A DNA stretch of 64,000 nt, from positions 558,001 to 622,000 of the forward strand of contig JAHLKG010000004.1 of the NCBI GenBank assembly GCA_025526995.1. The letters are read 5' to 3'. Shown in pieces: positions 1-64,000 of this stretch (positions are counted from its first letter, which is position 1; every line of letters starts with the position of its first letter). A program made the position numbers and the translations under genes. The notes below the pieces were generated by a model. The model did not search any database and was not told where the DNA came from. It saw only the letters and a list, made by a program, of their open reading frames with translations. The stretch is from Powellomyces hirtus. Taxonomy: Eukaryota > Chytridiomycota > Chytridiomycetes > Spizellomycetales > Powellomycetaceae.

Positions 1-2
1 AG

Positions 3-1892
3 ACTCGATACCCCGTGCATGAACAAGAACTACTGGGATTAGTCAAATCCATACGCGCCAACCACCATTACCTCATCGGCCGCCCATTCCGCGCGTTTGT
101 TGACCACAAATCCCTGATCTACCTCCAGGAACAACCCCACCTGTCACGTCGCCAAGCAGGCTGGGTCGAGTTTCTCCAACAGTTCGATTTCTCAGTGGAA
201 TACCTCCCCGGCACATGGAATTCGATCGCCGACTTCCTCAGTCGCGACCCGACTTACGCCCCCAAGTGTGCAACCTGCCAGGCCAAGATCGACGTGGTCA
301 CCGCCATTGTGCAGACGGAGAAGCCCGTCCCGACGCACATGCCGACCGATGCGGACTGGACCCAAGCGCTCGCATCGGATGATTTCGGCCAAAACATCCT
401 ACTAACCATCAACAGTCCACCGGAGAACCTATACCATCCATGCATGGTATGTCCCCGACAGCCTACGGGGGCCACTTCTTCAGATCCATCACGACTCCCT
501 CGCGAACGGCGGCCACTCCGGTGTCCAACGGACGCTCGCCAAACTTCTGGAGTCATACTATTGGCCTCACATGGAGCGTGATGTGTACCAATATGTCCGC
601 ACTTGCCCTACATGCCAACGTCACAAGCGCGCCGCACCGATCGGCTTCCTCCGCAGCTTACCGATCCCCGACGCTCGTTGGCAACAAATCGGCATGGATA
701 TATTCTTCCCCACGTCAGGCTCTAAGGGGGGGGGGAACCTCGGGTAGAGCCCGACGTGACGAAGAACCCTTCGCACCACACCGGCGAGAGACTGACCAAG
801 ACGGCGGACACCGTACTCCTCATCGTTGACTACCTTTCATGCCGCGTGATACTTCTACCTACTAACACATGTGCTACAGCTCCGGAGATGGCCCAACTCT
901 TTCTAGAACAGGCATTCCGCCACACGGGATTACCCCACACCATCGTGAGGGATCGGGACCCCAAGTGGCTAGCAGAATTCTGGCGGTACCTTATGCGGGC
1001 ACTCGACGTCAAGCAGGAACTTTCGTCGGCACGACATCAGCAGACCGACGGCAAGGCGGAGAATGCCATCAAGACGGTCAAGGGAATCATGGGCCCCTTT
1101 CTTGACTATGCCGGCTCCAACTGGAAGAGTTTACTCCCCACCCTCGAGTACAACTACAACCGAACGCCGCAGACGTCGACGGGACTATCCCCTTTCGAGA
1201 TTGACCTAGGCCGCGTCCCCCGAGTACCGAACCAATGGGTAGCACCTAACCCCGGAGAGATGATAAGACAATCGGCACGAACCGCCGTGGAGAGACGGAT
1301 TAAGGAATTCGCCGACGTGAGTCGCATCGTGCAGCAACGGCTCCGAGACGCACAGGACCAGCAGGCAAAATACTACGACCGCAAGAAGCACACGGAAGCA
1401 TACCGAGAGGGTGACAAGGTCTTACTTCATCATGAGGGTATCGCGATTACCAGCGTCACCACAAGGAACAAAAAGCTGGCTGAACAATGGATTGGGCCAT
1501 TCACAATACGCGGCAAGGGCCCGCATCCTGACACCTACGAGCTCGAACTACCCAAGGAGTTCACCGGGTTGCACCCAGTCTTTCATGTCAGCATTCTGAG
1601 ACGTTACCATGACCCGGGCGGTGCCCCGTACAGACAGGTCACAGCCCCGCCTGAGCCCGAGAAGGACGAAGACGGTCAGGAGACCTACCAAGTGGACAAG
1701 ATCCTAAATGCCAGATGGCACAGGAACACCGAGCAGTTCTTAATCAAGTGGACAGGTTACGACAACACCCAGAACACGTGGGAGCCTTACGCACATGTGA
1801 AGGGAACGACCGCACTGGAAGAATGGCTCAGGGAGCACCCCGGAGGGGACCGCAGCAAAAGGCTAGCGGCCAGACGACGTAAGAGAACCTAG
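3..1892 (+). pseudogene. alpha1 pol remnant: RNase H, integrase, chromodomain
   Basis: Open from the window edge. RNase H motifs include the DHKSL block (about 90-110) and the preceding YPVHEQELL. The region between RNase H and the integrase zinc-binding domain has a net loss of about 56 bp near 429-448 compared with alpha3, which shifts the frame. A run of 10 G at about 726-735 (8 in alpha3) restores it. The integrase core keeps its Asp in DRDPKW and its Glu in GKAEN. A GPY/F module (IGPF, about 1,495) and a chromodomain (about 1,686-1,841; YQVDKIL, FLIKWTGY, TWEP) follow, with a basic tail ending at 1,892. The frameshift pair makes it a pseudogene. Confidence 0.9.
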
Positions 1893-1954
1893 ATAGCAAG
1901 CTGTACCGTAAATTAACAAGAGATATGCTACCTGAGGTAGAGGACATCATAGTG

Positions 1955-2790
1955 CGAGATACCGGCATCATGAGACGATGGCCGAAGGCTGCTGGGCGGC
2001 ATACCTCACTGGGCGAGATGCCGGCATCGTTGGACGATGGCCGAAGGCTGCTGGGCAGCATACCTCACTGGGTGAGATGCCGGGATCGCTGGGCGATGAG
2101 CCGACGGCTTGCCGATGCAAGGTGACCGGCACCAGATTTGCATGGCGGCGTACCTCGAGACCCGCGGGGACCATGGCCGTGGTACATACCTACGCGAAGG
2201 GGAAGAGAAGGGCTTCGGCCAAGATACCGGCATCGTTTGACGATGGGCCAAAGGCCGCTGGGCGGCATACCTCACTGGGTGAGAAGGGTGATGCTGGGCA
2301 TCGACCGGCTGCCGATGCAAGGTGACCGGCACCAGATTTGCATGGCAGCGTACCTCGAGACCCGCGGGGACCATGGCCGTAGTACATACCCACGCGAAGG
2401 GGAAGAGAAGGGCTTCGGCCAAGATACCGGCATCGTTTGACGATGGGCCGAAGGTCGCTGGGCGACATACCTCGCTGGGCGAGATGCCGGGATCGCTGGG
2501 CGATGAGCCGAAGACTGCGAGGCAGTAGACCTCACGAGGTGAGATGCCGGCATCGTTGGACAATGGCCGAAGACTGCGAGGCAGTAGACCTCACGAGGTG
2601 AGATGCCGGCATCGTTGGACGATGGCCGAAGGCTGCTGGGCAGCATATCTCGCTGGGCGAGATGCCGGGATCGCTGGGCGATGAGCCGAAGACTGCGAGG
2701 CAGTAGAGCTCACTAGGTGAGATACCGGCATTGTTGGACGATGGCCGGGGAACCGCTGGGCGGTCTTCCCAACGGGGAAGTGTGATGCAG
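1955..2790 (+). repeat. hairpin minisatellite in the alpha1 3' region
   Basis: A tandem array directly after the chromodomain stop. Short units of about 60 bp each hold three 13-15 nt palindromes with 3-nt loops, for example 2025-2039, 2047-2059 and 2064-2076. Longer units of about 175 bp carry an extra block (2,110-2,330; 2,320-2,460). Stem bases differ between units but usually change in pairs, see findings. Long open frames crossing the array on both strands are products of the repeat and are not annotated. Confidence 0.9.
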
Positions 2791-3165
2791 GGCATCTACC
2801 ATGAGCACCATAGCCGGGAGGAAGCCGAGTGACATTGGACACAGCGGACGCATACGAAATGCTATAAGGCTCAAGGGAGCACAGCGATGAGAAGGCAAGT
2901 ACAGCGATGAGATTGTGGTACTGAATTTGATTATACGGGCCGAAGGCCAGGCCCCGAAGGAGCAACAGACAACAAGTGAAAGTATATACAAGAAGGAGGG
3001 GGGGGAGAACTAATCAACCAATCTTGGTGAAGGAGAATTGGCACCGGTTGCCGTGGCACCGGTCGCCCAACCCGCACCGGAGGGGGGTGTAATTTGCCAC
3101 GTTCATCTTGCTGCGGAGAGAGCTGAGTTAGTCAGGTAAGACAGCAGCAGGCCGAAGAGTACTAC
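2791..3165. other. alpha1 non-coding 3' region
   Basis: No convincing gene. It holds a degenerate repeat border, a run of G at about 2,998-3,006 and the segment that would be the 3' UTR or last intron of the minus-strand RING-like gene. On the minus strand a possible acceptor with a pyrimidine tract lies near 3,111. The same block occurs in alpha3 (14,150-14,545), and in alpha2 it is split by alpha3 and the MITE. Confidence 0.6.
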
Positions 3166-3761
3166 TTACGCGCGGACGTGGCCCATGCAGTGGAGATGGT
3201 TGCATGGAAACATGCGGAGGTCCGCTCCGACATGGTTGCAGCCAGCGAACTGGCACCCAGAGGGGATGGCCGCAAAGAAGAGAACCCGGCCGCAGTGGGG
3301 GGCGCCGCACGTCAACTGGCCCTGAGGGCCGTCGTTCTGGAAAGCAAAGGAACGAAGGAACCACACCGTTAGGAAAACATCAGGCCGCCTCTCAGCGAAG
3401 GGGGGGGACATACCGTGTCATCGGCCGCCGCCACGATGCAGGGCCGGCACACCAGATGGTGGCATTCCGATGTGAACATCTTGCTCTTGCGGAATTGGTT
3501 GCACTTCCAGCAAGAGGGCAAGTCGGCCGACCTCTTGGGGGTGGACTTTTCATGGACCGAGGGGTCCTGTAGACAACAAGGGAAGACGGGGAACATGAGA
3601 CGAGTTGCCACAGCCAAGGACGAGCACCGACCCCTACTCACCCGGGCGGGCTGGGCCCGCTTGGTTGCGCCTTTCGCAAGTTGTTGGGCGGGCCGGCGCT
3701 TGCCCATGGTGGTGGTGGTGGTGTCGGGGGGGGGAGGAGAGTTGTTGGGGGTGTCAGCCAT
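3166..3761 (-). CDS. antisense spliced RING-like Cys/His protein, alpha1 copy
   Basis: Minus-strand gene inside the retrotransposon, not part of gag-pol. Model: exon 1 3761-3642, exon 2 3566-3414, exon 3 3336-3166, about 147 residues. Introns are 75 nt (donor GTGAGT, acceptor CTACAG) and 77 nt (donor GTATGT, acceptor TTCCAG), both phase 0. Unspliced, the 77 nt intron breaks the frame; spliced, the protein matches the alpha3 copy along its length. Cys/His pattern: CWKC, then SECHHLVCRPC, then CGAPHC across the second junction, then a C-x4-C-x-H and CNHLHCMGH. The first part fits a RING finger except that the last pair is C-x4-C. Function unknown; ubiquitin ligase activity is only a family guess. 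A TATA-like TTTAAAAAGG (minus strand, about 3,866-3,876) lies upstream. Confidence 0.72.
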
Positions 3762-3808
3762 GGTGTGTGTGTGTGCGTGTGTGTGCGTATGTGTGTGTGT
3801 GTGGTGTG
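3760..3808. repeat. GT/AC microsatellite
   Basis: A run of alternating G and T, with C interruptions, just upstream of the antisense RING-like start codon. Read on the minus strand it would give a His-Thr repeat, which I treat as 5' leader, not protein. Alpha3 has a related TGTA/GT run at about 15,132-15,177. Confidence 0.9.
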
Positions 3809-3944
3809 AGTTCGTCGAGCTACAAAGAAAAGAAGAGCGAGAGGGGGGGAGATCCAACGGGCAGTACCTTTTTAAAGGCTCGACCTGCTTGGGAACGCTC
3901 GGAAATTCAGGTGTTAGTGTTTCATCCCCTACGGAGCGCAGCAG

Positions 3945-4196
3945 ATGTTACTTATCGAAATCCGTATGGAGGAAGCTACTCGTGATTCATCTAGGGCCCC
4001 TACGAAGAGAGAAATAGACTTTCCGACGACTTCGCGCACCACGAAGGGCGGAGACTACCCGTCGGAGACTACCGCGACGCGACCCGCACTAGGGTCGCCT
4101 CCCCAGCCTCATCTTCCCACAACCACGTCAGCATCCGTTAACCCGCCGCCGCCCGGCTTAGGCAAGCTTCGCCTCGCTGAAGAGATTCGAGCCTAA
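3945..4196 (+). CDS. possible small sense ORF before the alpha1 3' LTR
   Basis: An 83-codon frame starting with ATG and ending 25 nt before the LTR. Alpha3 (15,315-15,566) has the same start, stop and length. Alpha2 (17,835-18,071) has the same start but an earlier stop. Substitutions between copies change the protein fairly often, so constraint is weak. No recognisable domain. It may be chance, or the 5' leader of the antisense gene read in the other direction. Confidence 0.3.
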   Translation: MLLIEIRMEEATRDSSRAPTKREIDFPTTSRTTKGGDYPSETTATRPALGSPPQPHLPTTTSASVNPPPPGLGKLRLAEEIRA

Positions 4197-4221
4197 GAGA
4201 TAGTCGCGAATCTAAGGGGGG

Positions 4222-4496
4222 TGTAATGAGGCGTGGCTCACCAGCCTAAGCCTAGACACGCGTCGGAAAGGGCCCCGCGCGAGATGGATGCTAGCGTCAG
4301 CATCCCAAAGGGTACTAGACCTCAGGGATGGCCACGGATGGCCATCACGTGACCAGGGCCGCTCCGCGGCCTAGAAGAAAAGAAGGAATGCTCCAACGAG
4401 GGCGCATTCAGGACTTAGTGGTCTTACAGTAGAATTAGAGATAGGGAACTCCCGAATAGAAGACTAGACTCTGGCAACGGACCTAGTATTATTACA
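4222..4496 (+). repeat. alpha1 3' LTR
   Basis: 275 bp, beginning TGTAATGAGG and ending TATTATTACA, with a TGTAAT/ATTACA terminal inverted repeat. It is preceded by the purine run TAAGGGGGG (polypurine tract, about 4,213-4,221). It contains ATCACGTGA (CACGTG at 4,346-4,351). Other copies: 7,870, 15,592, 18,112 and 19,046. Confidence 0.95.
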
Positions 4497-6701
4497 AGTG
4501 GGGTGACAAGGAAGACAGAGCATTCAATCGCCTAAAGGAGTTATGCTCTTGGCACCTACCCTAGTGTATTTCGACCCGGCGCTCAACACCCACTTGTTCA
4601 CAGATGCATTGGGCTACGCCTATGGCGGATGGCTGGCACAGCTGGCCGCAGGGGATTTCCCATACCCCCATCCACTACCTACCACCAAATCAGGCTTAGC
4701 TAACCTTCCGCAACTTCGCCCGGTGACATACTACTCCCGCAAGATGCAACCAGCTGAGACCCGATACCCCGTACATGAACAAGAACTGCTGGGGCTGGTC
4801 AAATCCATATGCGCCAACCGTCATTACCTCATCAGCCGCCCCTTTCGCGCTTTTGTCGACCACAAATCCCTGATCTACCTTCAGGAACAACCCCACCTGT
4901 CACGTCGCCAAGCGGGCTGGGTCGAGTTCCACCAACAGTTTGATTTCTCCGTGGAATACCTCCCCGGCACATGGAACTCGATCGCCGACTTCCTAAGTCG
5001 CAACCCGACTTACGCCCCCAAGTGTGCGACCTGCCAGGCCCAGATCGACGTGGTCACCGCCATTGTGTAACCGGGGATAACCGTAACGACGCACATGCCA
5101 ACCAATGCGGACTGGACCCGAGCGCTTGCATCCGATGATTTTGGCCAAAACATCCTACTAACCCTTGACGGTCCACAGGAGAACCTGTCCGGCCATGCGC
5201 GCCAATTCTGGGCAGTGGACTTCCCTCCGGACCGATTCTTGTTGTACCACAACCATCGGTACGTCCCCGACAGCCTACGGGGGCCACTTCTTCAGATCCA
5301 TCACGACTCCCTCGCGAACGGCGGCCACTCCGGTGTCCAACGGACGCTTGCCAAACTTCTGGAGTCGTACTATTGGCCTCACATGGAGCGTGATGTGTAC
5401 CAATATGTCCGCACTTGCCCTACATGCTAACGTCACAAGCGCGCCGCACCGATCGGCTTCCTCCGCAGCTTACCGATCCCCAACGCTCGTTGGCAACAAA
5501 TCAGCATGGATATATTCTTCCCCACGTCAGGCTCTAAGGGGGGGGAACCTCGGGTAGAGCCCGACGTGACGAAGAACCCTCTGCACCACACCGGCGAGAG
5601 ACTGACCAAGACAGCGGATGCCGTACTCCTCATCGTTGACTACCTTTCATGCCGCGTGATACTCCTACCTACTAACACACGCGCTACAGCTCAGGAGACG
5701 GCTCAACTCTTTCTGGAACAGGCATTTCGCCACACGGGGTTACCCCACACCATCGTGAGCGATCGGGACCCCAAGTGGCTATCAGAATTCTGGCGGTACC
5801 TCATGCGGGCACTCGACGTCAAGCAAGAACTCTCGTCGGCACGACACCAACAGACTGACGGCAAGGCGGAGAATGCCATCAAGATGATCAAGGGAATCAT
5901 GGGCCCCTTTCTCGACTATGCCAGCTCCAACTGGAAGAGTTTACTCCCTACACTCGAGTACAACTACAACCGAACGCCGCAGACGTCGACGGGACTATCC
6001 CCTTTCGAGATTGACCTAGGCTGCGTTCCCCGGGTACCGAACCAATGGGTAGCACCTAGCCCCGGAGAGATGATAAGGCAATCGGCACGAACCGCCGTGG
6101 AGAGACGGATTAAGGAATTCACCGACGTGAGTCGCATCGTGCAGCAACAGCTCCGAGACGCACAGGACCAGCATGCAAAGTACTACGACCGCAAGAAGCA
6201 CACGGAAGCATACCGAGAGGGTGACAAGGTCTTACTTCATCGTGAGGGTATCGCGATTACCAGCGTCACCACAAGGAACAAAAAGCTGGCTGAGCAATGG
6301 ATTGGGCCATTCACAGTACGCGGCAAGGGCCCGCATCCTGACACCTACGAGCTCGAACTACCCAAGAAGTTCACCGGGTTGCACCCAGTCTTCATGTCAG
6401 CATTCTGAGACGTTACCATGACCCGGGCGGTACTCCGTACAGACAGGTCACCGCCCCGCCTGAGCCCGAGAAGGACGAAGACAGTCAGGAGACCTACCAA
6501 GTGGACAAGATCCTAAATGCCAGATGGCACAGGAACACCGAGCAGTTCTTAATCAAGTGGACAGGTTACGACAACACCCAGAACACGTGGGAGCCTTACG
6601 CACATGTGAAGGGAACGACCGCACTGGCAGAATGGCTCAGGGAGCACCCCGGAGGGGACCGCAGCAAAAGGCTAGCGGCCAGACGACGTAAGAGAACCTA
6701 G
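4497..6701 (+). pseudogene. alpha2 pol remnant: RT end, RNase H, integrase, chromodomain
   Basis: Starts in the linker between reverse transcriptase and RNase H. Breaks relative to alpha3 and alpha1: a one-base loss near 4,553; TAA at 5,068-5,070, shared with alpha3; TAA at 5,428-5,430 where the others have CAA, just after the second Cys pair of the integrase zinc-binding domain; and a one-base loss near 6,392 within the GPY/F module. The integrase core (5,506-6,300) keeps MDIFF, SDRDPKW and GKAEN. The chromodomain is intact at about 6,490-6,650 in the third frame. Confidence 0.92.
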
Positions 6702-6764
6702 ATAGCAAGCTGTACCGTAAATTAACAAGAGATATGCTACCTGAGGTAGAGGACATCATAGTGC

Positions 6765-7760
6765 GAGATACCGGCATCATGAGACGATGGCCGAAGGCTG
6801 CTGGGCGGCATACCTCACTGGGTGAGAAGGGTCATGCTGGGCATCGACCGGCTGGCCGATGCAAGGTGACCGGCACCAGATTTGCATGGCAGCATACCTC
6901 GAGACCTGCGGGGACTATGGCCGTAGTACATACCCACGCGAAGGGGAAGAGAAGGGCTTCGGCCAAGATGCCGGCATCGTTTGACGATGGGCCGAAGGTT
7001 GCTGGGTGGCATACCTCACTGGGTGAGAAGGGTCATGCTGGGCATCGACCGGCTGGCCGATGCAAGGTGACTGGCACCAGATTTGCATGGCAGCATACCT
7101 CGAGACCTGCGGGGACCATGGCCGTAGTACATACCCATGCGAAGGGGAAGAGAAGGGCTTCGGCCAAGATACCGGCATCGTTTGACGATGGGCCGAAGGT
7201 TGCTGGGCGACATACCTCGCTGGACGAGATGCCGGGATCGCTGGGCGATGAGCCGAAGACTGCGAGGCAGTAGACCTCACGAGGTGAGATGCCAGCATCG
7301 TTGGACGATGGCCGAAGACTGCGAGGCAGTAGACCTCACTAGGTGAGATGCTGGGATTGCAGGACGATGAGCCAAAGACTGCGAGGCAGTAGACCTCACT
7401 AGGTGAGATGCTGGGATTGCAGGACGATGAGCTGAAGACTGCGAGGCAGTATACCTCACTAGGTGAGATGCCGGGATTGTTGTACAATGAGCCGAAGACT
7501 GCGAGGCAGTATACCTCACTAGGTGGGATGCCGGGATCGCTGGGCAATGAGCTGAAGACTGCGAGGCAGTATACCTCACTAGGTGAGATGCGGGGATCGC
7601 AGGATGATGAGCCGAAGACTGCGAGGCAGTAGACCTCACTAGGTGAGATGCCGGGATCGCTGGGCGATGACCGAAGACTGCAAGGCAGTAGGCCTCACTA
7701 GGTGAGAGATGCCGGCATCGTTGGACGTTGGCCGAGGGACCGCCGGGCGGTTTTCCCCAG
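6765..7760 (+). repeat. hairpin minisatellite, alpha2 copy
   Basis: Two long units of about 175 bp (6,780-7,200), then about eight consecutive short units with an exact 60 bp period from about 7,220 to 7,700. Each short unit contains an ATCG-type hairpin, an ACTGC-GAG-GCAGT hairpin and a CTCAC-TAG-GTGAG hairpin. This is the most regular of the three arrays. Some units have lost pairing in the first stem, for example GATTGCAGGACGATG at 7,355. Confidence 0.92.
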
Positions 7761-7869
7761 CTGGGGAGGGTGATGCAGGGCATCGGCCATGAGCACCATA
7801 GCCGGAAGGAAGCCGAGCGATATTGGACACAGCGGGTGCATACGAAATGTCGCAAGACTAGAGGAAGCA

Positions 7870-8144
7870 TGTAATGAGGCGTGGCTCGCCAGCCTAAGCC
7901 TAGACACGCATTGGGAAGGGTCCCGCACGAGATGGATGCTAGCGTCAGCATCCTGAAGGGTACTAGACCTCAGGGATGGCCACGGATGGCCATCACGTGA
8001 CCGGGACTGCCCTGCGGTCCAGAAGAAAAGTAGGAATACTCCGACGAGGGCGTATTCAGGACTTAGAGATCTTACAGTAGAATTAGAGATAGGGAATTCC
8101 CAAATAGAAGACTAGACTCTGGCAACGGACCTAGTATTATTACA
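7870..8144 (+). repeat. alpha3 5' LTR
   Basis: 275 bp, TGTAATGAGG to TATTATTACA. Contains CACGTG at 7,994-7,999. Its partner LTR (15,592-15,866) carries TACGTG at this site. Confidence 0.95.
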
Positions 8145-8157
8145 TGGTAGCACCACC
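8145..8157 (+). promoter_or_regulatory. alpha primer-binding site
   Basis: TGGTAGCACCACC begins at the first base after the LTR, and the same string follows the alpha4 LTR at 19,321. It starts with the TGG that pairs with a tRNA CCA end. Its first seven bases equal the start of the yeast Ty1 primer site, which uses initiator tRNA-Met. The fungal tRNA is not identified here. Confidence 0.7.
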
Positions 8158-8172
8158 CCGTAGACAACAACA

Positions 8173-9399
8173 ATGGCATGTAGCACCAGGAACAGCCCAA
8201 TGGCAGGAGAAAGCCCGGCAGTAGGAGAACCCAAAGTCGACACACCGACCGACAACCCCATCACAATGTTGGCTGCACAATTGGCGGAGACCCAGCGTCT
8301 ACTGCAGGAACAGATCGCAATGGGAGAGGCACGTTTCGCCACTCTCCTTTCAAGGATTCCACCTCCAGTCCAACCGGCGGCTGCAACACCGCACGTCGAC
8401 ATTATCATGGCAGAAGAAAACCGTGCACGAATGCAAGCTGAAAAGGAACGCCGTGATAACCTTCGCAAGCAGCTGACACATTTCGACGGCAAAGGAAACA
8501 GCGAAGAAATGGTGTCCAAGGTTGACGAGTTCTTGAAGGTCCACACGCGCTACCTTGAGGCAACCGACTTCAGGACGGACCACCGGGACGTCGATCACAT
8601 CTCAGGGTACCTCAAGGAGACCGCCGAGGAGTGGTGGCAAATGCTCAGAGATGCCGGCGACCTGGCCACGACATTGGAAGAGTCCACGAGGACACTCTGC
8701 ACCCGCTTCTATCCTGCCAACTTACAAAACACCGTGGAGGCAAAGATGAAGCGACTGGTTTTCACTAATAGCATATCAAAGTACATCGCCAAGTTCAATA
8801 CCCTTTGGGCCCAGATGGCAACGCTCAACGATAAGGAGCGACTTACCCCAAGGCAAGAGCGCGACTACTTCTTTACCGGATTCTCGACCAACCACGTCGG
8901 CCAGCGCATTTGAGACCACTGCTATGCCGCGATCATGAGGAACAACAGCGCCGAGATCCCGGTCACCGAGCTACAGAACGAAGCCCTGTTATGCTACAAG
9001 ATTCGAGGCTATGCGGACAACCTCGCGCAGGTGACCCCTGACGGGAGAAGATGTCAGTACGTCGCAGTCCAGCCGGCTCAGGTACACCGAGGGAACTATC
9101 AAGCACGAGAACGGGGGCGTCACACACCCTACGGCTCAGGCCGTCCCACACACGGTATGGACAACTACCAAGGGACTTTGCACCGTGAGCGCACCATCTA
9201 CAACAAACACCGTGAGTGCAACGAATGCTTCAATTGCGGGGGCAAGGGGCACTACGACCGTGGGTGGCCAGCAGGTAAAGGTAAGACTGGTGAGCATAGG
9301 ACGTTTGCCGCCCCTGTAGAGATCACCGAAGAGCCCGGGGACAGTGCGGTCAGCGACGGGGGCTCAGTCAGCAGCTCGGATTTTTGCCCCGGGTGCTGA
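8173..9399 (+). pseudogene. alpha3 gag with one nonsense codon
   Basis: Structural polyprotein of the particle. ATG at 8,173, about 28 nt after the LTR. One frame continues to 9,399 but is cut by TGA at 8,911-8,913. The N-terminal part (about residues 30-110) is Gln/Glu rich and probably coiled. A capsid-like segment follows, with WWQMLRDAG near 8,631. The zinc knuckle near 9,226-9,270 reads C-x2-C-x4-H-x4-W: the last ligand Cys has become Trp. Two independent defects suggest a dead gag. The frame ends about 15 nt after the protease frame has begun, as expected for frameshift expression, but I see no clean slippery heptamer. Confidence 0.9.
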
Positions 9400-12300
9400 A
9401 CGCTTGCACCATTTCAGTACCCCAACCCCAGATGCAAGACAAGATCCCCACGGACAGACCGGGACCCCTCATTCACAGGAGGACATTCGTAGTTCACGGG
9501 AAGGTACAAGAGCACTTTGCCCGCATCCTAATAGATACCGGGTGTAACACCCTGATCATCAGCGACACTTGGGCTGCCAAACACGGCCTCCGGACCTACA
9601 CCTCTCCAGCTCCGTTGGAGGTTCGGTGGGGCGACAGAGCGGGAAACTACGGGGCAACGAAAATGACCTGTGGGGATTCACCAAGGAGAGGATCACCTAC
9701 CGGGAGGATACCGTACCGTTTGTGGTCACACCGATCAGGGTCGATGTCATACTGGGCTTACCATTCATATTGGGATTGGACGTCCGAGGGCTCTTTGACC
9801 AAGAGGGCTTCCCAACAATGACGTTCTACCATGACGGCCAGACCCTCAGCCTTCGAGCCAAATTGACTAATCGCCATTGGGAAGCACCGTCCGCGTGCGC
9901 CACCCGCCTGCTCTCCCCACAAGAGATACGGCCCCGCAGGTTCCAGCCAGGGAAACCAGCACTCAATGCAGAGGGAATCTACATGGCCAAGCAATGGAAA
10001 CGCTTGATGAAGAAGGGCGAGATCACTGGAGTCTTCGAGGTACACATCGTAGATGCAATTCCAGTCGTAGAGGCTCAATTTGTACGGACGGTCGACGCCA
10101 AGAAAAGGGCAATCTTGGAGGAACAACGCCACACCAACCCCGAAGCCAGGACAGCAGATCAAGAGGACCCGCTAGAGGCGCTGGCGGCCGACCATCCACT
10201 CCAACCGACCCTAGAGAAATACGTCACAACGCTATTCACCGAACAGTCAGGCATGCCTCCGGATCGAGGCGAGGACAATTTTACCATTTTGCTCAAACCC
10301 GGCTCCAAGCCCGTGATGCAGCCACTCCGGCATTTGAGCCCTGACGAATTGGACGAGCTCGGCCAGCAGATGCAGCGTTTAATGGACAAGGGTTGGATCT
10401 CACACTCTCGCAGTCCGTGGGGCGCGCCCGTCCTATTTGCCCCAAAGAAGGACGGCGGCTTACGCTGCTGCATTGACTACCGGGCACTGAACAAGATGAC
10501 CCACAAGGATGCCACGCCACTTCCGAACCTCTCGGAGCTGCGCGACAGGCTTGTCAACATGCGGGTATTCACCGCGATCGACATCCGCGACGAGTACCAC
10601 TGCATCATGATCCGACCAGAAGATAGGGAGAAAACAGCGTTCCAAACACGTTTTGGGCATTTCGAATACAATGTTCTACCTTTCGGCTTAACTAATGCAC
10701 CTGCTACATTCCAGCGACTAACCAACAAACTCTTGGGCGACAAGTACGACACCTACGTGATCTCATACCTCGACGGTATTCTCATATACAGCACCGGCAT
10801 GAGTTCGCACATTCAGCACGTCAACGAGGTCCTCAAGACCTTGGCGGAACATCGCCTCCACGTCAAACCCAGCAAATGTCAATGGGCGGTTGACGAAGTC
10901 GAGTTCTGCGGCCACCGAGTTGGCAAGGATGGCCTGAGTATCGCCCCCTCCAAAGTGACTGCAGTCCAAGAACGACCTCGCCCGACCAACTCCCTGGAAC
11001 TCCTTAGTTTTATGGGCCTCGTCAACTACGTCAAAGAATACATCCCCGAGTATGCACAGATCACTCTACCATTAACGAACCTACAGTCCGGCAATCGCCC
11101 ATGGCAATGGGGCGATGAGGAGAACAAGGTGTTCAATCGCTTAAAGGAATTATGCTCTTTGGCACCTACCCTAGCATATTTCAACCCGGCGCTCGACACC
11201 TACTTGTTTACCGACGCATTGGGCTACGCCTATGGCAGATGGCTGGCACAGCTGGCCGCAGGGGATTTCCCATACCCCCATCCACTACCTACCACCAAAT
11301 CAGGCTTAGCTAACCTTCCGCAACTTCGCCCGGTGACATACTACTTCCACAAGATGCAACCAGCTGAGACCCGATACCCCGTACATGAACAAGAACTGCT
11401 GGGGCTGGTCAAATCCATATGCGCCAACCGTCATTACCTCATCAGCCGCCCCTTTCGCGCTTTTGTCGACCACAAATCCCTGATCTACCTTCAGGAACAA
11501 CCCCACCTGTCACGTCGCCAAGCGGGCTGGGTCGAGTTCCTCCAACAGTTTGATTTCTCCGTGGAATACCTCCCCGGCACATGGAACTCGATCGCCGACT
11601 TCCTAAGTCGCAACCCGACTTACGCCCCCAAGTGTGCGACCTGCCAGGCCCAGATCGACGTGGTCACCGCCATTGTGTAACCGGGGATAACCGTAACGAC
11701 GCACATGCCAACCAATGCGGACTGGACCCGAGCGCTTGCATCCGATGATTTTGGCCAAAACATCCTACTAACCCTTGACGGTCCACAGGAGAACCTGTCC
11801 GGCCATGCGCGCCAATTCCGGGCAGTGGACTCCCCTCCGGACCGATTCTTGTTGTACCACAACCATCGGTATGTCCCCGACAGCCTACGGGGGCCACTTC
11901 TTCAGATCCATCACGACTCCCTCGCGAACGGCGGCCACTCCGGTGTCCAACGGACGCTCGCCAAACTTCTGGAGTCATACTATTGGCCTCACATGGAGCG
12001 TGATGTGTACCAATATGTCCGCACTTGCCCTACATGCCAACGTCACAAGCGCGCCGCACCGATCGGCTTCCTCCGCAGCTTACCGATCCCCGACGCTCGT
12101 TGGCAACAAATCAGCATGGATATATTCTTCCCCACGTCAGGCTCTAAGGGGGGGGAACCTCGGGTAGAGCCCGACGTGACGAAGAACCCTCCGCACCACA
12201 CCGGCGAGAGACTGACCAAGACGGCAGACGCCGTACTCCTCATCGTCGACTACCTTTCATGCCACGTGATACTTCTACCTACTAACACACGTGCTACAGC

Positions 12301-13312
12301 TCAGGAGACGGCTCAACTCTTTCTGGAACAGGCCTTTCGCCACACAGGGTTGCCCCACACCATCGTGAGCGATCGGGACCCCAAGTGGCTATCAGAATTC
12401 TGGCGGTACCTCATGCGGGCACTCGACGTCAAGCAAGAACTCTCGTCGGCACGACACCAACAGACCGACGGCAAGGCAGAGAACGCCATCAAGACGATCA
12501 AGGGAATCATGGGCCCCTTTCTCGACTATGCCGGCTCCAACTGGAAGAGTTTACTCCCTACACTCGAGTACAACTACAACCGAACGCCGCAGACGTCGAC
12601 GGGACTATCCCCTTTCGAGATTGACCTAGGCCGCGTTCCCCGGGTACCGAACCAATGGGTAGCACCTAGCCCCGGAGAGATGATAAGGCAATCGGCACGA
12701 ACCGCCGTGGAGAGACGGATTAAGGAATTCACCGACGTGAGTCGCATCGTGCAGCAACGGCTCCGAGACGCACAGGACCAGCATGCAAAGTACTACGACC
12801 GCAAGAAGCACATGGAAGCATACCGAGAGGGTGACAAGGTCTTACTTCATCGTGAGGGTATCGCGATTACCAGCGTCACCACAAGGAACAAAAAGCTGGC
12901 TGAGCAATGGATTGGGCCATTCACAGTACGCGGCAAGGGCCCGCATCCTGACACCTACGAGCTCGAACTACCCAAGAAGTTCACCGGGTTGCACCCAGTC
13001 TTTCATGTCAGCATTCTGAGACGTTACCATGACCCGGGCGGTACTCCGTACAGACAGGTCACCGCCCCGCCTGAGCCCGAGAAGGACGAAGACAGTCAGG
13101 AGACCTACCAAGTGGACAAGATCCTAAATGCCAGATGGCACAGGAACACCGAGCAGTTCTTAATCAAGTGGACAGGTTACGACAACACCCAGAACACGTG
13201 GGAGCCGTATGCACACGTGAAGGGGACGACCGCACTGGAAGAATGGCTCCGGGAGCACCCCGGAGAGGACCGCGGCCAAAGGCTAGCAGCCAGGCGACGT
13301 AAGAGAACCTAG
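9384..13312 (+). pseudogene. alpha3 pol: protease, RT, RNase H, integrase, chromodomain
   Basis: Protease has LIDTGCNTL near 9,530-9,555. A frameshift near 9,670 moves to the frame used by RT. RT has intact early motifs (AIDIRDEYH, LPFGLTNAP), but the catalytic YxDD box reads YLDG (10,772-10,777), so the second Asp is lost. RNase H (about 11,180-11,640) has FTDALGYAYG and DHKSL. TAA at 11,678-11,680 separates RNase H from integrase in the same frame. Integrase has the HHCC finger (near 11,905-12,050), Asp in SMDIFF, Asp in SDRDPKW, Glu in GKAEN, then GPY/F. The chromodomain is at about 13,106-13,260 with a basic tail. Reverse transcription by this copy is very unlikely. Confidence 0.93.
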
Positions 13313-13377
13313 ATAGCGAGCTGTACCGTAAATTAACAAGAGAGATGCTACTTGAGGTAGAGGACATTATAGTGCGA

Positions 13378-14150
13378 GATTCCGGCATCGTTGGACGATG
13401 GCCGAAGGCTGCTGGGCAGCATACCTCGCTGGGCGAGATGCCGGCATCGTTGGACGATGGCCGAAGGCTGCTGGGCAGCATACCTCACTGGGTGAGATGC
13501 CGGGCTCGCTGGGCGATGAGCCGACGGCTTGCCGATGCAAGGTGACTGGCACCAGATTTGCATGGCGGCATACCTCGAGACCCGCGGGGACCATGGCCAT
13601 AGTACATACCCACGCGAAGGGGAAGAGAAGGGCTTCGGCCAAGATACCGGCATCGTTTGACGATGGGCCGAAGGTCGCTGGGCGGCATACCTCACTGGGT
13701 GAGAAGGGTGATGCTGGGCATCGACCGGCTGCCGATGCAAGATGACCGGCACCAGATTGGCATGGCAGCGTACCTCGAGACCCGCGGGGACCATGGCCGT
13801 AGTACATACCCACGCGAAGGGGAAGAGAAGGGCTTCGGCCAAGATACCGGCATCGTTTGACGATGGGCCGAAGGTTGCTGGGTGGCATACCTCACTGGGT
13901 GAGAAGGGTCATGCTGGGCATCGACCGGCTGGCCGATGCAAGGTGACTGGCACCAGATTTGCATGGCAGCATACCTCGAGACCTGCGGGGACCATGGCCG
14001 TAGTACATACCCATGCGAAGGGGAAGAGAAGGGCTTCGGCCAAGATACCGGCATCGTTTGACGATGGGCCGAAGGTCGCTGGGCGACATACCTCGCTGGG
14101 CGAGATACCGGCATCGTTGGACAATGGCCGAGGAACCGCTGGGTGGTCTT
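13378..14150 (+). repeat. hairpin minisatellite, alpha3 copy
   Basis: Starts about 65 nt after the pol stop. Two or three short units (13,378-13,520) are followed by three long units of about 175 bp (13,520-14,090), then one short unit. The CATCGT-TGG-ACGATG, GCTGC-TGG-GCAGC and CTCGC-TGG-GCGAG hairpins are present. Unit number and order differ from alpha1 and alpha2, so arrays expand and contract between copies. Confidence 0.9.
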
Positions 14151-14545
14151 CCTAATGGGAAAGTGTGATGCAGGGCATCTACCATGAGCACCATAGCCGG
14201 GAGGAAGCCGAGTGACATTGGACACAGCGGACGCATACGAAATGCTACAAGGCTCAAGGGAGCACAGCGATGAGAAGGCAAGTACAGCGATGAGATTTTG
14301 GTACTGAGTTTGATTACGGCCCGAGGGCCAGGCCCCAAGGGAGCAACGGACAACAATCGAAAGTATATACAAGAAAGGGGGGGGGAGAACTAATCAACCA
14401 AGCTTGGTGAAGGAGAATTGGCACCGATTGCTGTGGCACCGGTAGCCCAACCCGCACCGGAGGGGGGTGTAATTTGCCACGTTCATCTAGCTGCGAAGAG
14501 AGCTGAGTTAGTCAGGTAAGACAGCAGCAGGCCGAAGAGTACTAC

Positions 14546-15133
14546 TTACATGCGGACGTGGCCCATGCAGTGGAGGTGGTTGCATGGGAACATGTGGAGG
14601 TCCGCTCCAACATGGTTGCAGCCAGCGAACTGGCACCCGGCGGGGATGGCCGCAAAGAAGAGGACCCGGTCGCAGTGGGGGGCACCGCACGTCAACTGGC
14701 CCTGAGGGCCGTCGTTCTGGAAAGCAAAGGAACAAAGGAACCACACCGTTAGGGAGACATCAGGCCGCCTCTCAGCAAAGGGGGAACATACCGTGTCGTC
14801 GGCCGCCGCCACGATGCAGGGCCGGCACACCAGATGGTGGCATTCCGACATGAACATCTTGCTCTTGCGGAAACGGCGGCATTTCCAGCAAGAAGGCAAG
14901 TCGGCCGACCTCTCGGGGGTGGACTTTTCATGGACCGAGGGGTCCTGTAGATAACAAGGGAAGACGGGGAACATGAGACGAGTTGCCACAACCGAGGATG
15001 AGCACCGACCCCTACTTACCCGGGCGGGCTGGGCCCGCTTGGTTGTGCCTTTTGCGAGTTGTTGGGCGGGCCGGCGCTTGCCCGCGGTGGTGGTGTCGGA
15101 GGGGAGAGGAGAGTTGTTGGCGATGTCGGCCAT
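14546..15133 (-). CDS. antisense spliced RING-like Cys/His protein, alpha3 copy (intact)
   Basis: Exon 1 15133-15020, exon 2 14944-14792, exon 3 14716-14546; about 145 residues after splicing. Both introns are 75 nt with donors GTAAGT and GTATGT, acceptors CTACAG and TTCCAG, phase 0. Because 75 is a multiple of three and no stop occurs, the unspliced frame is also open (195 codons). Exon 1 is Pro/Thr/Lys rich (GKRRPAQQLAKG). Exon 2 has CWKC and CHHLVCRPC. Exon 3 has CGAPHC, CQFAGCNH and CNHLHCMGH. The stop TAA lies in a perfect GTAAGT, so a third intron (59 nt, acceptor at 14,491) is possible but adds almost no coding sequence. Convergent with the sense pol transcript. Role unknown. Confidence 0.75.
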   Translation of the reverse strand: MADIANNSPLPSDTTTAGKRRPAQQLAKGTTKRAQPARVSRGRCSSSVVATRLMFPVFPCYLQDPSVHEKSTPERSADLPSCWKCRRFRKSKMFMSECHHLVCRPCIVAAADDTVCSPFAERRPDVSLTVWFLCSFAFQNDGPQGQLTCGAPHCDRVLFFAAIPAGCQFAGCNHVGADLHMFPCNHLHCMGHVRM

Positions 15134-15314
15134 GTTGTTTGTGTATGTATGTATGTATGTGCGTGTGTGTGTGTGATGTGTGTCTGTCGAGCTACAAAGG
15201 AAAGAAGAGCGAGAGGGGCGAGATTCAACGGGCAGTACCTTTTGAAGGCTCGACCTGCCTGGGAACGTTCGGAAATTCAGGTGTTAGTGTTTCATCCCCT
15301 ACGGAGCGCAGCAG

Positions 15315-15566
15315 ATGTTACTTATCGAAATCCGCATGCAGGAAGCTACTCGTGATTCATCTAGGGCCTCTGCAAAGGGAGAAATAGACTTTCTGACGAC
15401 TCCGTGCACCACGAAGGGTGGAGACTACCCGCTGGAGACTACCGCGATGCGACCCACACCAGGGCTGCCTCCCCAGCCTCATCTTCCCATAACCACGTCA
15501 GCATCCGTTAACCAGCTGCCGTCCAGCTTAGGCAAGCTTCGCCTTGCTGAAGAGATTCGAGCCTAA
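15315..15566 (+). CDS. possible small sense ORF before the alpha3 3' LTR
   Basis: 83 codons, same start and stop as at 3,945-4,196. Listed because the length is kept in two copies; no domain, weak evidence of constraint. Confidence 0.28.
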   Translation: MLLIEIRMQEATRDSSRASAKGEIDFLTTPCTTKGGDYPLETTAMRPTPGLPPQPHLPITTSASVNQLPSSLGKLRLAEEIRA

Positions 15567-15591
15567 GAGATAGTCGCAAATCTAAGGGGGG

Positions 15592-15866
15592 TGTAATGAG
15601 GCGTGGCTCGCCAGCCTAAGCCTAGACACGAGTCGGGAAGGGTCCCACGCGAGATGGATGCTAGCGTCAGCATCCCGAAGGGTACTAGACCTCAGGGATG
15701 GCCACGGATGGCCATTACGTGACTGCGACTGCCTTGTAGTCCAGAAGAAAAGTAGGAATACTCCGACGAGGGCGTATTCAGGACTTAGGGATCTTACAGT
15801 AGAATTAGAGATAGGGAATTCCTGAATAGAAGACTAGACTCTGGCAACAGACCTAGTATTATTACA
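15592..15866 (+). repeat. alpha3 3' LTR
   Basis: 275 bp, same termini as the 5' LTR, preceded by a TAAGGGGGG purine tract and followed by the AAGCA target duplicate. The E-box-like site is changed to TACGTG. Confidence 0.95.
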
Positions 15867-16113
15867 AAGCACAACGATGAGATTTTGGTACTGAATTTGA
15901 TTGTATGGCCCGAAGGCCAGGCCCGGAGGCAGCGGCAGACAACAAACAAAAGTATGTACATGAAATAAAGGGGGGGGGAAGGACTAATCAACCAATCTTG
16001 GTGAAGGAGAACTGGCACCGGTTGCCGTGGCACTGGTCGCCCAACCCGCACCGGAGGGGTGTGTAGTTGGCGACGTTCATCTCACTGCGAAGAGAGCTGA
16101 GTTAGCCAGGTAA
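15867..16113. other. alpha2 3' region resumed
   Basis: Non-coding. Matches alpha1 2,873-3,141, including the G run and the segment downstream of the antisense gene. It ends in TAA, the left target duplicate of the MITE. Confidence 0.8.
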
Positions 16114-16260
16114 GGCCCTCTCCAGTCGTCGCGTTTCTTTGCGCGTTTCCTTTATTTATAAAGAACGGCCAAAAAAAGCCATCTCCAGTCGCGTCCTTTA
16201 ACCGACCCTTTGGTTTTTTAACCGACCGGTTGTTTTTTTTACCACGTCCCGGGCTCTCGT

Positions 16261-16583
16261 GCGTTCTTTAAAAATAAAGAATCTTTATTTCTGTCTTTAT
16301 ATATTTCTGGCTGTGCTTCATGCTATGCACTTTATGCATTATTAGCAGCTGATTATCTTGTATTAATCTATTAAAATTGGGTCCGTTTGACCGGAAGTCG
16401 GGTTACCGACTGGTGGGCCAAAAGTGTTTGGAGTCTCCTTATGTAAAAAGAGATTTGGTTTAACCTTGCTATATTTTTTATATAAGATTTGTGTTTTGAT
16501 TGTTTACAACTTTTCATAAAGGTTATCGCCTATCTTTATATATATAAGGACAGAAATAAAGATTCTTTATTTTTAAAGAACGC
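16261..16583. repeat. 44 bp inverted repeat inside the MITE cluster
   Basis: Arms 16,261-16,304 and 16,540-16,583 are reverse complements with one mismatch. They are rich in TTTATT/AATAAA and enclose about 235 bp. Probably the terminal repeats of a second, nested MITE, or an internal hairpin of the outer one. Confidence 0.85.
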
Positions 16584-16762
16584 AAACGTGCCATCCCCAG
16601 TCGTCTGACATCCTTTAAATTCACTGGAATGGATGCAACCACCCTGGAATGGACCAAACCATTTCAGCCAGGCTGATTATGGCAGCAACTACGTAGTCCG
16701 TAGTCGGTGACTTCCACCCTAATTCCTCTTTTTTTTCTTTTTTCGGAAAAAAAGGGGAGGGA

Positions 16763-16840
16763 GGGTTGATTTGGGATGAGGGTTGATTTGGGATTTTAGA
16801 GTTGATTTGGGATGAGGGTTGATTAAGGGTTGATTTGGGC
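16763..16840. repeat. short tandem repeat GGTTGATTTGGGAT
   Basis: Five or so imperfect copies of a 14-16 bp unit inside the MITE cluster. No coding potential. Confidence 0.85.
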
Positions 16841-17073
16841 GCCAAAAATTAGCGTGGCACCGTGTTTTGGAGTTTGCAGGTGGGGTGGCCTGCAAGTGGA
16901 GATGCGGCCGAAAAATGCGGCCGAAACAAGGGGACACGCAGCTGAAACAAGGGGACACGCGATGTGCAACCTAGTGTGACCAAACTCGTCCTTTATATTC
17001 GCCTGTACAAATTTGTAAAGTAGAGTCAGGACTGGAGATGGCCTAAGGTAGCTGTGAGCTGCAGAAGTACTAC

Positions 17074-17660
17074 TTACGTGCAGACGTGAGCCATGCAGTG
17101 GAGGTGGTTGTATGGGAACATGCGAAGGTCCGCCCCGACATGGGTGCAGCTGTTGTACTGGCAGCCAGCGGGGATCACCGCAAAGAATAAAGCCCGGCCG
17201 CAGCCGGATGCGCCGCATGTCAATTGGCCCTGGGAGGCCGTTGGTCTGAGGAGTAAGGAGTAAGGGAACCACACCGTCAGGCAGATATCAAGCCGCATTC
17301 CCACAATGGTGAACATACCGTGTCGTCGGCCTCTGCAACGATGCAAGGACGGCACACCAGATGGTGGCATTCTGAAGTGAACATCTTGCTGTTTCAGAAG
17401 TGGTGGCACTTCCAACATGCGGGCAGCCTGACCCACCGCTCGGGAGTGGATTGTTCGTGGACTGAGGGGTCCTACGGATAACAAGGGAAGACGGACGGCA
17501 TGAGACGAGTTGTCGCAACCGGGGACGAACACTGACTCCTACTCACCCGGGCGGGCTGGGTCCGCTTAGCAGCACCTTTTGGGGGTTGTTGGGTTGACCG
17601 GCGCTTGCCCGTAGTGGTGATGTCAGGGGGCGGGGAAGAGTTGCTGGCAGTATCGGCCAT
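17074..17660 (-). pseudogene. antisense RING-like gene, alpha2 copy (decayed)
   Basis: Same gene layout: exon 1 17660-17547, intron 1 75 nt, exon 2 17471-17319, intron 2 73 nt (17318-17246, donor GTATGT, acceptor CCTCAG), exon 3 17245-17074. All splice signals remain. Exon 2 has an in-frame TGA shortly after the CWKC pair, and exon 3 has one extra base just after the acceptor, so the protein is broken. The MITE lies just downstream. This copy acts as a neutral comparison for the other two. Confidence 0.78.
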
Positions 17661-18111
17661 TGTATGTACGTTTGTATGGATGTGTATGTATGTGTGGGGG
17701 TGGACGTCGAGCTACGGGAAGAAGAAGAGCGAGAGGGGGAAATTCAACGGGCAGTATCTTTTTGAAGGCTCGACCTGCCTGAGAACGCTCGGAAATTCAG
17801 GTGTTAGTGTTTCATTCCCTACGGAGCGCAGCAGATGTTACTTATCGAAATCCGCGTGGAGGAAGCTACTCCTGATTCATCTAGGGCCCCTGCGAAGAGA
17901 AAAATAGACTTCCCAACAACTCCGCGCACCACGAAGGGCAGAGACAACCTGCTGGAGACTACCGCGACGCGACCCGTGCCAGGGCCGCCTCCCCAGCCTC
18001 ATCTTCCCACAACCACGTCAGCATCCGTTAACCCGCCGCCGTCCAGCTTAGGCAAGCTTCGCCTCGCTTAAGAGATTCAAGCCTAAGAGATAGTCGCGAA
18101 TCTAAGGGGGG

Positions 18112-18385
18112 TGTAATGAGGCGTGGCTCGCCAGCCTAAGCCTAGACACGCGTCGGAAAGGGTCCCGCACGAGATGGAAGCTAGCGTCAACATTCCGAAG
18201 GGTACTAGACCTCAGAGATGGCCACGGATGGCCATCACGTGACTGGGACTGCCCTGCGGTCCAGAAGAAAAGTAGGAATACTCCGACGAGGGCGTATGAA
18301 GACTTAGAGATCTTACAGTAGAATTAGAAATAGGGAATTCCCGAATAGAAGACTAGACTCTGGCAACGGACCTAGTATTATTACA
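18112..18385 (+). repeat. alpha2 3' LTR
   Basis: 274 bp, TGTAATGAGG to TATTATTACA, with ATCACGTGA. Preceded by the usual purine tract. The following base begins copia D sequence. Confidence 0.95.
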
Positions 18386-19045
18386 ATACACCAATGGACC
18401 AGACCACACTCGAACCCTACAAAGTCGAAAATACAAATACTTTACCTAACCCGCAAGAAGGAGAATATCGGGAAATCGTTGGTTCTCTCATGTACCTAAT
18501 GACATGCACACGCCCTGACATCGCTGTCGCGGTCAGTTTGCTTTCTCGCTTTGCAAGCAACCCTTTGCCTCAACATCTGCAAGCTGCAAAGCGCGTCCTT
18601 CGCTACCTACGGGGGACATCAGATTACAGCCTCTGCATCGGCGGAAATAACGTCACCCTTCGCGGCTACAGCGATGCCGATTGGGGAAACAACATCATTG
18701 ATCGACGGTCAATCACTGGCTACCTTTTCTACATTGGAAATGCGGGCCCCGTCACGTGGGCTTCAAAGCGCCAACCCACCGTTGCTCTCTCATCTACCAA
18801 AGCTGAGTACATGGCACTTTCCTTCACCACTCAAGAAACAATCTGGCTTTGTTCACTTTTGCAAGAACTCCAAATCCCCGAATATCTCGATGAGAATGCT
18901 CGACCTACAACGATCTACGAAGACAATCAGTCATGCATCTCGTTGGCAATGAATCCCGTGCATCACGCCCGTACCAAGCACATCGACATTCAACATCACT
19001 TCATCCGTGATCACATCAACAAAGAGATTCATCTGGAGTACTTAC
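18386..19045 (+). pseudogene. copia D-family fragment: end of RT and RNase H
   Basis: A plus-strand open fragment equivalent to the C-terminal part of the D pol (compare minus strand 29,050-28,390). It starts at the NTPMD motif and runs through YSDADWGN, the ALSSTKAEY block and the TKHID motif before stopping at HLEYL. Both ends are cut: on the left by the alpha2 LTR, on the right by the alpha4 LTR. It probably hosts both insertions. The 5' part must lie left of the window. Confidence 0.92.
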
Positions 19046-19631
19046 TGTAATGAGGCGTGGCTCGCCAGCCTAAGCCTAGATACGCGTCGGGAAGGGCCCC
19101 GCGCGAGATGGATGCTAGCGTCAGCATCCCGAAGGGTACTAGACATCAGGGATGGCCACGGATGGCCATCACGTGACCAGGACTGCCTCGCGGTCCAAAA
19201 GAAAAGTAGGAATACTCCGACGAGGGCGTATTCAAGACTTAGAGATCTTACATTAGAACTAAAGATAGGGAATTCCTGAATAGAAGACTAGACTCTGGCA
19301 ACGGACCTAGTATTATTACATGGTAGCACCACCCCGTAGACGACAACAATGGCACGTAGCACCAGGAACAGCCCAATGGCAGTAGGAGAACCCGAAGTCG
19401 ACACACCAACCGACAACCCCGTCGCAATGTTGGCTGGACAATTGGCGAAGACCCAACGCCTACTGCAGGAACAGATCGCAATGGGAGAGGCCCGCTTTGA
19501 AGCCCTTCTCTCAAGGATTCCGACCCCAGTCCAATCAGCGGTTGCAACACCGCACGTCGACATCATCCTGGCGGAAGAAAACCGCGCACGAATGCAAGCC
19601 GAGAAGGAACGCCGCGAGAACCTTCGCAAGC
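19046..19631 (+). mobile_element. Ty3 alpha4, 5' LTR plus gag start, truncated
   Basis: LTR 19,046-19,320, primer site 19,321-19,333, and the first ~95 codons of gag (ATG 19,349), reading like alpha3 gag but with a 5-codon shortening near the start. Cut after NLRKL by copia A1. The remainder of alpha4 is nowhere in the window, as expected if the locus was rearranged through A1. Confidence 0.92.
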
Positions 19632-19872
19632 TGTTAGCACGTACAGACTCTGTCATCGAGTCACAACTGCGCCATCGCAGGGCGTATCACGCGATCATGT
19701 GAACCCACGTGATCAACTCCGATATAAGTAGTTTTCCTTCCATACTTAATATATCAGTGGGGACTTTTCTCTTTTTCTCCAATAGAGCGGGATTAAGTTA
19801 CTTCGTTGTTCTGCTCAGTCAACTACCCTGAAAGCTTCCTCAACTATCTACCCAGATACTCTCAGACCAACA
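19632..19872 (+). repeat. A1 5' LTR
   Basis: Begins TGTTAGCACG and ends CAGACCAACA. A TATAAGTAG box lies in the middle. The paired CACGTG palindrome seen in A2 is half lost (first site CATGTG). It differs from the A1 3' LTR by several bases, consistent with separate origins. Confidence 0.93.
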
Positions 19873-19887
19873 GGTTATGAGCCCTGA
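19873..19887 (+). promoter_or_regulatory. A1 primer-binding site matching the tRNA-iMet anticodon arm
   Basis: GGTTATGAGCCCTGA directly follows the LTR. Its first 14 bases are complementary to the conserved CAGGGCUCAUAACC anticodon arm of initiator tRNA-Met, the type of half-tRNA priming known for Drosophila copia. The gag start codon (19,877) lies within it. Identical sites: A2 51,638; D1 minus strand 33,218-33,204. B (37,948) matches in the first 14 bases. Confidence 0.8.
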
Positions 19888-22800
19888 AATGGTAGGCAAC
19901 GAAACGAGCCCCCAGTACACTCGTAGTAGGTTAAGACGCCTAACGGGTCGACAGACCCCAGGGTCCAATATGCTACAACGAGCCGTAGAACGTGCCGCAA
20001 AGAAAAGCGCACGAGTGTCTGGTGAATGGACATCACCAAGCAATGGAGGGAAATCTGCCGGTGAGGATACACTGGCAGAGCCAACGCCTTTGAGTGTCCA
20101 CGCCAACGAGGGCGACGACACATTGGAAGGGCGTACCCGAAACATCGACCGACGAGATGGCAAGGTCGATACCCGTCCCCTATCAAGCAGTACGGATGAT
20201 CACAGAACGATCAACTACAGTACTCCAGCGGCATTCCCAAGTGGGGAATCAGCGAACACCATGCATGTCCGCCCGCGTGAGGCGGACGTGGATAGGATAG
20301 ATAGGCTTGAGAATTCTCTAGCCCAACTAACGGAAATGCTCCAAATGAAATGGCGCATGGATCAGGATATGAACATCCTGGTCAACCCTCAGGTACGTAC
20401 GGCGCAACGGCGCGTACGCACACCATCACCCACTTGCAACAACGGGTTCGCTGCACCGTGGACAGAGTACAATCAGGAGATTGGAGCTCAACAGGAATAC
20501 CAACGTTCTCCAATCGAACACCGCCCTACATCACCGACATCGAGCATACACAGCGTGACGACCAAAATCGTCGACAGTCAAGGTGCGAAGGCTTTCGTGG
20601 ATGGAACGCTGAAAGATATTGGATCTTATAACGGGGAAGCCAATATGGTCAAACTTCGAACGTTCATCGACAAGATTGAGACAGTTGTGAAGTACGAAAT
20701 GGTTCCGCCCGAGTTTCTCGTAGATTTTGTGGCTACGAAACTCACAGGATGGGCATACACTTGGTGGCAGTCGCTCTCACCAAATAAAAGGAACGAAATT
20801 ACGACGTGGCATGACTTTGAAGACGTTGATTCAGGCAGAACCAACACCGGTCTTAGGTCCGCCCTTCTGGCGCGGTTCGCGCCACGAAACCACACTAGGG
20901 ATTCGCTGCAGAAATTACGGGAATTGCGTCCCAAAGGCCGCATGGATGAGTACATCACTCAGTTCAACATGCTGGCATTTTCTCTGCTGAAAACACCGGA
21001 TTACGTCCTTCAGGATTACTTCATCAACGCGCTAACACCAGACCTTGCGGCCTTGGTTCAGGCTAATGAAGAAAACATAACTGATTTGAGCAGTTTACAG
21101 GCCGCTGCATCCAGGATCGCCGCCAACATGGCTAAGAAACCTAGCGGGACCACAACGGATACGCGACCAGGTGCCGGACACACTGACGCCTCTAAGAAAC
21201 AAAAGGGTGGCAAGACCCACGGGGAGAAGTCAACGAACGGCAAGAAGGACAAGGAATCTACTCCATCAAACAAAGGCCAAACCCAAAAGTCGGGTTGTTG
21301 GGCCTGTGGAGACCCTAAACACCAAACACAGGAGTGCGAAGTGTTAAAGAAGTTCAAATCCGAGATGGAGAAGAACAAGACGAAGCAGTTGTCTGATGGT
21401 GCTGTTAGCACAAATGCTGTGGAAGCATTACATGTCTGGGTCCGCCAAGAAAAACCGTATGAAGCCCTCATCGACTCTGGCGCTACGGACCACATGACAC
21501 CTCACAAAGAGACCTTGGATCACTCAACCGTGTACAGTGATGTCAGAGCTGTTATGCTTGCTGACAAAACATCACTACCCTCTACAGTTCGAGGTACGGT
21601 ACGAGTAGAAGTGAACGACTATCCGAATCCGCTCGAGTTGGGCGGAGTCCTGCATGTGCCAGGATTACGACGAGATCTCGTATCGGTAGCGAAATGCAAC
21701 GATCAAGGTGTTGACGTGCTCTTCAAATCGAGTGGAGACGTCATTTTCACGCGAGACGGCAAAGATATCGCCAAAGGCGTACGCCGCAACAACGCGTATT
21801 ACCTGCAAGGTACGCTGCTGTCTGAAAGTCTGTGGTCAGATTCAGAAGCATGCACTGTCGAAGTCTCTCCTACACTCGCTCATGCTCGTCTTGGACACGT
21901 TGGCAAACATGTCCTGGAGAAGATGGCATCGGTTACGGACGGTTGGTCCGTAGTGGGGGATCTAAGCGACTTCAAAGATTGTGAAGCCTGCGTGCTAGGA
22001 AAAGCCGCTCGTCTTCCATTCTCCCTTGGAAATGTTGAAGCCAGGGAGATCTGTGAGCTGATTCATTCAGACCTACAGGGACCATTTCGTATCCCTGGTT
22101 ACGAAGGATCACGCTATTTGCTGGAGTTCATTGAACACACATCCAGATACGTGACTGTTTTCCCTATTCCTTCAAAGGACTCAGCAGTCATACTCGACAA
22201 GTTTCTCGTCTACAAGGCTTGGATTGAGAAACAGACTGACTGACAAATCAAGATCCTACGTACGGATCGAGGCACCGAATACTTTGGCGAGGTTCTAGAG
22301 TACCTACTGAAAAATGGTATCACTCATCAAAAGTCCGCGGCCTATTCGAGTCAGCAAAACGGGATTGCTGAACGATGGCATCGCACGGCGCTGGACAGGG
22401 TCCGTGCCACCTTCGCGGATACAAAACTACCCCGAAGATTCTGGCCTGCTCTACTGGTAGCGGCTGGATACATCTATTCCCTTACGTACAACCGCATCAA
22501 CCAGAAGACGCCGCATGAAATCTTATTTGGCCGGCGTCCTGATGTCGCCCATCTTCGGCGTATCGGTTGCGTGGCGTATTCCGTTCTAACTAGCAAAGGA
22601 CGAGATAAAATGGGGAATCGAGCAAAGAAAGCTTACTTGGTAGGCTATGCTCAACCCACAGGTGCCAAGGGGTATCTGGTATGGGATCCTGTTACTGACA
22701 AGGTCAAAGTGTCACGAGATGTGATCTTCAAAGAAGACTTGGGACTCGAACCCAAATATCAGCAGGATCCAGCACATCTTGATCTTCTAGATGAGGAGAG

Positions 22801-25405
22801 TCAGGAGGATGACGTCGAATATGCCGTGGAGGCGATTATCGACGAGCACCGCAGTAAGGTGCACACAAAAGAGTACTTGGTTAAGTGGGAGGGATATCAA
22901 GAACCTACTTGGGAGTCCCGACTTTCACTACTCGATACTACCGCACTGGATGACTGGGAGAATCGAGTAGCCGCGTACGATGTCGGCACACGACGAAATG
23001 ACCCCATCGCTGCATACGCCGCCCGCGCGCGGACGCAAGCAACGATCAACGAAGACGCCATGACATGGAAGCAAGCGATGAAAACCCCTCAGAAGGAGGA
23101 ATTTCTCAAGGCTGCACGCATCGAGTACCAATCCCTGGTCGACAACGGTACATGGGAGCTCACTAAGCGCCCACGTCACAAGCGCGTAATCGGAACAACA
23201 TGGGTTTTTCGAACGAAGGTCAATCCCGATGGCACCTTTAACAAGTTCAAAGCCAGAGCAGTGGCTCAAGGCTTCTCTCAACAACCCGGTCGCGACTTTG
23301 GTGATACATACTCACCGACGCTACCATTCACAGCGCTACGCCTCTTCTTGGCATATTGTGTTCAGCACGGGCTGGACATCCATAGTATGGACGCTGTCAC
23401 CGCCTTCCTTAACAGTGATATTGATAAGGATATCTATATCGAGCAGTTTGAGGGATTCGAAGATCCGGATCACCCCAAAGGCGATTGGTTCCTGAAGCTA
23501 CTGAAAGCTCTCTACGGCCTGAAACAATCACCTCTTCTTTGGTATGAGACCTTGAAGACTGCACTGTTAAAGCTTGGCTACAAAGCGGTTTCTGTATGCC
23601 CGTGTATCTTTTTCAAGTACGCGACAGATGACCGTACACCTCCGTCGAACGACAACTTGGTCCTTATTCTCGTCTTCGTTGACGATCTGCTTATTGCAGC
23701 GAAGGATTCGGAGATACTGGCGAACAGCAAAATGGAGCTACATTCGAAGTTTAAGTTTACGGAACAAGGTCGCGTAACCAGTCACCTTGGTCTCGTCTAC
23801 AAATATGACTTCGACTCTCCTGTTCGTACCCTCGAAATCTCAAATGTCAAGTACATCGACGACGCTCTTGCACAATTCGGCATGAGAGACTGCCATCCCG
23901 TCTCCACCCCGTACGCCGTGTCAGCGCGTAACCAACAACCGGAGGATTCCACCCCATTCACGAATCTCAAAATGTATCAGGAAGCAGTGGGGGTCCTCAC
24001 TTGGGCCTCCATTACATGGCGATGGGATATCGCCACTGCAGTCGGTTACGTTGCGCGCCGCGTGGCCGCACCTACCAACTCCGACTGGAACAATGTTAAG
24101 TGCATCTTCCGCTATTTGAAGGGTACCCGTGATTATGCCCTCAAGTTTACCTCCGAAAGAAATGATCCGCGTGGCCTACGTGTATACACAGATGCGGACT
24201 ATGCAGGAGAACTCACCGACCGGACGTCCACTACAGGTATTTTGGCCCTTTACAATGGGTTTCCTGTTCTGTGGAAAAGCAGCAAGCAGAAGTGCACCGC
24301 CCAAAGTACGACCCAAGCGGAGTATATAGCTGCAAGTACCGGTCACAACGAAGCCAAATGGCTACGCCAACTCTTGGCGGAAGTTTTGGGACCTCAACCG
24401 GATTACAAATCTCGACCGGTCCCTCTCCATGTCGATAATCAGAGCGCCGGGGCCTTGATTCAGTCTAAGGCTATCAACCAATGCACCAAACACATCGACG
24501 TTCGGTACCACGCTATACGCGATTCGTTCGCGAAGCAAATTATCGAAATCATCGACACCAATACGGACGATCAACTGGCGGACATCTTTACGAAGCCTTT
24601 CCCAACTGTGAAACATAAGGACACTGTCCTGAGGATTACGAATGGGACTCATATATTTGATGAGAGAATACGCAATGAGGGCGCGCCTACGGAAGCACAC
24701 CGAGCGCAAGTGTTACTTGCTGAATGTCAGGAGAATTACTCACAACACTGGCTTACCTCGGCATCTACACCGCAATTGCAGAACCCGAAGCTATGCCCAA
24801 GGAGGATGGGCCTGCCCCTCCTCCATCATCCTCATCGCTTGAGGGTGAGCGTCGGCTTGGAGAACCCGGTGGTCCCTCCAACTCCTCGGCTGCCCCCCCC
24901 TCCTCCTCCTCCTCCTCATCATTATATGGAGCCTCCCACTCCAGGATGTCCCACATCCTCTTCATCTCCGCTGCAGACTTCTTGTCCGCAGTCTTCTTCT
25001 TCGCCTGGGCTGTACCCTTGCCCTTCCCAACCACCAGCTTCCGGCTCCGCCGGTCCTCTAGTATGGACCTCAGTCCATCAAGCGTCCCGGTCGCCCGTGC
25101 GCGACCAAGAGGCGTACCAGACCTCGCCCGGTCCTTCACCCGGTCTTTTGCCTGCTCAATGTGACGTTCCAGGACCCCTTGACGGTCCTTGCGGCGGAAC
25201 TGTCGGGCATGCGCCGCCGACATCGTTCGAATCTCCGCTCGGGACAACCCCGCAGCGGGTGCGCCTCCCTGTGGCGCAGAGGGCACCACTGACGACGGCA
25301 CAGCAGGAGCTGTGGTCGTCGCAGGGGCAGTTACCGGCGGTCCCGTCTTTCTCGCCGTCTGCTTCGCTTTGCCCGAACCTGACAACTACACCGGCACATA
25401 GTTAG
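19877..25405 (+). pseudogene. A1 gag-pol with one nonsense codon
   Basis: A single copia-type frame: gag, zinc knuckle CWACGDPKH (near 21,299), protease IDSGATDHM (near 21,473), integrase, chromodomain, RT, RNase H. TGA at 22,241-22,243 replaces CGA just before the catalytic TDRGTEY block. Integrase keeps HSDLQGP, TDRGTE and the Glu of NGIAERW. The chromodomain is at 22,814-22,960 (VEYAVEAI, YLVKWEGY, PTWE), upstream of RT. RT has FVDDLL near 23,680. RNase H has YTDADYAG. Pol proper ends near 24,680; the Pro/Ser-rich tail to 25,405 is the complement of the antisense gene and may not be functional protein. Confidence 0.93.
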
Positions 25406-25451
25406 AGCTAACGCCTCATTTGCGCGGATCTCATAGACGTACCCTAGCCAT
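24765..25451 (-). CDS. antisense spliced basic/acidic protein, A1 copy
   Basis: Exon 1 is nine bases, ATGGCTAGG (25451-25443). The intron is 57 nt (25442-25386; donor GTACGT, CTCTAAC branch-like site, acceptor TGTAG). Exon 2 is 25385-24765. About 209 residues. Unspliced, the TAG acceptor would be an in-frame stop and there is no other upstream ATG, so splicing is needed. Content: Ala/Pro/Thr-rich N part, a charged helical middle (RKDRQGVLERHIEQAKDR), a Lys-rich stretch (GKGKGTAQAKKKTADKK), then an acidic tail (NDEEEEEE) and SSDEDD. No known domain. Probably nuclear or nucleic-acid associated by composition only. Conserved in A2 and B. Confidence 0.65.
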
Positions 25452-25568
25452 TCCTCGTATTCTTAAAAATGTAATAAAATGGGGGTGTTTGGGGGTGTGC
25501 GCGGGGCTGTGTAGTAAAAGTAGATAGAGCAACTCTCTCACTGCCAGACTGACAGGTCTGAGTGGGGG

Positions 25569-25808
25569 TGTTAGCACGTACAGACTCTGTCATCAAGTCA
25601 CAACTGCGCCATCGCAGGGCGCATCACGCGATCACGTGAACCCACGTGATCAACTCCGATATAAGTAGTTTTCCTTCCATACTTAATATATCGGTGGGAC
25701 TTTTCTCTTCTTCTCCAATAGAGCGGGATTAAGTTACTTCGTTGTTCTGCTCAGTCAACTACCCTGAAAGCTTCCTCAACTATCTACCCAGATACTCTCA
25801 GACCAACA
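25569..25808 (+). repeat. A1 3' LTR
   Basis: 240 bp, TGTTAGCACG to CAGACCAACA, preceded by the purine tract GAGTGGGGG (25,560-25,568). Followed by GAATC of element E. Confidence 0.94.
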
Positions 25809-27239
25809 GAATCCTATGTTGTCGAATTGGTGAATTCGGTAGAGTGTGTCTTCAAGTAGGATAAGGCGGTGCGCTGTCTTCCTGATGTTGTCCTGCTGTT
25901 CCTTAGTACCGTCGAGTGTTCCGTTAATGAGAAAATGGTAAACTGCAGCGAAGTCTTTGTCTCTTTGCTGTTGTTGGGGGATGTCATCAGCGAGCTTCTG
26001 CACTAACGGAACACTTGCATTCAGAAACACCTCCTTGTCTGGCTCTTCTTTGTGATAGGATATGACTTCCACCCCACTCCCGGTTTCAGAAGCGGCTGGC
26101 TCGGTTTGAGTCGAAATCGTACAGGATTTGGGTGGGTCGTCATGAAGACGCAATAAAAAGTCCGGCGTCCTATGAGCCAGTGATTTTCCAGGTTTGTGAA
26201 CCATTTTGAAGTCATAATCGGCTGAGGCGTAGCTCCAGCAGGCCCATTTCCCTGATAAGTTGCCGTTTTTTTGTAGTGGCAGCAGGGGCGAGTGATCACT
26301 TTCAACCGTGAAGTTGTTGCCCCATAGGTAAGAGTCGAGTGTTTGAATGGCCCAGGCGACTGCTAGACCTTCTCGTTTTGTGTTAGAGTAGCGAGTCTCG
26401 GGGTCGGTGAGGGACTTACTCAAAAATGCCATCGGAATTCTGGCATTGTCCTTAATCTTATACAGTGCCGCTCCTAGGCCTTGCTTGCTTGCGTCAATGG
26501 AGAGTACCATGGGTATATCCTTCTCTGGGAACTCCAGTATAGCTGCTTCTTTCATTGCCGTCTTCAGTTCTTTGAAAGCGCTTTGCTCTTCAGCCGTCCA
26601 TCTCCATTGGACGTCTTGTTTTGTCAACTGGTACAATGGCCGGGCAATGGTGCCGTAGTTTTGGATGTGCTTGTGATGAAAAACGCACATACCCAAAAAG
26701 GTTTGTACGTCTGATACGGTTTTTGGAACACCAATGGCTTGTATGCCGTCGACTTTTGCTGGGTCTACTGCTACACCGCGGCCGTTGACAATCTTGTCCA
26801 GGAATTTCAATTCGCTTTGTGCAAAATGGCATTTCTCCAACTTAATCCTCAGTCCAGCGTCGACGATCTCCTCTAACACACGGCTTATGTGTGTCATGTG
26901 TTCTTTGAATGTGTCAGAGTATACGATGATGTCGTCCACGTAGACCAGGCAGAATTGGTATTTCAGGCCGGCTAACATGGCGGGACACATTGGAATGTCA
27001 GAGGGCAGTTCTTCAAGCTGAAGGGGAGTTTGTTGTATTCGAATAGGCCGTGCGGTGTGCAGAATGCCATGTAGTGTTTGTGTTCTTCATTGATGGGAAT
27101 TTGCCAGAATCCCCAGCGTAAGTCCATTGTCGTGAAGTATCGTTTCCCAGCAAGGTAGTCGATAGTGGAGTCAGCCCGCAGTAGCGGATACCTGTCCGGA
27201 ATGGTGTGTTCGTTTAACTCTCGATAGTCTGTGACAAGG
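25809..27239 (-). pseudogene. Ty3 element E fragment: RT and RNase H, first copy
   Basis: Minus strand. RT motifs in order: VTDYRELNE (near 27,220), TTMDLRWGFWQI, LPFSLKN, then LVYVDDIIVYSD (near 26,940). RNase H has LSIDASKQGLG (near 26,500) and ESDHSPL. A one-base loss near 26,990 breaks the frame. On the left it ends at the GAATC next to A1. The integrase that should follow is found only next to A2 (51,397 downward), so this copy is a duplicated half. On the right it joins D-prime sequence within the shared bases GGG. Confidence 0.92.
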
Positions 27240-27840
27240 GTTTGAGATTGGTCTGGTCCATTGGGGTGTTGACGGGCTTGCAGTCTTGTATACCAAAGTA
27301 CTCGAGAATGTCATTTACATATGACTCTATGACTCTTGATCGAGGTAGATGACGTGCTGTGAGTAATCACATCGGACTCTCATTTCCAGGTAGTGACTGA
27401 CCTTGCCTAGGTCTGTCATGTTGAACTCGTTGTGCAGGGATGCCTTGACTGACAAGATTTCTGATTCGGTCTTTGCAAAAATGAGGAGGTCAGCAATGTA
27501 GATGGAGATGTATTGTGATGAGTCACTTCCAGGTAAAATTCTGATGTAAACGGCATTGTCATTTGCCAGGTGCTTGAATCCCAAGGAGGTCAGTTCCTTG
27601 TGAAGTAGGGAGTACCATTTGCGCGGGGCTTGTTTCAGGCCGTAAAGGGCCTTCCGGAGTCGAAGGATGGTCCCGGGCGGGAAGCCAGAGCCTTCAGGGG
27701 CATAGATTAGGATGGTCTCGGTAACAATCTCATTCAGGAATGCGGTTACTACATCCATTTGATGCCATTTCAAGCCTAGGCTGGTGGCGAAAGCGAGAAG
27801 GACGCGTTGGGTAGCTATCTTGTCAACCGGAGCGTAGGTT
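27240..27840 (-). pseudogene. copia D-prime RT fragment, first copy
   Basis: A diverged D-family RT segment from the TYAPV block to the NTPMD motif. The catalytic YVDD box reads YIAD, losing the first Asp. A small duplication (TATGACTC near 27,330) shifts the frame. The right end is cut precisely by the D1 LTR. The same fragment with the same ends is at 59,008-59,608. Confidence 0.9.
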
Positions 27841-28196
27841 TATTGGAGATATCGGCGTTTCCAGTACTTTATCGGAAATGCAGAGGATTGGCCGAATTCG
27901 ATGTGGCCTCCAGTATACTTCGTAAAGAGGAGTTACAGAGCTCTTCTGTGATGCAATTGACGATGTAGCGATGTCAGATGCACGGAGATGTAATGTATTT
28001 CTTGTCTTAAAGTCTTATCGGTAATGTCTCGCTTCGAGCGTTCTAATCTACTTTTTCTCCAATCACGTGATCACACGTGATCCAATTCAGCTCTTAGCGT
28101 TACCGGTATGGTGGTCACGCATTCTAGTCGGAGAATCCAAGTAAGGATCTAATGTAAGGACCAAACGTTGAGTACGCAAGTCTCAACATTCCAATA
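27841..28196 (-). repeat. D1 3' LTR
   Basis: Minus strand begins TATTGGAATG and ends CTCCAATA. On the plus strand ATCACGTGAT (28,062-28,071) and ACACGTGAT (28,073-28,081) are adjacent. The purine tract CAGGGGGTG (minus strand, 28,197-28,206) lies just inside. Confidence 0.92.
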
Positions 28197-28235
28197 CACC
28201 CCCTGTCCGAGCAATCAATCCGCGATGATGGGATT

Positions 28236-31200
28236 TTACTCATTCGGGAGCTCCGTCATGGACGCTTTCGTCATTGGCGTGATGGTGCTGTCGTAGTGCT
28301 TGATGCACATGCTTTCGCGATGGTATTTGAATGCCGGGGCCGGTAAAGGCTTCGTAAGTGAGTCGGCTACCATTTCAGCGGTGGGTAAGTACTCCAGATG
28401 AATCTCCTTGTCGATGTGATCACGAATGAAGTGATGTCGAATGTCGATGTGCTTGGTACGGGCGTGATGCACGGGATTCATTGCCAACGAGATGCATGAC
28501 TGATTGTCTTCGTAGATCGTTGTAGGTCGAGCATTTTCGTCGAGATATTCGGGGATTTGGAGTTCTTGCAGAAGTGAGCGAAGCCAAATTGTCTCTTGAG
28601 TGGCGAAGGAAAGTGCCATGTATTCAGCTTCGGTAGATGAGAGAGCAACGGTGGGTTGGCGCTTCGAAGCCCAAGTAACGGGGCCCGCATTTCCAATGTA
28701 GAAAAGGTAGCCAGTGATTGACCGTCGATCAATGATGTTGTTTCCCCAATCGGCATCGCTGTAGCCGCGAAGGGTGACGTTATTTCCGCCGATGCAGAGG
28801 CTGTAATCTGATGTTCCCCGTAGGTAGCGAAGAACGCGCTTTGCAGCTTGCAGATGTTGAGGCGAAGGGTTGCTTGCGAAGCGAGAAAGCATACTGACTG
28901 CGACAGCGATGTCAGGACGCGTGCATATCATCAGGTACATGAGAGAACCAACGATTTCGCAATATTCTCCTTCTTGCGGGTTAGGTGAAGTCTTTGTATT
29001 TTCGACTTCGTAGGGTTTGAGCTTGGTCAGGTCCATCGGAGTGTTGACGGGCTTGCAATCTTGCATACCAAAGCGCTCGAGGATGTCATTTACATATGAC
29101 TCTTGATCGAGGTAGATGACGTGCCTTGAGTAGTTGCGTCGAACTCTCATTCCCAGGTAGTGGTTGACTTCACCTAGGTCTGTCATGTTGAACTCGTTGT
29201 GCAGGGATGTCTTAATTGACGAGATTTCCGATTCGGTCTTTGCAAAAATGAGGAGATCGTCGACGTAGACGGAGATGTACTGCGATGAGTCACTTTCAGG
29301 TAGAGTTCTGATGTAGACGGCATTGTCATTTGCCAGGCGCTTCAATCCCAAAGAAGTCAGTTCTTTGTGAAGTAGGGAGTACCATTCGCACGGGGCTTGT
29401 TTCAGACTGTAAAGGGCCTTTCGGAGTCGAAGGATGGTCCCAGGCGGAAAGCCAGAGCCTTCAGGAGCATAGATTAGGATGGTCTCGGTAACGATCCCAT
29501 TCAGGAATGCGGTTACTACATCCATTTGATGGCATTTCAAGCCTAGACTGGCGGCGAGAGCGAGGAGGACGCGTTGGGTGGCTATCTTGGCAACCGGAGC
29601 GTAGGTTTCGTTATAGTCGATACCGTAGCGTTGTTCGAAGCCTTTCACTACAAGCCGGGCCTTGTATCGTTGGGGTTGACCATTCAGGTCTCGCTTGATC
29701 TTGAATACCCATTTGGTGCGGATGGGCCGTTGATTGTGCGGTAAGGATTTGGGGTTAATGACTTCCCATGTATCATTGGTATGAAGAGACTTCAGTTCGG
29801 CATTTATGGCCTCGGTCCACTTTGGCGCGTCGTCTGATGAGAGCGCTTGTTTGTAGGTTTGGGGTTCTTCGGTACTTGCAGCCAAAAGAGCGCTCGCCGT
29901 CTTTTCGTTGATGTAGTCAGCGAAGACCGTCAAATGATTGACATTTTCGAGCGGTTCCCATGTATTGTCTTCGTCTTCGAATCCTAGCCATTTGCAGAGG
30001 AATTCGGGGCCTTCCGGGCCATCACGTGAGTCGAGAATCTCTTCGACTTTGTAGAGTTCTTCGGGCGGAATGTAGTCTTTCGCGAGTTCGAGTGCTGAGA
30101 TTTCGTCGAACGTTACATCGCGAGAAATGACTATTTCTTGACGGTTGTCATCCCAACAGCGGTAAGCGCCGTCAAATTCGTAACCGATGAGTTTGAGACG
30201 TGTGGCGCGTGGTGCCAACTTTGAGACTTGTTTTCTCTTGACGAGATGCACGAAGGCATTGGCCCAAATCACACGAAGGTGAGAAAGTGAGGGCTCTTCG
30301 CCGTTGAGCCGTTCGTACGGCGAAATGTTGTTATTGGACTTGTGGGGTAGGCGATTCCGTAAGTAGACTGATGTAGCCGCTAACTCGGTCCAGAGTTGTT
30401 TCGGGATGCCGTATGAGTGTTCCAATGAACGAATGGTGTCGAACAGGGTGAGGTTGAACCTTTCAGCTACACTGTTGGACTGTGGGGAATCTGCAGCGGT
30501 GAGTTCGTGCAGGATGCCCTTTTTCGAAATGAATTCTTTCAGATCGTGATTGACAAACTCCCCCCCTCGATAGGAATGAAGTCGTCTGACCCTTTCGTTG
30601 GTCTGTTTTTCGATGAAATTGATGAATTCAATCAATTTTGCAGTAGATTCGCTCTTCGTCTTCAAGAAGAAGATCCATGTGAAGCGTGAATAGTCATCGA
30701 TCACAACAAGGGCATATTTCTCATTGCCAACCGCGGGTATGTGCGGACCGTTCAGGTCGAAATGTAGGCGATCGAGTGGCGTCTTGGACCGTGTCATCGT
30801 ACTGTTGAATGGTGAGCGCTTGTGCTTACCAAACTTGCAACCTTTGCAGACTTCGTTGGTCATTGGGAGCTTGAGTTGCTTCATGATGTGAGTGCCAGGA
30901 TGGCCCAATCGGTGATGCCAGAGGGTTCCTTCGTTGACAGGAGAAGAGGGACCAGAACCAGCCCCAGAAGAAGCCGCCGAAACAGCGGCGGCGGCGGCAT
31001 CGGCGGATGGTGCCCCCGAGGGGGCACCATCCTCGGCATCATCCGATGCCTTTGGGGCGGCCGGCCCCCCACCACAGCACCCACAACTCTCACTCTCCAG
31101 TGGGGGGCTGGCCAGCCCCAAATTGGGGCGGCCAGCCCCCTCACTGGAGAGTATGGGGCCGGCTGGCCCCCCATTTGGGGCGGCCGGCCCCTCCGACGTG

Positions 31201-33104
31201 GCTTGGATCGAAGTAGAACGCGTGACCGAGATGCCGGTAGCGTCTGTCGACAGGTTGAGCGCTTGAATCGATGTATCGGACGTGTGTGTCGGTACATTGG
31301 ACTCGTTTGTCCATTTTGTCAATTCGGTAGATGTATTTTTCGACGCGTGTGTCGGTACATTGGACGCGTTTGTCCTTGAGCGAGTTTGAGTAGCGAAAGC
31401 CATCGGAGTTGGCGAGATGTGATACATTCCTCGAACAAGAGGTATGGTGATGTCATTCGTAGTGCCATTGCAGTCTTGAATGACGGCGCTCTCATCTTCA
31501 AAGGTGACTCTCTTTCCATCTTTGGCGAGAGCGGAGACCGAGATGAGAGTTTTGGCGAGTTTCGGAACGTAGAGAACATCAGTGAGAGGTACATCTCCAT
31601 CTGGAAGCTTCAAGATAGCGTTCCCTTTCGCTTCGGCATCGAGAAAGGCGTTGTTTCCAAATCTGACGCGCGTTGAGTGCTCTTCGTAGGATTCGAGAAT
31701 GGAAATGTCATTCGTCATGTGCTGTGAGCAGCCCGAATCCAGGTAAGCCAATGTAGTGGCGTTATGTGCTTCTGCAATGTTGGCATTAGCAGCGGGTTTT
31801 AAGGCTTCGACTGCCTTGGCTTTGAGGGGACAATTGAATGGGGTATGTTCATTCGAATTGCATAACCAACAGGGGAAGTTCTGTCTCTTCTTCGAGTCTG
31901 TGGTCTTCTTCGCGTCGGTCTTCTTGTGACCTGAGCCGTCTTTCTTTGAAGGTTGGGCTTCGAGCGCGATGTTTTCGCTCTTCTTGGCGAATCGGTTATT
32001 TTGGTTACTCTTGTTACTTCCGTTATCCAGACGCTTGGCAGCTGCCATGAGGCCATGGAGATCCTTGAAACTTTGAGTTCTGACGAGCTCTGCATGATGT
32101 TCATTCATTCCGCGAAGGTAAAACCACTTGTAGATTTCGAACGGCACCTTCAAGGGGATTTGACTTGTAATCTTCGTGAATGAGGTATTGTACTGCGAGA
32201 TGGAATGACTTCCTTGTCGGAGTCTTTCAAGTTGAGTGAGCAAAGTTTCTTCGTGATCGCTTGGCTGGTAACGCGAGAGGAAGGGAGGCTTGAAGGATTC
32301 CCAATCCGTGATGGGCTCCACCATCCCTTGTTCGGCATCTTTCTGGTGATTACGATACCATTGTTTTCCTTCGCCAGAGAGCTTCGTGAAGATGAATGAG
32401 AGTTGTTCTTCTTCAGATACAGGTTTTAGGCGAAAGACTAGAGTAAGTTGATCGACGAAGTCAGCGAGTTTTGAGAGATTTCCCATCCCGTCGAATGTAG
32501 ATACTGCATCGATCGCAGATTTGAAGTATGCGAATGATGTACGTTGTGCGTCGCGATCATCGCTCTTTCTGCTGCTTGTAGTTGTTGTGCTCTCCGTTGG
32601 GGAAGACGGACGAAAGTGAGGGGCAACTGGGGCTTCAACTTCGCCGTGAGTAATGTGTTGATGTAGAAAAGGGTACTCAAGGCCCGCTTTTGGGCTTCTC
32701 ATCGGTGAAACGGCCATAGGATGACCACCGATATGAGGCTTTTCGTACTTCTTGCGTTGTTGATGGGAAGTTGATGTAGCGAGAGGGTTTGAACTAGTCA
32801 ATAAAGTCCTCTCCAACCTGTCCATCCGATGGTCGAGCTTTTCGTCGATTTCCATCTTGAACCTCTGCAGAATTTCCATGACAATGTCAGTCGGTACTTC
32901 GGACGGTACTATTGCCGAGTCTGCATGAATTTCTCCATGATTCATCTCATCCACATCGGCATCTGCGTCGTGGGAATCATGATAGATCGAGGCATCGATA
33001 TTAACGTCTTCTTCAGCGTCAGGACCCCGTTGGGCTTCTCATGTGGCTTGACGGGCTTGTTGGCGGGTCTGCACTCCTAGAATGGGAGATCTTGCAGTAG
33101 GCAT
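28236..33104 (-). pseudogene. D1 gag-pol, nearly intact single frame with one early TGA
   Basis: About 1,620 codons. The probable start is ATG at 33,104 (MPTARSPILG). TGA at 33,041-33,039 interrupts at codon 22, after which the frame is open to 28,236; the next ATG is near 32,945. Domains in order: gag with knuckle CWLCNSNEH (near 31,860), protease LDSGCSQHM (near 31,745), a low-complexity linker (31,010-31,380), integrase finger, integrase core, chromodomain (about 30,053-29,905; YKVEEIL, FLCKWLGF, NTWEP), RT with YVDDLL (near 29,265), RNase H (YSDADWG, near 28,760). The integrase motif that should read SDRGGEF reads SYRGGEF (TAT at 30,572-30,570), so one catalytic Asp is lost. The frame could be expressed if the TGA is bypassed or if a downstream start is used. 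Confidence 0.93.
31093..31151. repeat. long hairpin in the D1 protease-integrase linker
   Basis: CTCTCCAGTGGGGGGCTGGC pairs with the reverse complement ending CACTGGAGAG, one indel apart, around a short CCCC-AAATT-GGGG centre. Surrounding 31,050-31,200 has further GGCCGGCC/GGCCAGCC palindromes. It is translated as a Gly/Ala/Pro-rich linker. D2 has different sequence here. Confidence 0.85.
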
Positions 33105-33218
33105 CTTGACGGTGTGCTCGGTACTTTCTTGGCACTTGAATTTGACGGAAGACTTGTAGTTTACAAGTTTTACGAAGGGAGAATGATTCGAATTCGACCG
33201 GTCTCAGGGCTCATAACC

Positions 33219-33584
33219 TATTGGAGATATCGGCGTTTCCAGTACTTTATCGGCAATGCAGAGGATTGGCCGAATTCGATGTGGCCTCCAGTATACTTCA
33301 TAAAGGGGGGTTACAGAGCTCTTCTGAGATGCAGTTGACGATGTAGCGTTGTCAGATGCACGGAGATGTAATGTATGTGAATGTATTTTATGTCTTAAAG
33401 TCTTATCGGTAATGTCTCGCTTCGAGCGTTCTAATCTACTTTTTCTCCAATCACGTGATCACACGTGATCCAATTCAGCTCTTAGCGTTACCGGTATGAC
33501 GGTCACGTGTTCTAGTCGGAGAATCCAAGTAAGGATCTAATGTAAGGACCAAACGTTGAGTACGCAAGTCTCAACATTCCAATA
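33219..33584 (-). repeat. D1 5' LTR and primer site
   Basis: 366 bp. Directly inside it, minus strand 33,218-33,204 reads GGTTATGAGCCCTGA, the same initiator tRNA-Met anticodon-arm complement as in A. CACGTG occurs twice, near 33,452-33,470. Confidence 0.9.
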
Positions 33585-33887
33585 GAATCCTAGAGAAATG
33601 CACACCCAACCGGCAAGAGAACTGTCCGGACCACAGACGGATGTAGTCTTTCACATTTTGCAAAGGTTTCACGACCATTGGATGGAGGAGCTGGAGAAGA
33701 ACCTTTTGAAGATGTCAAATCCTCTCATTACATGAACTTCCCATCCCCGACATGAAAAGATCGAAAGCGGAAACACTCACATCAGCAATTATGATGGCTT
33801 TGCATTGGTCACCAAATGGCTGAAAACTCACGCTGAACTACCTGGAGCATTTCCTGCTGCACAAGGACAGTCTAGGCAGACCCTAGC
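33585..33887. other. unassigned sequence right of D1
   Basis: No match to any element in the window. A plus-strand frame from about 33,775 reads into the next region without an ATG. Possibly the remnant of an older element or host DNA. Confidence 0.5.
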
Positions 33888-34577
33888 ATGCCTACTAGAC
33901 AGACTGCAGCAACCTACAACAAAAAAACTGATATCTTCCACACACCCGCTCAGCATCCCGAGTTCTTGAACGATGACACCAACATACCGTACATTTTCCA
34001 TACTCAAACTACCAGTACAATGCAACCTGTAAAGAACCAGAGCTTTGTGAGAGACCTCTCTCAAGTCCTCTGGATGCTAGAACTACCCAATAACAAAAAG
34101 CTGGATGGCAAAGAAGTGGATGTGCAAGAATTCTGCTCCCGCCTGCGTGGAGAAGTTGAAATGGCTGTGCACCAAGGCTGTCTTACCAACATGGACAATG
34201 CACGCAAGTATCTCTCTCACAAGCATTTCACCTGCACCATGCTCACCTGGTCATACTCGGTAGTCGACCGTTACAAGACATTTGATGATTTCTTTAAAGA
34301 ACTCATGGTCTGGTTTGGCACCAAGCAGACAAGCATGGACCGACATATGGCAGTACTCACGCTAAAGAAGAAGCTGCAAGAGATGTCCAGAGCCTTTGTC
34401 ATCCCACTCCGGCCCTTGAACAAGGCATTGCCGAGGGTATCACAGTTGAATGACCAAGAAAAGAAATACACCTTCCTGGAGTGTCACCAGAAGCCATCTA
34501 TGAAGTCCATCCTGGTCAAAGGCAAATGCTGGGACAAAGTGACAATTACATTTGACAATCTACTTGACAAGGTCTGA
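33888..34577 (+). CDS. gag-like or unknown 229-residue frame
   Basis: ATG at 33,888, TGA at 34,575-34,577. The reading frame is uninterrupted and has normal amino-acid composition. The C-terminal two thirds (FDDFFKELMVWFG, then LKKKLQEMSRAFVIPL, then LNDQEKKYTFLECHQKP) resembles the spacing of retrotransposon capsid domains, where a Trp/Phe-rich helix is followed by a short FL-x-GL-like end. No zinc knuckle and no pol follow. Codon and base use differ from the neighbouring elements (more A-rich). Could be a decayed gag or a host fragment. Confidence 0.4.
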   Translation: MPTRQTAATYNKKTDIFHTPAQHPEFLNDDTNIPYIFHTQTTSTMQPVKNQSFVRDLSQVLWMLELPNNKKLDGKEVDVQEFCSRLRGEVEMAVHQGCLTNMDNARKYLSHKHFTCTMLTWSYSVVDRYKTFDDFFKELMVWFGTKQTSMDRHMAVLTLKKKLQEMSRAFVIPLRPLNKALPRVSQLNDQEKKYTFLECHQKPSMKSILVKGKCWDKVTITFDNLLDKV

Positions 34578-37070
34578 AAATGGTACAAGCAAGGAATGTG
34601 TTGGAGTCTGTACCTTTGCCTGTAGGTGCCCAATCCCCAGACTGTGGACGGCGTTCAATAGCCCGGGTTGTGCGGCAGCCAGTGAGGCTTGTTTTAGTTA
34701 GATGGAGCCACAGCTGACCGAGTTGTGGCAGGTTACATCCTGAGGCTGTGTTGTTTGAGTTGAGCCTCTGCCAAGGATCTTGGCAATGCCAGAACAGCCT
34801 CAGCGTACCCACAGAGAACTCAGCATTGCTTAGCACTGCTCAGCCTGGGTCTGCCAAGCCATGCCAAGGGACTTGGCTTCCTTGGCAGTGTACAGATAGT
34901 CTTCTATAAAAGGCCAGTAATCCCTGGCCCCTCCCTCTCAATGAAAAGGCAGTTTCCACACACAATCAACACATTGCTGAACTTCCTGATCATACCTATT
35001 CAACAAAGCCTACATTGCCTCCGACAACCATAACGATTGGCAATTGCACCCCAACGTTTTTGACCAACCCAACATGGGACGGTGGGGAGGCCCACAAGGT
35101 CACACGATTAACCTGTCTGCCACAACACACAACTGCTTAGTCTACTGCTACTGCACAATTGTCTACAATGATTCCTCAGCTGTTTGTCAGAATGCATTCA
35201 CACACAACTGGAGCACCAAAAACTGTTGGGCTAACCCGCCATGGGAACTCACACTGCAAGTCCTCGCCAATGTGAGTGTCGACGGCGCTACCATGACTCT
35301 GATCACACCTGTATGAAAAAATTCCCTCTGGTACCAACAACTACTCAGAATGTGCGGCGACTACCCGAAATTGCTAAGGCATTCAGGCGTACTTTTCACC
35401 CGATGAGGCACCTGAGCTGATGGCTCCGGCATTATCAACAAACCCGCATGGCCCTACATTGGGGCCTGGAGGATATCAGGAGAAGTCAAAGCACAACAAT
35501 GGTTCATAACCGAATCACAGCGTGCATGGTCCCAAAACCACCACAGGCCACTCACAGTATCTTGCATATCTCCTGAAGACTGCTACATTGGAATAACCCA
35601 AGCATCATGCATCCCCTTCAATGAGATCATTGAAATCTGGCAAACGATTCCAGCTGACACAGCCAAGGTACGAACTGCACACCATCACTTGCAACTGCAC
35701 CCAGTGCCATCTTAGCATGACCAACTACACAAACAGGAGAGGGTGCCACAGATGCTAATACACAACAAGGAAACAGAAAGAAGACTGGCTTTGACACCTC
35801 GAAACCAAGAATGCGACCAGCAGACAGGGAAGGGATTCCCAATGCTGTGTGGCACTTGAGAGGAACCGATGAGCTGTCGCTAACCTTGTCATTGTTTACT
35901 GACTTGGACAACACTCCTGTCACAAGAAGCTTCCTCAATCGGTCACAACCATACAAGAATGGAAGGAGAGAGCTGATTGGACATTGCCCTCACAGATGGC
36001 GCAAACAATATGATGAAATGACATGGATTGTGAAAGCTGAGGATGCTTCTGCACAGACAAAAACAGCAAATGAAAGCAAGGCTGGGCTGAGGCATACATT
36101 GCCGGAGCTGACAAAAAAAACGAGACAACGCACATGTCAACAACGATCTCAAGCACATGATGTTCACAGTTGCCTAAATATATGGCAAAATACATGGAAT
36201 TGAAATGGATGGACTAACTGCAGACCTGGCCGCCACTATCAATTGCATCTCAGACAGTTTCTTTAAAGTCCTCCAAGTAAGGACCCCAGTGCATGTATGG
36301 CAACACACAAGCAACATAACAGGAATTGGTTCTGGCAAAGCTACAGAACACATCTATCTGAATCTAGAAATTAATATCCAAGGCATCCAACCACAAAGAA
36401 TGCGATTCAGTATGGTTTGTGGCCCCTGCAGACCCGTCCCTATCAGATACCCAGCCTGAAAGAATACAAGACCAAATTAGACCTGAATTCAACGTACTGG
36501 AATATGATAGCAAGCCTGACAGCCCACAAAGGAAGACACCTATGAAAACCGTATTTGGGAAATTCACCACAGATGGTACCCATCATTACAGCAGCATTTG
36601 CATCCCCAGTTTCCGTGGCAGAGGAAGAAGCTTACCTACCAGCTCACCATGTCATGCACATTGCGGCCAGGCCTGAACAAGAGATGAGTCCCAACAAAAT
36701 GCTACCTTGTCACCAGCAGTAAGAGCATGCAGAATAGCGGCATTTGGTGCCCCAACCAGGTGAAACCAAACTGGAATGGCACCTGGCTATCCCCAGTTGT
36801 TAACCTCGCAAGCAACAGCTACTCGGGTGGATAGATTCTGAAAACTGTGACTTTGCAGTAGAACCAGTACGAGAAGTATTCCTTACCGAACCCAACAGCC
36901 TCAACAACTGGCTGACACAGCAGGCACTGCTTAAGGAAGTAATTCCACGAGGAAAGCTACAGCCCCAGCACTGAAGCTGGCCCACACAGTCCAATTAGAG
37001 GAACTAGATTGCAGAAAACTGTTTCCATGGTCCACAAGGGTGGGAAAGCCTACAAAACTCCCCAAGAACA
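34578..37070. other. unassigned, degenerate protein-like stretches
   Basis: About 2.5 kb without an intact gene. Short plus-strand stretches look protein-coding but are broken by stops and shifts: about 35,100-35,316 (Cys/Trp rich), 35,430-35,670, 35,811-36,270 and 36,200-36,460. Some are followed by GT donors. I cannot assign them to a family. Base composition is more AT-rich than the alpha region. Confidence 0.5.
34769..34911 (+). promoter_or_regulatory. promoter-like block with TGCCAAG inverted repeats and a TATA box
   Basis: TGCCAAG-GAT-CTTGGCA is a perfect 7-3-7 palindrome (34,769-34,785). Further TGCCAAG copies at 34,852 and 34,862 and CTTGGCA at 34,881 follow, then TATAAAA at 34,905-34,911. 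It could be the U3 of a diverged LTR or a host promoter. No confirmed gene starts just after it. Confidence 0.45.
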
Positions 37071-37334
37071 TGTTGAGTTTCGATTTGTGAGACAAACCTG
37101 TCAAATCGACAGCGCCCCAAGACTCCATGCCACCTCTGCCGCGCACTCCATAATCCATCTAACCGCGTATGCTCAGATAGCTTGCACAGCCACTTTTTCT
37201 TCTTCTTAGCATAGATCTTCTTTTACCCACCGTTCAGACTTAACAACCACACAATACAAAGTACCATTGTCATAGAGAGTGTCGAGCTAGCTTCCTTCTG
37301 TTGTACTACACCTTAACCGGACCTATGCATAACA
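37071..37334 (+). repeat. probable C 5' LTR and primer site
   Basis: The right end is well placed: CATAACA is followed directly by GGTTATGAGC (37,335-37,344), the primer site also used by A and D but shorter. The left end is a guess at TGTTGAGTTT, chosen for the TGTT/AACA ends. No second LTR is available for comparison. Confidence 0.45.
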
Positions 37335-37418
37335 GGTTATGAGCGGCCCTGATAGCCTGCTCAACGCTTAAAACAACAAGCATCCTGTATCCCTCTTCTT
37401 GTTGTTCAATACTCAATC

Positions 37419-40400
37419 ATGCCATTGTCCCGTAGCCCCATTCGGACCAGGTCCAGAACAAACACTGCCCCTGTGCTGATGCAGGATTCTGCAGATGAGG
37501 GTCCTCACAGTGAGGATGACAAGGGTCGAGCCACTCGACCTGATGACAAGGTCGTCACTAAGGCATATCTGGAGAAGGCGCTGTTGGAATCCCAACGCAT
37601 TATTGCCGAAATGCAGGAACGCATGCTGCTGGAATTGCAGCGACTCGCCGCTGAGTCACAAAGGGAGTCTGAGCACCTTGCAGCTTGTTGGTGTGTACAG
37701 ACTCTGTCATCGAGTCACAACTGTGCCATCGCAGGGCGTATGCTGCGCCACTACGATGAGTCACGCGATCACGTGCAAACCACGTGATCAACTCCGATAT
37801 AAGTAGTTTTCCTTCCATGCTTAATATATCGGAGGGACCTTTTCTCTTTTTCTCCAATAGAGCGGGATTAAGTTACTTCGTTGTTTTGCCTAGTCAACTA
37901 CCCTGAAAGCTTCCTCAACTATCTACACAGATACTCTCAGACCAACAGGTTATGAGCCCTGGAATGGTAGGCAACGAAATGAACCCCCGGTACACTCGTA
38001 GTATGTTAAGATGTCTAGCGGGTCGACGGACCCCAGGGTCCAATACACAACAGCAAGCCGTAGATCATGCCGCTAAGGAAAGCGCACGAGTGGCTGGTGA
38101 ATGGACATCACCAAGCAATGGAGGGAACTCTGCCGGTAATGATACACTGGCAGAGCCAACGCCTTTGAGTGTCGACGCCAACGAGGGCAAAGACGCATTG
38201 GAAGGGCGTACCCGAAACATCGACCGACGAGATGTCAAGGTCGAAACCCGTCCCCTATCAAGCAGTACGGATGATCACAGAACGATCAACTACAGTACTC
38301 CAGTGGCATTCCCAAGTGGGGAATCAGTGAACACCGTGCATGTCCGCCCGCGTGGGGCGGACATGGATAGGATAGATCAGCTTGAGAATTCTCTAGCCCA
38401 ACTAACGGAAATGCTCCAAATGAAGTGGCGCATGGATCAGGATGTGAACATCCGGATCACCCCTCAGGTACGTACGGCGCAATGGCGCGTATGCACACCA
38501 TCACCCACTCGCAACGACGGGTTCGCTGCACCGTGGACAGAGTACAATCAGGAGATTGGAGCTCAACAGGAATACCAACGTTCTCCATTCGAACGCCGCC
38601 CTACATCACCGACATCGAGCATACACAGCGTGACGACCAAAATCGTCGACAGTCGAGGTGCGAAGGCGTTCGTGGATGGGACGCTGAAAGATATTGGGTC
38701 CTACAATGGAGAATCCAATATGGTCAAACTTCGAACGTTCATCAACAAGATTGAGACAGTTGTGAAGTATGAAATGGTTCCGCCCGAGTTTCTCGTAGAT
38801 TTTGTGGCTGCGAAACTCACAGGATGGGCATACACTTGGTGGCAGTCGCTCTCCCCAAGTAAAAGAAACGAAATTACGACGTGGCATGACTTTGAAGACG
38901 TTGATTCAGGTAGAACCAACACCGGTCTTAGGTCCGCCCTTCTGGTGCGTTTCGCGCCACGAAACCACACAAGAGATTCGCTGCAGAAACTACGGGAATT
39001 GCGTCCCAAAGGCCGCATGGATGAGTACATCACTCAGTTCAACATGCTGGCATTTTCTCTGCCGAAAACACCGGATTACGTCCTTCAGGATTACTTCATC
39101 AACGCGCTAACACCAGACCTTGCGGCCTTGGTTCAGGCTAATGAAGAAAACATAACTGATTTGAGCAGTTTACAGGCCGCTGCATCCAGGATCGCCGCCA
39201 ACATGGCTAAGAAACCTAGCGGGACCACAACGGATACGCGACCAGGTGCCGGACACACTGACGCCTCTAAGAAACAAAAGGGTGGCAAGACCCACGGGGA
39301 GAAGTCAACGAACGGCAAGAAGGACAAGGAATCTACTCCATCAAACAAAGGCCAAACCCAAAAGTCGGGTTGTTGGGCCTGTGGAGACCCTAAACACCGA
39401 ACACAGGAGTGTGAAGTGTTAAAGAAGTTCAAATCCGAGATGGAGAAGAACAAGACGAAGCAGTTGTCTGATGGTGCTGTTAGCACAAATGCTGTGGAAG
39501 CATTACATGTCTGGGTCCGCCAAGAAAAACCGTATGAAGCCCTCATCGACTCTGGCGCTACGGACCACATGACACCTCACAAAGAGACCTTGGATCACTC
39601 AACCGTGTACAGTGATGTCAGAGCTGTTATGCTTGCTGACAAAACATCACTACCCTCTACAGTTCGAGGTACGGTACGAGTAGAAGTTAACGACTATCCG
39701 AATCCGCTCGAGTTGGGCGGAGTCCTGCATGTGCCAGGATTACGACAAGATCTCGTATCGGTAGCAAAATGTAACAATCAAGGCGTTGACGTGCTCTTCA
39801 AATCGAATGGAGATGTCATTTTCACGCGAGATGGCAAAGATATCGCCAAAGGCGTACGCCGCAACAACACATATTACCTGCAAGGTACGCTACTGTCTGA
39901 AAGTCTGTGGTCAGATTCAGAAGTATGCACGGTTGAAGTGTCTCCTACACTCGCCCATGCTCGTCTTGGACACGTTGGCAAACACGTCCTGGAGAAGATG
40001 GCATCGGTTACGGACGGTTGGTCCATAGTGGGGGATCTAAGTGACTTCAAATATTGTGAAGCCTGCGTGCTAGGAAAAGCCGCTCGTCTTCCATTCTCCC
40101 TTGGTAATGTTGAAAACCAGGGAGATCTGTGAGCTGATTCATTCAGACCTACAGGGACCATTTCGTATCCCTGGTTACGAAGGATCACGCTATTCGCTGG
40201 AGTTCATTGAACACACATCAAGATATGTGACTGTTTTCCCTATTCCTTCAAAGGATTCAGCAGTCATACTCGAAAAGTTTCTCATCTACAAGGCTTGGAT
40301 TGAGAAACAGACTGACCGACAAATCAAGATTCTACGTACGGATCGAGGCACCGAATACTTTGGCGAGGTTCTACAGTACCTACTGAAAAATGGTATCACT

Positions 40401-43400
40401 CATCAAAAGTCCGCGGCCTATTCGAGTCAGCAAAACGGGATTGCTGAACGATGGCATCGCACGGCGCTGGACAGGGTCCGTGCCACCTTCGCGGATACAA
40501 AACTACCCCGAAGATTCTGGCCTGCTCTACTGGTAGCGGCTGGATACATCTATTCCCTTACGTACAACCGCATCAACCAGAAGACGCCGCATGAAATCTT
40601 ATTTGGCCGGCGTCCTGATGTCGCCCATCTTCGGTGTATTGGTTGCGTGGCGTATTCCGTTCTAACTAGCAAAGGACGAGATAAAATGGGGAATCGAGCA
40701 AAGAAGGCTTACTTGGTAGGCTATGCTCAACCCACAGGTGCCAAGGGGTATCTGGTATGGGATCCTGTTACTGACAAGGTCAAAGTGTCACGAGATGTGA
40801 TCTTCAAAGAAGACTTGGGACTCGAACCCAAATATCAGCAGGATCCAGCACATCTTGATCTTCTAGATGAGGAGAGTCAGGAGGATGACGTCGAATATGC
40901 CGTGGAGGCGATTATCGACGAGCACCGCAGTAAGGTGCACACAAAAGAGTACTTGGTTAAGTGGGAGGGATATCAAGAACCTACCTGGGAGTCCCAACTT
41001 TCACTACTCAACACTACAGCATTGGATGACTGGGAGAATCGAGTAGCCGCGTACGATGTTGGCACACGACGAAATGACCCCATCGCTGCATACGCCGCCT
41101 GCGCGTGGACTCAAGCAACGATCAACGATGACGCCATGACATGGAAGCAAGCAATGAAAACCCCTCAGAAGGAGGAATTTCTCAAGGCTGCACGCATTGA
41201 GTACCAATCCCTGGTCGACAATGGTACATGGGAGCTCACCAAGCGTCCTCGTAACAAGCGCGTGATTGGAACAACATGGGTCTTTCGAACAAAGGTCAAT
41301 CCCGATGGCACCTTTAACAAGTTCAAAGCCAGAGCAGTGGCTCAAGGCTTCTCTCAACAACCCGGTCGCGACTTTGGTGATACATACTCACCTACGCTAC
41401 CATTCAGCGCTACACCTCTTCTTGGCATATTGTGTTCAGCACGGGCTGGACATCCACAGTATGGACGCTGTTACCACCTTCCTTAACAGTGATATTGATA
41501 AGGATATCTATATCGAGCAGTTTGAGGGATTCGAAGATCCGGATCACCCCAAAGGCGATTGGGTCCTGAAGCTACTGAAAGCTCTCTACAGCCTGAAGCA
41601 ATCACCTCTTCTTTGGTATGAGACCTTGAGGACTGCACTGTTAAAGCTCGGCTACGAAGCGGTTTCTGTATGCCCATGTATCTTTTTCAAGTACGCGACA
41701 GACGACCATACACCTCCGTCGAACGACAACTTGGTCCTTATTCTCGTCTTCGTCGACGACCTGCTCATTGCAGCAAAGGATCCGGAGATTCTGGCGAAGA
41801 GCAAAATGGAGCTACATTCGAAGTTCAAGTTTACGGAACAAGGTCGCGTAACCAGTCACCTTGGTCTCGTCTACAAATATGACTTCGACTCTCCTGTTTG
41901 TACCCTCGAAGTCTCAAATGTCAAGTACATCGACAACGCTCTCAAACAATTTGGCATGAGCGACTGCCATCCTGTCTCCACTCCGTACGCCATGTCAGCG
42001 CGTAACCAACAACCGGAGGATTCGACACCATTCACGAATCTCAAAATGTATCAGGAAGCAGTGGGGGTCCTCACTTGGGCCTCCATCACATGGCGATGGG
42101 ATATCGCCACTGCAGTCGGTTACGTTGCGCGACGCGTGGTCACACCTACCAACTCCGACTGGAACAATGTTAAGCGCATTTTCCGCTATTTGAAGGGTAC
42201 CCGCAATTATGCCCTCAAGTTTACATCCGAAAGAAATGATCCGCGTGGCCTACGCGTATTCACGGATGTGGATTATGCAGGAGAACTCACCGACCGTACG
42301 TCCACTACGGGTATCTTGGCCCTTTACAATGGGTTTCCTGTTCTGTGGAAAAGCAGCAAGCAGAAGTGTACCGCCCAAAGTATGACCGAAGCGGAGTACA
42401 TTGCTGCCAGCACCGGTCACAACGAAGCCAAATGGCTACGCCAACTCTTGGCGGAAGTTTTGGGACCTCAACTGGATTTCAAATCTCGACCGGTCCCTCT
42501 CCATGTTGATAATCAGAGCGCCGGGGCCTTGATTCAGTCTAAGGCTATCAACCAGCGCACCAAGCACATTGACGTTCGGTACCACGCTATACGCGATTCG
42601 TTCGCGAAGCAAATTATCGAAATCATCGACACCAATACGGAAGATCAATTGGCAGACATCTTTACAAAGCCTTTTCCAGCTGTCAAACATAAGGACACTG
42701 TCCTGAAGATTACGAACGGGACTCATATATTTGATGAGAGAATACGCAATGAGGGCATGCCTACGGAAGCACACCGAGCCCAAGTGTTACTCGCTGAATG
42801 TCAGGAGAATTCCTCACAACACTGGCTTACCTTGGCATCTACACCGCAATTGCGGAACCCGAACCCATGCCCCCCCCAGGAGGATGGCCCTGCCCCTCCT
42901 CCATCATCCTCATCGCTTGAGGGTGAGCGTCGGCTTGGAGAGATCGGTGATCCCTCCAACTCCTCGGCTTCCCCCTCCTCCTCCTCCTCTTCCTCATCAT
43001 TATAGGGAGCCTCCCGCTCCAGGATGTCCCACATCCTCTTCACCTCCGCTGCTGACTTCTTGTCTGCAGCCTTCTTCTTCGCCTGGGCTTTACCCTTGCC
43101 CTTCCCAACAGCCATCTTCCAGTCCTGCCGGTCCTCTAGCACGGATCTCAGTCCATCAAGCATCCCGGTCACCCGTGCACGACCAAGAGGCATACCAGAT
43201 CTCGACCGGTCCTTCACCCTGTCTTTCGCTTGCTCGATATGGCGTTCAAGGACCTCTTGATGGTCCTTGCGGTAGAACTGTCGGGCATACGCCGCCGACA
43301 TTGTTCGAATCTCCGCTCGGGACAACCCCGCAGCGGGTGCACCTCCCAATGGCGCAGAGGGCACCACTGCCGATGGCACAGCCGGAGCCGTGGTCGCCGC

Positions 43401-44776
43401 AGGAGCAGTTGCCGGCGGTGCCGTTTTTCTCGCTGTCATCTTCTTCTTCTTGCCCGAACCTGACAACTCCACCGGCACATAGTTAGAGCTTACGCCTCAT
43501 TTGCGCAGATCTCATCGACGTACCTTGGCCATTCCTCGTATTCTTAACAATGTAATAAATGGGGTGTGTGGGGTGTGTCCGTGGGTGTGTGTAGTAAAAG
43601 TAGATAGAGCAACTCTCTCACTGACAGACTGCCAGGTCTGAGTGGGGGTGTTGGCGTGTACAGACTCTGTCATCGAGTCACAACTGCGCCATCGCAGGGC
43701 GTATGCTACGCCACTATGATGAGTCACGCGATCACGTGCAAACCACGTGATCAACTCCGATATAAGTAGTTTTCCTTCCATACTTAATATATCGGAGGGA
43801 CCTTTTCTCTTTTTCTCCAATAGAGCGGGATTAAGCTACTTCGTTGTTTTGCCTAGTCAACTACCCTGAAAGCTTCCTCAACTATCTACCCAGATACTCT
43901 CAGACCAACACAGCTGAATCCCAACCAGAGATGATGGAAAAGATGATTTCCACTTTTGCACAAATGCAAATGCAGACGGCCGCCGCTGCAAACTCTCAGG
44001 CCTTCCCAAAAGACCACCCACCCTCTCGTTCGTTGGAGAATTCCACTCCCGCTTTGCCCTCAATGAATCCCATCGCAAAGGAGCTTCTTAAGCAGGTTCC
44101 CAACTTCGATGGCAATATGAGTAGTCCGCAACTACTTCTCGAATGCATTGCAAAACTGGACGACTTCTTTGAGGTTGCATACCTTCCACCACTTCTCGAA
44201 GCAAAAATGGCGGTAAGCAAACTCACGTCCACCGCTCACATCTGGTGGAGGACCCAGGAAAGCCAGGGGACTGCCCCTAGAACATGGAACCATCTCAAAA
44301 CAACGCTACACCTGAGGTTCCCACCACCAGCATTCAGTTCGATGATCCGTGATAAGCTGGATGATCTCTTGCAAACCACGATGGTTATTGCATACAACAA
44401 TACGTTTAACAAGCTTGTCATGCCGATCTCTGACATGGACAAAGGAGAGATCGAACACCGCTATCTCAAGGGAGTCAAACGTCCTATCTACTTGGCCATC
44501 ATCTCGAAGGATCTCTTGGATCTGGAAGTCATGCAGGAAGCTGCAATTCGTCAGGAACAGCTTACCTCAGAACGGGGCGCCCATGTGTCCAAAACCGAGT
44601 CTCACGTTGAGGCTCATGTGATGCACCGCAACCCGGAAGCCAATGCCAATGAACACATGCATCGAAAATCATGGAAAAAACAATGTTGTCTCTCAGTTCC
44701 AGGGTCTCCCTGTCTCCTCTGTGAACAAACCGGTCATTGGATGAAGGACTGCCCGAAAATGAAAGGACGCACGTGA
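37419..44776 (+). CDS. C gag, intact apart from the B insertion
   Basis: 37,419-37,685 joined to 43,916-44,776 gives an uninterrupted frame of 375 residues once B and one copy of CAGCT are removed. It starts MPLSRSPIRTRSR, has a Glu/Gln-rich coiled-coil-like segment at the insertion point (LLESQRIIAEMQ), a capsid-like region (WWRTQESQGTAPRTW) and a knuckle CLLCEQTGHWMKDC near the end. It ends 27 nt after the knuckle with TGA, so C keeps gag and pol as separate frames, unlike A, B and D. It cannot be expressed as one protein in its present state. Confidence 0.85.
37686..37947 (+). repeat. B 5' LTR
   Basis: TGTTGGTGTG to CAGACCAACA. GATCACGTG and CACGTGATC face each other at 37,767-37,789, followed by a TATAAGTAG box. 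The primer site GGTTATGAGCCCTG follows at 37,948. Confidence 0.94.
37952..43005 (+). pseudogene. B gag-pol with two frameshifts
   Basis: Starts ATG at 37,952 within the primer site, like A. Gag, knuckle CWACGDPKH, protease IDSGATDHM and the integrase finger read without a break to about 40,112, where one extra base shifts the frame. Integrase core, chromodomain (about 40,890-41,036) and the start of RT are in the second frame to about 41,405, where two bases are missing relative to A. RT with FVDDLL (near 41,755) and RNase H are in the third. All catalytic residues I can see are kept, including TDRGTEY and NGIAERW. The frame stops at 43,005, inside the complement of the antisense gene. Confidence 0.93.
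42801..43532 (-). CDS. antisense spliced basic/acidic protein, B copy
   Basis: Exon 1 ATGGCCAAG (43532-43524), intron 57 nt (43523-43467; donor GTACGT, CTCTAAC, acceptor GGAG), exon 2 43466-42801; about 224 residues. Position and length of the intron equal those of A. The acceptor here is GAG, weaker than TAG in A. The charged middle (VLERHIEQAKDRVKDR) and the acidic tail are nearly unchanged from A, while the C-terminus runs longer because of a shift. Pol on the other strand is broken in B, yet this frame stays open. Confidence 0.65.
43649..43910 (+). repeat. B 3' LTR
   Basis: 262 bp, TGTTGGCGTG to CAGACCAACA, preceded by the purine tract GAGTGGGGG and followed by CAGCT. Confidence 0.94.
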
Positions 44777-47261
44777 GCTCCTCAAACAACATCAGCAAGA
44801 ACCCACTGCCAAAGCAAACCTCGTTTTGGCAACTAACCACAGATCCTCGCATTCAATTGCTCTGGACTCTTGCGCATCGCATCACATCATCAAGGACGCT
44901 ATCCTTCTCACCGACCTGCGACCCATCCCAGCAGTTCAAATCAGCGTCACAAACGGCAAAAACCTCATTGTTTGTCAAGCAGGCACGCTCGTTATCAGCA
45001 ATAACAACATGGACGAAGCTATAGTCTGCATTGACGTGCTCTAAGTACCTGAAGCGAGCCGCGACCTGGTTTCCACATTGCCCTTAAACCAGGAGGGTTA
45101 TGAAATCACATTCTCGACCAACAGTTCCTCTATTTTAAAGGACGGCCGCGTTATCCTGCTGCTCTGCCACAACGGAAACCTGCCATTTATCATGGCTATG
45201 TTGTAACCACCGCCGCTGCCTTTGCGACCAAAGCTGCAAAACAAAGGACTGCAATGTCTATAAACTATGGCATCAACGCTTTGGGCACATCGGACAACAA
45301 GCGCTTCAAGCTGCAAATCTGATCTATTCTCTTGATCTGCCAAACAACATCAAACCAGAGGACGCATTGTGCTCTGGCTGCTCCCTTGGTAAATCCACCC
45401 AGCTGCCCTTCAATGGGCAAAACTCTCGACCTGCAACCAAACCACTGGATCGCATACACTAGGATATTCTTGACATGGGCGCCAATCTTCTCTCCCTAAC
45501 CCTGACCAATACACACGGTATTCCGTCATCTACCTCCTCAAGACCAAAGATCAAACCATCAATTATTGGCAAAACTATCGCGCGTATGCTGAACGTCATC
45601 TCGACTTCAAGTTCAAGGAGCTGCGCTACAATAACGGCAGTGAATACTATTCCCTACAGGATGAGCTGCTCACCAATGGGATCACGTTAAACCCTACTCA
45701 CCCGTACTCCTCTCAGCAAAATGGCATTGCTGAACGGTTCAACCGTATGCTCATGGACCAGGTCCGAGCGGTTCTTCATGACAGCTGGGCTCCTTTCAAA
45801 CTTTGGGGAGAGCTCGCTATGGCTGTCAACTATATGCGTCAACGGACGCCATCAACATCTCTCAACGGAGAGACCCCATACCAACGTTGGTTTGGGACCC
45901 CTGCCAATGTATCGAACCTCTGCACCATCTAGAGCGAGACCTATATGCATCAACCTGTGCACCGTCCCACACACTGCAGGCTCGGAGCTTGCGCTGTCGG
46001 ACCATTCTGACTAGTGGAATACCACTCTACTAAACAAAGCAACTATTGCCTTTACAATGCATCGACGGATTCGATCATTGACGCACGAGACGTCACAATA
46101 AATGAGACTGATTACATCAGCCCTGTTGCTCAGAGCGACACCATCCCCAAATACGTGGTTGAGCGCATCTTACTCTTTTGCAACGGTGAGGGAGGAGAGG
46201 AATTCCTGGTCAAGCGGCTTGGCTACGACAAACCAACATGGGAACCTCTCAACAACGTCAAGGATTCAGAGGCCCTGACGTGATTCACCGGAGTCGAAGA
46301 TGACGGCACACCCGTAATTGCCGAATTGCATGCCGCATGCAGCACTGATATCAACGAGCCCGTCACTTACCAGGCGGCGGTCAACTCGCCGTACACGAAA
46401 GAGTGGAAAAAAGCAATCGATGCCAAACTTTCATCTCACTGCACCAACAAGACGTGGGACACGGATACCATGCAAACACCGTCCTGCATTCATCTTGTTG
46501 ATTCTAAATGGGTTTTCAAAGTCAAACACAATGCCGATGGCTCTATCAAGAAGTTCAAAGCCCGCCTCATCGCCTGAGGCTTTGCGCAGCGTGAAGGCGT
46601 TGACTTCAACAAAACGTATGCACCCGTCATCAAGTTTAACACCTTGCAGGTGCTACTCGTGCTTGCCGCTAAGCTCGACCTTCATGTCCATTAGATGGAT
46701 GTAATCACCACATTTCTCAACGGAGATCTCAATGTAAAGATCTGGATGCGGCTTCCAGCCGGCGTCGCGGACGACATCGTCAAACTACGCCGTTCCCTTT
46801 ACGGCCTTAAACAATCGTCGCGCCTATGGAACAAGGTTCTTGACTCCTTCCTTTAACAGCTCGGGTTTTCAGTATCAGAATTTGACACCGCGCTCTACAT
46901 CAAGCGGACTGACAACACAAAGATTCTGATTGTTGCTGTCTACGTGGATGATCTCACAATTTTTGCATCAGACCTCAATGACCTGTCCGCTCTCAAGTCC
47001 GCGCTTGCTGAACGCTTCAAGATGGAGGACATTGGGGAGATCTCCTCCCTTCTCGGTCTTTAGATTACACGCGACCGGTCAAAGCGCTGCATCACTGTCA
47101 GCCAACAGAAGTACATCAAAGACATGATCGACAAGTTTAACCTTAACGGCGTGCGGCTGCATCACATCCCGATGGACCCAAACTTACATCTAAATGCGAA
47201 CGATGGAGCCGACGCTCTTGACGCATCAGGAATCAAGGAATATCAGTCGATCATTGGAACG
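44777..47261 (+). pseudogene. C pol remnant: protease, integrase, chromodomain, RT
   Basis: Heavily decayed. Protease near 44,870 reads LDSCASHH (Gly of DSG lost). TAA at 45,042-45,044 follows. Integrase pieces: RFGHIGQQ (45,280), a CSGCSLGK finger pair (45,375), ELRYNNGSEYY (45,620), QQNGIAERFN (45,715). Chromodomain at about 46,152-46,280 (YVVERILLF, FLVKRLGYD, PTWEP). RT: WVFKVK, MDVITTFLNGD, YGLKQ, YVDDLTIF (46,940). Stops at 45,462, 46,281, 46,575, 46,693, 46,854 and 47,061. Ends abruptly at SIIGT where the E LTR starts. Confidence 0.9.
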
Positions 47262-47673
47262 TGTGAAAGGGTGCTGGTCGGGTGGGGTTATAGGCATAAT
47301 ATACGCTATATGGCGTCTTGGGTACCGACGTGGCTTTCAGGTGAGTTCGGCTATGTGCTGGGGTGTGCTAGTTTGCCTAGTGCTAAGGGCAAGAGTAGAA
47401 GTGCTGCTCTGTATGAATACCTCTATCCTTAGTACTAGACTACAGGCCTCTGCATATAGACCTAGGAGAATTGTCCTCCAGTGTACCACAGTAATGGGGG
47501 TGTATACAACTCTGTTCTTCACCCGTTTATATACTCATGCATTGCCATAGCAGAGAATACGGCATGTGCCATCCAGTCTCTGTACATCTGGCATCATGCA
47601 TGAGAGTGATACAAAACACGTGTACTTAACTAACTAACTAACTAAAGGACCCTTAAGTACCGTCCCTTTCACA
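47262..47673 (-). repeat. E 3' LTR
   Basis: 412 bp with a perfect 10 bp terminal inverted repeat, TGTGAAAGGG/CCCTTTCACA. Contains CACGTG at 47,617-47,622 and a TAAC repeat. The minus-strand purine tract AAAAAGGGGGGAGGA (47,688-47,674) abuts it, confirming orientation. Confidence 0.93.
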
Positions 47674-49430
47674 TCCTCCCCCCTTTTTGACCTTCCTGCA
47701 ACCAAGTCCCACGTCTAGTCCTGTAAGAATTCAGTCTGCCATAGTGCTTGGCACGGTTGTAAAAATGTTTCTTTCCGCATCTAGCTCTTTCAATTGTGGG
47801 TCGCTCACTCAACTTCATTTCCTCGGGCGCGGGCCTGGGAGGAAAGATGTTACTCTGGTGGATTTTGTGCATCTTGGGGACGGCCTTTGGAAGTTGCATT
47901 GAGCCATCAGCGGCCAGAGTCTGGATGCCGCCAATGGGCCATAGCATTCGAGGTCCTTCCCATTGCCTGAGGCGATACCCGGTATCATGGGCTTTGTAAA
48001 ATGTCTCCTGCTCAGATACGACTTAAGTGTACCGTTCCTCACGGGGCAATTCCAACCGGGTCACTTTGTGTCGCATTCGTTCGAACCGGGCAATGACTAT
48101 GTCTCCAGGACGGGTGCGCACCCTAATCTCTTGGTTGGGGAGGATGAGGTCGCCACTGTGCCCGGGAGTGAAGTTACCGTGGACCGCCATGATAGCCCAC
48201 TTGTGGTTGTTGACATCAAAGTGGGAGCCGGAAATTGCATTGAAGTTGTTCGTCATGAGGTTCCCGGGTGCGTTGGGGGTGAGCATGGCATCACGGATTT
48301 GTTTGGGAGCATCTGCAATCCAGTGTCGCCAGTTTGTACTGTGGATGTTGTCCTTGATGGCTGCCATGCGTGCGTAGAGGCCACACTGCTCGTTCGCCAT
48401 CTTGGCGTGGTCCCATAAGAAGGATCCGGCTGCTGCGATGTTTGGAATGACAGGCAAGCGTGACATTGAGCCCTGCGAGACCCAGGCTCCAGCGTGGAGG
48501 ATGGCACCCGTTTTCGTGTCGCAGGCATTCTTCATGGCCATCCTGGTATCCATCATTGTCAGGTTCGTGTAGTAGAGATTGTCATAGACACGGGTCATGT
48601 AGTCGTCCATGTGCTTGGTCGCGCCTACTGTGGGGTCGCTAATAAAGAACAAGAGGGGTGTCTTCTATCCATGCGTCGCTGTCCACTAGGTAGAATTGCA
48701 GGTACTTCCGACGTTCCATGGGTGCAATCGCCTCTTTCTCCATTTGGCACCGCTCATCAGCGGGTGGGGGACCCCGGAATCATATGGCATTGGGGGCGGC
48801 TATGGTGTCAAACCAGGTTGCAAATGCATTTGACCATTTCGGACGGTGTATTGCCATCCAGGGGGTGTCTCTTTGTCCCGTAGTGATGATTGTAGGCACT
48901 GGCCACAGAAGCGGTGGTGGGGGCGAGAGGGTCACTGTTCCTACTCTGCCAGCTGAGCTCGTGGTTTGAATGCCAAGTTCCCTGAGGCAGTCACACACGG
49001 GGCAGAACCATTGTATGTACTCCAGATCCTGTTTGTCAACATCAATGTCAATGCAAATCATGTGGAACTATTTCCGGTCGCAATCCGGGTTGTCGCATTC
49101 AATCATTGGTCCGTAAACATCTAGGTCTTCTATTCTCTTGCAGAAGCAGAATTTGTTGTTGTGCGGGAAAGCCGGTCCGGTCATGTCGATGAGATCCTGT
49201 TCTAGCGGGGATATGCCAGTGGATGTCCTGTTTTTTGCTCGCCGGGGAAGTCGCATGGAGGGTCCTGCTTGTATCGTAGTTTCTGCTAGGCCAGGGAATA
49301 TGGAGCTTAAGGATGTTCTTGCTCTGACTGTCCCAGACCTGAGGCTTCTTTCCGTGCTTGTGAGGTATTGTGAACTTCGGGCAATTGCACAGCTGCCTGT
49401 GCCTCCCCAGGGGTCCGTTGGTGCTGACAT
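47669..49430 (-). pseudogene. E accessory ORF: PHD finger plus 2OG-Fe(II) dioxygenase-like domain
   Basis: One frame of about 587 codons from ATG 49,430 to a TGA inside the LTR, broken in this copy by TAG (49,070-49,068), a one-base shift near 48,665 and TAA (48,025-48,023). The PHD finger is at about 49,140-48,975: CFC, then ECDNPDC, then FHMIC, then WFCPVC, a C4HC3 layout; the TAG replaces the expected Trp before FH. The second half has SHFDVNN (His 48,223-48,221, Asp 48,217-48,215), then GDLILPN, RPGDIVIARF and RHKVTR (His 48,070-48,068). This order matches a double-stranded beta-helix iron dioxygenase, most like the TET/JBP-type enzymes linked to basidiomycete transposons. Substrate unknown. 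The basic C-terminus runs to the purine tract. Confidence 0.78.
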
Positions 49431-49433
49431 TGC

Positions 49434-49890
49434 TTGTTGCTAAGTTTGGTGTCAGGTAGTTGTTTTTGAGTTGCTATGCGTGCGCTGTAAGCGAGTCTTC
49501 TCTTTACTGCCGGAGATTTTTGTGTGAGCAGGCAGGAGTTATGCTTCTCCTTTTACCATCTGATTCCTGGCCCGAGTTTATCAGTGTTTGGTTGCTTCGT
49601 TCGGCTCAACGGTTTGGCGGATACGGCTTTTTCCGTTTATCGCTGCTTCTCAGTCGCCTTTTAGCCACTATCAGCGGCACATTGTTTGTGGACTTTTGCG
49701 TCTGTCACTCCCATTTTGTGGTGTCCCAGTCGCCACTGGGACTATACTGTTTGTTTGTTTCCTTTGAAATCGCTTCTGTTCTCCCTTGGCCGTTGTGGAC
49801 TGACGTTCGGAATCCTATTTTTGTGCCGTTCCTTTTTGGAAGAGGATGCCGCTACCCGCGGGGCTTGTGGGCAGGAACCGGCCATGCTAC
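49434..49890. other. E spacer between chromodomain and accessory ORF
   Basis: About 460 bp with no convincing frame on the minus strand. It could hold a promoter or an internal initiation signal for the accessory ORF; I see no clear motif. A plus-strand open stretch here (49,460-49,903) shows no domain and is probably chance. Confidence 0.5.
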
Positions 49891-51397
49891 CGTCATTTCG
49901 TAGGCTTGTATGGCCTCAGGAGTGCGTTGTAAGTTCTCCTGTGTCTTCCAGGTGTTGTGCTTTGCCGGCCAGTATTTCCACTTCACAAGAAACTCCCGGC
50001 CATCTTTAGTGTCTTGGTGGTTTAAGATCTTCTCGACTTCGTATGCGTTCTCCCCTTCGAGTTTGTCAATTTTGTGGTTGGAATCTTCGTCCAGGTCAAT
50101 TCTGCGGCAGGTCAGTTCTTGAGAAGTCCCGCACGCTTTCGGTCTGAATGGTTGGCAGGTTAATTTGTTGGCTGTCTCTGCAAGTTTGAGTTCTTCCTCG
50201 AGGATCTCCTGTTGCGTTAGTGAGGGGATTTCGTTGGAATCGACAGGTCGCCTTTCAGTCCAATATCGTAGTCTGCGTGCGTGGGCCTGGCGTTAGATTA
50301 CTTCGGTAGGGCTGAGGGTTTCCAGTAGTTTAAAGGTTGGTCCGTTGCAGGATATAATGCGGTGCAGACCAGTCCATTTGACTGCCATTTTTTCCACTGC
50401 TGTTTCATTCTCTTTTCGAGCAGACTTGGTGAATTGCGGTACGGCAGGCCACACTTTGTCACTGATGCGGAAACCGTAGTCCTTCATGTGAGAGACCCTG
50501 TTGTACCAGGTCTTCTGTGTCTTTTCGGCATTCTTAATGTTTTCTCTTGCTAGCGCCCAGGCTTTTTGTAATCGAAACTGCGTTTCCACTCTGTAGTCGC
50601 ACATCTCAATGCTTGTTGGTGCTTCTTCCAGGTTGTCAGTGGGTGTAGTAGGTCCTTTGGCAGCTGGGGGTCCTGTCCAAACATGAGAAAGAAAGGGGAC
50701 TCGTGTGTGGATTGGTGCATAGCCGTGTGGTAAGCAAGCAGGTTGTATGGTAATTGCGTGTCCCAATTGTCGTGTGAGTATTTATTCATGTACGTTTGCA
50801 GCATTCTTACCAGTGTACCGTTGAACTGTTCTGTCAAACCACTGGCTTCTGGGTGGTACAGCGAGGTGAAAGCGGGGTGCGCCGTGAGCAGACTCAGGAT
50901 TCGATGTTGCAAGTCGCTGATAAAGGGTTGCCCTCTGTCAGTGACGATGCTTCCTGGTATGCCGAAGCGACAGAATACATCCTCTACTAGCCGTCCTGAC
51001 ACGCGATTCGCCGTGATGTGGGGGACCGCAAAGGCTTCAACCCACTTAGTCATGTAGTTCATCAGTATGACGATGTAGTTGTTGCCTCTTGCAGTTGTTG
51101 GTAGCTTCCCAATGATGTCTATACCAATCTTCTCCCATGGGTCGTTGACAATGATTGGCATTAATGGTCCTACTCGGTTCTTTGGTAATGGTTTGTGTTC
51201 TAAACATTTCGCACATGACTTGACGTGGTTGACTACATCTGAATGCCAGCCTGGCCACCAGTAAGACTCTTGCACCTTCTGAAGTCTTCCGTCTCTCCCC
51301 AGGTGTCCAGCTAGTAGGTCATCGTGGCATGACTCAATCGCCTTACGTCGTAGACCGTTGGGAATGAGCAACTGTTGAAAGATGCGTGGTCGGAATC
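49890..51397 (-). pseudogene. E pol: integrase, GPY-like module and chromodomain
   Basis: Integrase zinc finger has HDDLLAGHLG and CAKCLEHK (near 51,320-51,200). Core: GIDIIG, VTDRGQPF and the Glu of SGLTEQFN, all catalytic residues kept. A frameshift near 50,640 and TAA at about 50,295-50,297 break the frame before the chromodomain. Chromodomain at about 50,045-49,895 (AYEVEKIL, FLVKWKYW, NTW). It places E among chromoviruses, a different lineage from alpha. Confidence 0.9.
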
Positions 51398-51637
51398 TGT
51401 TAGCACGTACAGACTCTGTCATCGAGTCACAACTGCGCCATCGCAGGGCGTATCACGCGATCACGTGAACCCACGTGATCAACTCCGATATAAGTAGTTT
51501 TCCTTCCATACTTAATATATCGGTGGGACTTTTCTCTTCTTCTCCAATAGAGCGGGATTAAGTTACTTCGTTGTTCTGCTCAGTCAACTACCCTGAAAGC
51601 TTCCTCAACTATCTACCCAGATACTCTCAGACCAACA
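51398..51637 (+). repeat. A2 5' LTR
   Basis: TGTTAGCACG to CAGACCAACA. Contains GATCACGTG and CACGTGATC arms around AACC (51,459-51,480) and a TATAAGTAG box. Primer site GGTTATGAGCCCTGA follows at 51,638-51,652. Confidence 0.95.
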
Positions 51638-51641
51638 GGTT

Positions 51642-54600
51642 ATGAGCCCTGAAATGGTAGGCAACGAAACGAGCACCCGGTACACTCGTAGTATGTTAAG
51701 ACGCCTAACGGGTCGACAGACCCCAGGGTCCAATATGCTACAACGAGCGGTAGAACGTGCCACAAAGAAAAGCGCACGAGTGCCTGGTGAATGGACATCA
51801 CCAGACAATGGAGGGAAATCTGCTGGTGACGATACACTGGCAGAGCCAACGCCTGTGAGTGTTGACGCCAACGAGGGCGACGACGCATTGGAAGGGCGTA
51901 CCCGAAACATCGACCGACACGATGGCAAGGTCAATACCCGTCCCCTATCAAGCAGTACAGATGATCACAGAACGATCAACTACAGTACTCCAGCGGCATT
52001 CCTAAGTGGGGAATCAGCGAACACCGTGCATGTCCGCCCGCGTGAGGCGGACGTGGATAGGATAGATCGGCTTGAGAATTCTCTAGCCCAACTAACGGAA
52101 ATGCTCCAAATGAAATGGCGCATGGATCAGGATGTGAACGTCCCGATCAACCCTCAGGTGCGTACGGCGCAACGGCGCATACGCACACCATCACCCACTC
52201 GCAACGACGGGTTCGCTGCACCGTGGACAGAGTACAATCAGGAGATTGGAGCTCAACAGGAATACCAACGTTCTCCATTCGAACGCCGCCCTACATCACC
52301 GACATCGAGCATACACAGCGTGACGATCAAAATCGTCGACAGTCGAGGTGCGAAGGCGTTCGTGGATGGGACGCTGAAAGATATTGGATCTTACAACGGG
52401 GAAGCCAATATGGTCAAACTTCGAACGTCCATCGACAAGATTGAGACAGTTGTGAAGTAGGAAATGGTTCCTCCGGAGTTTCTCGTGGATTTTGTGGCTA
52501 CGAAACTCACAGGATGGGCATACACTTGGTGGCAGTCGCTCTCCCCAAGTAAAAGGAACGAAATTACGACGTGGCATGACTTTGAAGACGTTGATTCAGG
52601 CAGAACCAACACCGGTCTTAGGTCCGCCCTTCTGGCGCGGTTCGCGCCACGAAACCACACTAGAGATTCGCTGCAGAAATTACGGGAATTGCGTCCCAAA
52701 GGCCGCATGGATGAGTACATCACTCAGTTCAACATGCTGGCATTTTCTCTGCCGAAAACACCGGATTACGTCCTTCAGGATTACTTCATCAACGCGCTAA
52801 CACCAGACCTTGCGGCCTTGGTTCAGGCTAATGAAGAACACATAACTGATTTGAGCAGTTTACAGGCCGCTGCATCCAGGATTGCCGCCAACATGGCTAA
52901 GAAACCTAGCGGGACCTCAACGGATACGCGACCAGGTGCCGCACACACTGACGCCTCTAAGAAACAAAAGGGTGGCAAGACCCACGGGGAGAAGTCAACG
53001 AACGGCAAGAAGGACAAAGAATCCACTCCATCAAACAAAGGTCAACAATCACAAAAGTGGGGTTGTTGGGCCTGTGGAGACCCTAAACACCGGACACAGG
53101 AGTGCGAAGTGTTAAAGAAGTTCAAATCCGAGATGGAGAAGAACAAGACGAAGCAGTCATCTGATGGTGCTGTTAGCACAAATGCTGTGGAAGCATTACA
53201 CGTCTGGGTCCGCCAAGAACAACCGTATGAAGCCCTCATCGACTCTGGTGCTACGGACCACATGACACCTCACAAAGCGACCTTGGATCACTCAACCGTG
53301 TACAGTGATGTCAGAGCTGTTATGCTTGCTGACAAAACATCACTACCCTCTACAGTTCGAGGTATGGTACGAGTAGAAGTTAACGACTATCCGAATCCGC
53401 TTGAGTTGGGCGGAGTCCTGCATGTGCCAGGATTACGACGAGATCTCGTATCGGTAGCGAAATGCAACGATCAAGGCGTTGACGTGCTCTTCAAGCCGAA
53501 TGGAGACGTCATTTTCACGCGAGACGGCAAAGATATTGCCAAAGGCGTATGCCGCAACAACGCGTATTACCTGCAAGGTACGCTGCTGTCTGAAAGTCTA
53601 TGGACGGATTCAGAAGCATGCACTGTTGAAGTATCTCCTACACTCGCTCATGCTCGTCTTGGACACGTTGGCAAACACGTCCTGGAGAAGATGGCATCGG
53701 TTACGGACGGTTGGTCCGTAGTGGGGGATCTAAGCGACTTCAAAGATTGTGAAGCCTGCGTGTTAGGAAAAGCCGCTCGTCTTCCATTCTCCCTTGGTAA
53801 CGTTGAAACCAGGGAGATCTGCGAGCTGATTCATTCAGACCTACAAGGACCATTTCGCATCCCTGGTTACGAAGGATCACGCTATTCGCTGGAGTTCATT
53901 GAACACGCATCCAGATACGTGACTGTTTTCCCTATTCCTTCAAAGGATTCAGCAGTCATACTCGACAAGTTTCTCATTTACAAGGCGTGGATTGAGAAAC
54001 AGACTGACCGACAAATCAAGATCCTACGCACGGATCGAGGCACCGAATACTTTGGCGAGGTTCTAGAGTACCTATTGCAAAATGGTATCACTCATCAAAA
54101 GTCCGCGGCCTATTCGAGTCAGCAAAACGGGATTGCCGAACAATGGCATCGCACGGCGCTGGACAGGGTCCGCGCCACCTTCGCGGATACGAAACTACCT
54201 CGAAGATTCTGGCCTGCTTTACTGGTAGCGGCTGGATACATCTATTCCCTTACGTACAACCGCATCAACAAGAAGACGCCGCATGAAATACTGTTTGACC
54301 GGCGTCCTGATGTCGCCCATCTTAGGCGTATCGGTTGCGTGGCGTATTCCGTTCTAACAAGCAAAGGACGCGATAAAATGGGAAATCGAGCAAAGAAAGC
54401 TTACTTGGTAGGCTATGCTCAACCCACAGGTACCAAGGGGTATCTGGTATGGGATCCTGTCACTGACAAGGTCGAAGTGTCACGAGACGTGATCTTCAAA
54501 GAAGACTTGGGACTCGAACCCAAATATCAGCAGGATCCAGCACATCTTGATCTCCTAGATGAGGAGAGTCAGGAGGATGACGTCGAATACGCTGTGGAGG

Positions 54601-57173
54601 CGATTATCGACGAGCGCCGCAGTAAGGTGCACACGAAAGAGTACTTGGTTAAGTGGGAGGGATATCAAGAACCTACTTGGGAGTCCCGACTTTCACTACT
54701 CGATACTACCGCACTGGATGACTGGGAGAATCGAGTAGCCGCGTACAATGTCGGCACACGACGAAATGACCCCATCGCTGCATACGCCGCCCGCGCGCGG
54801 ACGCAAGCAACGATCAACGAAGACGCCATGACATGGAAGCAAGCGATGAAAACCCCTCAGAAGGAGGAATTTCTCAAGGCTGCACGCATCGAGTACCAAT
54901 CCCTGGTCGACAACGGTACATGGGAGCTCACTAAGCGCCCACGTCACAAGCGCGTAATCGGAACAACATGGGTTTTTCGAACGAAGGTCAATCCCGATGG
55001 CACCTTTAACAAGTTCAAAGCCAGAGCAGTGGCTCAAGGCTTCTCTCAACAACCCGGTCGCGACTTTGGTGATACATACTCACCGACGCTACCATTCACA
55101 GCACTACGCCTCTTCTTGGCATATTGTGTTCAGCACGGGCTGGACATCCATAGTATGGACGCTGTCACCGCCTTCCTTAACAGTGATATTGATAAGGATA
55201 TCTATATCGAGCAGTTTGAGGGATTCGAAGATCCGGATCACCCCAAAGGCGATTGGGTCCTGAAGCTACTGAAAGCTCTCTACGGCCTGAAACAATCACC
55301 GCTTCTTTGGTATGAGACCTTGAAGACTGCACTGTTAAAGCTTGGCTACGAAGCGGTTTCTGTATGTCCGTGTATCTTTTTCAAGTACGCGACAGATGAC
55401 CGTACACCTCCGTCGAACGACAACTTGGTCCTTATTCTCGTCTTCGTCGACGATCTGCTTATTGCAGCGAAGGATTCGGAGATACTGGCGAACAGCAAAA
55501 TGGAGCTACATTCGAAGTTTAAGTTTACGGAACAAGGTCGCGTAACCAGTCACCTTGGTCTCATCTACAAATATGACTTCGACTCTCCTGTTCGTACCCT
55601 CAAAATCTCAAATGTCAAGTACATCGACGACGCTCTTGCACAATTCGGCATGAGCGACTGCCATCCTGTCTCCACCCCGTACGCCGTGTCAGCGCGTAAC
55701 CAACAACCGGAGGATTCCACCCCATTCACGAATCTCAAAATGTATCAGGAAGCAGTGGGGGTCCTCACTTGGGCCTCCATTACCTGGCGATGGGATATCG
55801 CCACTGCAGTCGGTTACGTTGCGCGCCGCGTGGCCGCACCTACCAACTCCGACTGGAACAATGTTAAGCGCATCTTCCGCTATTTGAAGGGTACCCGTGA
55901 TTATGCCCTCAAGTTTACCTCCGAAAGAAATGATCCGCGTGGCCTACGTGTATACACAGATGCGGACTATGCAGGAGAACTCACCGACCGGACGTCCACT
56001 ACAGGTATTTTGGCCCTTTACAATGGGTTTCCTGTTCTGTGGAAAAGCAGCAAGCAGAAGTGCACCGCCCAAAGTACGACCCAAGCGGAGTATATAGCTG
56101 CAAGTACCGGTCACAACAAAGCCAAATGGCTACACCAACTCTTGGCGGAAGTTTTGGGACCTCAACCGGATTACAAATCTCGACCGGTCCCTCTCCATGT
56201 CGATAATCAGAGCGCCGGGGCCTTGATTCAGTCTAAGGCTATCAACCAATGCACCAAACACATCGACGTTCGGTACCACGCTATACGCGATTCGTTCGCA
56301 AAGCAAATTATCGAAATCATCGACACCAATACGGACGATCAACTGGCGGACATCTTTACGAAGCCTTTCCCAACTGTGAAACATAAGGACACTGTCCTGA
56401 GGATTACGAATGGGACTCATATATTTGATGAGAGAATACGCAATGAGGGCGCGCCTACGGAAGCACACCGAGCGCAAGTGTTACTCGCTGAATGTCAGGA
56501 GAATTACTCACAACACTGGCTTACCTCGGCATCTACACCGCAATTGCAGAACCCGAAGCTATGCCCAAGGAGGATGGGCCTGCCCCTCCTCCATCATCCT
56601 CATCGCTTGAGGGTGAGCGTCGGCTTGGAGAACCCGGTGGTCCCTCCAACTCCTCGGCTGCCCCCCCCTCCTCCTCCTCCTCCTCATCATTATATGGAGC
56701 CTCCCACTCCAGGATGTCCCACATCCTCTTCATCTCCGCTGCAGACTTCTTGTCCGCAGTCTTCTTCTTCGCCTGGGCTGTACCCTTGCCCTTCCCAACC
56801 ACCAGCTTCCGGCTCCGCCGGTCCTCTAGTATGGACCTCAGTCCATCAAGCGTCCCGGTCGCCCGTGCGCGACCAAGAGGCGTACCAGACCTCGCCCGGT
56901 CCTTCACCCGGTCTTTTGCCTGCTCAATGTGACGTTCCAGGACCCCTTGACGGTCCTTGCGGCGGAACTGTCGGGCATGCGCCGCCGACATCGTTCGAAT
57001 CTCCGCTCGGGACAACCCCGCAGCGGGTGCGCCTCCCTGTGGCGCAGAGGGCACCACTGACGACGGCACAGCAGGAGCTGTGGTCGTCGCAGGGGCAGTT
57101 ACCGGCGGTCCCGTCTTTCTCGCCGTCTGCTTCGCTTTGCCCGAACCTGACAACTACACCGGCACATAGTTAG
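51642..57173 (+). pseudogene. A2 gag-pol, one nonsense codon (best copy of family A)
   Basis: About 1,843 codons in one frame, broken only by TAG at 52,458-52,460 where A1 and B have TAC. Landmarks: knuckle CWACGDPKH at about residue 475, protease DSGATDHM at about 534, integrase HSDLQGP, TDRGTEY and NGIAEQW, chromodomain at about 981-1029 (54,582-54,728), RT FVDDLL at about 1268, RNase H YTDADYAG. All catalytic residues I can check are present. The gag ATG overlaps the primer site. The tail after about 56,450 is the complement of the antisense gene. Confidence 0.94.
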
Positions 57174-57219
57174 AGCTAACGCCTCATTTGCGCGGATCTC
57201 ATAGACGTACCCTAGCCAT
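56533..57219 (-). CDS. antisense spliced basic/acidic protein, A2 copy
   Basis: Exon 1 57219-57211, 57 nt intron 57210-57154, exon 2 57153-56533, as in A1. The amino-acid sequence is the same as A1, as expected from the shared recombinant segment. The start codon is about 120 nt inside the 3' LTR, so a promoter in or near the LTR could drive it. Confidence 0.65.
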
Positions 57220-57336
57220 TCCTCGTATTCTTAAAAATGTAATAAAATGGGGGTGTTTGGGGGTGTGCGCGGGGCTGTGTAGTAAAAGTAGATAGAGCAA
57301 CTCTCTCACTGCCAGACTGACAGGTCTGAGTGGGGG

Positions 57337-57576
57337 TGTTAGCATGTACAGACTCTGTCATCGAGTCACAACTGCGCCATCGCAGGGCATATCACGCGAT
57401 CACGTGAACCCACGTGATCAACTCCGATATAAGTAGTTTTCCTTCCATACTTAATATATCGGTGGGACTTTTCTCTTCTTCTCCAATAGAGCGGGATTAA
57501 GTTACTTCGTTGTTCTGCTCAGTCAACTACCCTGAAAGCTTCCTCAACTATCTACCCAGATACTCTCAGACCAACA
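57337..57576 (+). repeat. A2 3' LTR
   Basis: 240 bp, starting TGTTAGCATG, preceded by GAGTGGGGG and followed by the GAATC target duplicate. Confidence 0.95.
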
Positions 57577-59007
57577 GAATCCTATGTTGTCGAATTGGTG
57601 AATTCGGTAGAGTGTGTCTTCAAGTAGGATAAGGCGGTGCGCTGTCTTCCTGATGTTGTCCTGCTGTTCCTTAGTACCGTCGAGTGTTCCGTTAATGAGA
57701 AAATGGTAAACTGCAGCGAAGTCTTTGTCTCTTTGCTGTTGTTGGGGGATGTCATCAGCGAGCTTCTGCACTAACGGAACACTTGCAGTCAGAAACACCT
57801 CCTTGTCTGGCTCTTCTTTGTGATAGGATATGACTTCCACCCCACTCCCGGTTTCAGAAGCGGCTGGCTCGGTTTGAGTCGAAATCGTACAGGATTTGGG
57901 TGGGTCGTCATGAAGACGCAATAAAAAGTCCGGCGTCCTATGAGCCAGTGATTTTCCAGGTTTGTGAACCATTTTGAAGTCATAATCGGCTGAGGCGTAG
58001 CTCCAGCGGGCCCATTTCCCTGATAAGTTGCCGTTTTTTTGTAGTGGCAGCAGGGGCGAGTGATCACTTTCAACCGTGAAGTTGTTGCCCCATAGGTAAG
58101 AGTCGAGTGTTTGAATGGCCCAGGCGACTGCTAGACCTTCTCGTTTTGTGTTAGAGTAGCGAGTCTCGGGGTCGGTGAGGGACTTACTCAAAAATGCCAT
58201 CGGAATTCTGGCATTGTCCTTAATCTTATACAGTGCCGCTCCTAGGCCTTGCTTGCTTGCGTCAATGGAGAGTACCATGGGTATATCCTTCTCTGGGAAC
58301 TCCAGTATAGCTGCTTCTTTCATTGCCGTCTTCAGTTCTTTGAAAGCGCTTTGCTCTTCAGCCGTCCATCTCCATTGGACGTCTTGTTTTGTCAACTGGT
58401 ACAATGGCCGGGCAATGGTGCCGTAGTTTTGGATGTGCTTGTGATGAAAAACGCACATACCCAAAAAGGTTTGTACGTCTGATACGGTTTTTGGAACACC
58501 AATGGCTTGTATGCCGTCGACTTTTGCTGGGTCTAATGCTACACCGCGGCCGTTGACAATCTTGTCCAGGAATTTCAATTCGCTTTGTGCAAAATGGCAT
58601 TTCTCCAACTTAATCCTCAGTCCAGCGTCGACGATCTCCTCTAACACACGGCTTATGTGTGTCATGTGTTCTTTGAATGTGTCAGAGTATACGATGATGT
58701 CGTCCACGTAGACCAGGCAGAATTGGTATTTCAGGCCGGCTAACATGGCGGGACACGTTGGAATGTCAGAGGGGAGTTCTTCAAGCTGAAGGGGAGTTTG
58801 TTGTATTCGAATAGGCCGTGCGGTGTGCAGAATGCCATGTAGTGTTTGTGTTCTTCATTGATGGGAATTTGCCTGAATCCCCAGCGTAAGTCCATTGTCG
58901 TGAAGTATCGTTTCCCAGCAAGGTAGTCGATAGTGGAGTCAGCCCGCAGTAGCGGATACCTGTCCGGAATGGTGTGTTCGTTTAACTCTCGATAGTCTGT
59001 GACAAGG
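57577..59007 (-). pseudogene. E RT and RNase H, second copy
   Basis: Same sequence and ends as 25,809-27,239 with few differences. VYVDDIIVYSD lies near 58,708 and RNase H near 58,270. Here the fragment is in its original context: across A2 it continues in frame into the E integrase. A shift near 58,750 breaks the RT frame as in the first copy, so that lesion predates the duplication. Confidence 0.93.
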
Positions 59008-59608
59008 GTTTGAGCTTGGTCTGGTCGATTGGGGTATTGACGGGCTTGCAGTCTTGTATACCAAAGTACTCGAGAATGTCATTTACATATGACTCTATGA
59101 CTCTTGATCAAGGTAGATGACATGCTGTGAGTAATCACATCGGACTCTCATTTCCAGGTAGTGACTGACCTTGCCTAGGTCTGTCATGTTGAACTCGTTG
59201 TGCAGGGATGCCTTGACTGACAAGATTTCTGATTCGGTCTTTGCAAAAATGAGGAGGTCAGCAATGTAGATGGAGATGTATTGTGATGAGTCACTTCCAG
59301 GTAAAATTCTGATGTAAACGGCATTGTCATTTGCCAGGTGCTTGAATCCCAAGGAGGTCAGTTCCTTGTGAAGTAGGGAGTACCATTTGCGCGGGGCTTG
59401 TTTCAGGCCGTAAAGGGCCTTCCGGAGTCGAAGGATGGTCCCGGGCGGGAAGCCAGAGCCTTCAGGGGCATAGATTAGGATGGTCTCGGTAACAATCTCA
59501 TTCAGGAATGCGGTTACTACATCCATTTGATGCCATTTCAAGCCTAGGCTGGTGGCGAAAGCGAGAAGGACGCGTTGGGTAGCTATCTTGGCAACCGGAG
59601 CGTAGGTT
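59008..59608 (-). pseudogene. copia D-prime RT fragment, second copy
   Basis: Matches 27,240-27,840, with the YIAD change and the small TATGACTC duplication. Cut by the D2 LTR at the same base. Confidence 0.9.
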
Positions 59609-59964
59609 TATTGGAGATATCGGCGTTTCCAGTACTTTATCGGAAATGCAGAGGATTGGCCGAATTCGATGTGGCCTCCAGTATACTTCGTAAAGAGGAG
59701 TTACAGAGCTCTTCTCTGATGCAATTGACGATGTAGCGATGTCAGATGCACGGAGATGTAATGTATTTCTTGTCTTAAAGTCTTATCGGTAATGTCTCGC
59801 TTCGAGCGTTCTAATCTACTTTTTCTCCAATCACGTGATCACACGTGATCCAATTCAGCTCTTAGCGTTACCGGTATGGTGGTCACGCATTCTAGTCGGA
59901 GAATCCAAGTAAGGATCTAATGTAAGGACCAAACGTTGAGTACGCAAGTCTCAACATTCCAATA
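59609..59964 (-). repeat. D2 3' LTR
   Basis: 356 bp, minus strand TATTGGAATG to CTCCAATA. The paired ATCACGTGAT/ACACGTGAT block is at about 59,830-59,849. One or two differences from 27,841-28,196. Confidence 0.93.
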
Positions 59965-60003
59965 CACCCCCTGTCCGAGCAATCGATCCGCGATGATGGG
60001 ATT

Positions 60004-62782
60004 TTACTCATTCGGGAGCTCCGTCATGGACGCTTTCGTCATTGGCGTGATGGTGCTGTCGTAGTGCTTGATGCACATGCTTTCGCGATGGTATTTGAAT
60101 GCCGGGGCCGGTAAAGGCTTCGTAAGTGAGTCGGCTACCATTTCAGCGGTGGGTAAGTACTCCAGATGAATCTCCTTGTCGATGTGATCACGAATGAAGT
60201 GATGTCGAATGTCGATGTGCTTGGTACGGGCGTGATGCACGGGATTCATTGCCAACGAGATGCATGACTGATTGTCTTCGTAGATCGTTGTAGGTCGAGC
60301 ATTTTCGTCGAGATATTCGGGGATTTGGAGTTCTTGCAGAAGTGAGCGAAGCCAAATTGTCTCTTGAGTGGCGAAGGAAAGTGCCATGTATTCAGCTTCG
60401 GTAGATGAGAGAGCAACGGTGGGTTGGCGCTTCGAAGCCCAAGTAACGGGGCCCGCATTTCCAATGTAGAAAAGGTAGCCAGTGATTGACCGTCGATCAA
60501 TGATGTTGTTTCCCCAATCGGCATCGCTGTAGCCGCGAAGGGTGACGTTATTTCCGCCGATGCAGAGGCTGTAATCTGATGTTCCCCGTAGGTAGCGAAG
60601 AACGCGCTTTGCAGCTTGCAGATGTTGAGGCGAAGGGTTGCTTGCGAAGCGAGAAAGCATACTGACTGCGACAGCGATGTCAGGATGCGTGCATATCATC
60701 AGGTACATGAGAGAACCAACGATTTCGCAATATTCTCCTTCTTGCGGGTTAGGTGAAGTCTTTGTATTTTCGACTTTGTAGGGTTTGAGCTTGGTCAGGT
60801 CCATCGGAGTGTTGACGGGCTTGCAATCTTGCATACCAAAGCGCTTGAGGATGTCATTTACATATGACTCTTGATCGAGGTAGATGACGTGCCTTGAGTA
60901 GTTGCGTCGAACTCTCATTCCCAGGTAGTGGTTGACTTCACCTAGGTCTGTCATGTTGAACTCGTTGTGCAGGGATGTCTTAATTAACGAGATTTCCGAT
61001 TTGGTCTTTGCAAAAATGAGGAGATCGTCGACGTAGACGGAGATGTACTGCGATGAGTCACTTTCAGGTAGAGTTCTGATGTAGACGGCATTGTCATTTG
61101 CCAGGCGCTTCAATCCCAAAGAAGTCAGTTCTTTGTGAAGTAGGGAGTACCATTCGCACGGGGCTTGTTTCAGACTGTAAAGGGCCTTTCGGAGTCGAAG
61201 GATGGTCCCAGGCGGAAAGCCAGAGCCTTCAGGAGCATAGATTAGGATGGTCTCGGTAACGATCCCATTCAGGAATGCGGTTACTACATCCATTTGATGG
61301 CATTTCAAGCCTAGACTGGCGGCGAGAGCGAGGAGGACGCGTTGGGTGGCTATCTTGGCAACCGGAGCGTAGGTTTCGTTATAGTCGATACCGTAGCGTT
61401 GTTCGAAGCCTTTCACTACAAGCCGGGCCTTGTATCGTTGGGGTTGACCATTCAGGTCTCGCTTGATCTTGAATACCCATTTGGTGCGGATGGGCCGTTG
61501 ATTGTGCGGTAAGGATTTGGGGTTAATGACTTCCCATGTATCATTGGTATGAAGAGACTTCAGTTCGGCATTTATGGCCTCGGTCCACTTTGGCGCGTCG
61601 TCTGATGAGAGCGCTTGTTTGTAGGTTTGGGGTTCTTCGGTACTTGCAGCCAAAAGAGCGCTCGCCGTCTTTTCGTTGATGTAGTCAGCGAAGACCGTCA
61701 AATGATTGACATTTTCGAGCGGTTCCCATGTATTGTCTTCGTCTTCGAATCCTAGCCATTTGCAGAGGAATTCGGGGCCTTCCGGGCCATCACGTGAGTC
61801 GAGAATCTCTTCGACTTTGTAGAGTTCTTCGGGCGGAATGTAGTCTTTCGCGAGTTCGAGTGCTGAGATTTCGTCGAACGTTACATCGCGAGAAATGACT
61901 ATTTCTTGACGGTTGTCATCCCAACAGCGGTAAGCGCCGTCAAATTCGTAACCGATGAGTTTGAGACGTGTGGCGCGTGGTGCCAACTTTGAGACTTGTT
62001 TTCTCTTGACGAGATGCACGAAGGCATCGGCCCAAATCACACGAAGGTGAGAAAGTGAGGGCTCTTCGCCGTTGAGCCGTTCGTACGGCGAAATGTTGTT
62101 ATTGGACTTGTGGGGTAGGCGATTCCGTAAGTAGACTGATGTAGCCGCTAACTCGGTCCAGAGTTGTTTCGGGATGCCGTATGAGTGTTCCAATGAACGA
62201 ATGGTGTCGAACAGGGTGAGGTTGAACCTTTCAGCTACACTGTTGGACTGTGGGGAATCTGCAGCGGTGAGTTCGTGCAGGATGCCCTTTTTCGAAATGA
62301 ATTCTTTCAGATCGTGATTGACAAACTCCCCCCCTCGATAGGAATGAAGTCGTCTGACCCTTTCGTTGGTCTGTTTTTCGATGAAATTGATGAATTCAAT
62401 CAATTTTGCAGTAGATTCGCTCTTCGTCTTCAAGAAGAAGATCCATGTGAAGCGTGAATAGTCATCGATCACAACGAGGGCATATTTCTCATCGCCAACC
62501 GCGGGTATGTGCGGACCGTTCAGGTCGAAATGTAGGCGATCGAGTGGCGTCTTGGACCGTGTCATCGTACCGTTGAATGGTGAGCGCTTGTGCTTACCAA
62601 ACTCGCAACCTTTGCAGACTTCGTTGGTCATTGGGAGCTTGAGTTGCTTCATGATGTGAGTGCCAGGATGGCCCAAACGGTGATGCCAGAGGGTTCCTTC
62701 GTTGACAGGAGAAGAGGGACCAAAACAAGCCCCAGAAGAGGCCGCCGAAGCAGCAGCGGAGGCAGTGCTAAAGCTGCCTGCC
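60004..62782 (-). pseudogene. D2 pol: integrase, chromodomain, RT, RNase H
   Basis: Open from the end of the linker to the stop at 60,004. Integrase finger HHRLGHPGTH and CKGCEFGK; FDLNGPH kept; SYRGGEF in place of SDRGGEF (62,340-62,338) as in D1; Glu of NSVAERFN kept. Chromodomain about 61,821-61,673. RT YVDDLL near 61,033. RNase H YSDADWG. Joined to gag only through a homopolymer frameshift near 62,780-62,795. Confidence 0.92.
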
Positions 62783-64000
62783 CCCCCCCCCCTTCCTTTC
62801 CGAGAGCATCAAGGGGGGGGCCCCCCCGCCGGTCTGGTTGATGGTGGGGAGGACCCCTCGGTGCTCTTGGAGGGGGGGGGCATCCTCAGTGAGGATGGGG
62901 CTGACGTTCCCCGATGGGGCCGACCAGCCCCGATTTGGGACGGCCGGCCCCTCCGTCATGGCTTGGATCGGAGTAGAACACGTGACCGAGATACCGGTAG
63001 CGTCTGTCGGCAGGTTGGGCGCAGTTGTTCTTGAGCGAGTTTGAGTAGCGAAAGCCATCGGAGTTGGCGAGATGTGATACATTCCTCGAACGAGAGGTAT
63101 GGTGATGTCATTCGTAGTGCCATTGCAGTCTTGAATGATAGCGCTCTCATCTTCAAAAGTGACTCTCTTTCCATCTTTGATGAGAGCGGAGACCGAGATG
63201 AGAGTTTTGGCGAGTTTCGGAACATAGAGAACATCAGTGAGAGGTACATCTCCATCTGGAAGCTTCAAGATAGCATTCCCTTTCGCTTCGGCATTGAGAA
63301 AAGCGTTATTTCCAAATCTGACGCGTGTTGAGTGCTCTTCGTAGGATTCGAGAATCGAAATGTCATTCGTCATGTGCTGTGAGCAGCCCGAATCCAGGTA
63401 AGCCAATGTAGTGGCGTTATGTGCTTCTGCAATGTTGGCATTAGCAGCGGGTTTTAAGGCTTCGACTGCCTTGGCTTTGAGGGGACAATTGAATGGGGTA
63501 TGTTCATTCGAATTGCATAACCAACAGGGGAAGTTCTGTCTTTTCTTCGAGTCTGTGGTCTTCTTCACGTCAGTCTTCTTGTGACTTGAGCTGTCTTTCT
63601 TCGAAGGTTGGGCTTTGAGCGCGATGTTTTCGCTCTTCTTGGCGAATCGGTTATTTTGGTTACTCTTGTTACTTCCGTTGTCCAGACGTTTGGCAGCCGC
63701 TTGTAGGCCTTCGAGATCAACGAAACTTTGGGTTCTGACGAGCTCCGCTTGATGTTTGTTCATGCCTCGAAGGTAGAACCATTTGTAGATTAGAAACAGG
63801 ATGTCCGAGACAAGTTGACTGGTAATCTTCGTGAACGAGGGATTGTACTGCAAGATGGTATGGCTTCCTTGTCGCAATCTTTCTAGTTGAGTGAGTAGGA
63901 CTTCCTTGTGATCGGTTGGTTGATAACGCCTGAGGAATGGTCGCTTGAAAGTTTGCCAATTCGTGATGGGGTCAGCATTCCCCTTTTCGGCCTCTTTGCA
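62768..64000 (-). pseudogene. D2 gag-protease, partial
   Basis: The frame is open to the window edge. Knuckle CWLCNSNEH near 63,525 and protease LDSGCSQHM near 63,400. The capsid C-terminal part (RQGSHTILQYN, FVDLEGLQAAAKRLDN) is only about three quarters identical to D1. The frame ends at 62,768 because of a C/G homopolymer run (about 13 C at 62,782-62,794), so gag and pol are out of register. Confidence 0.9.

Follow-up and report, generated by a model that had tools for sequence, protein, structure and literature searches.

A PHD finger and a TET/JBP-like dioxygenase domain encoded between pol and the 3′ LTR of a Ty3 chromovirus family in Powellomyces hirtus

Does an LTR retrotransposon family carry, as a gene of its own, a chromatin reader joined to a dioxygenase, and what could such a gene do for it? 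The question is raised by a stretch of 64,000 nucleotides of Powellomyces hirtus contig JAHLKG010000004.1 (positions 558,001 to 622,000 of the forward strand; hereafter the window), where the pol gene of a Ty3 element, here called E, is followed on the same strand by an additional open reading frame (ORF). Our reading, which we hold to be probable, is that the E family is a chromovirus with an ING-like PHD finger and a TET/JBP-like anti-silencing gene between pol and the 3′ LTR. We regard the anatomy of E as firm and infer the anti-silencing role.

The assignment of E to the Ty3 chromoviruses by the initial annotation was borne out, as Pfam recognizes RVT_1, RT_RNaseH, Integrase_H2C2, rve, and Chromo in a related element on contig C1 and also in the window, where the element is interrupted by a Copia insertion. 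All features of E in the window lie on the minus strand. Its upstream pol section (RT, RNase H, and the start of the integrase; PF00078, PF17919, and PF17917) is found at 57577–59003, with the integrase start at 57577–57819, and positions 57824–59003 are 87.9% identical to the C1 element. The Copia element, with LTR matches at 51398–51638 and 57337–57577, splits the integrase gene, which resumes at 50550–51452 (H2C2 zinc-binding domain, PF17921, 68.7 bits; rve core, PF00665, 24.2 bits, below the cut-off of 32.6) and is followed by the pol end with the chromodomain at 49855–50292 (PF00385, 64.3 bits, E = 9.6e-18). Homology to the C1 element ends at 59003, and the 5′ part of E was found neither past this point nor in the 8 kb of contig that come next.

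Downstream of the chromodomain, after a spacer of ~400 bases, the accessory ORF occupies 47768–49439, as delimited by tblastn against a 563-aa open frame of the C1 element. The C4HC3 PHD finger followed by HFD...RPGDIV...RHKV that had been described after the E chromodomain was confirmed here, the ORF reading in order FCFC, ECDNPDC, FHMIC, WFCPVC, and then HFD, RPGDIV, and RHKV. The copy is broken: alignment with the C1 frame revealed three in-frame stops and one frame break, and one of the stops interrupts the PHD finger (48993–49148; PF00628, 18.4 bits for the downstream half alone). The TET/JBP-like 2OG-Fe(II) dioxygenase domain was placed at 48010–48510, with approximate boundaries, by hhalign alignment with a Tet_JBP-like family that this genome also contains. 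Its putative ligand codons lie at about 48223–48215 (HxD, as HFD), 48070 (second His, in RHKV), and 48034 (Arg), the positions of HFD and RHKV being taken from an ungapped alignment. A polypurine tract (AAAAAGGGGGGAGGA, 47674–47688), identical in C1, C11, and both duplicates of the window copy and different by one base in C2, adjoins the 411-bp 3′ LTR (TGTGAAAGGG...CCCTTTCACA, 47263–47673), which matches the LTR pairs of C1 and C11 at 86–87%. Since the tract and the LTR come directly behind the ORF, the ORF sits between the chromodomain and the 3′ LTR. The window element retains these two 3′ features; LTR pairs and target site duplications (TSDs) are seen in C1 and C11.

Other E-family pieces are present in the window, namely a second RT-to-integrase copy at 25809–27235 (minus strand) and 5′ parts with gag and a Dam-like ORF at 33803–36924 (plus strand, opposite to E), making the window a nest of rearranged elements.

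The proposal that the ORF belongs to the element and is not a local insertion was upheld by its recurrence inside LTRs, by the TSDs of C1 and C11, and by selection. When the genome (29.26 Mb) was scanned with an open 213-aa piece of the window ORF, the domain matched 21 places at E ≤ 1e-3 (22 candidates, all scored). The C1 element (C1:1828595–1839141; LTRs 98.4% alike; 4-bp TSD CTAC) carries the ORF as the 563-aa open frame and encodes RT, RNase H, integrase, and a C-terminal chromodomain in that order, as read by Pfam. The C11 element (LTRs 98.6% alike; 4-bp TSD CAAA) carries the ORF without its N-terminal part, and on C2 the copy has kept the end of the ORF only, together with two LTR matches. 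An LTR match was present near the ORF in 12 of the 15 ORF-matching sequences fetched, directly adjoining it in seven of those 12; the 15 comprise the window and stretches no longer than 10 kb, and should not be counted as independent insertions. The copies at C4:527 kb and on C35 are >99% alike to the window copy and have the Copia insertion site in common with it, and for these reasons look like segmental duplicates of the window.

The search for relatives lacking the ORF, suggested at the outset, covered four further relatives. Two of them, on C6 and C3, keep PHD remnants; in the other two, on C7 and at C8:408 kb, PHD-TET sequence was not detected, but because of their truncation or decay they provide no evidence that the ORF was ancestrally absent. 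None of the relatives fetched from this genome was intact and yet lacked the ORF. More distant Ty3 integrases (25–43% identical) were >5 kb from every ORF match in a partial scoring of 73 of the 532 candidates. No relatives were found in viral contigs, and a single match in a prokaryote locus, lying in a rhamnosidase domain region, was discarded as chance. On C28 and C8 (L030–L033), six equal-scoring E-remnant copies lie beside Copia RT at a spacing of mostly 6,639–6,640 bp, with one step of 1,800; this array is a tandem or segmental amplification.

Comparison between copies shows that the window ORF has a real coding history under purifying selection. Against the C1 frame, its dN/dS was 0.21 over 259 codons and 0.21 over 296 codons, covering both halves, and similar values were obtained for the window duplicates (0.18–0.21), C11 (0.25), and the C28 copies (0.21). 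Older or shorter pieces gave 0.13 for C2, 0.13–0.15 for C17, 0.14–0.15 for C14, 0.19 for C29, 0.07–0.17 for C3, 0.16 and 0.31 for C6, and 0.25–0.47 for C15; the ranges omit a 41-codon C28 piece (0.14), an out-of-frame C35 segment (0.54), a 29-codon C6 piece (0.86), and two pieces without a defined dS. In several older copies, dS exceeds 1 with a low dN/dS. The pol values on window copies (0.13–0.16 for integrase-chromodomain, 0.12–0.19 for RT, and 0.09 for RNase H) show that selection has maintained the ORF in much the same way as pol, if slightly less strictly. Two comparisons between C1 and C11 go against this trend, gag with 0.77 (29 changes) and the Dam-like ORF with 0.53 over a partly misaligned segment; versus window remnants, the same genes gave 0.11 and 0.15–0.18, respectively.

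The PHD finger reported by the initial annotation is well supported in the C1 frame, where it scores 25.4 bits against PF00628 (curated cut-off 24) with a C4HC3 pattern. With the C1 PHD piece as query, 23 PDB sequences were retrieved at E ≤ 0.01, the best being ING4 (E = 1.7e-9), with ING5 and Yng2 also among them. By its sequence, the finger is ING-like: it shares the Cys/His pattern and sequence of the ING-family fingers (ING4, ING5, and Yng2) but differs from them in having insertions at two places, one separating the first and second Cys pairs and one ahead of the last pair, and in being fused to a dioxygenase. ING PHD fingers read H3K4me3, and by analogy the E module may therefore read active-promoter chromatin.

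Direct searches of the dioxygenase half gave no relevant match in Pfam, NCBIfam, or PHROGs. PF12851 (Tet_JBP) and PF20515 (2OG-FeII_Oxy_6) had no match at E ≤ 10 in the C1 frame, the window piece, or a 10-member E alignment, and the AlkB-like PF13532 had no Pfam match in the C1 frame. PDB sequence searches returned nothing meaningful; the prostaglandin synthases that they brought up (E about 0.5) match away from the motif. When the genome was scanned with PF20515 and PF12851, no E copy was among the matches, and PF20515 had no match in the control genomes either; the KDZ profile (PF18758) matched neither in this genome nor in the control genomes.

The C1 frame contains, at positions 410–473, an HxD...H...R ligand motif, which alone is superfamily-wide. 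A 2OG-oxygenase-type motif, defined after the sequence had been seen, arose in 6 of 200,000 shuffles of the C1 relative and in none of the 449 window ORFs of at least 60 aa; these include the window's own E copy, which misses the motif because it departs at the GG position. The window copy, like those of C1 and C11, retains both HxD and the second His. A single-sequence structure model of this half had a mean pLDDT of 32, too low to be informative on a double-stranded beta-helix fold.

The profile search suggested for the dioxygenase part thus had a divided outcome: the expected direct match did not appear, and a profile-profile match to a Tet_JBP-like family did. A permissive Tet_JBP scan of the genome (E ≤ 10) found five places outside E (E 0.0017–0.019), and three of these, scanned with PF12851, gave E values of 1.5e-4 to 7.7e-4 (19–22 bits; cut-off 34.9). 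The Tet_JBP-like reference family reads KHRDL...GWCAVVCLGDF...GDIIFIRSFALEHFV...ERFTIVF. Using hhalign, the E family aligned to it with a score of 32.2 (probability 33%), or 33.8 (46%) with more members, and the C1 sequence alone reached 42.1. HxD, GNF/GDF, GD, the second His, and ER-T-V all stand in register across the alignment, in agreement with the initial proposal of a TET/JBP-like 2OG-oxygenase motif. Column permutation gave a mean of 13.5 and a maximum of 25.6 (0 of 600 reached 33.8), reversed profiles gave 14.7 and 14.8, and shuffled C1 sequences gave at most 25.6 (0 of 400 reached 42.1). Single sequences of E and of the Tet_JBP-like family scored a weak 20.4 against each other, and matching the E profile to a single reference sequence gave 20.2, within the null (maximum 27.9 of 200), which means that the link rests on the profile. 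As there is no direct Pfam match and the link runs through profiles, the domain is named TET/JBP-like and is not filed as a TET/JBP member; the case for this likeness is good and depends on profiles.

Tet_JBP-like proteins outside the E elements form a second, repeated family in the genome, at C23:199941, C6:241723, C1:161609, C26:73228, C3:1363174, C19:625105, C20:397708, and C8:757532 (L047–L054). Several of its copies are 88–95% identical, so this family is probably mobile.

Could the C-terminal domain be another kind of 2OG-Fe(II) oxygenase, for instance an AlkB-like demethylase or an enzyme resembling prolyl hydroxylases whose substrate is RNA or protein? The HxD...H...R arrangement is common to the superfamily and the direct Tet_JBP match is missing, and there is a published precedent in a Ty3 element: part of the report on orchid Ty3/Gypsy elements (PMC9289625) describes an extra ORF with an m6A RNA demethylase-like 2-ODD domain. 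Those elements resemble E in combining a Ty3 element with an additional 2OG-Fe(II) oxygenase ORF, but their domain is of the ALKBH-like RNA demethylase type and occurs in plants, whereas the E domain failed to align with the one AlkB-like protein examined. Indeed, the E profile scored 17.3 with one P4H-like protein of the genome (out of register and within the null) and 14.9 with one AlkB-like protein of the genome (out of register; null maximum 21.2 of 200), as against 33.8 with the Tet_JBP-like family, a comparison that is uneven because each rival class is represented by one sequence and the Tet_JBP-like family by several. We consider such an enzyme rather unlikely.

It is more improbable still that the ORF, as a true component of the family, now encodes a chromatin or targeting factor that docks through its PHD finger without catalysis. 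The PHD finger and the chromodomain are both readers, and HFN replaces HFD in the C28 and C8 copies, which are both decayed remnants; against this reading stand the retained HxD and second His (in the window copy as in C1 and C11) and the equal constraint on the C-terminal and PHD parts (dN/dS 0.21 each). A local accident, in which a host gene fragment was inserted once into E and then spread by segmental duplication, would suit the three nearly identical copies with their common Copia-embedded insertion site (window, C4:527 kb, and C35), but it is contradicted by the independent insertions of C1 and C11 with their own TSDs, by the diverged subfamilies in which the ORF lies beside the 3′ LTR, and by the high dS and low dN/dS of several older copies, and we give it almost no credence.

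For a TET/JBP-like anti-silencing gene, the methylation setting of the genome is of interest. The genome has 14 C5 cytosine methylase matches, all above cut-off. CpG transitions account for 4 of the 7 differences between the LTRs of C1 and for 5 of the 6 in C11, pooling to 9 of 13 (P 4e-6 against an ad hoc expectation of 12.9%); a third, messier LTR pair, that of C2 (362 columns), has 5 of 20 and stands outside the pooled test. Between the 5′ regions of C1 and C11, 80 of 210 substitutions are transitions in a CpG/TpG context. The CpG ratio is 0.73 in the window E stretch, below the 0.91 of the whole window; the C1 element, at 0.88–0.90, shows no such reduction. This CpG pattern is compatible with methylation-driven decay, and is no proof of methylation.

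Equal-scoring C5 methylase matches occur on a large and a small contig (C13:797799–798638 and C50:20464–21303), as do equal-scoring weak AlkB-like matches (C9:366706–367297 and C49:7184–7775), suggesting that the assembly contains duplicated or haplotype contigs.

In the reading that we favor, the PHD finger would anchor the enzyme to the tails of histone H3 (at H3K4me, if the analogy with ING proteins holds), and the dioxygenase would oxidize methylated bases on the DNA of the element, 5mC and perhaps 6mA, as reported for CcTET. Oxidation of these bases could relieve both methylation-based silencing and C-to-T decay, so that the promoters of the element would stay active. E would then be the retrotransposon counterpart of the TET+ DNA transposons. 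Parts of Kojima 2025 (PMC12730594) describe fungal TET+ DNA transposons including Kyakuja, Dileera, Zisupton, hAT, Plavaka, and Helitron, propose that transposon TET counters methylation-based silencing, and remark on the lack of TET+ retrotransposons, for which the high copy number of retrotransposons is given as a possible reason. The likeness to the system in that source (PMC12730594) is a transposon-borne TET/JBP-type dioxygenase, as proposed for E; the difference is that E is an LTR retrotransposon, with an integrase and a chromodomain, in which the dioxygenase is fused to a PHD finger. That E could itself be a TET+ DNA transposon, with a DDE transposase or HUH nuclease and DNA-transposon termini, was discarded, as it has LTRs, RT, and a Ty3 integrase.

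No report of a TET+ retrotransposon was found in the titles and abstracts of the open-licence PMC literature searched. If our reading is true, a PHD-TET-like gene in a long-lived chromovirus family would end the absence of TET+ retrotransposons. It would also make the counter-defence idea testable, in a genome with C5 methylase matches and CpG-biased decay in two young copies. Capture of a DNA-methylation enzyme by retroelements has a parallel in the retrotransposons with cytosine methyltransferases of dinoflagellates and charophytes, as described in part of de Mendoza 2018 (PMC5890265), with the difference that those elements carry a writer and E would carry an eraser.

A candidate writer is present in the E family as well. 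Between gag and RT, the C1 element has an ORF (L027 2382–4079, minus strand) that matches PF05869 (Dam) with 24.8 bits and E = 1.9e-5, below the cut-off of 28.1, and the C11 match is 19.8 bits, likewise below it. In the window, a Dam-like segment (34990–35313, plus strand; PF05869, 12.4 bits) belongs to the other E-family remnant, on the strand opposite to E, of which positions 35011–36924 are 71.9% identical to the C1 element. The Dam-like motif reads WANPPW in C1 and the window and WANPLW in C11; a PDB search with the ORF returned nothing meaningful. According to passages of PMC3783388 and PMC6338049, Dam-like domains are known from DIRS elements, which have a PF05869-type domain such as the E relatives may have (WANPPW, between gag and RT). 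DIRS elements have a tyrosine recombinase and lack a protease and a DDE integrase, as partly covered in PMC3783388; E, by contrast, is equipped with LTRs, a chromodomain, and an integrase of the Ty3 type.

Should the Dam-like domain prove genuine as well, a single element would combine a writer with an eraser. We put forward as a tentative possibility that this chromovirus lineage edits its own epigenome, with a Dam-like adenine methyltransferase as writer and a PHD-guided TET/JBP-like eraser. The Dam-like enzyme could mark fresh cDNA, and the TET/JBP-like dioxygenase would remove host marks, or the element's own, after integration, with the chromodomain alongside for targeting. Among reported LTR retrotransposons, such an element would be the first to have a TET/JBP-type enzyme.

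Chromodomains are also present in three Copia-type elements of the window, at 40077–41486 and 52461–57173 on the plus strand and 60007–62808 on the minus strand. Our literature search found no report of chromodomain-bearing Copia elements in basidiomycetes. The three domains lie between the integrase SH3-like domain and RVT_2 and match Pfam Chromo with 32.7, 33.1, and 45.4 bits (cut-off 25.1).
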